From positions 248,001-312,000 of the forward strand of contig NZ_FPAU01000001.1 in assembly GCF_900116535.1 (NCBI RefSeq): a stretch of DNA of 64,000 bases. Reading direction: 5' to 3'. The notes below the pieces were generated by a model that was given only the letters and a program-made list of their open reading frames with translations, ran no database searches and had not been told where the DNA came from. The position numbers were made by a program, and so were the translations under genes. This document shows positions 1 to 64,000 of the stretch, in pieces; position 1 is the stretch's first letter; each line of letters opens with the position of its first letter. This DNA is from Kosakonia arachidis. GTDB lineage: Bacteria; Pseudomonadota; Gammaproteobacteria; Enterobacterales; Enterobacteriaceae.

Positions 1-205
1 ACTGGAGGAGTCTGCGACGTTTCACTGATTGCCATAAATACCACGTATATTTTGTCAGAAGAGAAAGGAAGAACGGTAATTGTTATCCGACTAACATTAC
101 CTGCGTGGATGCTTTGAAGGAAGTCGCAATGCTGAAAACTTATTTGTCTATTATTGTTTAGCATTGTAATTTCGGTTTTTTTATTAATGGGTCAGGGAGA
201 GAAGC

Positions 206-1858
206 ATGAATTGGCTACCAAAGATCACCACGTTGGCGCTGCTGGCAATGTTGGGCATGGCAAGCTGGCAGGTGCAGGCATACGAACAGGATAAAACGTA
301 TAATGTCACCATTCTGCATACCAATGATCACCACGGCCACTTCTGGCGCAGTGATTACGGCGAATACGGGTTATCGGCGCAAAAGACACTGGTGGACGGT
401 ATTCGTAAAGAGGTGGCTGCCGAAGGTGGCAGTGTACTGCTGCTCTCCGGCGGCGACATCAATACTGGTGTACCCGAATCCGATTTACAGGATGCTGAAC
501 CGGATTTTCGCGGCATGAACCTGATTGGTTATGACGCCATGGCGGTCGGCAACCATGAATTCGATAATCCGCTCAGCGTGTTGCGTCAGCAGGAGAAGTG
601 GGCGAAGTTCCCGTTCCTCTCCGCCAATATTTATCAAAAAAGTACCGGTGAGCGCCTGTTTAAACCGTGGATGATCTTTAACCGCCAGGGACTGAAGATT
701 GCCGTGATCGGTTTAACCACTGATGACACCGCCAAAATCGGCAATCCGGAGTTTTTCACCGATATTGAATTCCGTAAGCCTGCCGAGGAAGCAAAACTGG
801 TGATTCAGGAGCTCCAGCAGAACGAAAAACCGGACGTAATCATCGCCACCACGCATATGGGCCATTATGACAACGGCGAGCACGGCTCAAATGCGCCGGG
901 CGATGTGGAGATGGCGCGCAGCCTGCCGAAAGGGGCGCTGGCGATGATTGTGGGTGGTCACTCACAAGATCCTGTGTGTATGGCTTCCGAGAACAAAAAG
1001 CAGGTCGATTACGTGCCTGGAACGCCTTGTGCGCCCGATCAGCAGAACGGTATCTGGATTGTGCAGGCCCATGAATGGGGTAAATATGTTGGCCGTGCCG
1101 ATTTCCAGTTCCGCAACGGCGAGATGAAACTGGTGCGTTATCAGCTGATCCCGGTCAATCTGAAAAAGAAAGTCACCTACGATAACGGTAAAAGTGAGCG
1201 CGTACTCTACACGCCAGAAATTGCTGAAAATCCGCAAATGTTGTCGCTGCTGACGCCATTCCAGAACAAAGGCAAATCGCAACTGGAGGTGAAAATCGGC
1301 AACACCACTGGTCACCTGGAAGGGGATCGCAGCAAAGTTCGTTTTGTGCAAACCAACCTGGCGCGAGTGATTCTGGCTGCGCAAATGGCACGCACAGGTG
1401 CTGATCTGGCGGTGATGAGCGGCGGTGGGGTGCGTGACTCCATTGAGGCGGGTGACATCACCTATAAAGATGTGCTGAAAGTGCAGCCGTTCGGTAACAC
1501 CTTGGTTTACGCTACGCTGACCGGCAAAGAGCTGACAGATTATCTCACCGCTGTGGCACAGATGAAGCCAGATTCCGGCGCTTATCCGCAGTTCGCCAAC
1601 GTCAGTTTTGTCGCGAAAGGCGGCAAGCTCAATGAGCTTAAGATCAAAGGTGAACCGGTTGATGCAGCGAAAACGTATCGCCTGGCGACGCTGAGTTTCA
1701 ACGCCACCGGCGGTGATGGTTATCCGCGTCTTGATGATAAATCTGGCTATGTGAATACGGGGTTTATCGATGCAGAAGTGCTGAAAGAGTTTATTCAGAA
1801 AAACTCGCCGCTGGATGCGGCTGCTTTCGAACCGAAAGGGGAGGTGAGCTGGCAGTAA
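206..1858 (+). CDS. ushA: UshA, periplasmic UDP-sugar hydrolase / 5'-nucleotidase
   Basis: The enzyme hydrolyses UDP-sugars and 5'-nucleotides in the periplasm so that nucleosides can be imported. The 550-residue length equals that of E. coli UshA. Residues 1-25 form a signal peptide ending in VQA. The metallophosphoesterase signature HTNDHHGH gives metal ligands Asp41 and His43, and GNHEFDN gives Asn116 and His117. GGHSQDP carries further ligands. Two cysteines near residues 258 and 275 can form the known disulfide. The C-terminal substrate domain starts around residue 360 and includes the FNATGGDGYP loop. A GGGAGA-like ribosome site lies just before the ATG. It converges with ybaK, as in E. 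coli. Confidence 0.97.
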   Translation: MNWLPKITTLALLAMLGMASWQVQAYEQDKTYNVTILHTNDHHGHFWRSDYGEYGLSAQKTLVDGIRKEVAAEGGSVLLLSGGDINTGVPESDLQDAEPDFRGMNLIGYDAMAVGNHEFDNPLSVLRQQEKWAKFPFLSANIYQKSTGERLFKPWMIFNRQGLKIAVIGLTTDDTAKIGNPEFFTDIEFRKPAEEAKLVIQELQQNEKPDVIIATTHMGHYDNGEHGSNAPGDVEMARSLPKGALAMIVGGHSQDPVCMASENKKQVDYVPGTPCAPDQQNGIWIVQAHEWGKYVGRADFQFRNGEMKLVRYQLIPVNLKKKVTYDNGKSERVLYTPEIAENPQMLSLLTPFQNKGKSQLEVKIGNTTGHLEGDRSKVRFVQTNLARVILAAQMARTGADLAVMSGGGVRDSIEAGDITYKDVLKVQPFGNTLVYATLTGKELTDYLTAVAQMKPDSGAYPQFANVSFVAKGGKLNELKIKGEPVDAAKTYRLATLSFNATGGDGYPRLDDKSGYVNTGFIDAEVLKEFIQKNSPLDAAAFEPKGEVSWQ

Positions 1859-1872
1859 CCAGCTCGTAAACG

Positions 1873-2364
<492 letters not shown>

Positions 2365-2431
2365 TTACCACAGTCATTTCACGCCATAAGCATACGCCTG
2401 TGTGCGTCAACAAAAATAGTACCATCTTGCG

Positions 2432-3241
2432 CTATTGCGTCATCCGTTGTTGTAGCATCGCCGGAAGGTTGCCATCGCCATAGAGATGAAGCGCGCCAGC
2501 TGCCACCACATAACGCCCCGGCGGTAGCGTGAACAGGCGATCGCACCACGCCTGATTACGCTGATGCATCAGAACATCATGCAGCGGCTGGCTGAAGGTT
2601 GACGGCAAACTGAGGAGTTCTGTGGCAGGCGGTGTTTCCAGCCACCAGCTCATCATCACCTGTAACAGGCGCGCATTTTCATGCCAGTATGTCAGGGTGT
2701 CCTGTAGCAGTTCGATGCCGTCATCGGGTAACTGGCGCAGGATATCCAACTGGTTGGTTGTGCCTTCCAGCTCCAGCACGCTGACCTGCTGCTGCTGGGC
2801 CTCCTGCAATAGCTGATAATCGACGCCATACTCCGGGCGTAACCCCAGCCGTTGAGCCTGAGTAGCCTGAAGCACCAGTGCGATATGCCAGGCCGGGCGC
2901 TGTTCAAACTCCTCGCGCGACAGCGAAAGGGTTTGCAGGGTCTGATCAAGCTGGCTCAGAAGCTGTGGATTCAGACGCTCTTCGAGCGGTGCAGCGGTAG
3001 GAAGGTTATCAAAAGGGGAATCAGAACCGGCAATATCTGCTTCGACGATCAGCGCGTCGGCATGGCGTAGTTTGTGCAGCAGTAATTCCGGCAGCGGCGA
3101 CATGCCATAGGTGCCCATATGAATACTGCCGACCAGGTGCAGATGCTGGCCTCCGGGCAGCGTGATATCCATTGCTGGCCAGCGATAGTGGCGCACACGA
3201 AGCGCGAGAAAGAAGTTTTTCAATCGTTGAAACAGTGCCAT
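2432..3241 (-). CDS. ybaP: YbaP, TraB/GumN-family protein
   Basis: This is a TraB/PrgY/GumN-family protein whose biochemical function is not established; relatives are suspected metalloproteases. Family motifs are present: GSIHMG near residue 38, VEAD near residue 66, and GALHLYG near the C-terminus. The reading frame stays open upstream, but the ATG at 3241 aligns with the E. coli start (MALFQRLK against MDLLYRVK) and has a GGAAAG site before it, so I chose that start, giving 269 residues. E. coli YbaP has 264. It lies between ybaK and copA in conserved order; the E. coli genes ybaQ, ybaS and ybaT are not in this window. Confidence 0.88.
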   Translation of the reverse strand: MALFQRLKNFFLALRVRHYRWPAMDITLPGGQHLHLVGSIHMGTYGMSPLPELLLHKLRHADALIVEADIAGSDSPFDNLPTAAPLEERLNPQLLSQLDQTLQTLSLSREEFEQRPAWHIALVLQATQAQRLGLRPEYGVDYQLLQEAQQQQVSVLELEGTTNQLDILRQLPDDGIELLQDTLTYWHENARLLQVMMSWWLETPPATELLSLPSTFSQPLHDVLMHQRNQAWCDRLFTLPPGRYVVAAGALHLYGDGNLPAMLQQRMTQ

Positions 3242-3296
3242 GCGCGCTTTCCGGAAGAAAAATCCCATGCTAACGCGACAGGCTGCAAGGTGCAAA

Positions 3297-3322
3297 CCCC
3301 GCTGCCTGCACAGCGGGGTAAC
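3297..3322 (-). terminator. Hairpin downstream of copA, probable terminator
   Basis: An 8-bp GC stem (CCCCGCTG with CAGCGGGG) closes a six-base loop just after the copA stop codon. Reading the minus strand the stem is followed by a short T-rich stretch, so it is a plausible but modest intrinsic terminator. Confidence 0.55.
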
Positions 3323-3330
3323 ATGGCTGG

Positions 3331-5829
3331 CTACTGGCGAGGTTTAAAACGCAGCAGACGGTTGGCATTGCTGACCACCGTAATAGAGGAGAGTGCCATT
3401 GCTGCACCCGCCACAACCGGGTTGAGCAAGGTGCCGGTCAGGGGCCAGAGAATTCCGGCGGCAATGGGAATACCCAGTGAGTTGTAGACAAATGCCCCCA
3501 GTAGATTTTGCTTCATATTGCGCAGTGTCGCTTTGGCAATCGCCAGCGCATCAGCCACACCCAGCAAGCTATGGCGCATCAGCGTAATAGCGGCAGTTTC
3601 AATGGCAACATCGCTGCCGCCGCCCATAGCGATGCCGACATCGGCCTGCGCCAGCGCTGGCGCGTCGTTAATGCCATCACCCACCATTGCCACCTGGCGG
3701 CCCTGCTGTTGCAGGTTTTTGATCGCCTCGGCTTTGCCGTCAGGCAGAACACCAGCAATTACCTCATCAATACCGGCCTCTTTGGCAATCGCGTTGGCCG
3801 TAATGGGATTATCACCGGTCAGCATCACCAGACGATAACCAGAGCGGTGTAAGTGTTGCAGGGCTTCCACACTGTCATCGCGCAGAGGATCGCGAATAGC
3901 GAACAGCGACGTGGCGACGCCATCAACCGCCAGCAGCACTGGCGTAGCGCCGAGACTGGCCTGAGTGGCGATCTCATCGTCAAGCAGGCGAGTATCCACA
4001 TTCTGCTCTGCCAGCAGAGTCTGGTTGCCGAGCAATATAGTACGGCCATCGACAATACCGCTGACGCCCAGCCCGCGTAGCGTGCGGAATTGATTCACCG
4101 TCGGCAACGCATCGCTACCCGCTTTCTCCACGATCGCCCGCGCCAGCGGATGGCTGGAACCTTGCTCCAGCGCCGCCGCCAGACGCAGCGCCGCCGAATC
4201 GTCGCCATCCAGCGTTTTCACGCTGACTACTTCCGGTTTGCCGCGCGTCAGGGTGCCGGTTTTATCAAACACTATCGTATCCAGCGTGCTGGCGCGTTGC
4301 AGGGCATCCGCATCACGCACCAACACGCCAAATTCTGCGGCACGACCGACGCCGGAGATAATCGACATCGGTGTTGCCAGCCCCAGCGCGCACGGACAGG
4401 CAATAATCAGCACGGTAGTGGCTATCACCAGCGTATAAACGATTTGTGGCGCAGGGCCAGCGAAGTACCAGATTGCGCCGCTGAGCAGTGCTATAGCGAC
4501 CACCACCGGCACAAATACTGCCGAAATACGGTCGGCCAGTTGACCAATTTCCGGCTTGCTGCTTTGTGCCTGACGTACCATACGGATGATGCGAGAAAGT
4601 GTGGTGTGACTGCCGATCGCGCTGGCGGTAAACAGCACGCTACCATCCTGCACTACCGTTCCGGCGTGAATGCTTTCGCCGATACTTTTTTCTTGTGGCA
4701 CGGGTTCGCCGGTCAGCATCGCTTCATCAAACCAGGCTTCGCCCTCGCTGATTTCGCCGTCGACCGGCACGCGATCGCCGGTGGTAAGACGCAGTGTCAT
4801 TCCTTGCTGCACTTCTGCCAGCGGCAGATTTTTCTCGCCGTCATTGGTGACCACCCGTGCGGTCGGCGGTGTTAAATCCAGTAAGCGTTCCAGCGCTTTC
4901 GATGAACGCTGACGGGCGCGGGCTTCCAGCATATGGCCAAGATTAATCAGGCCGATAATCATCGCGCTCGCTTCATAATAAAGATGGCGGGCCTCCATCG
5001 GGAACCACTGCGGCCAGATATTAACGCTCATCGAATAGAGCCAGGCAGCACCGGTTCCCAGCGCCACCAGCGTATCCATGGTGGCGGAGCCATTACGCAG
5101 GCTTTTCCACGCGCTGGAGTAAAAATGCCCACCGGCGATACTCATCACCGCCAGGGTAATCAGCCCGATAAACAGCCACAGGGCACGGTTACTGTCGGTG
5201 ACTATCATATTGTCACCCATCATGCCCCAGACCATGATGGGCACGCCAACCACCAGCGCGACAATCGCCTGCCAACGGAAGCGCTTCATGGTGGCGAGCG
5301 CAGTTTCCTGCTGGCGCTCGCGGCGCTTAATATCGTCTTCTATAGCTTCAGCGCCGTAGCCCGCTTGCTCTACGGCACTGACTAATTCAGCGGCGGGCGC
5401 GCTACCCATAACTAACGCGGTGCGCTCCGCCAGGTTGACCCGTGCCTGCGTCACGCCCGGTACAGCCTGCAAGGCTTTTTGTACACGGGAAACACAACTA
5501 GCGCAGCTCATGCCGTTGATCAGCAGCTGTTGGCTGTCATCAAGGTCGCTGGCTGCCGGAAGCTCAGGTGTGGCCGCTGTCAGTGCTTCCGACGGGAGTG
5601 ATGACTCTGCCAGCGGTTTAGCCTTTGGGTGGCTTAAGCTCGCGCCGTATCCGGCTTCTTTAATGGTCGCGATCAGCGCGTCAGCGCTGGCGCTGCCGGT
5701 GACTTCTGCACGTTCAATGGTCACGTCCGCCTGTTCAACATCAGTGCGTTTTTCCAGGCTCTCTTTGACACGTTTAACGCAATGGCCACAGGAAAGGCCA
5801 TCCAGGTTTAGTTCTATGGTATGAGACAT
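3331..5829 (-). CDS. copA: CopA, Cu(I)-exporting P1B-type ATPase
   Basis: CopA pumps Cu(I) from cytoplasm to periplasm across the inner membrane. At 832 residues it is within two of the E. coli protein. Two N-terminal heavy-metal domains carry Cys14-x-x-Cys17 and Cys109-x-x-Cys112. The transport motif Cys478-Pro-Cys480 lies in the sixth membrane segment. The TGEP actuator loop is at 373-376, and the phosphorylated aspartate is Asp522 in [13 protein letters not shown] is in the ATP-binding region. The frame is open to 5904, but the ATG at 5829 has an AAGGAGA ribosome site, matches the family start and lies downstream of the CueR promoter, so it is the true start. It is divergent from its regulator cueR. 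Confidence 0.97.
5618..5629 (-). promoter_or_regulatory. copA: Programmed -1 frameshift site making CopA(Z)
   Basis: The heptamer C-CCA-AAG occupies codons 67 to 69 of copA (5623-5629). Slipping back one base reads CCC AAA GGC and then TAA at 5618-5620, so the product is a 70-residue protein holding only the first metal-binding domain. In E. coli the same site makes the copper chaperone CopA(Z), also 70 residues. The slip site, the added glycine and the immediate stop are seen directly; use of the site here is inferred from that precedent. Confidence 0.8.
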
Positions 5830-5873
5830 AGTCAATCTCCTTGGTTGTGATGCTTCAATAGGGAGTAAAATAA

Positions 5874-5904
5874 AGCTTAAACCTTCCATCAAGGGGAAGG
5901 TCAA
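5874..5904 (-). promoter_or_regulatory. copA promoter with CueR operator
   Basis: On the minus strand a -35 TTGACC (5899-5904) and a -10 TAAGCT (5874-5879) are separated by 19 bases, the long spacer typical of MerR-family promoters. The spacer carries the dyad ACCTTCC / GGAAGGT (5881-5887 and 5895-5901). This matches the E. coli CueR-controlled copA promoter in layout. Confidence 0.9.
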
Positions 5905-5970
5905 GGCGGTTTTTAGAGATTCATTGTGCTAACGTATTTTCTGACGCGCAGCTTCTGACAAGGTGAAAAA

Positions 5971-6378
5971 ATGAATATCAGCGATGTGGCAAAAAAAACC
6001 GGTTTAACCAGTAAAGCGATTCGTTTTTATGAAGAGAAAGGGCTGGTGACGCCGCCGCTACGCAGCGAAAACGGCTATCGCAGCTACAGCCAGCAACATC
6101 TGAATGAACTGACACTGCTGCGCCAGGCGCGGCAGGTTGGGTTTAACCTTGAAGAGTGTGGCGAGCTGGTGACGTTGTTCAACGATCCGGCTCGCCACAG
6201 CGCCGATGTCAAAGCCCGGACATTACAAAAAGTGGCGGAGATTGAGCGTCATATTAAGGAATTACAGGTCATGCGCACGCAACTGCTGGCGCTGGCGGAT
6301 TCCTGCCCTGGCGATGACAGCGCAGAGTGCCCGATTATTGATAACCTTTCCGGCTGTTGCCATCGTGCGAAGGGTTGA
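5971..6378 (+). CDS. cueR: CueR, Cu(I)-responsive MerR-family activator
   Basis: CueR senses cytoplasmic Cu(I), Ag(I) or Au(I) and activates copA by distorting its 19-base-spaced promoter. The 135-residue length is identical to E. coli CueR. The N-terminal MerR winged helix (residues 1-40) is followed by a dimerisation helix. The metal ligands Cys112 and Cys120 lie in the loop CPGDDSAEC, and the CCH tail is kept. An extra cysteine at position 63 is not in the E. coli protein as I remember it. An AAGG site precedes the ATG. It is divergent from copA and convergent with ybbJ, with three bases between stops. Confidence 0.95.
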
Positions 6379-6381
6379 GCG

Positions 6382-6840
6382 CTATTCGCTCACCGCTTTA
6401 ACCCGTAGCGTAATGCCTTCCACTGCAATCACTTCGACGCGTGTGCCAGCTGCGAGATCGTCGTCGGCGCTGACCGGCCACGAGCTGTCGCCGACGCGCA
6501 TATGACCACGCCCATTAACCAGTGCGTTATCCAGTTGAAAACGGCGTCCCATCAGTTGTTGCCCGCGCAGATTAAGCGAGGCATCGGCGGGTTTCTGCTG
6601 TTTCAGCCGGCTGCTTAGCCATTTCCACCATAGCCAGGCCGCCAGCAGAGTGAGCAGGGCAAATAGCACGCCTTGCCATTCCCAACTGAACGGGATGATC
6701 CACGCCAGTAAACCGGTGATCACTGCCGCCACGCCGCTCCACAACAAGTAGCCGTTACCGCCGAGCATTTCGGCTGCGAGCAGCAATCCACCCAGCACCA
6801 GCCAGGCGAAGTGGGTGTGTTCGAGCAGCAGCACGATCAT
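6382..6840 (-). CDS. ybbJ: YbbJ, NfeD-like inner-membrane protein
   Basis: This 152-residue protein has three or four N-terminal hydrophobic segments (about residues 5-75) and a C-terminal NfeD-type OB-fold from about residue 95, with the [13 protein letters not shown] segment. NfeD proteins pair with SPFH/stomatin proteins in membrane microdomains. Its start overlaps the qmcA stop by four bases (ATGA), so the two are translationally coupled. The molecular role is not settled; the pairing with QmcA is the main clue. Confidence 0.9.
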
Positions 6841-7754
6841 CGTTTAGTCCGCTCGCTGGAACTGTCTTTGATAAGCTCAGCGATCCCGGCGATCGAGCCC
6901 ATCAGGCTGCTGGCATCCAGCGGCATCATCACCACTTTGCTGTTATTCGCCGAGCCGATCTGTTGCAAAGCTTCGGTGTATTTTTGCGCCACAAAGTAGT
7001 TCACCGCCTGAATATCCCCGGCGGCAATGGCTTCCGAAACCATCTGCGTTGCGCGAGCCTCCGCTTCTGCAGAACGTTCGCGCGCTTCTGCTTGCAGGAA
7101 TGCAGATTGACGCTCGCCTTCTGCTTTCAAAATCTGCGACTGTTTTTCTCCTTCGGCTTTGAGAATTTCCGCCTGGCGAACCCCTTCCGCTTCAAGAATA
7201 TAAGCGCGTTTGGTACGTTCGGCTTTCATCTGCGCGTTCATCGAGGCAATCAGTTCTGCCGGTGGGCGAACGTCACGGATCTCAATACGCGTTACCTTCA
7301 CCCCCCACGGATTGGTGGCCTCATCGACAATGTGCAGCAGGCGCGTGTTGATGCTGTCGCGTTGCGAGAGCATCTCATCCAGCTCCATCGAGCCGAGCAC
7401 CGTACGAATGTTGGTCATCGTCAGATTGATGATAGCCAGTTCCAGATTGCTGACTTCATAAGCGGCGCGTGGCGCATCGATAACCTGAATAAAACAGACC
7501 GCGTCGATGGTAACGTTGGCGTTATCTTTCGAGATAACTTCCTGCGAGGGGATATCGAGAACCTGTTCCATCATATTGATCTTACGACCAATACGATCCA
7601 TAAACGGCACTACCAGACTCAGGCCTGGCTGCAGGGTTCGGGTAAAGCGGCCAAAGCGTTCTACCGTCCACTGGAAACCTTGCGGTACGATTTTGACGCC
7701 GGAAATAACCACGACCAGCGCGACAAAGATAAGAACCAGAATGACGATTGGCAT
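6837..7754 (-). CDS. qmcA: QmcA, SPFH/stomatin-family membrane protein
   Basis: QmcA is an inner-membrane protein with one N-terminal anchor (about residues 2-22), an SPFH (band 7) domain to about residue 180, and a long charged Ala/Glu-rich helix with repeated ILKAEGE-like units around 190-240. Stomatin-like proteins oligomerise and organise the membrane; in E. coli QmcA is linked to FtsH quality control. The ATG at 7754 gives 305 residues, the family length, with an AGGAGG site eight bases upstream. A TTG one codon earlier is less likely. It forms an operon with ybbJ. The fetAB genes that follow qmcA in E. coli are absent. Confidence 0.93.
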
Positions 7755-7838
7755 CAAAAAAACCTCCTGTTTAATTTGATGCCATCTTAGCCCTATTTGG
7801 CGATCAAAACAGCACGATCGCCAAATTTAGCGGGGGAA

Positions 7839-8693
7839 TTAGTAGAGCAGCGAGTAAAGCTGGCGGCGGTATTTCGAGGCCAGCGCATCGCCGGTTCCCA
7901 ACGCGGCAAGAATTTCTTGCAGCATTTTACGCGCTTCACCGTTGGCGGCACTGAGATCTTTGCGTAGGTGGCTGAACAGCAACTCCAGCGCTTCTTCGTT
8001 GCGCCCGACCTGATGCAATTGCAGCGCGAGTTGCGTTGCCAGCAGCGCGTCCTGCGGGTTGTCGGCTACCTGTTTTTGTAACTGCTGGATCTCCGGCGTA
8101 TCGGCGGCTTTTTTCAGCAGTTCAATTTGCGCGACCAGCCCCTGATAGCGGGTATCCTGATCCTGTAATGGGATGGTTTTCAGCACGTTTTCGGCTTCAT
8201 CCGCGCGGTTCAATACAATCAGTGTTTCCGCCAGTAGCAGGCCGATTTCGCTGTTTTGTTGTGAAAGCTGCCGGGCTTCTTTCAGCAGCGGCAACGCTTC
8301 GGCGTACTTGCCTTCATGCATCAGTTGCATCGCCTGTTGCGCTTTTAGTTCCTCTTCACGCGGCAGGACTTTATCCAGCAATGCGCGGATGGCTTCTTCC
8401 GGCTGGGGTCCCTGGAAACCATCAACCGGCTGGCCGTTCTGGAACAAGTAGACGGTAGGGATGGCGCGCAGACCAAACTGCGATGCCACCATTTGCTCGG
8501 CGTCGCAATCGACTTTCGCCAGAATAAACTGTCCGTTGTACTGCGCGGCCAGGCTTTCCAGCACCGGTGTCAGTTGTTGGCAGTGCTGGCTACGTTCGGA
8601 CCAGAAATAGAACAGCACCGGCGTGGCCATCGACTGCTCAAGCACCTGTTGCAGATTCACTTCTGTAATATTGACAATATTCTGTACGGACAT
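7839..8693 (-). CDS. cnoX: CnoX (YbbN), thioredoxin-like chaperedoxin
   Basis: CnoX protects proteins during bleach stress and hands clients to GroEL or DnaK. The thioredoxin fold covers residues 1-110, but the CxxC motif is replaced by SQHC (Cys38), so it is not a classical disulfide reductase. A second cysteine is Cys63. The C-terminal half is TPR-like helical repeats. The ORF extends to 8753, but the ATG at 8693 aligns with the E. coli start and gives 284 residues, the family length. The ribosome site is weak. It lies 61 bases downstream of ybbO on the same strand. Confidence 0.93.
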
Positions 8694-8754
8694 AGGAAAT
8701 TCTCTGTTTTTTAACTCATTGTTCTTACATGGGGGAGGATATTGCGCCTTCAAC

Positions 8755-9525
8755 TCACCCCTGCAAAATTTTATCCATCATGCGCCCTGGCAGCAGGCGT
8801 TTCAGCAGGCTAACCGCCCAGGTTACCAGCGTAACCGGATAGCGCATTTTGGGATGTGTGCTTTCAAAAGCATGGCGCACTTTTGCCACTACAGCCTCTG
8901 GACCAAGGGTAAAACGTGCTGCGATGCCGGGGTTTTCCACGGGTTTGTCGCGCTGAGTCTGATTAACGTTGTCGGTAAAACGGGTACGGATGGGGCCCGG
9001 CTCGATCAGACTTACGTTGACGCCACTGTGGCGTAGCTCCATTCGCAAAGCGTCGGACCAGGCTTCAAGCGCATACTTGCTGGCGGCGTAGGCACCGCGG
9101 CCGGGCGTAGAGATAAGCCCCATCACCGATGAGGTCATCACGATGCGGCCTTCGCCGTGTGGCGTCATGGCGGGCAGCAGGCGCATCGTCAGTTGATGGG
9201 TACCGAAAAAGTTACTGGAGAACTGCTGTTCCAGCTGCTGGCGGCTGATAGCTTCCAGCGGGCCGTACACGCCGTAACCCGCGTTATTAAAGAGGCCGTA
9301 CAGGCGGTTGTTGGTCAGATCGATCACTTCATCGGCAGCGCGATCGACGCTCGCCGGATCGTCAAGATCCAGCAAAATACCGGTAAAGCCTTCCTGGTTC
9401 ATGCGGGCAACATCGTCCGCTTTGCGGCAGGCAGCCAGTACGCGGAACCCCTGGCGTTTGAGTTCGCGCGCGCTTTCCAGACCGATACCGCTGGAACATC
9501 CTGTTATTAAGACCGTTTTTTGCAT
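8755..9525 (-). CDS. ybbO: YbbO, SDR-family NADP-dependent aldehyde reductase
   Basis: This is a classical short-chain dehydrogenase of 256 residues. The cofactor loop TGCSSGIG is at residues 8-15, NNAG near residue 85, and the catalytic serine (TSSVMG) and YAASK pair are present around 138 and 150. The C-terminal hydrophobic stretch ([16 protein letters not shown]) may touch the membrane. E. coli YbbO reduces medium-chain aldehydes with NADPH. It sits between tesA and cnoX in the conserved order, on the same strand, and is probably cotranscribed with them. Confidence 0.9.
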
Positions 9526-9553
9526 AACTTTACCTGGGGGCGTGCCTGAATGC

Positions 9554-10177
9554 TCAGGAGTCGTGTTTAACTAAAGGAGCCAGTCGCGTCGCCATCCAGT
9601 CGGCAATAAACGGCTGGGCATCGCGGTTGGGATGAATACCATCATCCTGCATCCATTGTGGTTTCAGATAGACCTCTTCCATAAAAAATGGCAGCAGAGG
9701 GACGTCCAACTCTTTGGCGAGCTTAGGATAAATGGCGCTGAAGGCCTCATTATAGCGGCGACCATAGTTGGCGGGCAGCCGAATTTGCATTAATAGCGGT
9801 TTTGCATTGGCGGCTTTGATCGCCTGCAACACCTGACGCAGCGTCTGTTCTGTCTGCTGTGGCGCAAAACCGCGAAGGCCATCGTTACCGCCCAGCTCGA
9901 CCAGAACCCAATGCGGCTGATGTTCTTTAAGCAGCGCGGGAAGACGCGATAGCCCTTGCTGCGAGGTATCCCCGCTGATGCTGGCGTTCACCACCATCGG
10001 CTTTTGCTGCCATTTGTCATTGAGCAGCGCGGGCCATGCCACGTTCGTCGCCATGCGATAACCGGCGCTCAGGCTGTCGCCCAGAATCAGTAACGTGTCC
10101 GCCGCTGCGGCGCGAAAGGTTAACAAAAGCAACAACAGGAAGGACAAATGCCAGCGGAAAACATTATTGAAGTTCAT
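9554..10177 (-). CDS. tesA: TesA, acyl-CoA thioesterase I / lysophospholipase
   Basis: TesA is a periplasmic SGNH/GDSL hydrolase that cleaves acyl-CoA, lysophospholipids and some esters. The ATG at 10177 gives 207 residues with a signal peptide of about 25 residues ending in AAA. Mature Ser10 lies in GDSLS, and the Asp and His of the triad are in DDGIHPN near the C-terminus. GND (block III) is present. The frame is open far upstream, but that part antisense-overlaps ybbA and is not coding. Its first 30 bases overlap the start of ybbA on the other strand. Confidence 0.94.
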   Translation of the reverse strand: MNFNNVFRWHLSFLLLLLLTFRAAAADTLLILGDSLSAGYRMATNVAWPALLNDKWQQKPMVVNASISGDTSQQGLSRLPALLKEHQPHWVLVELGGNDGLRGFAPQQTEQTLRQVLQAIKAANAKPLLMQIRLPANYGRRYNEAFSAIYPKLAKELDVPLLPFFMEEVYLKPQWMQDDGIHPNRDAQPFIADWMATRLAPLVKHDS

Positions 10178-10834
10178 CGTCTTAAGAAGTCCGTCGGTCA
10201 GGGGGAGCATGAGCTTTCCATCCTTACCGGAGTTGAGCTTGTTGTCAAACCAGCTGAAACCATTGCCCTGATCGGTGAATCGGGATCCGGTAAATCGACG
10301 CTGCTGGCGATCCTCGCCGGGCTGGATGATGGTAGCAGCGGCGAGGTTCATCTGCTGGGTAAGCCACTGCATGCGATGGATGAAGAGGCGCGAGCGACAC
10401 TGCGGGCGCAGAATGTGGGTTTTGTTTTTCAGTCTTTTATGCTGATCCCCACGCTTAACGCGCTGGAAAACGTGGAGCTGCCTGCCTTATTGCGCGGAGA
10501 AAACGGCAGACAAAGTCGCGGCGGTGCCAAAGCCCTGCTGGAAGAGTTGGGGCTGGGCAGGCGCCTCGATCACCTGCCTGCGCAACTTTCTGGCGGTGAG
10601 CAGCAGCGAGTGGCGCTGGCGCGCGCCTTTAACGGACGCCCGACCGTGCTGTTTGCCGATGAACCCACCGGCAATCTCGATCGCCAGACCGGTGACAAAA
10701 TTGCCGATCTGCTGTTTTCCATGAATCAGCAGCACGGCACAACGTTAGTCCTGGTGACGCACGACCCGCAACTGGCGGCGCGCTGCGGTCGGCGATTGCG
10801 TCTGATCAATGGCGAATTGCGGGAGGATGCATGA
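10148..10834 (+). CDS. ybbA: YbbA, ABC-transporter ATPase
   Basis: This is a 228-residue ATPase of the LolD/MacB-type (o228) ABC family. It carries Walker A GESGSGKS near residue 39, the signature LSGGEQQR, Walker B VLFADEP and the H-loop THD. Such ATPases work with FtsX-fold permeases as mechanotransmitters or lipid and lipoprotein extractors rather than ordinary importers. A strong AGGAAGG site precedes the ATG, which lies inside the 5' end of the divergent tesA. Its stop overlaps the ybbP start by four bases, so the two form a coupled pair. Substrate unknown. Confidence 0.93.
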
Positions 10835-13245
10835 TTGCCCGCTGGTTCTGGCGTGAATGGCGTTCACCCTCGCTGCTGATTGTCTGGATGGCGCTTAGCC
10901 TGGCTGTCGCTTGTGTGCTGGCACTTGGCAATATCAGCGATCGGATGGAAAAAGGGCTGGGTCAGCAGAGCCGCGACTTTATGGCTGGCGATCGGGCGCT
11001 GCGCAGTTCCCACGAAATCCCTTCAGCATGGTTGGATGAGGCACGTAAACGCGGTCTGAGGGTGAGCGAGCAAATCAGCTTTAACACCATGACCTTCGCC
11101 GGGGATACGCCGCAACTGGCGGATGTGAAAGCGGTCGACGATCTTTACCCCCTTTATGGGCAGTTGCAAACCCGGCCAGCCGGGCTGAAGCCTCAGATAG
11201 GCAGCGTATTGCTGGCGCCACGGCTGATGGCGCTGCTCAATTTGAAAGTCGGCGATACGATCGATGTTGGTGATGCGACGTTACATATCGCCGGTGAAGT
11301 GGTTCAGGAACCGGATTCCGGTTTCAATCCTTTCCAGATGGCGCCTCGCCTGTTGATGAATACGATGGATGTGGCGAAGACCGGTGCCGTACAGCCGGGC
11401 AGCCGGGTAAGCTGGCGCGCAAAATTTGCCGGTACGCCCGCGCAGCTCGATGCCTACGAAAAGTGGTTGCTGCCGCAGCTAAAACCAGAGCATCGCTGGT
11501 ACGGAATGGAGCAGGATGAAGGGGCGCTCGGTAAATCACTCCAGCGTTCGCAGCAGTTCCTGTTGCTTTCGGCACTGCTCACCCTGCTGCTGGCGATTGC
11601 TGCGGTGGCCGTAGCAATGGGGCACTACTGTCGCAGCCGTTACGATCTGGTGGCGGTGCTGAAAACCCTTGGCGCCGGGCGCGCACAACTGCGCAAGCTG
11701 ATTGTTGGCCAGTGGTTGTTGGTGCTGGCGCTGGCAGTGATGACGGGGGGCGTGCTGGGACTGGCCTTTGAAAGCCTGTTGATGGTGTTGCTCAGACCGG
11801 TACTCCCTGCTGCGCTGCCGCCTGCCAGCCTGTGGCCGTGGCTGTGGGCCGTTGGCGCGGTGGGCGTGATTTCGCTGCTGGTGGGGGTGCGTCCTTATCG
11901 CTTGCTGTTAGCCACACAGCCGTTGCGCGTATTGCGCCAGGATGCGGTAGCGAACGTCTGGCCACTGAAATTCTATATTCCTGTCATCTGCGTTGTGGCA
12001 ATTCTGCTACTGGCGTGGTTGATGGGTGGCAGTATGCTGCTGTGGTCGGTGCTGGCAGGGGCCGTGGTGCTGGCATTATTATGCGGCGTGGTCGGCTGGC
12101 TGCTGCTCAATATTTTAAAACGGCTGACCCTGAAAGCGCTTCCGCTGCGTCTGGCGGTGAATCGCCTGCTGCGCCAACCGTGGTCAACCTTGAGCCAACT
12201 GTCGGCATTTTCCCTCTCTTTTATGTTACTGGCAATGTTGCTGGTACTGCGCGGCGATCTGTTGGATCGCTGGCAGCAGCAGTTGCCGCCGGAAAGCCCA
12301 AACTATTTCCTGATCAATATCGCGCCGGAACAAGTGGCGCCGATGAAAGCGTTCCTGGCTGAACATCATGTGCGCCCGGAATCGTTTTATCCGATTGTGC
12401 GGGTCAGGATGACGCAGATTAACGGTCAATCCACCGAGGGAAATCAGGATGAAGCGCTGAACCGTGAACTGAATCTTACCTGGCAGCAGCAACGACCGGA
12501 GCATAATCCGATCACCGCAGGAAGCTGGCCGCCAAAATCGGGTGAGGTTTCTGTCGAAGAGGGGCTGGCAGAACGACTTGGCCTTAAGCTGGGCGACAGC
12601 GTAACTTTTATGGGCGATACGCAGGTGTTCAGCGCCATAATTAGCAGTTTGCGTAAAGTTGACTGGGAAAGCATGCGTCCTAACTTCTTCTTTATTTTCC
12701 CGCAAGGCGCACTGGATGGCCAGCCGCAAAGCTGGTTGACCAGCTTCCGCTGGGAAAATGGCAACGGTATGTTGGCTCAACTTAACCGGGAATTCCCCAC
12801 CGTCAGCCTGCTGGATATTGGCGCAATTTTAAAACAGATCGGCCAGGTGCTGGCGCAGGTAAGTCGGGCGCTGGAAGTGATGGTGGTGCTGGTGACTGCC
12901 TGCGGTCTGTTGCTGCTGTTGGCGCAGCTTCAGGTAGGCATGCGTCAGCGTCACCAGGAACTGGTGGTTTATCGCACGCTGGGCGCGGGAAAACGGTTGT
13001 TGCGTGCCACATTATGGTGCGAATTTGCCTTACTGGGTGCAGTCGCCGGGCTGGTGGCGGCCATTGGCGCAGAAACGGCGCTGGCGGTACTGCAAACCCG
13101 GGTCTTTGATTTCGCCTGGCAGCCGGACTGGAGGCTGTGGATCACCCTGCCACTATGCGGCGCGCTGCTGCTCTCCGTCTGTGGCGGTTGGCTTGGTGTG
13201 CGTCTGCTAAAGGGCAAAGCCCTATTCCGTCAGTTCAGCAGTTAA
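10831..13245 (+). CDS. ybbP: YbbP, FtsX-like ABC permease
   Basis: The 804-residue partner of YbbA has an N-terminal membrane segment (about 14-35), a large periplasmic domain, a cluster of membrane segments around 240-430, a second extracytoplasmic domain (about 480-650) and three terminal segments. This is the duplicated FtsX/MacB-core layout with about ten membrane spans. It is translationally coupled to ybbA (ATGA overlap). A hairpin terminator follows. Function in enterics is not established; homology suggests movement of lipids or export of amphiphiles. In E. coli the neighbouring site holds rhsD; here a porin follows. Confidence 0.92.
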   Translation: MIARWFWREWRSPSLLIVWMALSLAVACVLALGNISDRMEKGLGQQSRDFMAGDRALRSSHEIPSAWLDEARKRGLRVSEQISFNTMTFAGDTPQLADVKAVDDLYPLYGQLQTRPAGLKPQIGSVLLAPRLMALLNLKVGDTIDVGDATLHIAGEVVQEPDSGFNPFQMAPRLLMNTMDVAKTGAVQPGSRVSWRAKFAGTPAQLDAYEKWLLPQLKPEHRWYGMEQDEGALGKSLQRSQQFLLLSALLTLLLAIAAVAVAMGHYCRSRYDLVAVLKTLGAGRAQLRKLIVGQWLLVLALAVMTGGVLGLAFESLLMVLLRPVLPAALPPASLWPWLWAVGAVGVISLLVGVRPYRLLLATQPLRVLRQDAVANVWPLKFYIPVICVVAILLLAWLMGGSMLLWSVLAGAVVLALLCGVVGWLLLNILKRLTLKALPLRLAVNRLLRQPWSTLSQLSAFSLSFMLLAMLLVLRGDLLDRWQQQLPPESPNYFLINIAPEQVAPMKAFLAEHHVRPESFYPIVRVRMTQINGQSTEGNQDEALNRELNLTWQQQRPEHNPITAGSWPPKSGEVSVEEGLAERLGLKLGDSVTFMGDTQVFSAIISSLRKVDWESMRPNFFFIFPQGALDGQPQSWLTSFRWENGNGMLAQLNREFPTVSLLDIGAILKQIGQVLAQVSRALEVMVVLVTACGLLLLLAQLQVGMRQRHQELVVYRTLGAGKRLLRATLWCEFALLGAVAGLVAAIGAETALAVLQTRVFDFAWQPDWRLWITLPLCGALLLSVCGGWLGVRLLKGKALFRQFSS

Positions 13246-13276
13246 TCATTTTCCAATAACTTCTTAACGAAAAACA

Positions 13277-13303
13277 CACCATTAATTCTAATGGTGCGTT
13301 TTT
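13277..13303 (+). terminator. Intrinsic terminator after ybbAP
   Basis: A perfect 8-bp stem (CACCATTA / TAATGGTG) with the loop ATTC at 13277-13296 is followed by CGTTTTTA. It sits about 30 bases after the ybbP stop. Confidence 0.8.
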
Positions 13304-13314
13304 ATTTCAAAGTG

Positions 13315-13424
13315 TAAATACTTAGTTTCAAAGTATTTAATAGCACAAAAAATCAAAAAATCCTCACCAGGCTCGAACTTTTAGACGTTAGTATTTGCCC
13401 GCTAGTACTTACTAGTGGCGTCTA
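13315..13424 (+). promoter_or_regulatory. Palindrome-rich leader of the porin gene
   Basis: Two symmetric elements lie between ybbP and the porin. The first is a perfect 9-bp inverted repeat TAAATACTT / AAGTATTTA with a seven-base spacer (13315-13339). The second is CTAGTA-CT-TACTAG (13402-13415), nested in an outer TAGACG / CGTCTA pair (13382-13387 and 13419-13424) that ends just before the ribosome site. The first resembles an operator; the second could fold in the mRNA and control access to the start. Function is inferred. Confidence 0.45.
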
Positions 13425-13441
13425 TACATCAAGGAAAAATA

Positions 13442-14593
13442 ATGAAAATAAAAACAACCGCCCTGGCGACAGCCATTGGCGCAGCAGTGGCCTTAACATC
13501 TTTCGCTACTCAGGCGGAAATCACCCTTCTTAAACAAGATCCGAAGGCCGGCGATCCGCTGAGCCGTCTGAACTTCACCGTTGGCGGTTCTATCCGTCCG
13601 CAGTTCGATAACGCGATGGGAGACGTTGATAAATCGTCTTACAAACGTAACGGTTATGATGGCGGCACCCGCTTCCGTTTCGCGTCGGACTACTACCTGT
13701 TTGATGATATTAGCTGGATAAGCTACTACGAACTGGGTGTGAATATTCCTGCGTTGTTCGACTGGGATAGTCACTACGCGGCAGGTTCCAACAATACCTC
13801 CCGCCGTATGCTGTACACCGGTCTGAAAAGTAAAACCTGGGGTACGATGACCTTTGGTCAGCAGAACAGCGTTTACTACGATGTAGTGGGTGCGAAAACC
13901 GATGTCTGGGATTACGACATGAAAGCCCAGGCACCGGGTAACGGTATCAAAGGTGACTACGACGGTTCTTACCGTTCACGTAAAATGCTGAAATACAAAA
14001 ACACCTTTGGTGATGTTGATCTCTATGCCGCCTACCTGTTCTCCGATAGTGACCTGTTGCTGAAAAACAGCAGCATCCGTTACAAACGTAATGGCGGCGG
14101 TTCACTGGGTGTTGATTACCATCTGGCCAAAGACCTGACCTGGGGTACGGCGTGGAACTACACCAAAGCCAATGTGCATAACAGCAGCACGGGTGACACT
14201 GATTCCTACAGCCAGAATATCTATGGTACGGCGCTGAGCTGGACACCGGATAACTGGACCTTCTCCTTCGGCGGCGGCTGGTACGAAAACTTCCTGACCA
14301 CTGGTCAGAAAAATGTTCACGACTACTTCGCTGGCGACGCCTGGGGTATTGAATATTTTGCCGGTTACAAAATCCCGGTAGGCCAGTACGCGCTTAAATA
14401 TGTACAGCCGTATGTGATGGGCGACCGTCTGAAATACACGACTGGCCGTTACTATCAGCGTATCGACAACGGCGTCGGTGTAACCTTCCAGCTGGATTAC
14501 GGCTTCCGCGTCGATTACGAACACGTGTTCACCAGCAGTACCGACAAGTCTCTGGCTGATATGAACATCGTTCGTCTGCGTTACGACTTCTGA
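13442..14593 (+). CDS. Outer-membrane porin, specific role unknown
   Basis: The product has 383 residues with a signal peptide of about 23 residues ending TQA. The mature part is rich in alternating aromatic and polar residues, as in beta-strands, and ends in ...RLRYDF. The C-terminal Phe after alternating strand residues is the usual barrel-assembly signal. Repeated YxKNTFGDVDLYAAY and SFGGGWYENF segments look like antiparallel strands of a 16- or 18-strand barrel. The ATG at 13442 has an AAGGA site and starts the signal peptide; an upstream ATG at 13415 does not. I do not recognise a named family. It could be a sugar- or oligosaccharide-specific channel. Confidence 0.8.
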   Translation: MKIKTTALATAIGAAVALTSFATQAEITLLKQDPKAGDPLSRLNFTVGGSIRPQFDNAMGDVDKSSYKRNGYDGGTRFRFASDYYLFDDISWISYYELGVNIPALFDWDSHYAAGSNNTSRRMLYTGLKSKTWGTMTFGQQNSVYYDVVGAKTDVWDYDMKAQAPGNGIKGDYDGSYRSRKMLKYKNTFGDVDLYAAYLFSDSDLLLKNSSIRYKRNGGGSLGVDYHLAKDLTWGTAWNYTKANVHNSSTGDTDSYSQNIYGTALSWTPDNWTFSFGGGWYENFLTTGQKNVHDYFAGDAWGIEYFAGYKIPVGQYALKYVQPYVMGDRLKYTTGRYYQRIDNGVGVTFQLDYGFRVDYEHVFTSSTDKSLADMNIVRLRYDF

Positions 14594-14652
14594 TAAGTCA
14601 GACGCTGCCGGGTTTAGCATTTAGTTTAAATCCGGCAATGCTTATCAATAAT

Positions 14653-14706
14653 AAGCATAACGAAATGGCGTACCACCTGCGAAAAGTAGGACTTTTCGTT
14701 ATGCTT
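14653..14706. repeat. 13-bp inverted repeat with a competing inner hairpin
   Basis: A perfect 13-bp inverted repeat (14653-14665 with 14694-14706) encloses 28 bases. Inside, CGAAAAGT-AGG-ACTTTTCG (14680-14698) forms a second perfect hairpin that shares bases with the outer right arm, so the two folds exclude each other. It lies between the porin and the ABC importer and is not followed by a T-run. Confidence 0.5.
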
Positions 14707-14894
14707 CATCATCTTATCCTGAAAATATCTCTCCATCATTCAGTGACATACTTCACAGCATAGTGAATTTTTTTCAATTACTGCTGGGCTGCGTTTGTGC
14801 CATCTTATCCTTCAGCCTTATTCACAGGGTGAAAATAGAACGCGGCGCATTGCACGTCGCGCCACACAGCATCTCAATTCGTTAGGGAGAATTT

Positions 14895-15731
14895 ATGGGA
14901 CGTCGTCTCAGCTTACGCGCTACCTTCGGCGCACTGCTTCTGGTATGCGGTTTACCTTTTGCTCACGCCAGCAGCGATCCGCACACTATCGTCTTTGGCG
15001 TTGCGCCGGGCCCTTACGGCGATATGGTGAAACAGGCGATTGCGCCGTCGCTGAAAGAGAAGGGCTATAAAGTGGTGGTACGTGAATTCAGTGACTACGT
15101 GCAACCCAATATGGCGCTGGCGAACGGCAGTATCGATGCGAACCTGTTTCAGCACAGCCTCTATTTTGACAAATTCACTGCGGATAAAGGGCTTAAGTTA
15201 AGCAAACTGATCAGCGTGCCGACGGCGGGAATGGGGTTCTATTCCCGTAAAATCAAAAGGCTGGATGAGTTGAAAAAGGGCGATATTGTCACACTTTCCA
15301 ACGATCCGACCAACCTGGCGCGCGGTCTGCGTTTCCTGCAATCGCTGGATCTGATCACCATTAAAGAGTCGATTGATCCAACCAAAGCCTCTGAGCGTGA
15401 TATCGCCAGCAACCCGAAAGGGCTGGTGTTCAAACCGCTTGAAGCGGCACAACTGCCGCGTACGCTGGATGGCGTGACCGCTTCCCTGGTCAACGGTAAT
15501 TTTGCTATCGCCGCAGGTCTGAAGCTCTCTTCTGCGCTTAAGCAGGAACATCTGGATGAAAATCTTAAAAATATCATTGCGGTACGTACGGAAGATGCCG
15601 ATAAACCCTTCGCGAAGGATATTGTTGAGGTGGTGAAATCACCGGCTTATCGCGCGGTCATTGACGATCCCAATAACGTTTATGGTGCTTTCCAGAAACC
15701 CGACTGGATGACGCAAGCGGGCAAGAAATAA
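14895..15731 (+). CDS. NlpA/MetQ-family periplasmic binding protein (SfbA-like)
   Basis: This is the substrate-binding component of a MetNIQ-type ABC importer. It has 278 residues with a signal peptide ending in AHA near residue 26. Unlike MetQ it has no good lipobox (the cysteine at 18 follows LLV), so I infer a soluble periplasmic protein. The family core motifs FGVAPGPYGDMV, ANLFQH and SNDPTNLARGL are clear. The order binding protein, ATPase, permease beside mnmH matches what I remember of sfbABC in Salmonella, reported in iron uptake; methionine or another small ligand is equally possible from sequence. A GGGAGA site precedes the ATG. Confidence 0.85.
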   Translation: MGRRLSLRATFGALLLVCGLPFAHASSDPHTIVFGVAPGPYGDMVKQAIAPSLKEKGYKVVVREFSDYVQPNMALANGSIDANLFQHSLYFDKFTADKGLKLSKLISVPTAGMGFYSRKIKRLDELKKGDIVTLSNDPTNLARGLRFLQSLDLITIKESIDPTKASERDIASNPKGLVFKPLEAAQLPRTLDGVTASLVNGNFAIAAGLKLSSALKQEHLDENLKNIIAVRTEDADKPFAKDIVEVVKSPAYRAVIDDPNNVYGAFQKPDWMTQAGKK

Positions 15732-15750
15732 GTTTCCGGTTGATTTGACT

Positions 15751-15772
15751 GGCAGGCTGCGGCCTGCCTTTT
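15751..15772 (+). terminator. Intra-operon hairpin after the binding-protein gene
   Basis: GGCAGG and CCTGCC pair around a six-base loop and are followed by TTTT, 20 bases after the binding-protein stop and just before the ATPase. Hairpins in this place commonly lower expression of the transport genes relative to the binding protein; that role is inferred. Confidence 0.55.
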
Positions 15773-15788
15773 GTCGTTTGAGGTTTGC

Positions 15789-16811
15789 ATGATTGAGATA
15801 GATAAAGTTTGCGTCGATTTTCCCGCAGGCCATGGGAGCGCAAGCGCTACGCGTGCTGTTGATATGGTTTCGCTGCGCATCGCCGCAGGTGAAATTTTTG
15901 GCATTGTTGGTACCAGTGGTGCGGGCAAGAGCACATTACTGCGCACATTAAATGCACTCACGCGCCCCAGCCAGGGCCGTGTAAATATTAATGGCGTGGA
16001 AATCTCCGCGCTGGGGGGCGCAGCGCTGCGCCAGGCGCGTCAGCGCATTGGGATGATTTTTCAGCACTTTAACCTTATGCATACCCGCACGGTGGCGCAA
16101 AACGTGGCCTTTAGCCTGAAAGCTGCGGGTTGGGAACGCAGTAAAATTGGCCCGCGCGTGGCGGAAATCCTGCAACTGGTTGGGTTGAGCGATAAAGCGC
16201 ATCGTTATCCGGTACAACTGAGCGGCGGGCAAAAACAGCGCGTGGGTATCGCGCGCGCGATTGCCAACCATCCTGATGTGTTGCTGTGCGACGAGCCCAC
16301 TTCCGCGTTGGATCTGGAAACTTCCGCCACCATTCTGGCGCTGTTAAAACAGATCAACGAACAACTGGGGATCACGATTGTGCTGATTACCCATGAAATG
16401 AATGTGATCAAATCGATCTGCGACCGTGTGGCGGTAATGTCCGGCGGCAAAGTGGTGGAAGAGGGGGAAGTATTTGATATTTTTGCCCATCCGCAGCATG
16501 CATTCACCCAACAACTGGTATCGCACACGTTGAACCTGACGCTACCTGAGCGCTTACAACAACATTTACCGGGACAATTGCTGAAGATCCTGTTTATTGG
16601 CGACTCCGCCGAACAGCCAGTGCTTTCCGATGCGGCGGTGAAATTTGGCGTGGCGGTGAATATTTTGCACGGCAAAATTGAGTATATCGGCGAGCGTGCG
16701 TTGGGGATATTGGTGGTGCAATTGTCATCTGCCGAAAACTCGCATCGTGTGGCGGAAGCCGTTGATTACATTCGTAACCGAACCGCACAGGTGGAGGTGA
16801 TCCGTGGATGA
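15789..16811 (+). CDS. MetN-type ABC-transporter ATPase (SfbB-like)
   Basis: The 340-residue ATPase has Walker A GTSGAGKST, signature LSGGQKQR, Walker B VLLCDEP and H-loop THE. After about residue 260 comes the C2/NIL regulatory domain found in methionine-importer ATPases, where the ligand inhibits transport. The ATG at 15789 starts MIEIDKV, which aligns with MetN, and has a GAGG site; an upstream ATG at 15771 is a frame extension. It overlaps the permease start by eight bases. Substrate is not determined by sequence. Confidence 0.88.
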   Translation: MIEIDKVCVDFPAGHGSASATRAVDMVSLRIAAGEIFGIVGTSGAGKSTLLRTLNALTRPSQGRVNINGVEISALGGAALRQARQRIGMIFQHFNLMHTRTVAQNVAFSLKAAGWERSKIGPRVAEILQLVGLSDKAHRYPVQLSGGQKQRVGIARAIANHPDVLLCDEPTSALDLETSATILALLKQINEQLGITIVLITHEMNVIKSICDRVAVMSGGKVVEEGEVFDIFAHPQHAFTQQLVSHTLNLTLPERLQQHLPGQLLKILFIGDSAEQPVLSDAAVKFGVAVNILHGKIEYIGERALGILVVQLSSAENSHRVAEAVDYIRNRTAQVEVIRG

Positions 16812-17463
16812 TTTACTGGCTGATTTAAGCCTGGCCTTTGGCGAAACCTTCCAGATGTTAAGTATCTCGACGGTGCTGGCGATTGTTGGTGGTTTACCGT
16901 TAGGCTTTTTGATTTTCGTAACCGATCGCCACCTTTTCTGGCAGAATCGCGCAGTTTATTTAATCAGCTCTGTACTGGTTAATATTATCCGTTCGGTGCC
17001 GTTTGTTATCCTGCTGGTGTTGCTGCTGCCGTTAACCCAATGGCTGCTCGGCAATACCATTGGGCCAATTGCCGCTTCTGTGCCGTTGTCCGTTGCGGCT
17101 ATCGCTTTTTATGCCCGACTGGTAGATAGCGCCCTGCGTGAAGTAGATAAAGGGATCCTCGAAGCTGCCGAGGCCTTCGGCGCCAGCCCGCTACGCATTA
17201 TTTGTACGGTGCTACTGCCGGAGGCCAGCGCCGGATTACTGCGTGGTCTGACTATCACCCTGGTGAGCCTGATTGGCTACTCGGCCATGGCGGGGATTGT
17301 CGGCGGCGGCGGTGTAGGCGATCTGGCGATTCGTTACGGCTACTATCGTTATGAAACGCAGGTAATGGTTGTCACCGTGGTGGCACTGATTGTGCTGGTG
17401 CAGGTGGTGCAGATGCTGGGCGACTGGCTGGCAAGACGTGCCGATAAGCGCGATCGCCATTGA
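16804..17463 (+). CDS. MetI-type ABC-transporter permease (SfbC-like)
   Basis: The 219-residue permease has five or six membrane segments and the EAA cytoplasmic loop (EAAEAFGASPLRIICTVLLPEA, near 118-139) that docks on the ATPase. Translation starts at a GTG (16804) that overlaps the ATPase stop by eight bases. The GTG is preceded by GGAGGTGATC, a ten-base perfect complement to the 16S rRNA 3' end, which supports efficient coupled initiation. MetI proteins are the same length. Confidence 0.88.
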   Translation: MDDLLADLSLAFGETFQMLSISTVLAIVGGLPLGFLIFVTDRHLFWQNRAVYLISSVLVNIIRSVPFVILLVLLLPLTQWLLGNTIGPIAASVPLSVAAIAFYARLVDSALREVDKGILEAAEAFGASPLRIICTVLLPEASAGLLRGLTITLVSLIGYSAMAGIVGGGGVGDLAIRYGYYRYETQVMVVTVVALIVLVQVVQMLGDWLARRADKRDRH

Positions 17464-17505
17464 TATCCTACGAGCGGGCTCATGTGGACGGCTCGCTCAC
17501 CGACA

Positions 17506-18591
17506 TTACTGCAGGTTATTTTGTGTCGCCAGCCAGGTGGTCGTTTCGTTGAAATTGCCCCGGAAGATAATATCTTTAGTGCGCTTTTCTAACTGATAGC
17601 GGTACATCGGGTCGTAATATTCTTCAAGCAGCGGCACGAGCCAGGCAAAGTGCGCACTTGTGTTACCGGTGCGCTGTTGTAGAACTAGCGCTTCCTCCTG
17701 GCGGGCGCTAAGCTGCGCAAAACGCTGTAACCCAAGACGGCGACGAATCGCAAACAGACCGTGGCGCAGATACTCGGCATAAGCCAACCAGCCTGCTTCT
17801 TCACCATCGCGCTGGATAAAGGCTTGCGACATCTGCAAAAAATAGTCGTTACGCAGGCGCTCAAGCCGTTGCTCAAACGGCTCTTCCACCACCGCCAGCG
17901 GTGATTGCGCCATTCGTTCCCGCAGTATCGCTGGTAGATGGTTCGCGCCAATGGCATGCCCCTCATCCTCCAGCAGCCAGAAGGCGGGGGACGTTTTCAG
18001 CAGTGCTGCAGCCAGTTGGTTTTCAAAACTGGCCTGCGAATGCTGCGCTTGCAGTGTGCGGCCAAACGATGAACCGCGATGGCGGGCAAGCCCTTCAAGA
18101 TCGATCCCATTTCGCCATGATGCCACCAGTAACGTTTTGCCGCTGCCGGTACAGCCGCCAATCAGCAACAGCGGGCGCTGCAAACGCTGTTGTGTCACTT
18201 CTATCGCTGTCTGGCGTAGTGCTTTGTAGCCGCCGGTGACCAGCGGATAGTCAACCCCTCGCTCGCGTAACCACTGCTGTACGATGTGTGAACGCTGGCC
18301 GCCACGCGCGCAACAGAGATAGCCGCGTGGATTTTTCGCGCAGGCCTGTAGCCATGCCTGCATTCGTTGTTCCCGTAATTCGCCCTGAACCAACTGATGG
18401 CCCAGACGCAACGCTGCCTCCGGCCCCGATTTTTTGTAGCAGGTACCGACGGCGGCACGCTCGCTGTCATTCATCAGAGGCAGGTTAATGGCGCCTGGCA
18501 GGGTACCCTGTTGAAACTCAACCGGTGCGCGGACATCAATAAGGGGAGTCGTATTACGCAGGATAGCCAGGTAATCCGTTGTGTCGTTCAT
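17506..18591 (-). CDS. mnmH: MnmH (SelU/YbbB), tRNA 2-selenouridine synthase
   Basis: MnmH converts 2-thiouridine at the tRNA wobble position to 2-selenouridine through a geranylated intermediate. The protein has 361 residues. The N-terminal rhodanese domain (to about 130) has the catalytic cysteine at Cys94 in CCARGGQR. The C-terminal P-loop domain has Walker [10 protein letters not shown]. The ATG at 18591 aligns with the E. coli start and has an AAGGA site, so the upstream frame extension to 18663 is rejected. The C-terminus keeps [14 protein letters not shown]. It converges with the ABC importer. Confidence 0.94.
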
Positions 18592-18741
18592 GTGGCGTCC
18601 TTCTGCAAAACGCGGGCGGTCATCGCCGTGTGCAGATTTTACGCCCGAAGCCACAGAGATCAATGGCGGGAACTAATTGCTTTTTGAATGTGTGTCAGGA
18701 TGCCTGCACGCTATTCCGGCACAGCGCCATATTTATCTTTT

Positions 18742-18769
18742 GTAAAACGCTGGCGATGGTCGCCAGCGT
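18742..18769 (-). terminator. Intrinsic terminator of purEK
   Basis: A perfect 10-bp stem (ACGCTGGCGA / TCGCCAGCGT, loop TGG) at 18747-18769 is followed on the minus strand by TTTTA. It lies 15 bases after the purK stop. Confidence 0.85.
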
Positions 18770-18784
18770 ACAGAAGACGGATTA

Positions 18785-19849
18785 TTACAGTTTTGACTGT
18801 GCCCAGGCGATGCCGCTGGCATATTCCGGCGGCAACAGTGGAACCAGCGCTTCCAGCGTGGCGCTCAGTCGCGCGGTATCGCTGTCGTTGAGGTTCAGGT
18901 GACCCACTTTACGTCCCGGACGCACCTCTTTGTCGTACCAGTGCAGATGCACCAGCGGCAACTTCAGCCAGTCGTAATTGAGATCGCTACCAATCAGGTT
19001 GATCATCACCGACGGGCTGTTGACCACTGGCGGCGGCAACGGTAAATCCACTACCGCGCGCAGATGCAGTTCAAACTGGCTGATTGAGGCGCCGTTTTGT
19101 GTCCAGTGGCCGCTGTTATGAACTCGCGGCGCCAGTTCGTTAATCAGCAGCCCGGACGGGGTGACAAAGCACTCCATCGCCATCACGCCGACGTAGTTCA
19201 GTTCATGCATAACCGCCGAAAGCATCTCTTCGGCTTGCTGCTGCTGTTCGGCATTGGCCTGCGGGAAAACCACGCTGGTACGCAAAATGCCGTCCTGATG
19301 CAGGTTATGCGTCAGCGGATAAAACACGGTGCTGCCATCATGGCCGCGCGCGCCAACCAGTGACACTTCACCTGAAAAGTTAATACCCTGCTCGACGATG
19401 CACTCGCCGTAGCACTCTTCCGGCAGTTGATCGATATCGGCAGCCCGCAGACGCCATTGGCCGCGACCGTCATAACCGCCAACCCGACGTTTGACGATAG
19501 CCAGCTCGCCCAGCCGCGAAAACACGCCCGGCCATTCGCTTTTCTCCGCCAGCAGTTGCCATGGCGCGGTGGCGAGCTGCAACTTGTCAAAGAGTTGTTT
19601 TTGCGTCAGACGATCCGCAATCACCGGGAATACGTCGCGGTTTACAAACGCAGGGTGACGCGCCAGTTCGCGGGTGAGCGACGTTTCCGGCCAGCGTTCA
19701 ATTTCTGCAGTGATCACGCTCTGCTGAAACGGTACCGCTTCAGGTGCAGCGTCCAGCCCGACCGGCCACACTGCAATACTCAGCGGCTCACCGGCCTGGC
19801 GCAGCATCCGGCCAAGCTGGCCGTTACCTAATACGCAAACCTGTTTCAT
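18785..19849 (-). CDS. purK: PurK, N5-carboxyaminoimidazole ribonucleotide synthetase
   Basis: PurK is the ATP-grasp enzyme that carboxylates AIR with bicarbonate to N5-CAIR in purine synthesis. It has 354 residues against 355 in E. coli. The N-terminal fold starts [17 protein letters not shown], and the ATP-grasp core includes [14 protein letters not shown] and the [13 protein letters not shown] metal and substrate segment. Its start overlaps the purE stop by four bases, so it is translated with PurE, which uses its product. Confidence 0.97.
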
Positions 19850-20355
19850 GCTGCACCCCGGGGATCGGGATTATCCAGCACTTCGTCGGTCTGGGTTTTG
19901 CGCCACTGCACCAGACGCTGATGCAACGCAGCATCATGCTGGGCGAGAATTTGCGCGGCCAGCAGCGCTGCGTTTGCTGCACCAGCTTTGCCGATCGCCA
20001 GCGTTCCAACAGGAATGCCGCGCGGCATCTGGACGATAGAGTAGAGGCTATCGACGCCGCTCAGGGCTGCACTTTGTACTGGTACACCCAGCACCGGCAC
20101 CAGCGTTTTGGCCGCAATCATCCCAGGCAAATGCGCTGCGCCGCCAGCACCGGCGATGATCACCTGAAAACCGTTCTGCTCTGCGCTTTCGGCGAAGCTA
20201 AACAGTTTATCCGGAGTGCGGTGTGCGGAGACGATTTCAACATGGTGCGGGACGTTCAGGGTATCCAGGATTTCTGCGGCGAACTGCATGGTTGCCCAGT
20301 CGCTTTTCGATCCCATAACAATGGCGATGCGCGCCGGTTGGTTGCTTGAAGACAT
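19846..20355 (-). CDS. purE: PurE, N5-CAIR mutase
   Basis: PurE moves the carboxylate of N5-CAIR to carbon to give CAIR. The chosen start at 20355 gives 169 residues, exactly as in E. coli. [17 protein letters not shown] with the catalytic His, and the [12 protein letters not shown] loop are intact. An in-frame TTG three codons earlier sits too close to the GGAG site, so ATG 20355 is preferred. It is first gene of purEK, with a PurR box upstream. Confidence 0.97.
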
Positions 20356-20427
20356 GCGTCTCAAAACTCCTGTGGGTGTACTTCAGACGACAAAAGAGGG
20401 CAAAGAGAATAGCACGTAAAAGAATGA

Positions 20428-20443
20428 AGGAAAACGGTTGCGT
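20428..20443 (-). promoter_or_regulatory. PurR operator for purEK
   Basis: The 16-base site AGGAAAACGGTTGCGT matches the PurR palindrome ACGAAAACGTTTGCGT at 14 of 16 positions. It lies about 73 bases before the purE start and overlaps the likely -35 of a minus-strand promoter with an extended -10 TGCTATTCT. In E. coli PurR represses purEK from the same place. Confidence 0.8.
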
Positions 20444-20484
20444 GGCGATGTTTTGCGCGTTTGTCGCGATGCTGGCGTTGCTAA

Positions 20485-21207
20485 TCAGAAGGGAAAAAAG
20501 AGCAGTTCAACACCGGTTTCGCTGACGCGCACCATTGAACCTTCGCTGTGCCAGGCACCGAGAACGGCGCGGTAAGCCGGAGCGTTATTGGTCGTCAATT
20601 CATGCACTGCCGGGCGGTGGGTATGGCCGTGGATCAGCCACTGAACGCGATGCATTTCCATCACGTCGATGACGGCTTGTGGGTTCACGTCCATGATCTC
20701 AAGTGATTTACTGCTGTTAGCGGCTTTACTTCCGGCGCGCATTTTCGCAGCGACACGGCGGCGGATAAACAGCGGCAGAGCGAGAAACAGGGTTTGTATC
20801 CACGGCGTGTGGACTTTTTTGCGAAACGCCTGGTAACCGGCATCGTCGGTACACAGTGTATCGCCGTGCATGATCAGTACTTTGCGGCCATACAGATCGA
20901 GTACTTGCGCTTCCGGCAGCAGTTGCATGCCGCTTTGGCGGGCAAAGCGTTTACCGAGCAGAAAATCACGGTTGCCGTGAATGAAGTAGCACGGTACACC
21001 GCTTTCAACCAGCGATTTGATGGCGCTGGCGATTTGCTGGTGCAACGGGTTGGGATCGTCATCGCCGATCCAGGCTTCAAACAGATCGCCGAGAATATAG
21101 AGCGCGTCCGCCTGGCGAGCCTCACCGGCTAAAAAACGCAGAAAACCGGCGGTGATCGCCGGTTCTTCTGTTTGCAGGTGCAAATCTGCAATAAAGAGTG
21201 TCGCCAC
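20485..21207 (-). CDS. lpxH: LpxH, UDP-2,3-diacylglucosamine diphosphatase
   Basis: LpxH cleaves UDP-2,3-diacylglucosamine to lipid X in lipid A synthesis at the inner-membrane face. It has 240 residues as in E. coli. The calcineurin-like metal ligands are visible: [25 protein letters not shown] and HGHTHRP. Translation starts at GTG (21207), two bases after the ppiB stop. The short gap implies cotranscription with ppiB. Confidence 0.97.
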
Positions 21208-21209
21208 GC

Positions 21210-21704
21210 TTACTCGCTGACGGTCACGTTTTCAATCACAACGTCTTCTTTTGGAACGTCCTGATGCATACCGCTACGACCGGTGGAAACGCCTTTAATC
21301 TTATCAACTACGTCCATGCCTTCAACCACTTCGGCGAAGACACAGTAGCCCCAGCCTTGCAGGTTTTCGCCGCTGAAGTTCAGGAAGTCGTTATCTGCGA
21401 CGTTAATGAAGAACTGCGCAGTTGCGGAGTGCGGTGCCTGAGTACGCGCCATTGCCAGCGTACCACGGTTGTTTTTCAGACCGTTGTTGGCTTCATTTTT
21501 GATCGGATCTTTAGTGACTTTCTGATTCATGCCTGGTTCGAAGCCGCCGCCCTGAATCATGAAGCCGTTGATAACACGGTGGAAAATCGTGTTGTTATAG
21601 AAACCTTCACGGCAGTAGTCCAGGAAGTTTTTAACTGTTTCAGGCGCTTTATCGTCAAACGTTTTGATTACGATGTCGCCGTGATTAGTGTGGAAAGTAA
21701 CCAT
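21210..21704 (-). CDS. ppiB: PpiB, cytoplasmic peptidyl-prolyl isomerase (cyclophilin)
   Basis: PpiB catalyses cis-trans isomerisation of prolyl bonds. It is 164 residues with no signal peptide, so it is the cytoplasmic form. The cyclophilin core [13 protein letters not shown] contains the catalytic Arg, and [18 protein letters not shown] is intact. It is divergent from cysS across 173 bases. Confidence 0.97.
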
Positions 21705-21877
21705 TATTGCATCCTGTTCTGATAGTGTAGTGCGCAGACCCGGCAGTGGGTCAGAGATAGTCGCCTGTTATAGCATAACCGCGAGGTGGGATCACCTTGC
21801 AAAGTGTGCTGCTTCGGGGTTGAATTACAGGTAATATATGCGCTTTTCGTTCCACACACGTCCAAATGGAATCTTCG

Positions 21878-23263
21878 ATGTTAAAAATCTTTAATACACT
21901 GACGCGCCAAAAAGAGGAATTCAAACCTATTCATGCCGGGGAAGTCGGCATGTACGTGTGTGGTATCACTGTTTACGATCTGTGTCATATCGGCCACGGC
22001 CGCACTTTTGTTGCCTTCGACGTGGTTGCGCGCTACCTGCGTTTTCTCGGCTATAAGCTAAAGTATGTGCGTAACATCACCGATATTGACGACAAAATCA
22101 TTAAGCGCGCGAATGAAAATGGCGAAAGCTTTGTTGTACTGGTCGATCGTATGATCGTCGAGATGCACAAAGATTTTGATGCCCTCAATATTCTGCGCCC
22201 GGACAGCGAGCCGCGCGCGACGCACCATATCCATGAAATTATTGAAATCACCGAACGCCTGCTGGAACGTGGTCACGCTTATGTGGCTGACAACGGCGAT
22301 GTGATGTTCTCAGTGCTGACGGATCCGACTTACGGCCAGCTTTCGCGCCAGGATCTGGATCAGTTGCAGGCTGGGGCACGCGTTGAGGTCGCAGAAGTAA
22401 AACGTAATCCGATGGATTTCGTATTGTGGAAAATGTCCAAGCCGGGCGAGCCGAGCTGGCAGTCGCCGTGGGGCGAAGGGCGTCCAGGCTGGCATATTGA
22501 GTGCTCTGCGATGAACTGCAAACAACTGGGTTCGCATTTCGACATTCACGGCGGTGGTTCTGATCTGATGTTCCCGCACCATGAAAACGAAATCGCCCAG
22601 TCGACCTGTGCGCACGATGGTGAATACGTGAATTACTGGATGCACTCCGGCATGGTGATGGTTGATCGCGAGAAGATGTCAAAATCGCTGGGCAACTTCT
22701 TTACCGTGCGCGACGTGCTGAAGTATTACGACGCGGAAACCATCCGCTACTTTCTGATGTCGGGCCACTACCGCAGCCAGTTGAACTACAGCGAAGAGAA
22801 CCTGAAACAGGCGCGCTCTGCGCTGGAACGTCTGTACACCGCACTGCGCGGTACGGATAGCGCTGTGCCGGCGGAAGGCGGCGAGGCGTTTGAAGCACGT
22901 TTCGTTGAAGCAATGGATGATGATTTCAACACGCCGGAAGCCTACTCGGTGCTGTTCGACATGGCGCGTGAAGTGAACCGTCTGAAAACGGAAGATGCGC
23001 ATGCGGCTAATGCGCTGGCGTCACATATGCGCAAGCTGGCAGGCGTGCTCGGTCTGCTGGAGCAGGAGCCGGATGTTTTCCTGCAAAGCGGAGCGCAGGC
23101 GGACGAGGGCGAAGTGACAGAAATCGAACAGTTGATCCAGCAGCGTCTGGATGCGCGTAAAGCGAAGAACTGGGCGGCAGCCGATGCGGCGCGTGATCGT
23201 CTCAATGAGATGGGGATCGTGTTGGAAGATGGCCCGCAAGGCACCACCTGGCGCCGTAAGTAA
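21878..23263 (+). CDS. cysS: CysS, cysteinyl-tRNA synthetase
   Basis: CysS charges tRNA-Cys. The class I motifs HIGH and KMSKS are present, and the zinc ligand Cys28 ([10 protein letters not shown]) and the later CSAMNC and HHENE ligands that give cysteine selectivity are clear. The ATG at 21878 gives 461 residues, the E. coli length, although the frame opens four codons earlier. The C-terminal anticodon-binding domain is complete ([20 protein letters not shown]). A strong terminator follows two bases after the stop. Confidence 0.98.
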
Positions 23264-23264
23264 C

Positions 23265-23290
23265 AAAAAAGCGGCTTCGGCCGCTTTTTT
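23265..23290 (+). terminator. Intrinsic terminator of cysS
   Basis: A perfect 11-bp stem (AAAAAAGCGGC / GCCGCTTTTTT) with a TTCG tetraloop directly follows the cysS stop. The A-run on the other side makes it usable in both directions. Confidence 0.95.
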
Positions 23291-23606
23291 ATCTCTGGCG
23301 TATTTTATCTGCCATTGAGTAACGCACCGGCATACGCAGGCTAACGCGAAAACCGTAATTCACCGCTTAGAGCGTATCCCAGTAGGCGTATATTGTTGCA
23401 GACAGTTTGGACACGGACAGCGCGCAACAACCGGAGCGTACACGCAGTACGTGAGGATTGTAACGCCTGCGCCACCACAAAAACCCCATCACTATTGCGC
23501 CCGGTAGCCATACCCATAGCAACTCCGAAATGATCACCTGGTGCCCACCAATATGCTGGAAATAATCATTATGGCCAATGAGATGCCGTTTATTGGATGC
23601 AGTTAA
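23291..23606. other. Intergenic stretch without a recognised gene
   Basis: About 315 bases between cysS and the repressor gene carry no convincing ORF. Near 23430-23455 there is CGTAC-ACGCA-GTACG followed by GTGAGGATTG, a pattern I vaguely associate with dispersed enteric intergenic elements, but I cannot name it. In E. coli ybcI lies near this place; no ybcI is visible. Confidence 0.4.
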
Positions 23607-24623
23607 TTACGCTGACTCGCGGGCGATAAGCTGCCCGGAGAGCGTAATACGCTGGGTTTGCAACTCTGGTTCTTTCAGTTTACGCAGCATCAGCCCGGCG
23701 CCCTGGCGTCCGGTCTCTTCACTGGCAGAAGAGACATAGGTGAACGAGGGTGAGGTGAGGTTGACATGCAGCATATCCTCAAACCCTATCAGTGCAACTT
23801 GTTGAGAAAGAAAGACATCCTTGCCGATGGTACGCCCGGTCTGGTGAATGCCGGATATCGAGCCAATCATTGCAGCTGGAGAGTGACAGAGCAAGGCGGT
23901 GATGGTGTTGTTATTTTCCAGCAATTGCCGGGTGGCGTAGCCTGCTGCCTGGGTGTCGTCGCTGCAATCCGGCGTAGAGCCTTCACGCAGCACTAACCCA
24001 TACTGGCTCATCGCACTGCGAAAACCCAGCAACCGCTGCTGGCGAAGTAAATCGCCTTCAACACCGCCAATATAAGCAATGCTGCGGTGTCCGCGTTCAA
24101 TCAGATAGCGCGTCGCCAGGCTTGCCGCCTGCCGGTTATCACGCATCACCAAATCGCAGTTTTCGTTGAGCAGTGACTGTGAAACGACGACCAGCGGTAA
24201 CTGACATTTGCGGATCTGTTCAGGCAGCGATGCGCTGCGCGTATCCGAGGCCAGATAAATCACGCCTGCCACGCCCTGCTGCTGGAAGGAGAGCAAGCAG
24301 CGTTCCAGATGTTCGCCATCATTAAGCGGTTGGCCGAGGAACACCATATATCCCTGCTTTTCCAACTCCTGAACGATACTGGCCATTACTTTGATGGAAA
24401 AGCTGTCGCTGAAATCGCGCAGAATAAGCCCAATCAGGTTTGAGGTATTGGCGCGCAGGTTAGCCGCCGCGACGTTTTGCACATAACCGAGTGCCGCGAT
24501 CGCCGCATGAACTTTCTCGATCGTCGCTTCTGAGATTTTCCCTTTCTGACGCAGCACCAGCGAGACGGTGGAGACGGAAACGCCCGCCTGCTTTGCGACA
24601 TCAATAATGCTGACTTTCTTCAA
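23607..24623 (-). CDS. LacI/GalR-family repressor, MalI-like
   Basis: The 338-residue regulator has the LacI helix-turn-helix at its start (SIIDVAKQAGVSVSTVSLVLRQKG) with hinge helix AAANLRAN, then a periplasmic-binding-fold effector domain. The overall sequence resembles MalI. It starts at TTG (24623) with a GGGAG site before it, which suggests low expression. It lies downstream of the PTS gene on the same strand, so it probably represses its own operon through the 26262-26277 palindrome. The inducer is not known; by context it is the PTS substrate or its phosphate. Confidence 0.85.
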   Translation of the reverse strand: MKKVSIIDVAKQAGVSVSTVSLVLRQKGKISEATIEKVHAAIAALGYVQNVAAANLRANTSNLIGLILRDFSDSFSIKVMASIVQELEKQGYMVFLGQPLNDGEHLERCLLSFQQQGVAGVIYLASDTRSASLPEQIRKCQLPLVVVSQSLLNENCDLVMRDNRQAASLATRYLIERGHRSIAYIGGVEGDLLRQQRLLGFRSAMSQYGLVLREGSTPDCSDDTQAAGYATRQLLENNNTITALLCHSPAAMIGSISGIHQTGRTIGKDVFLSQQVALIGFEDMLHVNLTSPSFTYVSSASEETGRQGAGLMLRKLKEPELQTQRITLSGQLIARESA

Positions 24624-24651
24624 CTCTGCTCCCTGAATTTCCTGCTTATCC

Positions 24652-24699
24652 GCCGGGTTAGCGCCTCGGGTAGCCTACCGCAGAGGCGCCAGTCCGGCA
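24652..24699. repeat. REP-like palindromic element between PTS and repressor genes
   Basis: Nested stems GCCGG / CCGGC, GCGCCTC / GAGGCGC and an inner GGTAG / CTACC give the layout of an enteric REP (BIME) element. Such elements in an operon often lower expression of the downstream gene. Confidence 0.6.
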
Positions 24700-24704
24700 T
24701 ATTA

Positions 24705-26204
24705 TTATTTGCCGATCATCGTGGACATGGTTTGCGCGATAAATTGTGCCCTCGCGCCAAAAATCACCTGAATACCGGTGTCACCCACGAACACCACACC
24801 GCGTGCGCCCAGCCCGTTAAGGCCATCTTTATCCACCATTTCGCTCTTCGCCACTTCGAGGCGCAAACGGGTGATGCAGGAACCCACGGAGTCAATATTT
24901 TTCGTGCCGCCCAGCAGGCCGATAATTTCAGTGGCCAGTTCGGCATCGGTTTTATCGTCCGCCACGGCGGTCACGTCGGTACGACCTGGCGTTTTGACAT
25001 CAAAACGGCGGATCACAAAACGGAAGGTGAAGTAATAAATCAGCGCCATCGGAATACCGACGATAATGGCATTCAGGAAGTTGGTCTGATAGCCGTTAAA
25101 CGAAGGCAGAATGCCGAACGACAGGTAATCAATAAACCCGGCAGAGAACGATTTGGCGATGTGTGCATGCAGCAGGTACATCGTCATATAGGCCAGACCC
25201 GCCATGATGGCGTTAAAGACATAGAGGATTGGCGCGACAAAAATAAAGGTAAATTCAACCGGCTCGGTGATCCCGGTCAGGAAGCAGGTCAGCGCTGCCG
25301 AGAAGAGGATACCGGAAGCAATTTTTTTGTTGCGGGTCTGCGCTTCGTGGTACATCGCAAGGCAAGCAGCAGGGAGTGCGAACAGCATCAGCGGGAACTC
25401 ACCCTGCATAAATTTCCCGGCGTTCTGATAGGTGTCACTGCTGAATGATTTCACCCCTTCTTCCAGCATTTTGAACCAGATAGTCTGGTCACCGTGGATC
25501 ACCTGGCCTGCCTGCGTGGTGTAATCGCCAAACGAATACCAGAATGAGGGATACCAGATGTGGTGCAGGCCGAGCGGGATCAACGCGCGTTCTACCAGCC
25601 CGAAAATAAAGGTCGAGGCCGCCTGGTTATCGCCGTTGACTATCACCGACAACGCATCAATACCCGCCTGGATGTGTTGCCAGACATACGGCAGCAGCAG
25701 GCCTAGCACAAATGACAGGAACGCCGTAGCAATGGCGACAAAACGCTTGCCGGAGAAGAAGCCGAGAAACTCCGGCAACTGCATCGTGTGGAAACGGTTA
25801 TAGCACCAGGCGGCGAGAATACCGCAGATTAGGCCACCGAAAACGCCCATTTGCAGCGTCGGGATCCCGACAACCATGGCGTATTTCCCGCCCTGAGAGG
25901 CCATCTCCGGCGTAATGCCTAACATGGTGCCGATGGTGATGTTGGTGATAAACACCGATACCGCTGCCGACAGTGCCGCGATCCCGGATTCGGAGGCCAG
26001 CCCGACAGCTGAACCGATGGCGAAAAGCATAGGCAGGTTATCAAAAATGACGCCGCCTGCGTTCATCATCAACGGCAGATGGAATTTGTCGCCGAAGGCC
26101 AGTAATAAGCCCGCAGCCGGTAACAGAGAGATCGGCAGCATCAGTGCACGACCAATCATCGATAACTTAGACAGCGATTTAACAAACCCTGATATCAGAC
26201 TCAT
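24705..26204 (-). CDS. PTS glucose-family EIICB component
   Basis: This is a phosphotransferase permease of 499 residues with EIIC first (about 1-390, eight to ten membrane segments) and EIIB last. EIIC carries the HHIWYP and GITEPVEFTF motifs of the glucose/glucoside superfamily. EIIB has the phosphorylated Cys443 in SVGSCITRLRLEV. No EIIA is fused or adjacent, so it probably uses Crr. Similarity in layout and in its MalI-like partner points to MalX or PtsG relatives; the sugar cannot be named. No catabolic enzyme accompanies it. Confidence 0.88.
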   Translation of the reverse strand: MSLISGFVKSLSKLSMIGRALMLPISLLPAAGLLLAFGDKFHLPLMMNAGGVIFDNLPMLFAIGSAVGLASESGIAALSAAVSVFITNITIGTMLGITPEMASQGGKYAMVVGIPTLQMGVFGGLICGILAAWCYNRFHTMQLPEFLGFFSGKRFVAIATAFLSFVLGLLLPYVWQHIQAGIDALSVIVNGDNQAASTFIFGLVERALIPLGLHHIWYPSFWYSFGDYTTQAGQVIHGDQTIWFKMLEEGVKSFSSDTYQNAGKFMQGEFPLMLFALPAACLAMYHEAQTRNKKIASGILFSAALTCFLTGITEPVEFTFIFVAPILYVFNAIMAGLAYMTMYLLHAHIAKSFSAGFIDYLSFGILPSFNGYQTNFLNAIIVGIPMALIYYFTFRFVIRRFDVKTPGRTDVTAVADDKTDAELATEIIGLLGGTKNIDSVGSCITRLRLEVAKSEMVDKDGLNGLGARGVVFVGDTGIQVIFGARAQFIAQTMSTMIGK

Positions 26205-26248
26205 GCTGATTTTCCCCGAAATTGCGCATTTTGCGCGTTATTATTGTC

Positions 26249-26277
26249 AGTAGAACGTTTTAGTAGAACGTTCTACT
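26249..26277 (-). promoter_or_regulatory. Tandem operator for the PTS operon
   Basis: A perfect 16-base palindrome AGTAGAACGTTCTACT (26262-26277) is preceded by an 11-base copy of its left part, AGTAGAACGTT (26249-26259). The pair lies 45-73 bases before the PTS start codon and has the central CG of LacI-family operators. The repressor encoded downstream is the natural candidate. Confidence 0.75.
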
Positions 26278-26407
26278 TATCGTGAGATAAGGGTTGAAAT
26301 GCTGCAACTAAATTTTCACATTCAGCTAGATCAATTAATGATTATTTGAGGTTGATCGGTAATAAACCGTGATGATTGAGGGGGATTAAAGGTGATTAAA
26401 TAAGAAC

Positions 26408-26438
26408 GGCCGGATGGCGGTTATCGCCTTATCCGGCC
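26408..26438. repeat. REP element
   Basis: The element has outer arms GGCCGGAT / ATCCGGCC and an inner GGCG / CGCC stem, the classical enteric REP sequence. It lies between the divergence region of the PTS operon and the end of ybcJ. Confidence 0.85.
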
Positions 26439-26499
26439 TGGAAACGCACAATTTGCAGGCGCGCATAAGTGCAGCGCCAACCGGTATTTTGGCAGGTGC

Positions 26500-26712
26500 T
26501 CAGGCGGTAACGGTTACGCTCTGGCCGTCAAAGCTCACAGTCTGACCGGCAACGATTTTGCATCGTTTGCGCGTTTCCACTGCGCCATCCACATTCACAC
26601 GACCTTCAGCAATGACGATTTTCGCTTGCGCACCGCTCTCGCTCCAGCCTTCCAGTTTCAGCAGATCGCACAACTCTACGTGCGGGTGTTTTCCCAGGGA
26701 AAATGTTGCCAT
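26500..26712 (-). CDS. ybcJ: YbcJ, S4-like RNA-binding protein
   Basis: YbcJ is a 70-residue protein with an alpha-L/S4-type RNA-binding fold; the E. coli structure is known but its target RNA is not. The segment EGWSESGAQAKIVIAEGRVNVDGAVETRKRCKI is the S4 core. Length and sequence are nearly those of E. coli. It lies one base after the folD stop on the same strand, so the two are cotranscribed. Confidence 0.93.
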   Translation of the reverse strand: MATFSLGKHPHVELCDLLKLEGWSESGAQAKIVIAEGRVNVDGAVETRKRCKIVAGQTVSFDGQSVTVTA

Positions 26713-26713
26713 C

Positions 26714-27580
26714 TTATGCGCCTTCTACATCATTATATTCTTCACACGCTTGCAGCGTGTTCTGGATCAGGGTGGCGACGGTCATCGGGCCGACACCGCC
26801 GGGAACCGGGGTAATATACGCCGCGCGGGCCGCAGCTTCTTCATAAATTACATCGCCGACCACTTTGCCGTTTTCCAGGCGGTTAATGCCGACATCGATA
26901 ACAATGGCGCCCTCTTTGATCCACTCGCCCGGAATAAAGCCCGGTTTACCGACTGCGACGATCAGCAGATCGGCGTTCTCAACGTGATGACGCAGGTTTT
27001 TGGTGAAACGGTGCGTCACTGTGGTGGTACATCCCGCCAGCAGCAGCTCCATGCTCATCGGGCGACCGACGATATTGGACGCGCCGATCACAACGGCGTT
27101 GAGGCCAAAGGTATCAATGTTGTAGCGCTCCAGCAGCGTCACGATCCCGCGCGGTGTGCAGGGACGCAGACGCGGTGCGCGCTGGCACAGGCGACCCACG
27201 TTATACGGATGGAAACCATCAACGTCTTTATCCGGCGCGATACGTTCCAGCACCTTCACGTTGTCGATACCGGCGGGCAGCGGCAACTGCACCAGAATAC
27301 CGTCGATGGTGACATCGGCGTTCAGCTTGTCGATAAGTTCCAGCAGCTCGGCTTCGCTGGTGGTTTCAGGAAGATCGTAAGAGCGGGAGATGAAACCCAC
27401 TTCCTCACAGGCTTTGCGCTTGCTGCCGACATAAATTTGCGATGCCGGGTTGCTGCCAACCAGTACGACTGCCAGGCCTGGGGCGCGTTTCCCGGCCGCA
27501 ACGCGCGCCCGTACTTTTTCCGCAACCTCAGAGCGCACCTGCTGCGCAATCGTTTTACCATCAATAATCTTTGCTGCCAT
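26714..27580 (-). CDS. folD: FolD, methylenetetrahydrofolate dehydrogenase/cyclohydrolase
   Basis: FolD interconverts 5,10-methylene-, methenyl- and 10-formyl-tetrahydrofolate with NADP. It has 288 residues as in E. coli. The catalytic Lys and Tyr lie in [13 protein letters not shown], and the NADP fold contains [28 protein letters not shown] is the C-terminal signature. The ribosome site is weak. It is followed by ybcJ and preceded by the argU region, as in E. coli. Confidence 0.97.
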
Positions 27581-27924
27581 CAGAGAGAGGATTCCATCTG
27601 TCGTTTCAACTAAGGGGGATGTGACTATTTTGTCAGAAGCGCGGCGTGCTGTCAGTTATCGTTTGTGTATTTCACCTGCAAAGGGGAGGGCGGAGAGCGG
27701 AAAATGTCCCGTGAAGTCCCGTTTTTAACGAAATTTCAACAATTCATCCTCTCAGCAAATGTGGGGCCATGACGGGCGTTGGCGGAGTTCGCCGCCGTAA
27801 AGAGCATTCTCATCGAAAGGCACTGAAAGTGGTAATTAGCCGTGAGACATCGGCCTGAAAACAGGAAGGATGGCGCGAAATTGCTCGCAGCCGTTCACTA
27901 AGCAAGCAGCCAGCGGAAAATACA
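27581..27924. other. Intergenic region between folD and argU
   Basis: About 340 bases carry no convincing coding frame. A small GGCG / CGCC hairpin lies near 27785. The folD promoter must be in the left part, but I cannot place it. The E. coli sfm fimbrial genes that separate folD from argU are absent. Confidence 0.5.
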
Positions 27925-27952
27925 TTGACTCATCAGGCACTGACCGTATAAT
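27925..27952 (+). promoter_or_regulatory. argU promoter
   Basis: TTGACT (27925-27930) and a perfect TATAAT (27947-27952) are separated by 16 bases, and the tRNA begins 40 bases further on. Confidence 0.85.
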
Positions 27953-27992
27953 TCCAGCCGTTTCCACCGCAAAGGTGGAGCATCCGCGCAAT

Positions 27993-28069
27993 GCGCCCTT
28001 AGCTCAGCTGGATAGAGCAACGGCCTTCTAAGCCGTAGGTCACAGGTTCGAACCCTGTAGGGCGTACCA
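27993..28069 (+). tRNA. argU: tRNA-Arg(UCU)
   Basis: The 77-base cloverleaf is complete: acceptor GCGCCCT with AGGGCGT, the D-arm, anticodon stem ACGGC / GCCGT, anticodon TCT at 28027-28029, the TTCGAA T-loop and an encoded CCA. G1 pairs with T72 as a wobble. It reads the rare AGA codon. It is the attachment site of the prophage remnant, as it is for DLP12 in E. coli; the tRNA itself is intact. Confidence 0.97.
28025..28062 (+). repeat. attL, 38-bp direct repeat inside argU
   Basis: The repeat runs from the anticodon loop to the end of the T-arm and matches 33894-33931 at 37 of 38 positions. The only difference is C against T at 28053. Confidence 0.88.
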
Positions 28070-28084
28070 TTTAAAATTAGCAGG

Positions 28085-28632
28085 TTACGCTAATTTTAAT
28101 CCAGCCTGATTTGCTCCTTGTGTCGTATTTGTGTCATGGTTGCCAAAAATGGCGTCAATTTTCCGTGCATGCTCGGTAAGATGATTCGGGGCCAGGTGAG
28201 CATACCGCTGCACCATCTCAATGCTCTCCCATCCGCCCATTTCCTGCAAAACAGAAAGCGGGACGCCGGACTGCACAAGCCAGCTTGCCCAGGTGTGCCG
28301 CAAATCATGGAAGCGAAAATCTTCAATGCCTGCTTTCTTTAACCCGGCATTCCAGGCGTTATTGTCATCCACCCGCATTTTCCTGACAGCCGGAGTTAAT
28401 GTGCCGTCGGGGCGATGTTTTGCCTTCGTGTGCACGAACACCCAGCGTGAGCTTTTACCAATCTGATCCCTCGCACCCTGCATGCGGTATCATTCAGAGC
28501 GACGCCGATAGCCTTGCCCGCCTTCGCGTTCTCCGGATTTACCCATGCAACCTTTCTCTGCATATCGACCTGCTGCCACTCCATATCAAGTATGTTGGAT
28601 CGGCGCAGGCCGGTAACCGCCCAGGGGATCAC
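28085..28632 (-). pseudogene. Tyrosine integrase, 3' part with frameshift
   Basis: Two adjacent minus-strand frames together give the catalytic half of a phage tyrosine recombinase. The first (28632 to about 28475) has the active-site Arg in TGLRRSN; the second has HDLRHT, GGWES and the terminal YAHL tyrosine. The frame changes in the GGG near 28470, where one extra base (or two missing) breaks ...LNDTACRV from DQIGKSSRW. The N-terminal DNA-binding half is gone: homology ends near 28620, where baseplate-gene sequence begins on the other strand. Confidence 0.85.
28119..28138 (+). repeat. Putative integrase arm-type site, left end
   Basis: TGTGTCGTATTTGTGTCATG differs by one base from 33760-33779 near the right end. 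It lies in the 3' end of the integrase. Confidence 0.4.
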
Positions 28633-29763
28633 CGCGCCTGATTACCAGACAATACTCGATACTGTCACCGGTTTTTTTCAGCAGATTTATGGCACGGATT
28701 CTTATCTTGACCTGACAGTAAAGACGGCCAGATGGTATCGCTGATGTCGCTGGCGATCCACGATGCGAACAACACGGCGATCGCCGTCTATAACAGCTAT
28801 TCGCCCTCAACCGCACTTAGTGATGCGTTGTCACGCAATGTCAAAATTAACGGAATTGCGCGTAAGGGTGAAACTCGCTCGACCGTGGATCTTATCCTTT
28901 CCGGCACAACCGGCACGACTATCACAAATGGCTCGGTGAAAGATGCAAATGGCATCATCTGGAATCTGCCATCCACAACGATAATCGACGGAAACCCGGT
29001 TACGGCAACGTGTAACACGACAGGCGCTGTTGCTGCGCTGGCTGGAACGGTGACCGGCATAAATACGCCGACGCGCGGGTGGACATCAGTGAATAACCCA
29101 CAGGCTGCCACTGTTGGCACCGCCGCAGAAACGGACGCTGAGTTGCGCATACGGCAAAGCCAAAGCGTTGCGCTGCCATCGCTTACGCCGTTCGATGCCG
29201 TAGACGGCGCGCTGGCGAACATCTCTGGCGTGACGCGGCACAAGCTGTATGAGAACAATACGGGTTCGGTAGATGTGAATGGCCTGCCGGCACACTCTAT
29301 TTCCGCCATTGTCGACGGCGAAGACGCCACGACGATCGCCCAGACTATCCGGGGTAAAAAAGGCCAGGGCGTAGCGACTTATAGCAAGACAACGATTCAG
29401 GTTCCGGATATCTACGGTAACCCGCATAACATCAGCTTTTCTCGCCCTGTCGATGTCCCTGTGTATGTCGCCATAACAGTACAGGTGTTTATTGGATACA
29501 CCTCACAGATCGGGGAGGATATCAAGCAAGCAGTGGCCGATTACATCAACAGCTTATTGATCGGTGATAGCGTGCTGTTGAGCCGCATTTACTCCCCGGC
29601 AAATCTTGGCGTCGTGAGCGGTGGCAACGCGCGTTTTTACGACATCACAGATCTGCTGATCGGTAAATCTGTGGGAAGCGTAGCAGCGGCAAATATCAAC
29701 ATTGCTTACGACGAGGCTGCAAGCTGCTCGACGGAAAATATCTCGATCACGGTGGCACCATGA
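28623..29763 (+). pseudogene. Phage baseplate J-like protein, frameshifted and 5'-truncated
   Basis: The product is the wedge component of a contractile-tail baseplate. The N-terminal part ([20 protein letters not shown]) is in one frame and the rest (DGQMVSLMSLAIHDANN onward) is in another. Restoring one G near 28715 would give the expected LDSKDGQMV. The 5' end of the gene is missing at the integrase junction. The long frame from 28732 to 29763 encodes 343 residues covering the main baseplate-J domain and could still be translated, but would lack the conserved N-terminus. Confidence 0.8.
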
Positions 29764-30428
29764 GTAAATACACCGACCTGATCACCAACTACCACGCCGG
29801 GATCCAGCATGTGGATTTATCCACCAGGCCACTCACTGACATTTCCACGTCGCTTAATAGTCTGATCACCGCATTTGATATCGATACCGCTGTCGGTGTG
29901 CAACTCGACATACTTGGCGAGTGGATAGGCCGATCACGCATCGTCAGTGTGCCCATCAGCGGCATTTATTTTTCGTGGGATACGGACGGACTGGGATATG
30001 ACCCGGGGGTATGGCAAGGGCCATACGACCCGGATTCCGGTTATACGAGGCTGAGTGATGAAACTTACCGGGTGATCCTGAAAGCCAAAATCGCAATCAA
30101 CAACTGGGACGGTACCAACGACACACTGCCACCTATCCTTGACTCCGCTCTTGCCGGTTCTGGCCTACGCATGCAGATCGTCGACAACCAGGACATGACT
30201 ATTGGTATTTGGGTATTCCCGGAAGTTGATATTTCACTGGTTTCGCTGGAGTTAATTGCCGCGATTAAGCAGGGTTATTTAACTGTGAAAGCGGCTGGCG
30301 TCTGGGGAGGAAGTATTGAAATACCGGCGGTGGAAACACCCTCAGAAGGAAATAGGTTTTTCGGGTTTGACATGGATAACGAATATATCACCGGATTTGA
30401 TGCCGGATCGTGGGAGAAATTACTGTAA
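29760..30428 (+). CDS. Phage DUF2612 protein
   Basis: This 222-residue protein has the composition and place (between baseplate J and tail fibre) of DUF2612 phage structural proteins, probably part of the baseplate or fibre attachment. The N-terminal segment YTDLITNYHAGIQHVDLST and the LDILGEWIGRSR motif look family-typical. It overlaps the J gene by four bases and its stop TAATG shares a base with the tail-fibre start. It appears intact, though its partners are broken. Confidence 0.75.
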   Translation: MSKYTDLITNYHAGIQHVDLSTRPLTDISTSLNSLITAFDIDTAVGVQLDILGEWIGRSRIVSVPISGIYFSWDTDGLGYDPGVWQGPYDPDSGYTRLSDETYRVILKAKIAINNWDGTNDTLPPILDSALAGSGLRMQIVDNQDMTIGIWVFPEVDISLVSLELIAAIKQGYLTVKAAGVWGGSIEIPAVETPSEGNRFFGFDMDNEYITGFDAGSWEKLL

Positions 30429-31759
30429 TGGCTACCAATAATTTTAAACCGTTTGCAACCGGAACAGGTGCAAATGTCACGTCGCAGGCAGACTGGGAAG
30501 CGCTGGCAGCTTTGCTTACGGGATTCCAGTCAGGAAAAGCCAGTTCAGCACAGGTAAATAAAGCACTGCGCCAGGCAACTTTTATTGCGGCGGCTCTGGC
30601 TCAATATACCGCAGATAAAAGCGGGCAGAATGTGCTTGATGATGGTGATATCTCTGGATTTGTAGCCAAGATGCATTCTGCTTTTGGAGCGGATTTTCAG
30701 CCACTGGATGCGATGCTGACGGCACTTGCCAGCCTCAACACGGTTAACCTGCAGTTTCCGGTATTCAACGGGCCAAAAAAGCATAACCCTCGGCACGGTG
30801 ACAAACCTGTCGCTGGAGTTGCTGTCAAAATCCACTGCGGTGGATATGCTAAATTCGCTTACAGCCGCGCCGGTTAATAACCCTGCATTAACAGGTACAC
30901 CAACCGCGCCAACAGCTCCCGCAGGAACCAATACTAACCAATTAGCTACGACAGCGTTTGTTTTTAATGGATATCAGCAAAAGAGCACACAATTAACAGA
31001 GTTTGCCAATGTAAGTCTGCCAAATCTTACATTTCCTTTTAGAAATGGAAGTGCGGCATTACAGGCCGGCGCCTTGTCAACTCTGTCTCTAAATTTTCTG
31101 TCAAAGTCTACAGTCGCGGATATGCTGGCCTTATTAACGGCTGCGCCTATCGATAATCCGACATTCACAGGTGATCCAAAAGCACCGACACCGGCAGCGG
31201 GCGACAATGACACCTCGATCGCTACGACAGCATTTGTTTTTAATGGATACCAGCCAAAGAGCACACAACTAACTGAGTTCTCAGCTTTATCTTTACCTAA
31301 CTTCACGTTTCCGTTTCGCAATGGTAGTGGAGTTTTGCAGGGCGGTACGTTATCTGCTTTGTCTCTTACCCTCTTATCAAAATCCACTACTGCGGATATG
31401 CGCACTGTGTTAGCGCTGGGGAGCGCATCACAAAGAGATGTGGGATCATCATCAGGGCAGATACCTGATATGGGATATTTTACTTCATCAAAATCGCTTA
31501 CCGGTTACCAGGTTCTGCCTGGTGGTGTCATTTTGTAATGGGGGTCAGGAAACACAACAACTAGCGGCTCTAATGTCACGTTCCCAATCGCGCTTACGAC
31601 GTCTTGTACAGCAATATGTGGCAATGAAAGAAATAATGCCGTATCTCCTGTAGTAATAAATTTTTCTGGTGTAATAATGTCGGTTTTACCGTTCAGGCAT
31701 GGAACACATCTGCCACTCGAGTTGATTCTTATATTAGTTGGTATGCAATAGGATATTAA
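30428..31759 (+). pseudogene. Phage tail-fibre protein with three lesions
   Basis: The fibre starts MATNNFKPFATGTGANV at 30428, a common tail-fibre N-terminus. It is broken three times. At the A6 run 30775-30780 one A too many shifts the frame from ...FPVFNGPK to SITLGTVTNLS. A TAA at 31536-31538 interrupts GGVIL-WGSGNTT. One base is missing near 31682, after which the tip ends VQAWNTSATRV...YAIGY at 31757. The shaft has near-identical units with a 276-base (92-residue) period starting around 30823, 31099 and 31375. The original protein would have been about 440 residues. Confidence 0.82.
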
Positions 31760-31760
31760 T

Positions 31761-32168
31761 ATGTACGCATATTCTAACGGTGTTTTTTATCCACTTTCCA
31801 TGCAAGCGGATTATGAGTCAGCAGGAACATGGCCAACTTCTTACGTTGAAGTTAATGAAGATGTATTTCATGAATTTATCTCTAATCAGCCAGAAGGGAA
31901 ACAACGAGGGACTGACAGTTCCGGAATGCCCGCATGGATCGATATTCCTGCCACTCCCAACTCAGAGTTGCTTAAAGCAGCACTAATTTCTTTGAGTGCA
32001 GAATATCAGGGGGATATGGAGTCGCTTAACCGCGCATGGCTTGCCGCCGCAGTAAATGATGGAACAAGTGAAGGAACAAAGAAAAATGCTGTTATTGCAC
32101 AGATTTCTGCAAGGAAAGCTCAGTATGCGTCAGATCGCGACGAAATTATCGCTCAATACCCTATATAA
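31761..32168 (+). CDS. Tail-fibre assembly protein
   Basis: The 135-residue protein begins MYAYSNGVFYPL, typical of Tfa-type chaperones that fold and attach the fibre tip. The C-terminal half is helical (LNRAWLAAAVNDG...KAQYASDRDEIIAQYPI). It starts one base after the fibre stop, as usual for fibre/chaperone pairs, and is intact although its client is broken. It is likely a leftover. Confidence 0.75.
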   Translation: MYAYSNGVFYPLSMQADYESAGTWPTSYVEVNEDVFHEFISNQPEGKQRGTDSSGMPAWIDIPATPNSELLKAALISLSAEYQGDMESLNRAWLAAAVNDGTSEGTKKNAVIAQISARKAQYASDRDEIIAQYPI

Positions 32169-32182
32169 ATAAGGATCTAATT

Positions 32183-32356
32183 ATGGCAGATAACACAACC
32201 ACATCTACAACATCCACTACAACTGAAGAAAGCAATTCGCAGTCGCAGCAAAAAGTAAAATTTTGTCCGATCTGCGGAGCGCAGATGTATCAAGGGATGC
32301 GATACGGATTTCTTTGCTGGATTTGTCCAGAGTGTGATTTTGACGAGCCCATTTGA
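32183..32356 (+). CDS. 57-residue zinc-ribbon protein
   Basis: A short ORF starts at ATG 32183 with an AAGGA site eight bases before it. The product has a Ser/Thr/Gln-rich N-terminal half of about 24 residues and then a four-cysteine zinc ribbon: FCPICG (Cys28, Cys31) and ICPEC (Cys48, Cys51), with an extra Cys45. It follows the fibre assembly gene by 14 bases. I do not know its function; small zinc ribbons of this kind bind nucleic acids or proteins. Confidence 0.65.
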   Translation: MADNTTTSTTSTTTEESNSQSQQKVKFCPICGAQMYQGMRYGFLCWICPECDFDEPI

Positions 32357-32436
32357 CAGTGCGCACCGAGACATGAGGTCGTATAATGTATTGAATTTAA
32401 TATCGATTATTTTATGAATTAATTCATTAAAAGATA

Positions 32437-32463
32437 ATGCCGCTTATTGAAATGTAGCGGCAT
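32437..32463. terminator. Convergent hairpin between zinc-ribbon and acyltransferase genes
   Basis: ATGCCGCT (32437-32444) pairs with AGCGGCAT (32456-32463) over an 11-base loop in an AT-rich setting. It lies between two convergent genes and could stop transcription from both sides. Confidence 0.6.
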
Positions 32464-32469
32464 TTATAT

Positions 32470-33573
32470 TCACACCTTATGCAATCTAAATGCGCTGATC
32501 CTGTACTTAATAATTGTATACAATTCAACTAGAAGTAACGGCCCAAATATACCGCATGTCAGATATAGCAAGGTGGCAAGAAATCCATTATCTGGCATCG
32601 TTCCTATCACATGCATCGATCCTTCTGGCACAACGTTAATCTTCAAAAGAATAAATGTTGCTAATTTGAAAAAAAGAAAATGCAAGGCAAGTATATGAAT
32701 AGTATTCTCACCTATATACTTAAATAAGTTTACTAAAAGCTTAACTTTTACATGGTGAGAAAACCCAATCACAAAAGCAATACTTATAAAAGTGAGCGTA
32801 ATGAAAAGAAATGGATCCACATCGCCATAAATGTAAATTGGTGGCCTCATGGTTATATATGTTAACACTATTACAACAAGACTTGTAATCATTATTCTTG
32901 TATTCTTTAGAAAAGATAGCCCATAATCTTTTAGCAAATACCCTACATAAAAGAATGGTAAGTAAGTGAAATACTGTACGTTTGGCACGTTATTCTGTAA
33001 TAATTTGTCATTAACTATATATTTATTTTTTAAAATCCACCAACCAAAAAAGAATAGCGTTACAATTATTGATGGAAGAATAGTTCTATTTTTTGTAATT
33101 ATATTTGTAATTTTATTTATGGAATAAAAAATAATCTGCATAATTATTAATACTGGTATAAACCACATGGCACCAAGCATAGTCTCTGATGGTACTGTTA
33201 TGGAATTAATTATGCTGATGATGTAATTTTGATATGAATAATTGATTGCGTATTCTGGCTGGATTCCATAAGAAATGAAAACATTATGCATGAGAATGAA
33301 AAATAAAGAATATCCGCAATATTGAAGTATTATTTTTTTCCTGCTTAATAAAAATGAAATAAAACTATTAGAATACTTAACGTAATTAAAGAAAAAACCA
33401 GAAAGTAAAAAGAAGCCAGCTACATGGTAATAATAAAAAATCTCTCCAAAAGGAAATGATGATATATGACCAGCCACAACAGAAGCCATCATTATACCTT
33501 TGGCGACATCTAAACTTTTATCTCTCCCTGCAAACGTATTTATCTTAAAGGAAGAATTGATTTTTGAATCCAT
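32470..33573 (-). CDS. Acyltransferase-3 family membrane protein, probable surface O-acetylase
   Basis: The protein has about ten hydrophobic segments and the acyltransferase-3 start: RDKSLDVAKGIMMASVVAGHI, with the conserved Arg and His pair. Such enzymes O-acylate LPS O-antigen or other glycans at the inner membrane. The chosen ATG (33573) gives 367 residues and places the first membrane helix near residue 20; the frame stays open to 33630 and no start has a good ribosome site. The gene is strikingly richer in A and T than all neighbours, which marks recent transfer. It sits at the cargo end of the prophage and is intact, so it is a likely lysogenic-conversion gene. Confidence 0.82.
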   Translation of the reverse strand: MDSKINSSFKINTFAGRDKSLDVAKGIMMASVVAGHISSFPFGEIFYYYHVAGFFLLSGFFFNYVKYSNSFISFLLSRKKIILQYCGYSLFFILMHNVFISYGIQPEYAINYSYQNYIISIINSITVPSETMLGAMWFIPVLIIMQIIFYSINKITNIITKNRTILPSIIVTLFFFGWWILKNKYIVNDKLLQNNVPNVQYFTYLPFFYVGYLLKDYGLSFLKNTRIMITSLVVIVLTYITMRPPIYIYGDVDPFLFITLTFISIAFVIGFSHHVKVKLLVNLFKYIGENTIHILALHFLFFKLATFILLKINVVPEGSMHVIGTMPDNGFLATLLYLTCGIFGPLLLVELYTIIKYRISAFRLHKV

Positions 33574-33759
33574 ATTGCGTCTATTTTTCATTCGATAATG
33601 GGTCTCAGATAATAGCATTAAATACGACATTGATCGAGAAAGCGGGATAGGACCGCTGGAGTGCTTATCGTTTCAGTATGTAGCGTGTGAGGTTAACAGG
33701 AGACGCAATGCGAAAAGTGGCACAAAGCTTTGCATCGGTTTGCAAGGCTTTGCATTCTC

Positions 33760-33832
33760 TGTGTCGTAATTGTGTCATGCTCTGTCGTAACCTGAAGGAT
33801 GTAGAAGTATCGATATGACACGTAATGACACA
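33760..33832. repeat. Putative integrase arm-type sites, right end
   Basis: TGTGTCGTAATTGTGTCATG (33760-33779) is a one-mismatch copy of 28119-28138. An inverted, weaker copy, ATGACACGTAATGACACA, lies at 33815-33832. Their places inside both prophage ends fit arm-type binding sites; this is inference. Confidence 0.4.
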
Positions 33833-33893
33833 TTCCGGGCGCGAGCAGGGTGAAAACAGTGATATTACAATGCCATAAATAACGCTCTACGTT

Positions 33894-33931
33894 CTTCTAA
33901 GCCGTAGGTCACAGGTTCGAATCCTGTAGGG
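33894..33931 (+). repeat. attR, 38-bp direct repeat of argU
   Basis: This copy of the argU anticodon-loop to T-arm segment has one mismatch (33922). The tRNA 5' half is missing, so it is an attachment site and not a gene. Confidence 0.88.
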
Positions 33932-34330
33932 TTCAAGTCAACACACCTCTACTGAATTCTTTTTTCCTCCTTTATACTCCCTGAAATTACTGGATTTTTC
34001 TGTTACGAGTTCTATCGAAGTCAACTCAGTTATACCCAAATCAAGTGGTATCTGGGGGCCTTTGAGGGGTGATCTGCTCCCCATAGATTGAGGCCGATTG
34101 ATGTTGGCAATGTCCGCTCCTGGCACGAAGCGGACCGCCTGGAGCGTCGCGAAGTCTGCCATGAGTGAGGAGATTTATTACTTGCCTAAGGGGCATTAAT
34201 AACATTGTTGTGTGTTAATCAACGAGGAGTAGGTCACCTCTGTTCAGGTGGCCAAATTTAGTGTGCCACTACACTCACGCCCGCCGGTTTCCGTGATTCA
34301 TAAAAACACGGTTCGTTTTTCGCTGTCGGT
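33932..34330. other. Region between attR and the HxlR gene
   Basis: About 400 bases contain no convincing gene. A 74-codon minus frame (33938-34162) lacks a ribosome site. A hairpin GTCCGCT / AGCGGAC with a ten-base loop lies at 34112-34135, and a 45-base stretch at 34192-34236 recurs in diverged form at 38764-38808. Confidence 0.45.
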
Positions 34331-34756
34331 TTAACGGGACAATGTCGTCTTTTTTTCTGCTGCCTCATCAAAGGCTTTGCGAGAAGTCTCAATATCCTGC
34401 CATGTATCCCTGATCCAGTCGGTGAATCCGGCGAGGGGTTTCAGCATCGAATGGCCACGCTCAGTTAGCTGATACTCCACTCGTGGAGGAAGCTCCGGAT
34501 AATAATAACGATTAACGAGACCATCTCGTTCCAGGTTGCGTAGCGTCAACGTCAACATACGCTGTGAGATATCGGGAATTCCGCGGCGAATGGCGCTAAA
34601 GCGCATGGGGATATCAGGCGAAAGCGACAGCAGTGAGATAACCAGTATGGTCCATTTATCACCCAGCCTTTCCAGCACACTCCCTGGAGCACAAGGTGTC
34701 AGTTTCGGTCCGTCCGGTGTTTCAATAATCGGTCTGCCATTAATTTCACGCGCCAT
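34331..34756 (-). CDS. HxlR-family transcriptional regulator
   Basis: This is a 141-residue winged-helix regulator. The HxlR core is clear: the cysteine near the N-terminus (TPCAPGSVLERLGDKWTILVI), RRGIPDISQRMLTLTLRNLERDGLVNR and EYQLTERGHSML. The single cysteine resembles those in redox- or electrophile-sensing family members (YodB, HypR). The ATG at 34756 has a GGAGA site; the frame extends upstream without support. It is divergent from the NmrA gene, which it probably controls. Confidence 0.88.
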   Translation of the reverse strand: MAREINGRPIIETPDGPKLTPCAPGSVLERLGDKWTILVISLLSLSPDIPMRFSAIRRGIPDISQRMLTLTLRNLERDGLVNRYYYPELPPRVEYQLTERGHSMLKPLAGFTDWIRDTWQDIETSRKAFDEAAEKKTTLSR

Positions 34757-34884
34757 ACTTTTTCTCCGCTGAAGGCTGCTGTTAGTTATCTGTATGTAAC
34801 CAGCAACCAAAAATGTGCCGTCTTGTGGAGGAAATAATAATAGTTCCATACTGTGACCTTCAATAGTTACTATGGAGAACCTCA

Positions 34885-35796
34885 ATGAACAAAACAGCAG
34901 AATTTCTTGTTTTCGGTGCTACCGGACAACAGGGAGGAGCGGTGGCTCGCGCTCTACGGGCAGATGGTCGTGAAGTCAGGGCCTTTGTGCGGGATCCCTA
35001 TAGCAAAAAGGCTCAGGCTCTGATGGCGGTAGGTATCACGCTTGCCGTCGGTAACCTTTTTGACCGGGCTTCCATTGATCGGGCAATGGAGGGTATCCGG
35101 GGTGTTTTCAGCGTTCAGGCCAGCTCTCCGCAAGGAGAGATAAGCGATGAGCAGGAGATAAAGCAGGGAAAAGATATCGCTGACAGTGCCCTTGCCGCCG
35201 GTGTCAGCCATCTTGTTTACTCTTCGTCCGGAGCGGCCGGAAAAGGGCCTACCGGTATGGGGCATTTCGACAGCAAGTCGGAGATAGAAAATTATGTCCG
35301 CGCTTTACCTATTTCCTCGACGATCACGCGCCCGGCAAGCTTCATGGAGATGATGATGTTACCCGGAATGGGCCTGAACACCGGGAATTTTTTCTTCTTT
35401 ATGCAACGTGATCAGCAGATGCAAATGATCGCGCTGGAAGATCTCGGGCGTATTAATGCCCACATTCTGTGTAACCCTCAACATTTCGCAGGAAAAGTGC
35501 TGGAAATCTCCGGCCAGGCGCTGACCGGGGAGGATCTGGAGCAGGCTTTCTCGAACGCCGCAGGTTTTCCCATACACTATCAACGCTTTCCTGACGCACT
35601 GCTAGAACAAAACAGCTTCCTCCGTCGGCTTACGGAACTGGTTGATAATGGCATTGTCGCTGGCGTGGCTGACATACCGGCACTGGAGAAGGCGTTTGGT
35701 GAGATGATGAAACTGAAACAATGGCTTACAGGCCCGGGTAAACCACTTTTTAGCGCTGCGCTTAACGCTCCACAAGCTGACATCGCGCTACGGTAA
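34885..35796 (+). CDS. NmrA/HSCARG-family NAD(P)-binding protein
   Basis: This 303-residue atypical short-chain dehydrogenase has GATGQQGG at 11-18 for NAD(P) binding, but no YxxxK catalytic pair is obvious. NmrA proteins sense the NADP redox state or act as quinone reductases (QorB-like). It has a GGAGA site and faces the HxlR gene. In the 128-base gap between them, ATAGT-T-ACTAT (34863-34873) is a perfect palindrome close to the start and a candidate operator. Confidence 0.85.
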   Translation: MNKTAEFLVFGATGQQGGAVARALRADGREVRAFVRDPYSKKAQALMAVGITLAVGNLFDRASIDRAMEGIRGVFSVQASSPQGEISDEQEIKQGKDIADSALAAGVSHLVYSSSGAAGKGPTGMGHFDSKSEIENYVRALPISSTITRPASFMEMMMLPGMGLNTGNFFFFMQRDQQMQMIALEDLGRINAHILCNPQHFAGKVLEISGQALTGEDLEQAFSNAAGFPIHYQRFPDALLEQNSFLRRLTELVDNGIVAGVADIPALEKAFGEMMKLKQWLTGPGKPLFSAALNAPQADIALR

Positions 35797-35917
35797 ACAT
35801 TTGCCGGAAGCCCTCTGGCTCACCGGCACGTAGTCCTTAAAGAAGGGGACATTCATCTCATGCTACGTTTTTCCATAGGAAGCATGGCAAGAGTTTGTTA
35901 AGGCGGTTTTCCTGAGT

Positions 35918-37156
35918 TCAGGTATCGTCCTGATACTTACCCTGTTTTCTGTTAAAGGACGACGCCATTAATCCTGCCACGGCCGCTGCCAGTCCGGATA
36001 ACGCGGCAATACCCATGGCCCATCGAGGACCGATATTATCCGCCACCCAGCCCGTGATGGGGGCGCCGATCGGCGTGGTTCCCATGGCAACAGCAACCCT
36101 CAACGCCATCACCCTCCCTCGCATTACCGGCGTGGTTGAAAGCTGCATCAGGCTGTTCGTGGCATTGGTGAAAAACATGGCTGCAGCCCCGGTGACGACA
36201 AGTGACGCCGCAAAAAAAACGTAATCAGGAGATAATGCAGCGGCGGCACAACCACATGCGAACACTCCGGCGCTGACAACCAGATGACGGAATTGAATGC
36301 GGTCATAGCCCGCATTCACTAATGCTCCCACGATGGTTCCTGTGGCAATAACGGATGACAGAAAACCATATCTGGTAGCATCAGCATGGAAGACCCTTAT
36401 CCCCATAGAAGACAGGAATATTGGAAAATTCAGACCAAATGTTCCGATAAAAAAAAGCATCAACAGGATCGCCACCAGATCCGGACGCCCACGGACATAA
36501 CGGAGGCCTTCGGTAAATGCGCCTCTGCGCCGCGACGCCCTGCCGGAAAGATTCAGCTCGTTTTTTCTCAGGAACAAAAGTGAAGCCAGGATACCCAGAA
36601 ATGAGAAACCATTGATCAGAAAGCACCATCCGGTTCCCGCAGACGCGATAAGAAGGCCTGAAACCGCAGGACCGATAAAACGCCCCGCATTAAAGGACAT
36701 CGAGTTCAGCGCAACGGCATTGGAGAGATCGCTTTCGCCGACAAGTTCTGACACAAATGTCTGGCGAACCGGAGCATCAACCGCCGTAATACTGCCGAAA
36801 AGAAAGGCGAACACATACAGATGCCACAGTTGAATAATCCCTCCCACTGTCATCAGGCCAAGCATGATCCCCAGCACGCCCATTGATCCCTGCGTGAACA
36901 TCAGTAATTTCCGCTGGTTAAACCGGTCAGCAGCAATGCCAGTCCATGGAAGGAAAAGAAAATGCGGAGCGAACTGCAGCGCCATCACCGTTCCCAGCAC
37001 TGAGCCGTTATGCGGCGTCAGAACGACAAAAACCAGCCAGTCCTGTGCGGTACGCTGCATCCAGGTTCCGATATTAGACACAAACGCCCCGGCAGCCCAA
37101 AGCCGGTAGTTAAAATTACGCAACGATCGGAAAACAACAGGGTTGAGAGGTTTCAT
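35918..37156 (-). CDS. MFS transporter, EntS-like (MFS_3/DHA3)
   Basis: The 412-residue protein has 12 predicted membrane segments and the DHA3-type pattern (NFNYRLWAAGAFVSNIGTWMQRTAQDWLV, then GIAADRFNQRKLL between segments 2 and 3). Family members export siderophores or drugs. It overlaps the upstream 109-residue membrane gene by four bases. That gene in turn overlaps the isochorismatase-fold gene, so the three form one tight operon. The likely regulator is the MarR gene just upstream. Confidence 0.87.
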   Translation of the reverse strand: MKPLNPVVFRSLRNFNYRLWAAGAFVSNIGTWMQRTAQDWLVFVVLTPHNGSVLGTVMALQFAPHFLFLPWTGIAADRFNQRKLLMFTQGSMGVLGIMLGLMTVGGIIQLWHLYVFAFLFGSITAVDAPVRQTFVSELVGESDLSNAVALNSMSFNAGRFIGPAVSGLLIASAGTGWCFLINGFSFLGILASLLFLRKNELNLSGRASRRRGAFTEGLRYVRGRPDLVAILLMLFFIGTFGLNFPIFLSSMGIRVFHADATRYGFLSSVIATGTIVGALVNAGYDRIQFRHLVVSAGVFACGCAAAALSPDYVFFAASLVVTGAAAMFFTNATNSLMQLSTTPVMRGRVMALRVAVAMGTTPIGAPITGWVADNIGPRWAMGIAALSGLAAAVAGLMASSFNRKQGKYQDDT

Positions 37157-37482
37157 TTTTTGCGGGGATGATTTCCACCATGAAACTGACCGAAATGATG
37201 GGCAGAAAAAAGGGCAATAGCCGCTATACCAACAAAAAGAGCTATCGCGTCCGGCCAGCGGGCGATATCAACTCGACCTAAATGGATAAGCAGCAACCAG
37301 GCCAGTAACAGGTTGGTCAATCCCCACAGGACATTGACCATCGATGATGAAAGCCCTTTTCCTGCTGGTGTGGCAAAGGGTGACTGAAACGCTCTGCCCT
37401 GAACGCCACTGATAACATGGGGCACGGCGTTCATAAGAAACATCCCCCCAGCCAGCAGGGACAGATAATGTAACAGGTTCAT
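37153..37482 (-). CDS. Small four-helix membrane protein, function unknown
   Basis: A 109-residue protein with about three or four hydrophobic segments (8-25, 48-68, 80-100) and a charged HGGNHPRKK tail. I do not recognise the family. It overlaps its upstream neighbour and its downstream neighbour by four bases each, so it is translated with the isochorismatase-like enzyme and the exporter and may assist one of them. Confidence 0.65.
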   Translation of the reverse strand: MNLLHYLSLLAGGMFLMNAVPHVISGVQGRAFQSPFATPAGKGLSSSMVNVLWGLTNLLLAWLLLIHLGRVDIARWPDAIALFVGIAAIALFSAHHFGQFHGGNHPRKK

Positions 37483-38048
37483 TTATTCTTCCTGCTTTCC
37501 AGTTCGCTGAGGATATCGGCTGACAGGGCAGTTTCGCCAAGCCGGGGAAAGATATTCTGTACACTCCAGTTATGCGCTTCCGGTCGGTTGTCGGCCATCG
37601 CATCAACGGGCAATACCACATTGAAACCGCAATCCCAGGCCTGCCGCGCAGTGGCTTCCACCCCTGTACCGGTTGCCACACCAGTGATGATAACCTGGGT
37701 CACTCCGAGCGATTTCAGACGGGACTCCAGCGCGGTTGTGGAGAAGGCTCCCCAACTGTATTTGGTCACGACAATATCTGAAGGTTGTGGATCAATTTCT
37801 TTAATGAAGTCGGTGAACGCCTCCGGCAACGTATCGGGAAGAGTGCGGCGATCATCCCGTCTTCCCGGAGGCATCCCCGCGACACTGACCAGCACAACAG
37901 GTAAATGGCGCTGACGAAATGCCTTTATCAGAGCTGCGCAGTGTTCAACAACGGCGGAGACTGAGGCGTTATAAGGCGTGCCAATAATGCCTTTCTGTAA
38001 ATCAATAACAATTAATGCCGGGATAGGATCGAGTTCAGTCAGGGCCAT
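37479..38048 (-). CDS. Isochorismatase-fold hydrolase without catalytic cysteine
   Basis: The 189-residue protein has the isochorismatase/nicotinamidase fold. Asp16 (VIDLQKG) and Lys96 (VVTKYSWGAF) of the usual triad are present, but the cysteine position in TGVATGTGV is Gly129. Nicotinamidases need that cysteine; true isochorismatases (EntB type) have glycine there. So an isochorismate-like vinyl-ether hydrolase, or a non-catalytic member, fits better than an amidase. It begins the operon with the MFS exporter, 32 bases downstream of the MarR gene. Confidence 0.8.
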   Translation of the reverse strand: MALTELDPIPALIVIDLQKGIIGTPYNASVSAVVEHCAALIKAFRQRHLPVVLVSVAGMPPGRRDDRRTLPDTLPEAFTDFIKEIDPQPSDIVVTKYSWGAFSTTALESRLKSLGVTQVIITGVATGTGVEATARQAWDCGFNVVLPVDAMADNRPEAHNWSVQNIFPRLGETALSADILSELESRKNK

Positions 38049-38080
38049 ATCTGCTCCGGAAAATTCGTAGTATTAAACCG

Positions 38081-38533
38081 TTATTTCTCCACCAGCTTTT
38101 GCAGCAAGCTGATAGCAGCCAGAACCTGCCGCTGCTCTTCTTCCGTCAGATGCTGAGCAACTGCACGGCTTAGCCAGTCCTGGCGTGCAGATCGTCCTTC
38201 CAGAAGCATGGAGAGGCATTTATCCGTTAACGATATAATGATCTGGCGGCCATCCTCTGGATCCGCCGTTCCCCTAACAAGCCCCTTTGACTGCAGGGCT
38301 GCAACAAGCGTTCTCATCGATTGATGACGGACACCCTCCGACCGTGCCAGAGAGGAGATCGTCATTGGACCTTCTTTTTCCAGCCTCAGCAGGGCTGATG
38401 ACTGACCTGGGGTCAGATCACTGGTATGCCCTTCTTCACGCAAGCGTCGCTTTAGCATGCTGAAAAACTGCCGCAGCTCAGCGGCAATGGCTGAATTGAC
38501 AGCATTGCTGTCGGTGTATTTTTTGATGGTCAT
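38081..38533 (-). CDS. MarR-family repressor
   Basis: The 150-residue protein has the MarR winged helix (LARSEGVRHQSMRTLVAALQSKGLVRGTADPEDGRQIIISLT) between dimerisation helices. It is the first gene of a minus-strand group that goes on to the isochorismatase-like and MFS genes. A palindrome lies just upstream of its start. It probably represses itself and the exporter until a phenolic or drug ligand binds. Confidence 0.87.
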   Translation of the reverse strand: MTIKKYTDSNAVNSAIAAELRQFFSMLKRRLREEGHTSDLTPGQSSALLRLEKEGPMTISSLARSEGVRHQSMRTLVAALQSKGLVRGTADPEDGRQIIISLTDKCLSMLLEGRSARQDWLSRAVAQHLTEEEQRQVLAAISLLQKLVEK

Positions 38534-38551
38534 GAAATTATCTTAAATGTA

Positions 38552-38566
38552 TACAGCTAAACTGTA
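38552..38566. promoter_or_regulatory. Candidate MarR operator
   Basis: TACAG-CTAAA-CTGTA is a perfect inverted repeat 19 bases before the marR start. A second AACTGTA half-site follows at about 38573. Confidence 0.6.
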
Positions 38567-38815
38567 AAGTTAAACTGTATTTATGTTTATGTCCTGACGC
38601 TGTTGGGCGACGCCATTTTTCTTCGGGCAGATATGTGAACGTCCGTTCTTCGTTTCATGGCAATGTCTCCTTTGATTAAGGATAGCGTTGCATCAACCCG
38701 TTGAACTCACAGCGCAGAGCAGACTTTCAGCGAGACAGATCTGTCGGCCTTGTGCCGGGAAGGGACATTGCTAACGTTACTCTGTGTTATTAGGCGGGGA
38801 GCAGGTCATAGACTT

Positions 38816-39727
38816 CTATTCATTTTCCAGCCAGTCAATGAAGAACTGGGTGAAGGCGGTAACCGCCAGCGGCTGCAGCCGTCGCTGCGGATAGACAAAT
38901 TGTAGCCCGACATTTTTTTTATCAAAGCGGCTAAACCCAATAAAACTTTCAGCAAATAACATGTGCAACCTCCCTTGTTCAACATCACGCTTTACATCCC
39001 ACCATGACTTACTGGCAATACCCGCATCAGCCAGTACCCATTGGCGGAGTAGTGCGCCATCGTCGCACACCATGGCTGGGGTAAAGCGTAGTGCGCTCTG
39101 TTTACCGTTGTGCTCAAAACGCCATTCATTCATGACCATTCCGCGCAATTCCAGCGCCAGGCATCGGTGGTTGTGCAAATCCTCAATGGTATCTGGTGTG
39201 CCTGCCGCGCGGAGATAATTGGCTGAAGCGACCAGAACCCGATGATTCGGGCGGATATTTCTGACGACCAGGCTGCTGTCTGGCAAGTTGCCGAAGCGAA
39301 TGCTCATGTCCAGACGATTGGCTACCAGATCTTCGACATTTTCGCCCAGGTAAACCGAGCTTTTCACTGCCGGATACTGCCGGGAAAAATCGAGCAAAGC
39401 CGGGCTGAGATACTGTCGGCCAAAATCGGAGGGGGCCGAAATGCGGATATTACCGCTGAGCACCCCTTCTTTTTGCGCAAGCAGCGACTCAGCGTGGTTC
39501 ATTTCATCCAGTACGCGTAGCGCAGCATGATAGAACTCTTCACCGGCACGCGTCAGGGTAATGGCGCGGGTGGAACGGTGGAATAGCCGGGTCTGATAAC
39601 GCTCTTCAATCGCCTTCAGCCTGGCAGTCATGGTGGCCGGCGAGAGCCCCATACGGCGACCAGCAGCTGAAAGCCCCCCGGCCTCCACCACGGCAACCAG
39701 CAGTGCCATATCTTCAAGCTTTCCCAT
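38816..39727 (-). CDS. LysR-family regulator
   Basis: The 303-residue regulator has an N-terminal helix-turn-helix (LSAAGRRMGLSPATMTARLKAIEERYQTRLFHRSTRAITLT) and a periplasmic-binding-type effector domain, in the subgroup often linked to aldehyde, quinone or electrophile stress. It is divergent from the old-yellow-enzyme gene, the standard LysR layout, with a symmetric site next to its start codon. Confidence 0.88.
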   Translation of the reverse strand: MGKLEDMALLVAVVEAGGLSAAGRRMGLSPATMTARLKAIEERYQTRLFHRSTRAITLTRAGEEFYHAALRVLDEMNHAESLLAQKEGVLSGNIRISAPSDFGRQYLSPALLDFSRQYPAVKSSVYLGENVEDLVANRLDMSIRFGNLPDSSLVVRNIRPNHRVLVASANYLRAAGTPDTIEDLHNHRCLALELRGMVMNEWRFEHNGKQSALRFTPAMVCDDGALLRQWVLADAGIASKSWWDVKRDVEQGRLHMLFAESFIGFSRFDKKNVGLQFVYPQRRLQPLAVTAFTQFFIDWLENE

Positions 39728-39729
39728 TA

Positions 39730-39744
39730 TTCAGTAATCCTGAA
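39730..39744. promoter_or_regulatory. Candidate LysR box
   Basis: TTCAG-TAATC-CTGAA is a perfect 15-base T-N11-A palindrome immediately before the lysR start, in the 99-base gap to the divergent oxidoreductase. Confidence 0.6.
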
Positions 39745-39826
39745 AAGAGAATCATATTTCACTGCCATTATCAAAATATCTTACGCCACGTAAAGTACTT
39801 TCAACGATTCATTACGGGGACAGAAA

Positions 39827-40936
39827 ATGGGAAATCGTACACTTTTTGATAGTTACCACCTGAAGGCTCTCAGCCTGAAAAACCGGATCGTGATGGCACC
39901 AATGACCCGGGCGCGGGCATTACAGCCGGGAAACGTTCCTTCCGCACTCATGGCGGCATACTACCAACAGCGCGCCAGCGCGGGTTTGATCATTACAGAA
40001 GCTACGCAGATTTCGCCTCAGGGGCAGGGGTACTCCTGGACACCCGGACTGCACTCCGCTGAACAGGTTGAAGGATGGCGGCTGACCACAGAAGCCGTTC
40101 ACCGTGCAGGAGGGATTATCTTTTCCCAACTCTGGCACGTTGGCCGCATGTCATATGCGGGTTTCCATAAAGATGGCAAACCTGTCGCGCCGTCTGCGCT
40201 CGCGCCTGATGCCCAGGTATGGGTTGTTGATGAGCGGGGGGAAGGACATATGGTCGACTGTCCGGAGCCGCGGGCACTTGAGCATGCCGATATTCAGCAG
40301 ATTATTGCGGATTACCGGCAGGCCGCATTAAACGCCATTCATGCCGGTTTTGATGGTATTGAGGTGCATGGCGGTAATGGTTATCTGATCGATCAGTTCC
40401 TTCGTCGGACATCAAATAAACGTACCGATGAGTATGGCGGCAGCGTGGCTAACCGGATCCGTTTTGCGCAGGAGGTACTGGAAGCCATCAGCGACGCCAT
40501 CGGTAATACGCGCACAGGTATACGCCTTTCCCCGTTCATCACCCAGCGCGGAATGAACGACCCGCAGGTGACTGAAGCAATCCTTGCACTGGCTGCATGG
40601 TGTGAAAAGAAAGGTATCGCCTATATCCACCTGGCAGAGGCTGACTGGGACGATGCCCCGCAGGTACCTGCTGATTTTCGTGAAACATTACGCGCCACCT
40701 TCAGTGGCACCCTTATTGTCGCCGGAAATTATACCCAGGACAAAGTGGACAAACTCCTTAAGGCGGGGCTGGCCGACCTGTTTGCCTTTGGCCGCTCGTT
40801 CATTGCCAACCCCGACCTGCCGTATCGGCTCAGGAATAACCTTCCATTAGCGACCGTAAGCAATCCCACCACGCTCTTTGGCGGAAGCAGCGCAGGCTAT
40901 ACCGATTATCCGTTCTACAAAACCGACGAGGCGTAA
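39827..40936 (+). CDS. Old yellow enzyme (NemA-like ene-reductase)
   Basis: This is an FMN-dependent ene-reductase of 369 residues. The substrate-binding pair His181 and Asn184 lies in HGGNGYLIDQF, and the FMN contacts (MAPMTRARA, SQLWHVGR, FGRSFIANPDLP) are intact. Such enzymes reduce activated alkenes, quinones, nitro-compounds and N-ethylmaleimide with NAD(P)H. It is the first gene of a plus-strand group with an SDR and a SnoaL-like gene, controlled by the divergent LysR gene. Confidence 0.92.
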   Translation: MGNRTLFDSYHLKALSLKNRIVMAPMTRARALQPGNVPSALMAAYYQQRASAGLIITEATQISPQGQGYSWTPGLHSAEQVEGWRLTTEAVHRAGGIIFSQLWHVGRMSYAGFHKDGKPVAPSALAPDAQVWVVDERGEGHMVDCPEPRALEHADIQQIIADYRQAALNAIHAGFDGIEVHGGNGYLIDQFLRRTSNKRTDEYGGSVANRIRFAQEVLEAISDAIGNTRTGIRLSPFITQRGMNDPQVTEAILALAAWCEKKGIAYIHLAEADWDDAPQVPADFRETLRATFSGTLIVAGNYTQDKVDKLLKAGLADLFAFGRSFIANPDLPYRLRNNLPLATVSNPTTLFGGSSAGYTDYPFYKTDEA

Positions 40937-40940
40937 AGTT

Positions 40941-41660
40941 ATGGCGAAAAAAACATTAATCATCGGCGGGGCTTCCGGCATTGGTTTTGCCGTGGCCCGT
41001 GCGCTGGCTGAACAGGGAGAGAGCCTGATCCTTGCCGGACGGGACAGTGAAAAGCTGGCGCGGGCCAGACAGTTTCTGAGCCAGAAAAGCGCATCTGTAG
41101 ACACTGTCGTCCTTGATATCAGCAAAGAGGAGGAGGTGATCCAGCTTAGCCAGACACTCGGAGAGGTAGATAACATTATCGTGACGGCGGGATCGCATGC
41201 ACCAGGCGGGGCGCTCGCTTCCCTGAATCTGAACGAGGCCCGGCTAGCTTTCGATACCAAATTCTGGGGCAGCATCCATGTCGCCAGGCATCTGAGTAAA
41301 AATATTCATGCCCGGGGCACTCTGACGCTGACCAGCGGCTTTGTTTCTCGCCGCACTGTCGCGGGTGCTATCGTCAAGACCACCATGAACGCGGCCCTGG
41401 AGTCAGCCGTTAAGGTACTGGCGAAGGAGCTTTCTCCGCTGCGGGTCAACGCGGTGAGTCCGGGGCTGACAGATACCGAGGCTTACGCAGGCATGGACCC
41501 GGCTGCTCGCGAAAAAATGCTTACCTCTGCCGCTGAAAATCTGCCAGCAAAAGCCTTCGGGCGGGCAGAGGACATAGCAAAAGGCTATCTGTTCGTGATG
41601 GACAATCCCTTTGTCACCGGAACCTTGCTGGATATCGAAGGCGGCGCACTGATTAACTAA
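40941..41660 (+). CDS. SDR-family protein lacking the YxxxK motif
   Basis: The 239-residue product has the cofactor loop GGASGIG (9-15) and the SDR fold through to the C-terminal TGTLLDIEGG. The expected Tyr and Lys after the catalytic serine are not there: the region reads SGFVSRRTVAGAIVKTTMNAALE. This matches an atypical SDR subgroup that has a different active site. The ATG at 40941 lies four bases after the ene-reductase stop; the upstream frame extension overlaps that gene and is rejected. Confidence 0.83.
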   Translation: MAKKTLIIGGASGIGFAVARALAEQGESLILAGRDSEKLARARQFLSQKSASVDTVVLDISKEEEVIQLSQTLGEVDNIIVTAGSHAPGGALASLNLNEARLAFDTKFWGSIHVARHLSKNIHARGTLTLTSGFVSRRTVAGAIVKTTMNAALESAVKVLAKELSPLRVNAVSPGLTDTEAYAGMDPAAREKMLTSAAENLPAKAFGRAEDIAKGYLFVMDNPFVTGTLLDIEGGALIN

Positions 41661-41737
41661 TCCTCACGTTTTATCCGCGGGCGTCTGAAATGCGCCCGGG
41701 TCACCTGTTTCTCTGAGGCAACACAAAGGACCCTTCG

Positions 41738-42277
41738 ATGAAAAAGTTAACGCTTTATCCTCCCCGGCTGGCGGCGCTAATGCTGCTTCCCGTGGCCAGT
41801 ACTGTATTTTCTGCACCGACTGAGCTGGTGAAACCCCATGAATTGATTACGGAAAGCCACTTATCTTCAGCCCGCGTGGCCGCGCTTGAAACTGTCGCGA
41901 GACGTTACGCAACATTCTGGAATACGGGCGATGAAGCTCTGGCCCGTGAAGCGCTGGCCGATAATTTTGTTGATAAGACACCGCCGGAAGGCCGCAAACA
42001 GGGACCGGAAGGCGCGCTTTTGGCTTCCCGTGCCTTCCGTACCGCCGTCCCGGATCTGAGTTGCGAGGTTGAGCAGATGATCGTTGCAGGCGATCGAGTG
42101 GTATCGCACCTTCATTTCTACGGACATTTCACGGGAACTTTCGGCAAGCTGAAAGGAAAGGGCCAGCAGGTTGATTTTATCGCGACGGATATCTATCAGG
42201 TCAGGAACAATAAAATCATCGCCAACTGGCACCTTGAAGATAACCTGACCCTGATGAAACAACTTGGGGTGTTATAA
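41738..42277 (+). CDS. Periplasmic SnoaL/NTF2-like protein
   Basis: The 179-residue product has a signal peptide ending FSA near residue 26 and then a SnoaL-like NTF2 fold (YATFWNTGDEALAREALADNFVDKTPPEGRKQGPEGA...DRVVSHLHFYGHFTG...IIANWHLEDNLTLMKQLG). SnoaL-type proteins are small barrels that bind or isomerise cyclic compounds. An AAGGA site precedes the start. It ends the LysR-controlled group; why this member is exported is unclear. Confidence 0.82.
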   Translation: MKKLTLYPPRLAALMLLPVASTVFSAPTELVKPHELITESHLSSARVAALETVARRYATFWNTGDEALAREALADNFVDKTPPEGRKQGPEGALLASRAFRTAVPDLSCEVEQMIVAGDRVVSHLHFYGHFTGTFGKLKGKGQQVDFIATDIYQVRNNKIIANWHLEDNLTLMKQLGVL

Positions 42278-42487
42278 AATGACGACCTGGGGAGGAGCAG
42301 ACGGGGAACATGTTACAGCTTGATGTACTTTTGTAAGGAGTATATGGCGATACACTTAATCAGCGGTGTAAGGCTATTGTCTCTGTTGCCACAAAACTTG
42401 CACGGATAGCACATTCTGTCGTCAAAAATGACACAGATTATCAGTGATATTTCGATATAAGCCATGGGACGAGCCTGTAGATAATGC

Positions 42488-42598
42488 TCAACGCCCATGG
42501 CTTCCTTTTTCAAAGTTGTACATTTCAATCACCTTTTCACTCGCCATTGCTGGCAGTGAAAGGCCGAAAGCGAGGACCATTAAAATCGCTTTTTTTAT
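42488..42598 (-). pseudogene. Truncated silG/copG-like gene (signal-peptide remnant)
   Basis: Downstream of silA on the same strand a 36-codon frame reads as a clean signal peptide and mature start, KKAILMVLAFGLSLPAMA then SEKVIEMY, before running into unrelated sequence and a stop. This is what the beginning of CopG/SilG (DUF411) would look like. Its first codon is ATA where ATG is expected, and the CGCC metal motif is gone. In standard sil operons silG and silP follow silA. I infer that the operon was cut here; the family assignment rests on a short segment. Confidence 0.45.
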
Positions 42599-42650
42599 CG
42601 TTACTTCTGTATATTTCGATACAACCCCTGATGTTCGGGCGAATGTATGC

Positions 42651-42678
42651 GTAAGGACACCCCCGGGGGTGTCCTTAC
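42651..42678. terminator. 28-bp perfect palindrome after silA
   Basis: Arms of 14 bases (GTAAGGACACCCCC and its complement) meet without a loop five bases after the silA stop. It would form a very stable hairpin and could end the sil transcript, although there is no T-run. Confidence 0.6.
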
Positions 42679-42682
42679 CGTG

Positions 42683-45600
42683 TTATGACGCGCTTTTTTT
42701 ATGTCTGCGCAGCCAGATTAATTTGTAGGCAGCGGGGATAATGAACAGCGAGAGGAGTGGAGCCGTGATCATTCCACCAATCATCGGTGCCGCAATACGA
42801 CTCATGACTTCTGAGCCTGCACCGGTTCCCCAGAGTATGGGCAGCAGACCGGCAATAATTACCGCCACGGTCATGGCTTTTGGCCGGACACGCAACACGG
42901 CACCATGATACAGGGCTTCATCAAGGCCTTCCGGGGTGAACGCCTCCTTGCGGGACAACTCCGGATGCGCTTCAACGGCATGACGCAGATACATCAGCAT
43001 AACCACGCCAAACTCTGCCGCCACCCCAGCCAGGGCGATAAATCCGGTTCCGGTCGCCACAGACATATGGAAGCCCTGCCAGTACAGAAACCATATCCCA
43101 CCAACCAGTGCGAACGGCAAACTCATCAGAATAAGTAAGGCCTCATCAACACGACGGAACGCAAGGTACAACAGAATGAAAATGATCATCACTGTCATCG
43201 GTACCATCAGTTTCAGTTTCTTGTTGGCGTGCTCCAGTAATTCAAACTGTCCGGAGAATGACACACTCGTTCCCGGTCTCAGTTTTACTTTCTGGCTGAT
43301 AGCCATCTTAATGTCGTTTACCACCGACACCATGTCCCTGCCGCGGGCATCAATGTAAATCCAGCTGGCTGGCCGGGCATTTTCAGTTTTCAGCATGGTT
43401 GGCCCGGAAACAACGTTAACGTCAGCAACATCACCCAGCGTGATTTGTTGCTTCAGCGGCGTCAGGATGGGCATCTGTTTCAACGCATTTGGGCTGTTTC
43501 GGTAATCCTGTGGATAGCGGATATTGATCGGGTACCGGGCCACACCTTCAACCGTTTCACCTATCGTCGCACCACCGATGGCTGAGGAGACGAATAGCTG
43601 GACATCGCCCACTGTCATACCATACCGGGACGCTTTTTCACGGTTGATATCCACATCAATGTAGCGCCCTCCCTCCAGACGTTCAGCCAAAACAGAAACC
43701 ACACCGGGCACGGTTTTGGCTACCGCTTCGATACTCTGAGCTGTCACATCAATATCCGACAGAACGGTCCCTGACACCTTGATACCTATCGGGCTTTTGA
43801 TCCCCGTAGAGAGCATATCGATACGGTTACGAATTGGCGGTACCCAGAGATTTGCCAGACCGGGTAAACGGACTGTCCTGTCGAGTTCGTCAATAATTTT
43901 GTCAATCGTCATACCTGGTCGCCACTGATCTTCAGGTTTAAGCTGAATCGTGGTTTCCACCATTTCGAGCGGTGCGGAATCTGTTGCTGTCTCCGCTTTA
44001 CCGGTCTTGCCAAAAACAGAGGCCACTTCAGGAACAGTTTTGATTAATTTATCCGTGGTCTGCAGGAGCGTTGCGGCCTCTGCTGGAGAGACGCCTGGCA
44101 ACGTTGACGGCATGTAAAGCAGATCACCTTCATTGATTTTCGGCAGAAACTCACCACCCACCTTACTCAGTGGCCAGATAACCGTGAGGATGGATAAAGC
44201 CGCAACCAGCAGGGTTGTTTTTGGCCAGTGGAGTACCCGCAGCAGCAACGGATGATAGGCTTTAATCAGTAGCCGATTCAGGGGGTTGCTGGTCTCCGCA
44301 GGAATTTTTCCCCGGATCCAGAATCCCATCAGGATCGGAATGACGATGATTGCCAGCGCGGCTGCACCTGCCATGGAATACGTTTTCGTGAACGCCAGTG
44401 GACCAAACAGACGCCCTTCCTGCCCTTCCAGGGTAAAGATAGGAATGAACGACAGGGTGATGATCAGCAGACTGATGAACAGCGCGGGGCCAACTTCTAC
44501 AGAGGCGTCGGTAATGACCTTCCAGCGGCTGGCGTTGTCAATCTGCTCACCCGGATGCTGATGATCCCACTCTTCCAGCCGTTTATGCGCATTTTCAATC
44601 ATGACAATGGCCGCATCCACCATCGCCCCCACAGCAATGGCTATCCCTCCCAGCGACATAATATTGGCGTTCAGGCCCTGGAAGTGCATGACGATAAAGG
44701 CGATACAAAGGCCTAGTGGCAGAGAAATAATCGCCACCAACGCTGAACGCACATGCCAGAGGAACAGTGCACAGACGATGGCAACCACAATAAATTCTTC
44801 AAGGAGCTTATGGCTCAGATTATCAATGGCGCGATCGATCAACTGGCTGCGATCATAGGTGGTCACAATCTCTACACCTTCAGGCAAGCTGGCCTTCAGC
44901 GTCTCCAGTTTATCTTTTACGGCCGTGATAACTTCCCGCGCATTTTTGCCCGATCTCAGGATCACAACTCCACCGGCAACTTCACCTTGCCCGTTAAGCT
45001 CTGCGATACCGCGTCGCATTTCCGGCCCTATCTGTACGCGGGCAACATCGCGCAGATAAATGGGTACTCCGTTTTCTCCGGTTTTCAGAACGATATTATT
45101 GAAATCATCAATGGTCTGGAGATAACCGCTGGCACGAACCATGTACTCGGCTTCCGCGATTTCAACGGATGAGCCACCGGCTTCCTGGTTGGAAGATTCA
45201 AGTGCCTGTTTGACTTCAGGCAGACTGATACCATACTGGGCCAGTTTCAGCGGATTCACCTGGATCTGATACTGCTTCACCACGCCGCCAACCGACGCAA
45301 CTTCTGCGACGTTCGGAATGGTTTTCAGCTCAAATTTCAAGAACCAGTCCTGCAGGGAGCGCAGTTCCGCAAGGTCGTGTTTTCCGCTGTGATCGACCAG
45401 GGCATATTCAAATATCCAACCCACCCCCGTGGCATCCGGGCCAATTTCAGAGCTCACGCCAGCAGGCAATTTCCCCTGTACCTGATTAAGGTATTCCAGT
45501 ACGCGGGAGCGTGCCCAGTAAAGATCAGTCCCGTCTTCAAAAATGACATACACATAGGAATCACCAAACTGGGAAAAACCGCGCACGGTCTTTGCGCCCG

Positions 45601-45829
45601 GTACCGAGAGCATGGTGGTGGTAAGCGGATACGTGACCTGGTTTTCAACAATTTGCGGGGCCTGACCCGGATAGCTTGTTTTAATAATCACCTGCACATC
45701 AGACAGATCGGGTAACGCATCCACGGGGGTATTGATGATAGTCCAGGTTCCCCAGATACTCAGAAACAGGGCTCCCATCATGACCAGGAAACGGTTGGCG
45801 ACTGACCGCCGGATAATCCATTCAATCAT
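42683..45829 (-). CDS. silA: SilA, Ag(I)/Cu(I) RND efflux pump
   Basis: SilA is the inner-membrane proton antiporter of the SilCBA tripartite silver and copper pump. The ATG at 45829 gives 1048 residues, the SilA length, with a GGAGA site. The N-terminus [43 protein letters not shown] and the heavy-metal-efflux motif around [27 protein letters not shown] are those of the CusA/SilA group. It has twelve membrane segments and two large periplasmic loops with methionines for metal relay. I recall the plasmid pMG101 SilA as nearly identical. It ends the silCFBA transcript. Confidence 0.95.
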
Positions 45830-45839
45830 TGTCGTCTCC

Positions 45840-47129
45840 TCAATGACCGGAATGTGCGTTTGCAGGCTGGGTAGACATATTCGGCATCGTTTCAGGATGG
45901 CGCATACGCTCCAGCGCACCGGTAATATTGGCTTCGGAGTCAATCAGGAACAGACCACTGACCACCACGGTATCCCCTTCATTCAGCCCAGTACCGATAC
46001 CCGACTGTTGCTCTGATTCGTGCAGAACCTGGATCCTTTTGGGCACAAACCGACCTGCATCATCGACAGTAATCACGCGCTGTTCTTTACCGGTATCTAT
46101 CACGGCCTGGCTCGGTATCAGCAGCATTTCCTGACTCTGGGTATTCAGTTTCAACCAGGCATTCATACCCGGCTTAAGAAGTTCGTCCTTGTTAGTGACC
46201 TGCAGACGTACCTGCAGCGTACGGGTTGTCTGGTCCATGCTGGGCAGAATGTTCCATTTTTCGACATGGAACGTTTTATCCGGATAAGCCGGTACCGAAA
46301 TTTCAAACTGCGACGTGTCTTTTAGCAGATACGCGATGGATTCAGGGACTGCTGCGCTTATCCAGACCGGATCCATCCCCTGTATCTGCGCCACCACTTT
46401 ATCCTTCGAAATATTCATTCCGGTACGCAGGTCAAACCCAGTAATGACGCCATCTATAGGAGCTTTGATGGTAAAGCGGGTCTGGATACTCCGGGTTGAA
46501 CGCAGCCTCTGGATATCCTCTTCCGGCATGCCTGCAAGACGAAGTCGTTCCAGTACCCCTTTAATTTGCGTGGACGTCCCTCCGGTACCCGATAACAGGA
46601 GAAACTCACTTTGTGCCTCCACCCAATCCGGAATGGTGATATCGATAAGCGGAGTACCTTTTTTCACATGATCCCCAATCGTCAGGGGATAGACTTTTTC
46701 AACGAAGCCGTCAGAACGCGCCTGCACAATGACAAACTGATATTCGTTATAACTCACGTTAGCTGGGATCGTCTGGGAATAATTCAGCGTCCCGCGAGTC
46801 ACTTTTTGCGTCTTTAATCCAAGGTTCTGGACCTGTGTCGGATCAATACGAATACCGTCACTGCTTTTCTCGCCGTTTTCATCAGCATATTTTGGAATCA
46901 GATCCATATCCATAAAGGGAGATTTACCGGGTTTATCAAATTTGGTATCTGGTTTCATTGGGTCATACCAGAAAAGAACCTTGCGCTCCGATGCCGTCTT
47001 TTCTGTTTTTTCGGTGTTCACTGCTTTTTCAGAAGAGTTTACATAATGATAAGCAGTAACTGATATCAACCCTCCTGCTATGAGGCTGCTGATAATCATT
47101 GCAGCATATTTTATCTTTAAAGAAGCCAT
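45840..47129 (-). CDS. silB: SilB, periplasmic adaptor of the silver pump
   Basis: SilB is the membrane-fusion protein that links SilA to SilC and passes metal. It has 429 residues: an N-terminal anchor (8-28), the heavy-metal binding segment [31 protein letters not shown] near 52-81, a coiled-coil hairpin, lipoyl and beta-barrel domains, and a His-containing C-terminus (ANAHSGH). SilA starts 10 bases after its stop. Confidence 0.94.
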
Positions 47130-47241
47130 ACAATTTCCCGCTAAAAAATCAAAACCTCTGGCATATGTACCCGATTATTAACTCACAGAGATGACTTTAT
47201 GAATATTCAGACACACAGGATGTACTTGCTCCAGACTGTAA

Positions 47242-47595
47242 TCAGGATTGCGTATCTTTAATGCTTTTGAGCAAAGAGATATTTCCTTGCTGAATAAAAG
47301 AAAAATCAACATGGCTGCCCGTTTTCAGGGAAGTAATAGTTTCGTCAGCATTAATAAAGGTGAAACGCATGGTCATTGCAGGCCAGCCGATTGCCGGGAT
47401 GGCTTCATGCGAAATGGTGATTTTTTTACTATTAAAATCAATATCTTTTACAATGCCCGTTCCGTTGATAACTTGCTGCGACGAGGCGTCACCGGCCATA
47501 TTCATTTCACCGTGCTGATGTTCTTCTGCATAAAGACCAGAAGAAAAGATCATGGAGAGAGCACCGAATAAAATCGCTTTAAGTGAATTACGCAT
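47242..47595 (-). CDS. silF: SilF, periplasmic Ag/Cu chaperone
   Basis: SilF carries Ag(I) or Cu(I) to the pump. The 117-residue product has a signal peptide ending in LYA and the CusF fold. The metal site is in ISHEAIPAIGWPAMTMRF: one His, two Met and a Trp that caps the metal. An extra EEHQHGEMNMAG segment at the mature N-terminus adds more ligands. It lies between silB (112-base gap) and silC (29-base gap). Confidence 0.94.
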   Translation of the reverse strand: MRNSLKAILFGALSMIFSSGLYAEEHQHGEMNMAGDASSQQVINGTGIVKDIDFNSKKITISHEAIPAIGWPAMTMRFTFINADETITSLKTGSHVDFSFIQQGNISLLKSIKDTQS

Positions 47596-47624
47596 TTTAA
47601 AATTTCCTCATTAATTAAATAAAT

Positions 47625-49010
47625 TTACTCTACCCAACCACCACCCAATGCAGTGAATAGATTAATTTCATTGACCTGTCTGGAATAGATAAGGTCGAGA
47701 ATGGCTTGCTGTGTTGCGAACAGTGAGCGTTCCGCATCAAGCACTTCAATATAACTAACGGCACCACTGGAATATAATCCTCTGGCACGCTGGAGGGTTA
47801 TCTGTAGCGAGCCGAGATAACGCTGTTGAGCGGCAAGTTGTTGACTGATGCTATCTCGCAGCGCGAGCGTGTCGGCAACTGCTTTAAATGCTGACTGAAT
47901 TTTTTGCTCGTAATTGACAACCGATTGTTGCTGGCGAATTTCAGCCAGTTTCAGATTGGCTTTGTTCCTGCCGGCATTAAATATAGGAATTTCAATATTA
48001 GGAATAAAATTCCACATCCCGCCAGCAGAGCTGAAGAGGCTGGACAACTCCGTACTGCTTGCTGAAAGAGCACTTGTCAGAGTAATGGACGGGAAAAAGG
48101 CTGCACGCGCAGCGCCAATATTGGCATCGGCCGCTCTCAGTTGATATTCCGCCTCCATAATATCGGGGCGCTGAAGCAGAATTTGTGACGAAAGATTGGG
48201 TGGCAGTGTTACTGGCTTAATATCATTGTCATTCATCCCTTTTTCTGACGGAAGCGCACGATACGTTCCCAGAACAAGCTGCAGTGCATTATTTGCCTGT
48301 GCCAGATCACCTTCTCTTTTGGCAATCTCGGCGCGGGTGCTTTCAATTTGCCCCCGAGCCTGTTCAAGCGCCAGAACATTCGTACTCCCGGTTACCAGTT
48401 GTTGCTCGACGAAAGCCAGGGACTGTTCATAATTTTTCAGCGTTTCCCGCGCGATACGAAGTTGCTCATAAGCAAGCTGCTGACTGAAATAGCTCTGTGA
48501 AACGTTAGATACAAGCAGGATGTGTACGGCACGACGGGCTTCTTCGCTGGCAAAATAGTTCTGTCTGTCAGACTCGCTCATATTTCTGAGTTTGCCGAAA
48601 AAATCAAGGTCATAGCTGAGCGCTAATCCAGCTTCGTACTGTCGAGTTGTCGGCTTGTCACTTTTCAGACCGCCGCTGTAAGTGATATCTGACGGTGCAT
48701 TCAGTTGCGGATAACGATCCGCATTCGTCACGTTGAACTGAGCCCGGGCCTCTTCCACTTTCAGGGCAGCCATTCTCAAATCACGGTTATTATTCAGTGC
48801 TTCAGCGATCAAGCGGGTAACCTGGGGGTCGACAAAAAAGTTACGCCATCCGGAGTCCTGATAGCCATTTACCGCGGGTGTCATGCTGTTGTGGGAAAGG
48901 GAAAACTGCTGTGGTACCGGTGCTGCCGGACGCTGATACTCTGGCGCCAGTGAGACGCAACCTGCCAGAATGAATATCATGCTGATGCTGAGTAGTTTTA
49001 CTTTGAACAT
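47625..49010 (-). CDS. silC: SilC, outer-membrane channel of the silver pump
   Basis: SilC is a TolC-like trimeric outer-membrane lipoprotein. The chosen ATG (49010) gives 461 residues; the lipobox ILAGC puts the lipidated cysteine at 18. The frame runs upstream to 49109 but that part covers the promoter. Two outer-membrane efflux-protein repeats are present. It is the first gene of silCFBA, divergent from silRS across a SilR box. Confidence 0.94.
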   Translation of the reverse strand: MFKVKLLSISMIFILAGCVSLAPEYQRPAAPVPQQFSLSHNSMTPAVNGYQDSGWRNFFVDPQVTRLIAEALNNNRDLRMAALKVEEARAQFNVTNADRYPQLNAPSDITYSGGLKSDKPTTRQYEAGLALSYDLDFFGKLRNMSESDRQNYFASEEARRAVHILLVSNVSQSYFSQQLAYEQLRIARETLKNYEQSLAFVEQQLVTGSTNVLALEQARGQIESTRAEIAKREGDLAQANNALQLVLGTYRALPSEKGMNDNDIKPVTLPPNLSSQILLQRPDIMEAEYQLRAADANIGAARAAFFPSITLTSALSASSTELSSLFSSAGGMWNFIPNIEIPIFNAGRNKANLKLAEIRQQQSVVNYEQKIQSAFKAVADTLALRDSISQQLAAQQRYLGSLQITLQRARGLYSSGAVSYIEVLDAERSLFATQQAILDLIYSRQVNEINLFTALGGGWVE

Positions 49011-49112
49011 GTCGTTTCTCGTCCAGGCAGCCCTGATAAAGGGTTCAAATGATATCCGTGAAAATGATAAGGCTACTTTAACGACGGCACTCTGTTTGGT
49101 CGGTGACAAGAT

Positions 49113-49130
49113 AATGACAATGTTGTCATT
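49113..49130. promoter_or_regulatory. SilR/CusR box between silC and silR
   Basis: AATGACAA-TG-TTGTCATT has perfect 8-base arms and matches the CusR-type metal box. It is central in the 189-base gap between silC and silR and could serve both promoters. Confidence 0.88.
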
Positions 49131-49199
49131 TTTAATTTAAGCCGTTGATAACGGACTTGCGCCCACTAGAATGGCAGGGGAGGGCTTACAGGGGATAAG

Positions 49200-49880
49200 A
49201 TGAAAATACTGATCGTTGAAGATGAAATCAAAACAGGTGAGTATCTCAGCAAGGGGCTTACCGAGGCCGGGTTCGTGGTTGATCACGCCGATAATGGTCT
49301 GACCGGATATCATCTCGCCATGACGGCAGAATATGATTTGCTGATTCTGGATATCATGCTCCCGGATGTGAATGGCTGGGATATTATACGTATGCTTCGT
49401 ACTGCGGGTAAGGGGATGCCGGTGTTATTACTGTCTGCCCTGGGAACTATCGAGCATCGAGTCAAGGGGCTTGAGCTTGGTGCAGATGATTATCTGGTTA
49501 AACCCTTTGCATTCGCCGAACTTCTGGCTCGTGTCAGAACCCTCCTGCGTCGTGGCAATACAGTGATATCTGAAAGCCAGTTTAAGGTTGCCGATCTGAC
49601 GCTTGATCTTGTATCGAGAAAGGTTAACAGGGCCGGAAACCGTATTCTGTTGACCAGTAAAGAGTTCAGTTTGCTGGAATTTTTTATTCGCCATCAGGGA
49701 GAAGTGTTGCCCCGCTCTCTGATAGCATCTCAGGTCTGGGACATGAATTTTGATAGCGACACTAACGCGATTGACGTCGCGGTAAAGCGGCTTCGGGCTA
49801 AAATAGACAATGATTATGAACCGAAACTGATCCAGACGGTCCGCGGTGTGGGTTACATGCTGGAGATTCCGGATGCCTAA
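49200..49880 (+). CDS. silR: SilR, silver-responsive response regulator
   Basis: SilR is an OmpR-type regulator of 226 residues with the receiver aspartate near 51 ([14 protein letters not shown]) and a winged-helix domain ([27 protein letters not shown]). It activates silCFBA and silE when phosphorylated by SilS. Its stop overlaps the silS start by eight bases. Confidence 0.94.
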
Positions 49881-51348
49881 CCAGCTCACCAGACGTCCGT
49901 TCTCCCTTGCGCTGAGGCTTACATTCTTTATCAGCCTGTCCACAATAATGGCTTTTATCGCGTTTACCTGGTTTATGCTGCATTCCGTTGAAAATCATTT
50001 TGCCGAGCAGGATGTCAGCGATCTGCAACAAATTAGCACCACGATGCAGCGTTTATTGCAATCTCCGGCAGATCCCGATGAGAAAAAAATAAGTAAAATC
50101 AAGGAATCGATAGCCAGTTACCGCAACGTTGCCGTTCTGCTTCTTGATGCCCAGGGAGAGGTATTGTTCAGTTCGGCACAAGGGGCAGCATTACACCCGG
50201 CCGTGAATACGGCAGACTTTCGCGAGCACAGCCGCGCGCGCGATGTTTTTCTCTGGACTGTGGCGGCTCCTGCCCGGGCGATGCTCTCCTCCCATGATAT
50301 GAAAATGGAAACGTACAGGATAATTGCCTCATCAGGGGTAACGGCATTTCAAGGGAAAAACCAGAACTACGTCATGCTAATCGGGCTCTCCATTAATTTT
50401 CATCTTCACTATCTTGATGCGCTGAAAAAGAACTTGGTTGCAATTGCCACTGTCATCAGCCTGCTCATTATTCTTATTATTCGGATTGCCGTTCGTCAGG
50501 GGCATCTCCCCCTGCGCAACGTCAGCAATGCCATTAAAAATATCACCTCAGAGAATCTTGATGCCAGGCTTGAACCGTCACGCGTTCCCATTGAGCTGGA
50601 ACAGCTGGTCATCTCTTTCAATCATATGATTGAAAAAATTGAGGATGTATTTACCCGCCAGGCCAATTTCTCTGCAGATATCGCGCACGAAATCAGAACC
50701 CCGATCACTAATCTGGTGACGCAAACTGAAATTGCGCTGAGTCAGGACCGGACACAGAAGGAGCTCGAGGATGTTCTGTACTCCAGCCTTGAAGAGTACA
50801 ACCGGATGACAAAGATGGTCAGCGATATGCTTTTCCTTGCACAGGCTGACAATAATCAGTTGATCTCTGATCGGGTAATGTTTGATTTGAGTACAGAGGT
50901 TATTAAAGTCTTTGATTTCTTCGAAGCCTGGGCGGAAGAACGCAACATCATATTGAAGTTCAACGGTATACCCTGCCTGATCGAAGGGGATCCACAGATG
51001 TTCAGAAGAGCAATCAATAACCTGTTATCTAATGCATTACGCTATACACCGGAAGGACAAACGGTGACCGTTTCGATGAGAGAACAGGAAAACTATTTTG
51101 ATCTCATAGTCGAAAATCCGGGAAAACCGATCCCTGAAGAACATTTGCCAAGACTGTTTGACCGCTTTTATCGGGTGGATCCCTCCAGGCAAAGAAAAGG
51201 AGAGGGCAGTGGTATAGGCCTTGCTATTGTGAAATCAATCGTGGCCGCACATCATGGAAAAGTCCATGTAGAATCCGATGCTCATTCGACACGTTTCATA
51301 TTATCAGTACCAAGACAGGATATTGTAAATAAAGCAAGTCAGCACTGA
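49873..51348 (+). CDS. silS: SilS, silver-sensing histidine kinase
   Basis: SilS has two membrane segments (about 18-40 and 190-212) around a periplasmic sensor, then HAMP, HisKA (phospho-His in [16 protein letters not shown]) and HATPase. The ATG at 49873 gives 491 residues with a GGAGA site. The catalytic half is very conserved, but the sensor domain has fewer His and Met residues than I remember for plasmid SilS and CusS, so its metal sensitivity may differ. Confidence 0.92.
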
Positions 51349-51362
51349 TTTCCAGCAATAAA

Positions 51363-51418
51363 AATGACAAACATGTCATTAGGTTGTCACGCGGTAAACA
51401 GAGACCATCCGATATAAT
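51363..51418 (+). promoter_or_regulatory. silE promoter with SilR box
   Basis: AATGACAA-AC-ATGTCATT (51363-51380) matches the SilR/CusR box with one arm mismatch. A perfect TATAAT (51413-51418) lies 32 bases further, with no good -35, as expected for an activator-dependent promoter. It leaves a leader of about 175 bases before silE. Confidence 0.75.
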
Positions 51419-51600
51419 TCATACAACTTATCAGCAAGGCTGCATTACTTCATCAATACAGGTCATTAACAGTGCTCTATGAGATGAATATACAGTCTGT
51501 CGTCCGGAAAAATAAGGTCTGGGCAGTATCATTAGAGTTTGAAAGTGAAAGCCTTGAACACAATTACCGGGCATTATTAATTCAGTAATGGAGAGTTATC

Positions 51601-52032
51601 ATGAAAAATATCGTATTAGTATCTGTTTTAGGTCTTGGCGTAATTTCAACGGCGTGGGCCACTGACACCGTTAATATTCATGAGAGTGTCAATAATGCGC
51701 AGGCTCCGGCTCACCAGATGCAGTCGGCTTCGGTTCCTTCCGCGATCCAGGGCTCAACGCCACAGATAGACGGTATGAATCCGCATGAACAGGCCATTAT
51801 TGCTCATGAGACCATGAATAATGGCTCGGCTGATACACACCAGAAAATGATGGAAAATCACCAGAAGATGATGGGAGTTCACTCCATTAACGTTACCCGC
51901 CCGTCAGTCCCTTTCTCTGCTATGGATGAACATGAAAGGGCTGCTGTTGCCCATGAAACCATGAATAACGGTCAGTCCGGAGCGCATCAGGCTATGGCCG
52001 AGGCTCACCGTCGTATGATCAAAGCCAGCTGA
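51601..52032 (+). CDS. silE: SilE, periplasmic silver-binding protein
   Basis: SilE soaks up Ag(I) in the periplasm. It has 143 residues with a signal peptide ending AWA. The mature protein is disordered and full of His and Met pairs (HQKMMENHQKMMG, MNPHEQAIIAHETMNNG, and again MDEHERAAVAHETMNNG), the HxxM and MxxH units that bind silver. A strong terminator follows. The protein is intact, so silver buffering should be preserved even though silP is missing. Confidence 0.93.
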   Translation: MKNIVLVSVLGLGVISTAWATDTVNIHESVNNAQAPAHQMQSASVPSAIQGSTPQIDGMNPHEQAIIAHETMNNGSADTHQKMMENHQKMMGVHSINVTRPSVPFSAMDEHERAAVAHETMNNGQSGAHQAMAEAHRRMIKAS

Positions 52033-52106
52033 ATTCAACTGTAATGTGCATGTTGTTACCCTTTCCTTGATAGATGTTTCCTTGATCGAATATGTGGCTA
52101 TATTTT

Positions 52107-52127
52107 GCCCCCGCCTGGGGGCTTTTT
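52107..52127 (+). terminator. Intrinsic terminator of silE
   Basis: GCCCCC-GCCT-GGGGGC followed by TTTTT, 75 bases after the silE stop. Confidence 0.9.
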
Positions 52128-52178
52128 ATCTCTCTCAGCTACAATTACCGGGTACGCAACTAACAAAGGATTTATTTT

Positions 52179-52529
52179 ATGAAAATCAAAAACTCTCTTT
52201 TCGTTATATTAATACTATCCCTGCCAGCGCTATCCGCCGAACACTCAGGGATGAAAATGGATGATATGACATCATCGGCATCGTCTCAGGAATATATGGC
52301 TGGCATGACAGATATGCATGAAAAAATGATGGCTGCTGTTAAAGAACCAGATCCTGATAAGGCGTTTGCTAAAGGTATGATTGCGCATCATGAAGGTGCG
52401 ATAAAAATGGCAGAAACCGAGCTTAAATATGGAAAAGACCCCGAAATGAGAAAACTTGCGCAGAACATCATAAAAGCGCAGAAAGGCGAAATCGACCAGA
52501 TGAATAAATGGGTCGATAATCATAAATAA
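52179..52529 (+). CDS. DUF305-family periplasmic protein, probable metal-stress role
   Basis: The 116-residue product has a signal peptide ending LSA (about 20 residues) and a DUF305 four-helix fold with the family motif MIAHHEGAIKMAE. The mature N-terminus is Met/His-rich (EHSGMKMDDM), and so is the first helix. DUF305 proteins such as cyanobacterial CopM bind copper or silver in the periplasm. An AAAGGA site precedes the ATG. It lies just after the silE terminator and looks like an accessory of the sil cluster. Confidence 0.82.
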   Translation: MKIKNSLFVILILSLPALSAEHSGMKMDDMTSSASSQEYMAGMTDMHEKMMAAVKEPDPDKAFAKGMIAHHEGAIKMAETELKYGKDPEMRKLAQNIIKAQKGEIDQMNKWVDNHK

Positions 52530-52606
52530 ATATTGAGAATGATAAAAGTTCAGGGTGATATAAATATTTTCCTGGACACAGTAACCTGTTAATCGTGAAA
52601 TAATCA

Positions 52607-52628
52607 AAACCCGATTTATTTCGGGTTT
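52607..52628 (+). terminator. Terminator after the DUF305 gene
   Basis: AAACCCGA and TCGGGTTT form an 8-bp stem around TTTATT, followed by a T/A-rich stretch, about 78 bases after the stop. Confidence 0.75.
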
Positions 52629-53120
52629 ATTTATTAAAAATACATATTAATTATCTGCGAGATAGGGATTATAAAATACCCGTCGTGGTCGCAGAAGAGC
52701 ACTGATCCTACCCGCGTAATGTAAACACAGCCTAAGCGAGGTTTTCGTTTTCAAATTGTCCGGACTGAGAGCGCCCCAGGCACTGTGACGCCGCTACCGA
52801 TTGTTATCACACCCGATATAATTCAATACCGTCCCCCTCATTATTTCACTGCCGGTAAAACACTCCCGTGGATACATTTCACTTTCAGTGAGTGGAAACG
52901 CTTTCCACACATACATTATCGTAGCAACAACCTTTTGCGCTCATGCTGCCATGCAGGTTATGCCCGCTTCAACAATGCCTGATAATCCGCTGAGCAGGAC
53001 TGCCCGCCGCGATCGGTATGAACATTCACTTTTTTCGATCGGAGCGATAGGGCATTTTTTTAAAACGTCATTTTGTCTTATGGAATGCGCTTTTATATGA
53101 AACTGCAGCATGATTTAAAT
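52629..53120. other. Intergenic region before the chemoreceptor
   Basis: About 490 bases have no convincing gene. At 52892-52908 GTGGAAA-CGC-TTTCCAC is a perfect LacI-type palindrome with no adjacent operon, perhaps left from a lost sugar operon. The region may be the junction between the sil cluster and older chromosome. Confidence 0.45.
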
Positions 53121-53147
53121 TAAAGAATTTCAAATAAATGTCGTTAT
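53121..53147 (+). promoter_or_regulatory. Sigma-28 (FliA) promoter of the chemoreceptor
   Basis: TAAAGAAT (53121-53128), an 11-base spacer and GTCGTTAT (53140-53147) match the FliA consensus TAAAGTTT-N11-GCCGATAA at the key positions. It lies 35 bases before the chemoreceptor start, so the gene is probably expressed with the flagellar late class. Confidence 0.7.
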
Positions 53148-53181
53148 TACATCTACGTCAACCAGAACGAGTGCTGCCATT

Positions 53182-55080
53182 ATGACATGGAAAAATACCC
53201 AGGGCCGAATAGGCCTATTGCTTATAAGCTTTTTCGTTATCTTATTGATAGTCACCTATATTGTTATCAAGCAATTCGTTTCTCCACAGATTATTGAAAC
53301 TGAGACGAAAAATATTCAGGCAACGGTTCAATTACAAAGTAACGCGATTAAAGAGCAGATGAACCGTGTTAAGGCTCAGCAACGATCAATCACAGAACTG
53401 GTTGCCGGGTTGCAAAGTGAGCAAATCGATGAATTATTACCGCGTCTGGTTAACCAATATGGCGATTTAAACGTATTCGGCGGTGGGATTTGGCCTCTGC
53501 CTGGTCAGCGTGATCCGGCTCGGGACAAATTCAGTACCTTCTTTGCCCGTGACGGAGGCGGTAATCTGCAGGTCAACACCGTATGGAACCAGCCGGAATC
53601 GGCAAAATACTGGGAACAACCCTGGTATAAAGACGGCATGAACGCCCCGAAAGGCGAGTGTGCGTGGGCGAAAGCCTATCAGGATGCGGCCAGCCCGCAG
53701 CCGCGAACTAACTGTGCAATGGCGATCTGGAAAGACGGCAAAGCCTGGGGCGTGGCGACCATCGATGTGACGCTGGGTTTCTTTAACCAGTTGGCTGTCG
53801 ATATGGGCAAAGCGGTAAACGGCAGCGTACTGATTGTCGAGGCAGATGGAAAAATCGTCGGTAACGGATCTTCCGTACAGGATAAACCAGCACTCTCAAA
53901 CGTCCGCGATCTGGGTATTCCAGCGGCGGCACCGTTAGTTAGCCTGTTAGGCCAGGGTAAAACAACGGAAGTGCGTGGAAGCTATGAAGGTGACGATGGC
54001 GCGCATTCCCTGTTCGTTCTGCCCATTAGCGGCAGCCCGTGGTTCATGGCGGTTGATATTCCGAGCAGCCACCTGGTGAGTATGTCTGACGCAATTATGA
54101 CCAAGCTCACCATCGTACAGGCGATTATCGGAATACTTATCGTCTTTATCATGATGATTATTGTGCGCAATATTTTCCATAATGTGACGCTGCTCAATCG
54201 TAATATTGAAGCGCTGTCCAGCGGCGGTGCGGATTTAACGCAGCGTCTTGCGCAAAGTAAGAGCCCGGAATTTAATGCCATTATCAATAACTTCAATAAG
54301 TTTATTTCGTTCCTTAATGAGCTGATGCAACAGGTAGGAAATAGCTCGATGGCGATATCTTCGGCTTCGCGCCAGATTGCCAGCGGTAACCTGAACCTCT
54401 CCTCACGCACCGAAGATCAATCGGCCTCGATCGTGGAAACGGCTGCTTCCATGGAAGAACTGACCAGCACCGTCCGCCTTAACGCGGAGAACGCCTTGCA
54501 GGCGAACAAGCTGGCGGAAGAGGTTTCGGCAGCGGCGAAACAAGGGGCCAATGTGGTTAAAAAAGTCGTCTCCACGATGAATAACATCAATGAGTCCTCC
54601 TCTAAGGTGGTAGAAATCATCAGTGTGATTGACGGCATTGCCTTCCAGACCAACATACTGGCGCTTAACGCAGCAGTGGAGGCGGCGAGGGCGGGTGAAC
54701 ACGGGCGTGGTTTCGCCGTGGTGGCCGGTGAAGTCCGTTCACTGGCGCAGCGCAGTGCCCGCTCGGCTCAGGAGATCAAGAAACTGATTGAAGAGTCGGT
54801 GAGCAACATTGAGCAGGGTAGCGGGCTGGTTCGTCAGGCGGGTACGACCATGGACGGTCTGATGGAAAAAGTCGAAGGCGTAGGTGTGCTGATTTCAGAA
54901 ATCAGCTCTTCCAGCGATGAACAAAGTCGCGGGATTGCCCAGATCAACATCGCCATCAACCAGCTCGATAGCGCAACGCAGCAGAATGCGGCGCTGGTCG
55001 AAGAGGTCGCGGCCGCCGCGCAGTCCATGGAAGAACAAACCGTACAACTTGAAAACGTCGTGGGTAGTTTCAAGCTCTGA
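53182..55080 (+). CDS. Methyl-accepting chemotaxis protein with dCache sensor
   Basis: The 632-residue receptor has two membrane segments (about 10-30 and 309-330). The 280-residue periplasmic part looks like a dCache_1 domain (VFGGGIWPLPGQRDPARDKFSTFFARDGGG, WYKDG, GVATIDVTL), the type that binds amino acids, amines or organic acids. HAMP and the signalling hairpin follow; its tip (VIDGIAFQTNILALNAAVEAARAGEHGRGFAVVAGEVRSLAQRSA) is the CheA/CheW contact. It ends VVGSFKL and lacks the NWETF-type pentapeptide, so adaptation would depend on other receptors. Confidence 0.92.
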   Translation: MTWKNTQGRIGLLLISFFVILLIVTYIVIKQFVSPQIIETETKNIQATVQLQSNAIKEQMNRVKAQQRSITELVAGLQSEQIDELLPRLVNQYGDLNVFGGGIWPLPGQRDPARDKFSTFFARDGGGNLQVNTVWNQPESAKYWEQPWYKDGMNAPKGECAWAKAYQDAASPQPRTNCAMAIWKDGKAWGVATIDVTLGFFNQLAVDMGKAVNGSVLIVEADGKIVGNGSSVQDKPALSNVRDLGIPAAAPLVSLLGQGKTTEVRGSYEGDDGAHSLFVLPISGSPWFMAVDIPSSHLVSMSDAIMTKLTIVQAIIGILIVFIMMIIVRNIFHNVTLLNRNIEALSSGGADLTQRLAQSKSPEFNAIINNFNKFISFLNELMQQVGNSSMAISSASRQIASGNLNLSSRTEDQSASIVETAASMEELTSTVRLNAENALQANKLAEEVSAAAKQGANVVKKVVSTMNNINESSSKVVEIISVIDGIAFQTNILALNAAVEAARAGEHGRGFAVVAGEVRSLAQRSARSAQEIKKLIEESVSNIEQGSGLVRQAGTTMDGLMEKVEGVGVLISEISSSSDEQSRGIAQINIAINQLDSATQQNAALVEEVAAAAQSMEEQTVQLENVVGSFKL

Positions 55081-55090
55081 CACACAAAAT

Positions 55091-55118
55091 AGCCGACTCT
55101 GTGGAGTCGGCTTTCTTT
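55091..55118 (+). terminator. Terminator of the chemoreceptor gene
   Basis: AGCCGACTC-TGTG-GAGTCGGCT is a perfect 9-bp stem followed by TTCTTT, ten bases after the stop. Confidence 0.9.
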
Positions 55119-55715
55119 ATATCTGGTGTCCGCCATTTACCCTTTCCGTTAATGTCCGCTTCGTATTCCCCTTGTCGTAAAAATTCATTTTCACAACTGT
55201 GTTTTTAAGACAAAAAAAGCAGTTCCAAATCAGGACAATTGTCTGATAAAAAAGTGCTCAACCGCAGGTCTTATATTCAGTTTTTTGTCTTTTAAACCCG
55301 GCAGCTTTTTAAATCCGTTTTTATATGTAATCAGATACATATATTTTAATGGCAAGTAATGTGGTTTGAAATTATCACTGCGGATTAAAGTTCTTAAACT
55401 ACATTCCGAAAAAATTTCCGCTGTTCGTGCTGATATGGGCATGCAATGTGACGCTCCGGCCGGAGCGTCTGCAGGTCAGGGCGAACCGCATGTGGCTGTG
55501 GGCGGTGTTCACCCAGCCGGCATTCCGTCTCGTATTCCGTGGACACGAGCCATGGTCCGTCCTCAACTCGACTTCTTAAGCAACGGGGAGCAAGCAGGTC
55601 AAGTTACTGCCGCCCGGAGCGCATGGGCAGTTACACTTCGCATCAGCGAAGGAACAAAGCGGAGAAGACATTATTGTTGATTCCTCTCCACCCCAGGATC
55701 AGTGTAGGAGGAGAG
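55119..55715. other. Intergenic region with a 20-bp perfect palindrome
   Basis: No convincing gene is visible in about 600 bases, although frames of 70-104 codons exist on both strands without ribosome sites. A perfect 20-base palindrome (GACGCTCCGG joined to its complement) lies at 55450-55469. The left half is AT-rich and the right half GC-rich, so this may be a junction or a gene remnant. I do not recognise it. Confidence 0.45.
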
Positions 55716-55946
55716 TTAAATCTTCGAGCCTATAATTCTGGAGGCAACGGCTTTCGCCGCTTCAAGCTTTGCTTTCCCGGCTTCAGAATGTGTGCCAGAT
55801 TCAAATGCTTTGAAGTTAAGCTCAATGTTCGCTTTGGCTTTATCGATGAACATTTGAGGCAGTTCTGAACAAATGGACTGAAAAATGATTTCATACGCTA
55901 AAGCACGACTCTGCAAATCATTAATCACTTCTTCTACTGGCTTCAT
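55716..55946 (-). CDS. Small helical protein, 76 residues, unknown
   Basis: I do not recognise this gene. It has a strong AAGGAGA site and a 76-residue soluble product that is mostly alpha-helical: EEVINDLQSRALAYEIIFQSICSELPQMFIDKAKANIELN followed by an Ala/Lys-rich helix (SEAGKAKLEAAKAVASRII). One cysteine, no signal peptide. It stands alone between the chemoreceptor and hsp20. The good start supports a real gene. Confidence 0.65.
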   Translation of the reverse strand: MKPVEEVINDLQSRALAYEIIFQSICSELPQMFIDKAKANIELNFKAFESGTHSEAGKAKLEAAKAVASRIIGSKI

Positions 55947-56391
55947 AATCTCTCCTTAAGAAATTCTATGGCGCTCATCGGCAGACAAGAAACGTTCTGT
56001 CGTGAGTACCTCTACTATGTACATATTTAATATCGTTCAGTTAGACAAATAAAACCAGCGGAAGCCATCACCAAACTGGGTGGGGGCTATCGAAACTGAA
56101 GGGGTAATCAGGAAGAGATCCAAGAAGTTCGGAGGCGTAGCGTGCACAGTCAGCAAAATGGTGCCGGTCTCTTACCCTGGTTTGCAGGCAAGCACTAACC
56201 AGGTAAATATTGCGCTGGTGGATTGCTAAGATCTGATCGGCACGTTGTTTTCGTCCGATTTACATCCCTGCGGGTTTGTATCTGCCAGCGCGGTTGCCCG
56301 GAACGTATACACAAAAAAAAATTTATTTTGTGGCCTTGAAAATCGGACGGAAGGAATTATTTATTGGATCGGACAAGCAAAGCTTGCCTTT
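55947..56391. other. Upstream region of hsp20 without a gene
   Basis: About 445 bases have no coding signal. CTTGAA occurs near 56334 and 56394 but no matching sigma-32 -10 (CCCCAT) at the right spacing. A small CAAGC-AAA-GCTTG hairpin lies at 56374-56386, in the presumed leader of the heat-shock gene. Confidence 0.45.
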
Positions 56392-56424
56392 ACCTTGAAC
56401 TTTTGAATTGATGATTCAGGAGGT
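56392..56424 (+). promoter_or_regulatory. Possible RNA thermometer masking the hsp20 ribosome site
   Basis: ACCTTGAA (56392-56399) can pair with TTCA and AGGT (56415-56418, 56421-56424), leaving GG bulged. The paired part covers the AGGAGG ribosome site (56418-56423) of the heat-shock gene. A short imperfect stem with bulged G residues at the ribosome site is the hallmark of ROSE-type thermometers of small heat-shock genes. The pairing is seen; temperature control is inferred. Confidence 0.45.
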
Positions 56425-56429
56425 TAATT

Positions 56430-56897
56430 ATGGCACTCAGAACCTTGTCAGCTCTTCCGGGCTTTTCTGATTCTATTTTTGCTGACCGTTTTAATCGTAT
56501 CGACAGGCTGTTCAGTCAGTTAACGGGCGACGCTCCGGTCACTTCATTACCCGCTTATGACCTGAAAAAAATCGATGCAAGCAATTATCTGTTAAATGTA
56601 AGCGTCCCCGGCTGGAAGGAAGACGAACTCGAAATCGAGACGGTCGGCGGAACGCTGAATGTTTCTGGTAAACGCTCTGAAAATGAATCTCAGGATGAGC
56701 AGGGCTGGATATATAAAGGCATCCGCCGTGCTGATTTTCGTTTGAGTTTTACTTTGCCGGAGCACACCAAAGTCAGTAATGCAAAACTGGAAAGCGGGAT
56801 TTTGCAGGTTTCCATTTATCAGGAAATCCCTGAGAACGAGAAACCACGTAAAATTGCAATTGAAAATACACAAAAAGCCATTGAACATCAGGCTTGA
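56430..56897 (+). CDS. Hsp20-family small heat-shock protein
   Basis: The 155-residue protein has an alpha-crystallin domain (about 40-130: DLKKIDASNYLLNVSVPGWKEDELEIETVGGTLNVSGKR ... LESGILQVSIYQEIPE) and a C-terminal IxI-type tail (KIAIE). It holds unfolding proteins for refolding by DnaK and ClpB. It differs from the IbpA/IbpB pair of enterics in its longer N-terminus and is a single gene, so it is an accessory sHSP. A strong terminator follows. Confidence 0.9.
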   Translation: MALRTLSALPGFSDSIFADRFNRIDRLFSQLTGDAPVTSLPAYDLKKIDASNYLLNVSVPGWKEDELEIETVGGTLNVSGKRSENESQDEQGWIYKGIRRADFRLSFTLPEHTKVSNAKLESGILQVSIYQEIPENEKPRKIAIENTQKAIEHQA

Positions 56898-56924
56898 TAA
56901 TTGACGTTGTGCATAATTTTTCAG

Positions 56925-56948
56925 GGCCCGCTCAGGCGGGCCTTTTTT
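56925..56948 (+). terminator. Terminator of hsp20
   Basis: GGCCCGC-TCAG-GCGGGCC is a perfect 7-bp stem followed by six T. Confidence 0.93.
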
Positions 56949-57322
56949 ATTTTCCGTTTCATTTGGCTGTAACAAACGAAGTGGAAAATAAAAACTGGCA
57001 GACGCGACATCGTTTCTGCCAGTGAAAGAAGTTAGTGCTTGTCAGAAGTCATATCCCTTATGCATGTTATAACTCACCTTCATATAATTTACTAATCGCA
57101 AATTTCCGTGTTCTGATTCAGAAATTTAATGATCGGGGTACTAATGCGTACCGCGACTTCAAGCCCGCTTATCGTCCCGTGCGGGATTTTTATGCTGTCA
57201 GGCCTTGCCCAGCGGTAATCCGACAGCGGCCGGGCCGTCGAGTCACGTCTAACGGCCGTTGAACATGGGATTTGGGCGAATAGCCGCCGGTTAGAAAGTG
57301 CTCTCCCCGGCGGGAAACATCT
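56949..57322. other. Region between hsp20 and the signalling array
   Basis: About 370 bases without a convincing gene. CCCGC / GCGGG with a following ATTTTT near 57165-57195 could be a second plus-strand terminator. The 3' end of the minus-strand signalling array lies to the right. Confidence 0.4.
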
Positions 57323-58462
57323 TCAGGACGTGCTTTTACCCGGCAGGCCACGCACCCGGATGGGCTCTTCGACGGCGTTCGCGGCAAGCAACCGCTGAAG
57401 GGCGGAGATCGCGGTATCGGTCAGTTCATGTCCCTTGGTCAGCACCATTAATCCATTTGTGGTGCGAATATCTTCATCGACGACCCAACCCGGCATCAAT
57501 TCACGGATACGTGCGGAGCGAACCCCCTCCACATTCGAGCGAAAATCTGACAGCGCTTTGATGAGATATTCAGGCAACGCCGGACGTGCCGCACGCAGGA
57601 TGTCCCACGGGCGCTCCAGGCTCCAGCCTCGCGCGGCGTGCCGTTCCAGCTCCAGTGCAGCGCGCAGTAGCTGAGCGCCGCGTACCACTTCTAACGGCGC
57701 GTCAGCAGGCGCCTCTTTTGCCTGGTGACGAATGATCGCCGCAACCAGTTCAAGACGCGGGATTTGCGCCACCAGTCGGCCAGCAACCTCCGGATGTTCA
57801 TGCAGCAGTTTTTCCTCCGCCGCCGTCAATTTACGCTGCGCGGCATCAGCCTGAACGATGTCAGCAGGAATGCCAACACAGCCGATCTGACTCAATGACG
57901 CGGCGAGGGTGTAGAGCCACTCATCGTGCCATCCCAGTTTCGGCAATGCGTGGCGAACGCAGGACTGCGCGAAAGCCGCTCGCTGAAAAGCCCAGGGGGC
58001 GACCATTGCCAGTATTTCTGTGAGCGTTTTTACCGAAGCCGAAAGGGTGGTCGCCAGCAGCTCTTTTTCTGCGCAAACGAGCCGGTACTGACGAACCGCG
58101 TCATTCAACGTCGATATTAGATCTTCTTTTGGGCATGGTTTACAGAGATAGCGGAAAATAGCGCCTTTATTGATTGCTGCGATCGAGGACTCCACATCGG
58201 CCTGTCCGGTAAGCAGGATCCGCACGCTGTCTGGCGAAGCTTCCCGTGCTCTGGATAAAAAAGTCGCGCCATCCATTCCCGGCATGCGCATGTCGGAGAG
58301 GATCACTGCAAAAGGTTCTCCGCTGCGAATCGCATCCAGACCGGCATCACCGCTGGGTGCTGTCACCACATCAAATACTTCAAACAGATTTCGCGCGATG
58401 GCCGCGAGCACATTGGGTTCATCGTCGACACATAACACGCGAGGTAAGGAAGTTTCAGTCAT
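57323..58462 (-). CDS. Response regulator with degenerate HD-GYP domain
   Basis: The 379-residue protein has an intact receiver: Asp13/Asp14, phospho-Asp57 (VILSDMRMPGMDG), Thr85 and Lys108. A linker leads to an HD-GYP-like domain (about 145-310) whose catalytic signature is lost. LLHDIGKIGIPD reads SLSQIGCVGIPAD, so His-Asp became Ser191-Gln192, and the HHExxDGxGYP region reads RHQAKEAPADAPL with no GYP. It should not cleave c-di-GMP; it may bind it or another phosphodiesterase. The ATG at 58462 has AGGAGA and overlaps the upstream gene by eight bases. It is the last gene of the array. Confidence 0.85.
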   Translation of the reverse strand: MTETSLPRVLCVDDEPNVLAAIARNLFEVFDVVTAPSGDAGLDAIRSGEPFAVILSDMRMPGMDGATFLSRAREASPDSVRILLTGQADVESSIAAINKGAIFRYLCKPCPKEDLISTLNDAVRQYRLVCAEKELLATTLSASVKTLTEILAMVAPWAFQRAAFAQSCVRHALPKLGWHDEWLYTLAASLSQIGCVGIPADIVQADAAQRKLTAAEEKLLHEHPEVAGRLVAQIPRLELVAAIIRHQAKEAPADAPLEVVRGAQLLRAALELERHAARGWSLERPWDILRAARPALPEYLIKALSDFRSNVEGVRSARIRELMPGWVVDEDIRTTNGLMVLTKGHELTDTAISALQRLLAANAVEEPIRVRGLPGKSTS

Positions 58463-59531
58463 TGAGCATCTCCTGCCATGCAGGCAGTTGGTCCAGCATG
58501 CCGGTTTGTTCGAGATAACGTTTATCGGGAACGCCATGATTGGCAAGGGTGACCGCAACATGTACGACACCGAGCATGCCAAAGGTTTTTTCCGCGGAGC
58601 GTGAAGGTTGTTCATGGCCTGCGACGGCTTCAACGATGTCCATCGGCAACCCCCACAGCGCCAGTAAATAGGCGCTGATGGCGGCGCGCAGTGGGATATC
58701 ATCCTGCTCGATCGTCGCTTCGTCACACGTCGTTCTTAATTCAGGAATGAGCAGCGCAATATTGGCCAGCAGTGCCGCAGTGGCTTCCCGTTCCCGGCGC
58801 CTGGAGATACGCGCCGCAAGCGTTGAGGCGCGAAGGGCGGTCTGCTGTAGCTTATCCACATAGGGATCGGTACTGGCATCGGCATAAACCTGGGACGCCA
58901 GTACCAGTAGTTTCACTTGTTCCTGCCCCAAATGAATGATTGCATTAGCAATGTCATGAATAGGTTCTCCCCGGTTGAACCAGTCGGAATTCGCCAGTTG
59001 CATAATCCGGGCACTCAGTGCCGGGTCGCTCGCCAGCAGCCCGGCAATCTCCAGGGGATTCGCCCCAGAGTTGGCAAGAAGGCGGTTAATTTCCGCAAAT
59101 ACTTTCGGGGCGGGAGGAAGTTGGTTAATTTTCCCGACCAGTGTGACGACGACAGGGTCTTTGAAAAGCCTCCGCAGCGCCAGCGCGTTTGCCACCATCT
59201 CCAGTAATTGCGTACTGTCGCAGGGTTTGGAGACGAACCGGTGCGCAACGCCCAGCATACGAACCGTAGCCTCGGGTTCGGAGTAACCGGACAAAATGAT
59301 CCGAATCGTTCCGGGCCAGCGGTTACGAACCTGCGCCAGGAACTCCGCGCCATCCATCAGCGGCATGCGCATATCTGACACTACAACGTCGGCCGGGGTG
59401 TCTTCCAGCAGGCTCAGAGCTTCGTGACCGCTGGTCGCGAAGCGGCATTCCCACCCGCTATCCTGCATCATTAGGGCGCGTTCAATCCCCGAGAGGATGC
59501 GTGCTTCGTCATCGACGAATATCGCCTGCAT
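58455..59531 (-). CDS. Response regulator with HDOD output domain
   Basis: The 358-residue product has a complete receiver (Asp7/Asp8, phospho-Asp53 in VVVSDMRMP, Ser81, Lys102) and then an HDOD domain (about 128-300: INQLPPAPKVFAEINRLLANSGANPLEIAGLLASDPALSARIMQLAN). HDOD domains are non-catalytic relatives of HD phosphohydrolases used in signalling protein contacts. A strong AGGAGG site precedes the ATG. It lies two bases after the kinase stop and overlaps the next regulator, so the three are one translational unit. Confidence 0.88.
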   Translation of the reverse strand: MQAIFVDDEARILSGIERALMMQDSGWECRFATSGHEALSLLEDTPADVVVSDMRMPLMDGAEFLAQVRNRWPGTIRIILSGYSEPEATVRMLGVAHRFVSKPCDSTQLLEMVANALALRRLFKDPVVVTLVGKINQLPPAPKVFAEINRLLANSGANPLEIAGLLASDPALSARIMQLANSDWFNRGEPIHDIANAIIHLGQEQVKLLVLASQVYADASTDPYVDKLQQTALRASTLAARISRRREREATAALLANIALLIPELRTTCDEATIEQDDIPLRAAISAYLLALWGLPMDIVEAVAGHEQPSRSAEKTFGMLGVVHVAVTLANHGVPDKRYLEQTGMLDQLPAWQEMLND

Positions 59532-59533
59532 AC

Positions 59534-60631
59534 CTACGCCTCCTGTTGAACGTGGAGGGGGAACCTCATGATGAACGTTGCACCCGAACCGGGTTTCGAC
59601 TCGCAGCGAATCTGTCCACCATGCTTGTCCACGACGGTCGAGTAGGCAATTGCCAGCCCCTGGCCGGTGCCTTTACCCACCGCTTTGGTAGTGAAGAAGG
59701 GATCGAAAATACGATCGCGAACCGCCTCAGGGATGCCAGTACCATCGTCGACGACGCGGATCTCCATCATATCGCCGACCTGCTCCGCAGAGACGAGGAT
59801 GTGCCCTTTTTCCAGCCCGCGGGCCTGAAGGCTGTCAGCAATAGCGTGTGCCGCATTGACGATCAGGTTAAGCATCGCCTGGCCAACCATATCGCGCAGA
59901 CAGGGTAGAAGCGGCAAATCATTGGCGAAACGGGTTTCCAGTTCTGCCACGTATTTCCATTCGTTGCGGGCGACGGTCACGGTGGTATTGATGATGTCGC
60001 GTATATCCACATACTCCTTTTTATTTTGCGAGGGATGGGAGAATTCTTTCATGGCGGCGACAATCCGGGAGATATGTCCAAGCCCGTCGAGTGATTCATC
60101 TAAAGACTGGGGGATCTGACGGCGCAGAAACTCAATTTTGCTGCTCTTGAGCAGGGTATCGAATGCAGCAAGTGTTGGCTCATCGGCCATTTTTTCCCGC
60201 ATCACGGCGGCCATAGCGATCGCCGCATCGAGCAGGCTGAGCAGCGAACGGTTGGCCGTCTTCACGAACCCGACATTGTCAGAAACATACTGCGTGGGCG
60301 TATTAATTTCATGGGCGATCCCGGCGGCAAGCTGGCCGATAGACTCCAGCTTTTGCGCCTGAAGAAGCTGTGCCTGCGTGAGACGCAGCTCAGCAAGCGC
60401 CTTTTCTAACTCATGGCGCTCGTTTTCCAGTTCTATGGTTTTACGGGCGACTACTTTCTCCAGACCCACATTCTGCTCAAGAATAGCGAACGGGGTCATG
60501 TGGCTGTGTCGGCTCTCTTGCGCGATGCGTCGCTTTAACACCTCGATGGTTTTATCCCGCGCGACAAGTTTGCGCTGATAATCGGTAAGGGAGAGTGTTG
60601 CAACTGTTGCTTCAGATGACGGAGACATCAT
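59534..60631 (-). CDS. Soluble histidine kinase
   Basis: The 365-residue kinase has no membrane segment. A coiled coil (about 55-98) leads to HisKA with His107 in [16 protein letters not shown], an inserted helical part, and HATPase with [15 protein letters not shown] (250-264), DDGTGIP (295-301) and [10 protein letters not shown] (319-328). It has no sensor domain of its own, so input probably comes from the FIST protein encoded just upstream, with which it shares an ATGA overlap. A double ATG occurs at the start; the second (60628) is better spaced from AGGAGG. Confidence 0.88.
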
Positions 60632-61743
60632 TTACCTCCTATTGCCACGCCCGTGAATGTCTGGTTGACGTGCAGCCCGTTGTACTGCTCGCCGTAGGTT
60701 GAGAAACCCACGATTCGGTTTTGCACCATAAAATTGCCGATCTGCTGGTCAAGTTCCTCCTGCTCAAACTGCAAACGCCGCAGGATACAATCACAGCCAA
60801 TAATCACAGCCGGCTCCGGTATGGTTTCATGAACTTTTGCCAGCGCCTGGTTAAAGGTTTCGAGCGGATCTTCCGCAATGCCAATCGAGACAATTAACCC
60901 TTCCTCAATCGCGCAGTAGCAGGTCAGCGAGAGATCGTCGTTCAATTTCTGTATCGAGCGAACATAAGGTTCGTCGCCCAAAGAAAGCACCAGCGGATTG
61001 CGGGAAAAAACGGTTGGCGTTAATTCTGCCACAGTGATGCCCAGCGATTCGGCATACACTTGCCCGGCAGGTTCGCCGTTGATTTCCCGGATCAGCCGTT
61101 TTTCGGGATCGGCCTCGGTAATGATTAATTCCACTTCGCCGGGTTCGAAGTGCTGAACTTTAAAAATCTCCACCGGCGAGGAGGTTTCTATGACCGCGAA
61201 CACCGCCGCATCGGAAAGAAACTCACCTTCACCATTATAGACGTAGCTCTTTTCGAATCGCAGATCGTCACCCGCAGAACCGCCGATCACAGGAATGTTT
61301 CCCGTCTGCTGATAGAGGTTAGCGATAAGCCGTTCCTCCGCCATCGACAAGCCATCAATCAGTAACAAACCAAATCGTTGCAAATTAGGACTAGCCGCGC
61401 TGCCGCGACGGATCTCCTCGGCAATTTCTGCAATGGTTGCGGAGTAATCGGTCAGGGGGTGAATCACAAAAGAGCGGGTGCGAAAATTGGCACTCAGACC
61501 AAGCCCTAACAGCCCGGAGTGCTGAAAGCCATGGGTGCCGATCTGCCCGGATGAGGTACATCCAATACAGGGGCAGCGAAATGTTTTTTGCATCTCGCGG
61601 CCCAGAATATTCAGGTCATAGTCTGGGGAACAGAAGAAAAGGATCGTTTCTGGCTCAGCGGGAAGCATCTGCCTGGCAAATTCAGCAACCGCCAGCACGG
61701 GGTCAGTCAATTCACTACTTGCATATCGGATCTGGAAATTCAT
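60628..61743 (-). CDS. FIST-domain sensor protein (NosP-like)
   Basis: The protein has 371 residues with FIST_N (about 25-215) followed by FIST_C, and no membrane segment or signal peptide. FIST proteins include the NosP family, haem proteins that sense nitric oxide and control a partner histidine kinase, often encoded next door. Sequence features include CPCIGCTSSGQIG with several cysteines, GLSMAEERLIANLYQQTGNIPVIGGSAGDDLRF and the C-terminal QNRIVGFSTYGEQYNGLHVNQTFTGVAI. The ATG at 61743 has GGGGGA before it. Its stop overlaps the kinase start. Whether it binds haem cannot be read from sequence. Confidence 0.85.
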   Translation of the reverse strand: MNFQIRYASSELTDPVLAVAEFARQMLPAEPETILFFCSPDYDLNILGREMQKTFRCPCIGCTSSGQIGTHGFQHSGLLGLGLSANFRTRSFVIHPLTDYSATIAEIAEEIRRGSAASPNLQRFGLLLIDGLSMAEERLIANLYQQTGNIPVIGGSAGDDLRFEKSYVYNGEGEFLSDAAVFAVIETSSPVEIFKVQHFEPGEVELIITEADPEKRLIREINGEPAGQVYAESLGITVAELTPTVFSRNPLVLSLGDEPYVRSIQKLNDDLSLTCYCAIEEGLIVSIGIAEDPLETFNQALAKVHETIPEPAVIIGCDCILRRLQFEQEELDQQIGNFMVQNRIVGFSTYGEQYNGLHVNQTFTGVAIGGK

Positions 61744-61812
61744 GTTGTTCCCCCAAGCTAAAGCGTCAGACAGGCTAGCGGCGTCATACAATCAACGCCG
61801 CAGCACGTCAGG

Positions 61813-63477
61813 TTAAAATGATTGCCAGTTTTCGTTGGCCGTCGCGTTACGGGTTACTTTGCGCGAAGGAGGATTTGCCTTCGTGGCGGTTTTGGCTGCC
61901 TGTCCTGGACGGCCGGTCACGGGGTTATCTCCTAAATCAAAGAGCGCAATGGCGTCGTTTAATCGCCCGGCTTCTTCTTCAAGTGCGATGGCATTTGCTT
62001 TGGCCTCCTGAACCAGCGCTGCGTTCTGCTGCGTCGCACGATCCATTTCTGTCATCGCCTGGCCAATCTGATCGATGCCCTTGCTCTGCTCGTCGGAAGC
62101 AATGGTGATTTCACCCATCAATGCATTGACCTGACCCACGGTATTGATAATTGTCGACATTGCCTCGCCGGCCTCTTGTACCTGCTCTGCGCCCGTTTGC
62201 ACTCTGTTAACGGATTCACTAATCAGCGCTTCGATCTCTTTAGCCGCCTGGGCGCTACGCTGTGCAAGTAAGCGTACTTCGCTGGCAACGACGGCAAAGC
62301 CTCGTCCCTGTTCACCCGCGCGTGCCGCTTCCACTGCCGCATTTAGCGCCAGCAGGTTGGTCTGAAAAGAGATGCTGTTTATTACGCTGGTGATATCTGC
62401 AATTTTCTGCGAGCTTTCCGAAATACCGTGCATCGTGGCGACAACCGTTGACGTAATATCACCGCCTTGTTTCGCCACTTGCCGGGCGTTTCCGGCAAGT
62501 TTTTGTGCTTCGCGTACGTTTTGCGCGTTGTTTCTGACAGTCGATGTCAACTCTTCCATACTGGCTGCAGTTTGCTGAAGTGCCGCGGCCTGTTGATCGG
62601 TACGACCAGAAAGCTCTTCGTTCCCTGAGCGGATTTGGTTGGTGCTGGTAAAGATGGTGGTTGAGCTACCCTGAATCGCCTGCACCGTTCTATAAAGATT
62701 TTCCTGCATCCCCTGAATAAAAGGGATCAAACGACCGGCGCAGTTACGCCCAAACTCTTCAAGCCTGGTGTGAAGCTTACCGCTGGCAATGGTTTCAAGG
62801 TGCCGCGCAATGGTATCAAGTGGTTTAACCAGATAATTGACCAGATAACGATCGGTTAAGAACAGTGTCACAATGCCGGCGATTAACGCGCTGATCAGTA
62901 CTAGTTCGTTAAAATTCACTTTCGCTGTGGTCTGGTTTAAAAAGTCATCATTTTGAATCGCTTGGGTATATTTTTCGGCGGTCACGCCAAATTGCACACT
63001 CAGCGGCGGATAGGTTTTGCGAAACAGTTCGCGGAACTGATCGGCCTGCTTATCCTGTGCGGCTTTATACATAGGAATAATGCCGTTGTTCAGCAGTTTT
63101 TCCCAGTCCTGAGTCATGCTCTGAACAACCTCATCGCTGACGCCAGGATGGCTGCTCTGGCGGAACTTCGCCAGCATATCCTGGCTGATCTCCAGTGCTT
63201 TGCCTGCGGAAATCAACGTCTTATCTGCATTGGCATCATCACCGGTCAGGCGATAATCCATGGCGCGCAGCATGCGTGTCATAGTACGGAAATATTGGTC
63301 GTTGCCTTTAACCAAATAAGAGTATGCGTTTTTTTGCGTGGCGTTCTGCGTTAATAAATTTTCGATATTGGCGAAGTTAAATAATGTCATCGCCGTGGCG
63401 ATGCCCCAGATGCAACTGAACAGCACCAGGATGAGTAAAACCATTTTTCTGATTGTTATATCACGAAGTATTTTCAT
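61813..63477 (-). CDS. Methyl-accepting chemotaxis protein (Tar/Tsr-like)
   Basis: The 554-residue receptor has membrane segments at about 12-32 and 190-212 around a four-helix-bundle periplasmic sensor, then HAMP, methylation helices and the conserved tip (VINSISFQTNLLALNAAVEAARAGEQGRGFAVVASEVRLLAQRSA). It ends NWQSF, a variant of the NWETF pentapeptide that tethers CheR and CheB, so it can be methylated efficiently. The ATG at 63477 has AGGGA and starts the first membrane helix; the frame upstream is rejected. It lies 69 bases before the FIST gene on the same strand. Confidence 0.92.
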   Translation of the reverse strand: MKILRDITIRKMVLLILVLFSCIWGIATAMTLFNFANIENLLTQNATQKNAYSYLVKGNDQYFRTMTRMLRAMDYRLTGDDANADKTLISAGKALEISQDMLAKFRQSSHPGVSDEVVQSMTQDWEKLLNNGIIPMYKAAQDKQADQFRELFRKTYPPLSVQFGVTAEKYTQAIQNDDFLNQTTAKVNFNELVLISALIAGIVTLFLTDRYLVNYLVKPLDTIARHLETIASGKLHTRLEEFGRNCAGRLIPFIQGMQENLYRTVQAIQGSSTTIFTSTNQIRSGNEELSGRTDQQAAALQQTAASMEELTSTVRNNAQNVREAQKLAGNARQVAKQGGDITSTVVATMHGISESSQKIADITSVINSISFQTNLLALNAAVEAARAGEQGRGFAVVASEVRLLAQRSAQAAKEIEALISESVNRVQTGAEQVQEAGEAMSTIINTVGQVNALMGEITIASDEQSKGIDQIGQAMTEMDRATQQNAALVQEAKANAIALEEEAGRLNDAIALFDLGDNPVTGRPGQAAKTATKANPPSRKVTRNATANENWQSF

Positions 63478-63576
63478 CGTATTTTCCCTACTGCGTATTG
63501 GGTAAGCTTTTCTGCACCACTGTGGTATGCTGCAAGAAAAAGAGTTCACGTCTCAAACTGCAATTATTGTTGGTTG

Positions 63577-64000
63577 TTATAGGGCCGCATCACACCTCGC
63601 TTCGATATTACATTCAATAATGTGCAGGTTATCCTTGACAGCCTCTAATGAGACTGGGCGACCTATGTAATATCCTTGTGCAATGTCACATTTGTATTTT
63701 ATTAATTGCTGCAATTGCTCGTGTGTTTCAACGCCTTCAGCGGTTACCTCAAGGTTGTAATCTTTGCCGAGCCCAATGATCTTTTCCACAATACTCTTTG
63801 CCGATTGTGAATCGTTCATCGCGAAGATAAATGACTTGTCAATTTTAATGCCATGAAAAGGAAAGCTGTGCAGGTAATAAAGCGATGCATAGCCAGTACC
63901 GAAATCATCAATCAGCAGCCGGATACCTAAGGTTTTTAATTCCTGCATTATGGCCTTGGCGTTTTCGGGGCTACATAATGTCACATTTTCAGTAACTTCA
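63577..64000 (-). CDS. EAL-domain protein, C-terminal part (cut by window edge)
   Basis: The frame is open to the end of the window, so the 5' part is missing. What is visible is the second half of an EAL domain: EVTEN, LLIDDFGTGYASL, HGIKIDKSFI, VTAEGVETHEQLQQL and QGYYIGRP. The acidic and Lys residues for c-di-GMP hydrolysis in this half are present, so the enzyme is probably an active phosphodiesterase. It lies 99 bases upstream of the chemoreceptor on the same strand. N-terminal sensor or GGDEF domains cannot be judged. Confidence 0.9.
   Translation of the reverse strand, partial: EVTENVTLCSPENAKAIMQELKTLGIRLLIDDFGTGYASLYYLHSFPFHGIKIDKSFIFAMNDSQSAKSIVEKIIGLGKDYNLEVTAEGVETHEQLQQLIKYKCDIAQGYYIGRPVSLEAVKDNLHIIECNIEARCDAAL

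Follow-up and report, generated by a model that had tools for sequence, protein, structure and literature searches.

The locus described here raises a simple question: do six adjacent genes constitute one signalling module? The genes lie at the right end of the window, which is the whole stretch of DNA analysed (64,000 bp, part of the 5.1-Mb genome of Kosakonia arachidis). All are on the minus strand and run from past the window's right edge down to position 57323. A sequence-only reading had proposed that they form a single unit, coupling NO, haem or another ligand to both chemotaxis and biofilm choice. Our best explanation of the whole differs in part, and we give it a probability of roughly 0.6. 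Briefly, the last four genes would be a NosP-kinase-two-regulator signalling operon, created when NosP joined an older gene triad once, and read through from upstream genes in a single Kosakonia branch.

Open reading frames and Pfam matches confirmed the six genes, in the proposed order, with the expected domains (FIST and FIST_C, HATPase_c, REC and HDOD, REC and HD_5, TarH/MCPsignal, EAL). The gene furthest upstream encodes a GGDEF-EAL protein; its 3' part is in the window (63577–64000) and the remainder lies beyond (L003 8577–11183). After 99 bp comes a chemoreceptor gene (61813–63477; 554 aa), with a TarH ligand domain and an MCP signalling domain. The receptor ends in NWQSF, which we take to resemble the CheR-binding pentapeptide. 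A 69-bp gap (61744–61812) then precedes nosP (60628–61743; 371 aa; frame open from 61791), which encodes a NosP-like FIST/FIST_C sensor. Its closest named relatives are in Kosakonia oryziphila (95% identity) and K. sacchari (93%). The histidine kinase gene follows (59534–60631; 365 aa; H-box HEINT). The remaining genes encode response regulators; one is REC-HDOD (58455–59531; 358 aa; REC 4e-20, HDOD 1e-24) and the other combines REC with a degenerate relative of HD-GYP (57323–58462; 379 aa; REC 1.6e-17, HD_5 7.4e-16). The window's open reading frame for the latter (57323–58726) is too long, and homologue starts point to 58462. The last four genes are packed as tightly as claimed. With starts backed by homologues, nosP and the kinase gene overlap by 4 bp, the kinase and HDOD genes are 2 bp apart, and the HDOD and HD-GYP genes overlap by 8 bp.

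The partial first gene had been described as an EAL phosphodiesterase. The EAL domain is present. However, the full protein (868 aa) is CHASE4-(PAS)-GGDEF-EAL, with a weak PAS match under its cut-off, and hence not a simple phosphodiesterase. It carries GGDEF, RATD five residues before GGDEF, EAL, DDFGTG and TAEGVE. By the usual motif rules, the protein reads as intact. In P. aeruginosa, one study reports that CHASE4 domains are able to bind haem or, probably, copper (PMC13277305).

To ask which genes belong together, we compared gene order across the family. Among 392 genomes, 43 matched the FIST query. Sixteen matches were full-length (69–100% identical) and one, in G028, was broken. The remaining 26 were 24–33% identical, and nearly all lay in open frames of 518–792 aa, which resemble the FIST-MCP fusion that the window's own genome encodes. 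Kinase and HDOD genes adjoined all 16 full-length NosP genes; hence, the gene set is not a product of chance. The kinase is split over two frames in one case (G167). Longer DNA was examined for the window genome and for 14 of the other 15, and the HD-GYP gene came next in each of these 15 cases. Thus, the search of other Enterobacteriaceae that the sequence-only reading had called for found the core co-occurring. A single scan of species genomes, which detects close relatives only, yielded 21 named loci. All four genes were present in 16. A contig edge ended two loci (L015, L020), L024/G028 held broken pieces of all four genes, and two Bacteriovoracaceae loci had FIST with a weak kinase match only. 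The core also occurs in Dickeya, Serratia, Phytobacter, Mangrovibacter, Shewanella fodinae, Azoarcus indigens and a Xanthomonas. We conclude that the NosP-like FIST protein, kinase, REC-HDOD and REC-dead-HD-GYP are a real, tight and conserved four-gene core.

Two candidate sources of the genes were rejected. Plasmid kinases were 33–41% identical (14 records) and the best listed plasmid NosP matches 37–44%. A megablast search, needing roughly 85% identity, found no match in E. coli. In Azoarcus (L021), a GGDEF gene precedes the core and an EAL gene follows it; in Mangrovibacter, a divergent EAL gene lies beside the core.

The chemoreceptor and GGDEF-EAL genes are distributed differently. Five of the 15 genus genomes (G000, G072, G761, G765, G766) carry all six genes in one run, with about 90% DNA identity to each other across 10.6 kb. 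Were the six genes one true module, co-evolved so that one signal steers both chemotaxis and biofilm, this contiguity would be expected, as would the purifying selection seen on every gene (mean dN/dS 0.08–0.22; 10 pairs from the 5 branch rows). Against this, six other genus genomes (G762, G763, G764, G767, G334, G193) have the core at 78–79% and a receptor ortholog at 69–73% elsewhere; in four of these, which are draft assemblies, the two are on separate contigs. In G762, the receptor and GGDEF-EAL gene (56%) adjoin without NosP. Hence, the core and the receptor form two distinct units that came together in a single branch. Four genomes (G268, G760, G390, G768) have neither the core nor a close receptor ortholog. 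In other genera, no same-orientation receptor was found within about 5 kb of the core at the loci viewed. Furthermore, the window genome has 39 MCP domains, so an MCP somewhere nearby is not rare. Together, these observations make a co-evolved six-gene module improbable, even though the 99-bp and 69-bp gaps, where a scan listed no sigma-70-like or intrinsic-terminator-like site on the minus strand, would suit it. Co-occurrence in other genomes, on which the sequence-only reading had staked its module, holds for the four-gene core and fails for the receptor and EAL gene outside one branch. We conclude that these two genes are not part of the conserved core and that the six-gene run is a branch-specific joining.

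The surroundings of the receptor were also compared. In the window genome, LysR/SDR and H-NS-like genes lie beyond the GGDEF-EAL gene. The same LysR/SDR genes accompany the receptor ortholog in all six split-locus genomes, and the H-NS-like gene does so in five of six (overlap rule). Where sequence was fetched for the other branch genomes, it did not match the LysR/SDR part.

We next considered expression of the core in the joined branch. A TTGNTA-like element, with 17-bp spacing to TANNCT, is present within 200 bp upstream of nosP in 16 of 27 non-branch rows, which contain near-duplicates of the same species, and in none of the five branch rows. The pattern occurred in 44 of 16,000 shuffled upstream sequences; it was drawn by eye from the very sequences counted, so the count describes rather than tests. 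The element is also absent from 11 of the 27 non-branch rows. With the element missing and no terminator-like site before nosP, read-through is likely in the five branch genomes. Hence, nosP is probably read through from the receptor and GGDEF-EAL genes in this branch, and co-transcription of all six genes is plausible. An alternative is that the core inserted behind the receptor neutrally and is expressed separately, from an undetected promoter in the 3' end of the receptor gene. Consistent with this, unrelated neighbours flank the core in different genera and a GC stem-loop in the 69-bp gap, found without a T run in all five branch rows (z -1.9 to -3.4 for the three rows folded), could uncouple the transcripts. 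However, the gap has no sigma-70-like site in our scan, the upstream promoter-like element has been lost and the arrangement is kept in five of five branch genomes. We consider neutral insertion rather unlikely.

Flagellar control was considered separately. Searching the window for the exact sigma-28 consensus gave no promoter ahead of either the receptor gene or nosP. A looser scan (at least 12 of 16 matches) gave several candidates per 14–21 kb among the best six listed per stretch, and these were taken as noise. In four relatives, candidates with 13 and 14 matches from the same scan lay about 0.9–1.3 kb upstream of the receptor gene.

The next issue is what the sensor detects. The proposed pairing of a NosP-like sensor with a sensorless soluble kinase was borne out: one protein with FIST and FIST_C is encoded beside a kinase whose sole Pfam match is HATPase_c (1.1e-22). 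The NosP model (NCBIfam NF041558) scored 388.6 bits, under its 450-bit cut-off, with residues 24–385 of the frame covering the whole 368-position model. Azospirillum plasmid proteins annotated as NosP are 39–42% identical to the window sensor. A histidine, His198, is conserved in 21 of 21 aligned proteins and in all three NosPs over the cut-off. In a wider FIST alignment, it occurs in 13 of 23 rows, counting the window's own protein, and it is not among the near-universal residues (Asp130, Arg262, Arg322, Glu352 and Asn360). Thus, conservation of His198 is only suggestive of a haem site, and the near-universal set would be compatible with haem and with a small-molecule pocket alike. The FIST protein might then sense a small molecule, such as an amino or organic acid, rather than NO or haem, while acting on the kinase in the same way. 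We regard this as the less likely option, with perhaps a minority share of the odds. The window protein scores along the full NosP model, and His198 is common to the over-cut-off NosPs yet is replaced by Asn in the FIST-MCP fusion of the same genome. In our main reading, the sensor is probably haem-bound and probably reports NO or haem state.

Neither regulator seems to be an enzyme, judging by motifs. The HD-GYP regulator was predicted to be dead, and it is; SQ replaces the catalytic HD and GYP is absent from the window protein, so the catalytic motifs of an HD-GYP phosphodiesterase are missing. At the HD position, SQ was found in 9 of 10 aligned HD-GYP regulators, with SH in the other (L022), and in 8 of 8 core or triad rows. 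The window HDOD protein lacks an HD pair that some triad relatives retain. Both window REC domains retain the phosphoacceptor-type SDMRMP segment. A kinase with two regulators, the branched output of the sequence-only reading, is present as a gene set. We also considered whether the HD-GYP regulator is NosR, and rejected this. Its score with the NosR model (NCBIfam NF053512) was 202.5 bits against a 400-bit cut-off, and scores of about 160–230 are common among other response regulators of the class. Among 369 class genomes, 34 exceed the cut-off, and the window genome is not one of them.

The origin of the core was investigated using the best HDOD relatives in the 369 class genomes, which led to 14 loci. 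Kinase, HDOD and dead HD-GYP genes occur together in six (L198, L199, L202, L203, L204, L209), kinase and HDOD in two (L205, L210) and neither partner in five; L208 has just a 139-aa kinase-like frame, on the opposite strand. A FIST gene was seen at none of the 14. We define a triad as adjacent kinase, REC-HDOD and REC-HD-GYP genes, with SQ for HD in the last; the window, Azoarcus L021 and the six FIST-less loci fit this definition. Read by eye, N-terminal REC, PAS, GAF or MHYT-like regions are present in four of six triad kinases and both kinases of the kinase-HDOD pairs. The L203 kinase (349 aa) has no obvious sensor and the L199 kinase is cut by a contig end. The window kinase scores 131–297 bits against seven kinases of these loci. 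Against kinases near other FIST genes, scores are at most 40 in the class sample (20 loci from 59 other matching genomes, with FIST recognised in 19) and 52–55 in two Bacteriovoracaceae loci.

Kinase trees agree with this pattern. Both trees carried long-branch warnings and omitted L199, where the kinase is truncated. In a 37-row tree, for which the bootstrap had not settled, 20 core kinases formed one group (95/99) nested among triad kinases. Seven of eight FIST-adjacent kinases fell past a 100/99 branch, away from the core. These eight come from 15 scored class loci, of which six had no model match and L100 had its match away from FIST; at two-kinase loci (L087, L096, L094), one kinase was chosen. 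A 30-row tree took 13 of its rows from the 20 core kinases, 6 from the 7 triad kinases and 3 from the 8 FIST-adjacent ones, and again placed the core in one group (100/99) nested among triad kinases. This tree included kinases linked to H-NOX, for which 31 matches came from 25 of the 369 class genomes. Of 20 H-NOX loci fetched, six had a neighbouring kinase scoring at least 195 on the kinase model. Most of the 29 kinases used to build that model, all matching the window kinase at E 1e-20, were themselves core or triad members, which biases its scores in favour of those groups. The H-NOX-linked kinases fell outside the core and triad (100/99) but on the same side, apart from the three FIST-adjacent kinases. 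The window kinase thus appears to lie inside the triad group, with the long-branch warnings noted. The core is nested in a wider triad mostly with fused sensors; hence, NosP seemingly plugged in once. Read most simply, a triad that already existed gained NosP a single time, and the resulting four-gene unit then spread patchily.

Several known systems resemble the core. In Burkholderia pseudomallei/thailandensis, PMC12570481 describes an operon, NosR-NosP-NosK, in which NosR is degenerate (HG-GTP). NosP inhibits the kinase there, and the species determines whether NO makes this inhibition stronger or relieves it. As in Kosakonia, NosP, a sensorless kinase and a degenerate HD-GYP regulator are encoded together. 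However, the Burkholderia operon has one regulator rather than two, the text of that paper does not contain "HDOD", and the Kosakonia regulator, unlike NosR, is below the NosR cut-off. In Shewanella oneidensis, HnoK serves three regulators: HnoB, HnoC and the degenerate HnoD, the last of which works by contacting HnoB (PMC6335343). A separate sensor and a kinase with branched regulators including a degenerate HD-GYP are shared at the level of genes; in Kosakonia the kinase gene lies together with that for the degenerate HD-GYP regulator, which the kinase may feed. The Hno sensor is H-NOX, and the outputs of that network comprise an EAL enzyme and a transcription factor besides HnoD; the portions consulted mention no HDOD regulator (PMC6335343, PMC8846402). 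We found no HNOB domain in the window's genome. While the six H-NOX-adjacent kinases belong to the same broad group, supporting the proposed likeness to NosP/kinase pairs and the Hno circuit, core kinases group with triad kinases; S. oneidensis itself is not among the tree rows. In Legionella, according to parts of PMC8846402, a NosP-controlled kinase (NahK) feeds a c-di-GMP regulator, NarR. The circuit proposed for Kosakonia follows the same logic. The Legionella output is a single GGDEF-EAL regulator, and Legionella is not represented in the tree, where FIST-adjacent kinases of other class genomes mostly lay apart. Finally, Xanthomonas GsmR is a REC-HDOD regulator of flagellar genes, without phosphodiesterase activity, and the sections seen of PMC4114195 and PMC9040570 mention no NosP or kinase linkage.

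The sequence-only reading knew of no described enteric system with this gene set. Consistent with this, a whole-word literature search, covering few subscription papers, found no paper with both NosP and HDOD, or NosP and Kosakonia. Nor is the triad described in the portions seen of literature on HDOD, HD-GYP, histidine kinases and operons. The four-gene circuit is a variant of NosP/H-NOX multi-regulator circuits, with an HDOD branch.

We propose the following mechanism. The NosP-like protein would bind the sensorless kinase and set its autophosphorylation. The kinase would then pass phosphate to both regulators. By analogy with GsmR, REC-HDOD likely adjusts motility or chemotaxis gene expression; by analogy with HnoD, REC-dead-HD-GYP likely binds and tunes real c-di-GMP enzymes by contact. 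In one Kosakonia branch, this self-contained operon would have come to sit 69 bp behind the receptor and intact-looking CHASE4-GGDEF-EAL gene, without its usual promoter-like element. More tentatively, and at somewhat less than even odds, the design may be a plug-in: one output cassette with interchangeable sensors (fused PAS, GAF, MHYT or REC, and separate NosP here) and no enzymatic output, which holds or releases resident c-di-GMP enzymes and motility regulators. Its capture by a chemoreceptor transcript would co-express haem/NO sensing, chemotaxis and c-di-GMP turnover.

These genes would extend NosP-type signalling to Enterobacteriaceae and add to it an HDOD branch, which the literature searched does not link to NosP. 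One kinase group with fused sensors, NosP or, more distantly, H-NOX offers a natural sensor-swap series, useful for asking how sensor proteins address a kinase. Since both outputs seem non-catalytic, the core makes signal carriage by dead HD-family domains directly testable. The split within the genus supplies related species with and without receptor linkage. In Dickeya zeae, the part seen of a c-di-GMP survey reports that loss of the sole REC HD-GYP/HDOD protein, W909_14520, increased swarming.

Chemoreceptor genes also lie near the NosP core in three other loci of Kosakonia type (L007, L008 and L012). Here, two MCP genes are found at approximately 17440-20990, on the strand opposite to the core. 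The nearer gene is about 3 kb downstream of the core in each locus. The encoded proteins share only 38-47% identity with the MCPs of the window.

The 868-codon GGDEF-EAL gene (8577-11183 in L003, a stretch of the window's own genome) has a relative in the same genome. This second protein, encoded in the region 1023232-1031128 of contig C6, is 37% identical to the N-terminal half of the 868-residue frame, and two MCP domains are encoded 2-6 kb from it. Hence, a neighbourhood of the GGDEF-EAL/MCP type may be present twice in this genome. Past the GGDEF-EAL gene, L003 encodes a protein with a weak match to FlhC (13003-13545; E 0.0014, below the cut-off) followed by an H-NS-like protein (13804-14208).

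Contig C11 of the same genome encodes a protein with FIST, FIST_C and MCPsignal domains (6324-8294 in L004). This fusion is a direct link from FIST to chemotaxis, separate from the operon in the window. In the alignment, Asn occupies the position of NosP His198. The predicted model of the FIST protein in the window (60628-61743) has a FIST fold resembling human FBXO22, with weaker likeness to chorismatase and cyclic amide hydrolases. The conserved Arg, Glu and Asp residues of the FIST protein may point to a site for a small molecule.

Regulator matches to the NCBIfam NosR model, for which the cut-off is 400 bits, were found within 1.2 kb of H-NOX genes at two loci. These scored 467.6 bits (L245, contig C6 of G393) and 325.3 bits (L255, contig C40 of G530), above and below the cut-off respectively. 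In L245, H-NOX is followed by a kinase, an HD-GYP regulator with an intact HD and an NtrC-like regulator.

Some copies of the NosP core are broken. All four genes are present as pieces in locus L024, and the FIST, kinase and HDOD genes are fragmented in family genome G028. In another family genome, G167, the kinase is split over two frames.

Elsewhere in the window (49846-52529), a membrane sensor kinase is followed by small Met/His-rich secreted proteins. Judged by sequence, this region resembles a gene cluster that responds to copper or silver.
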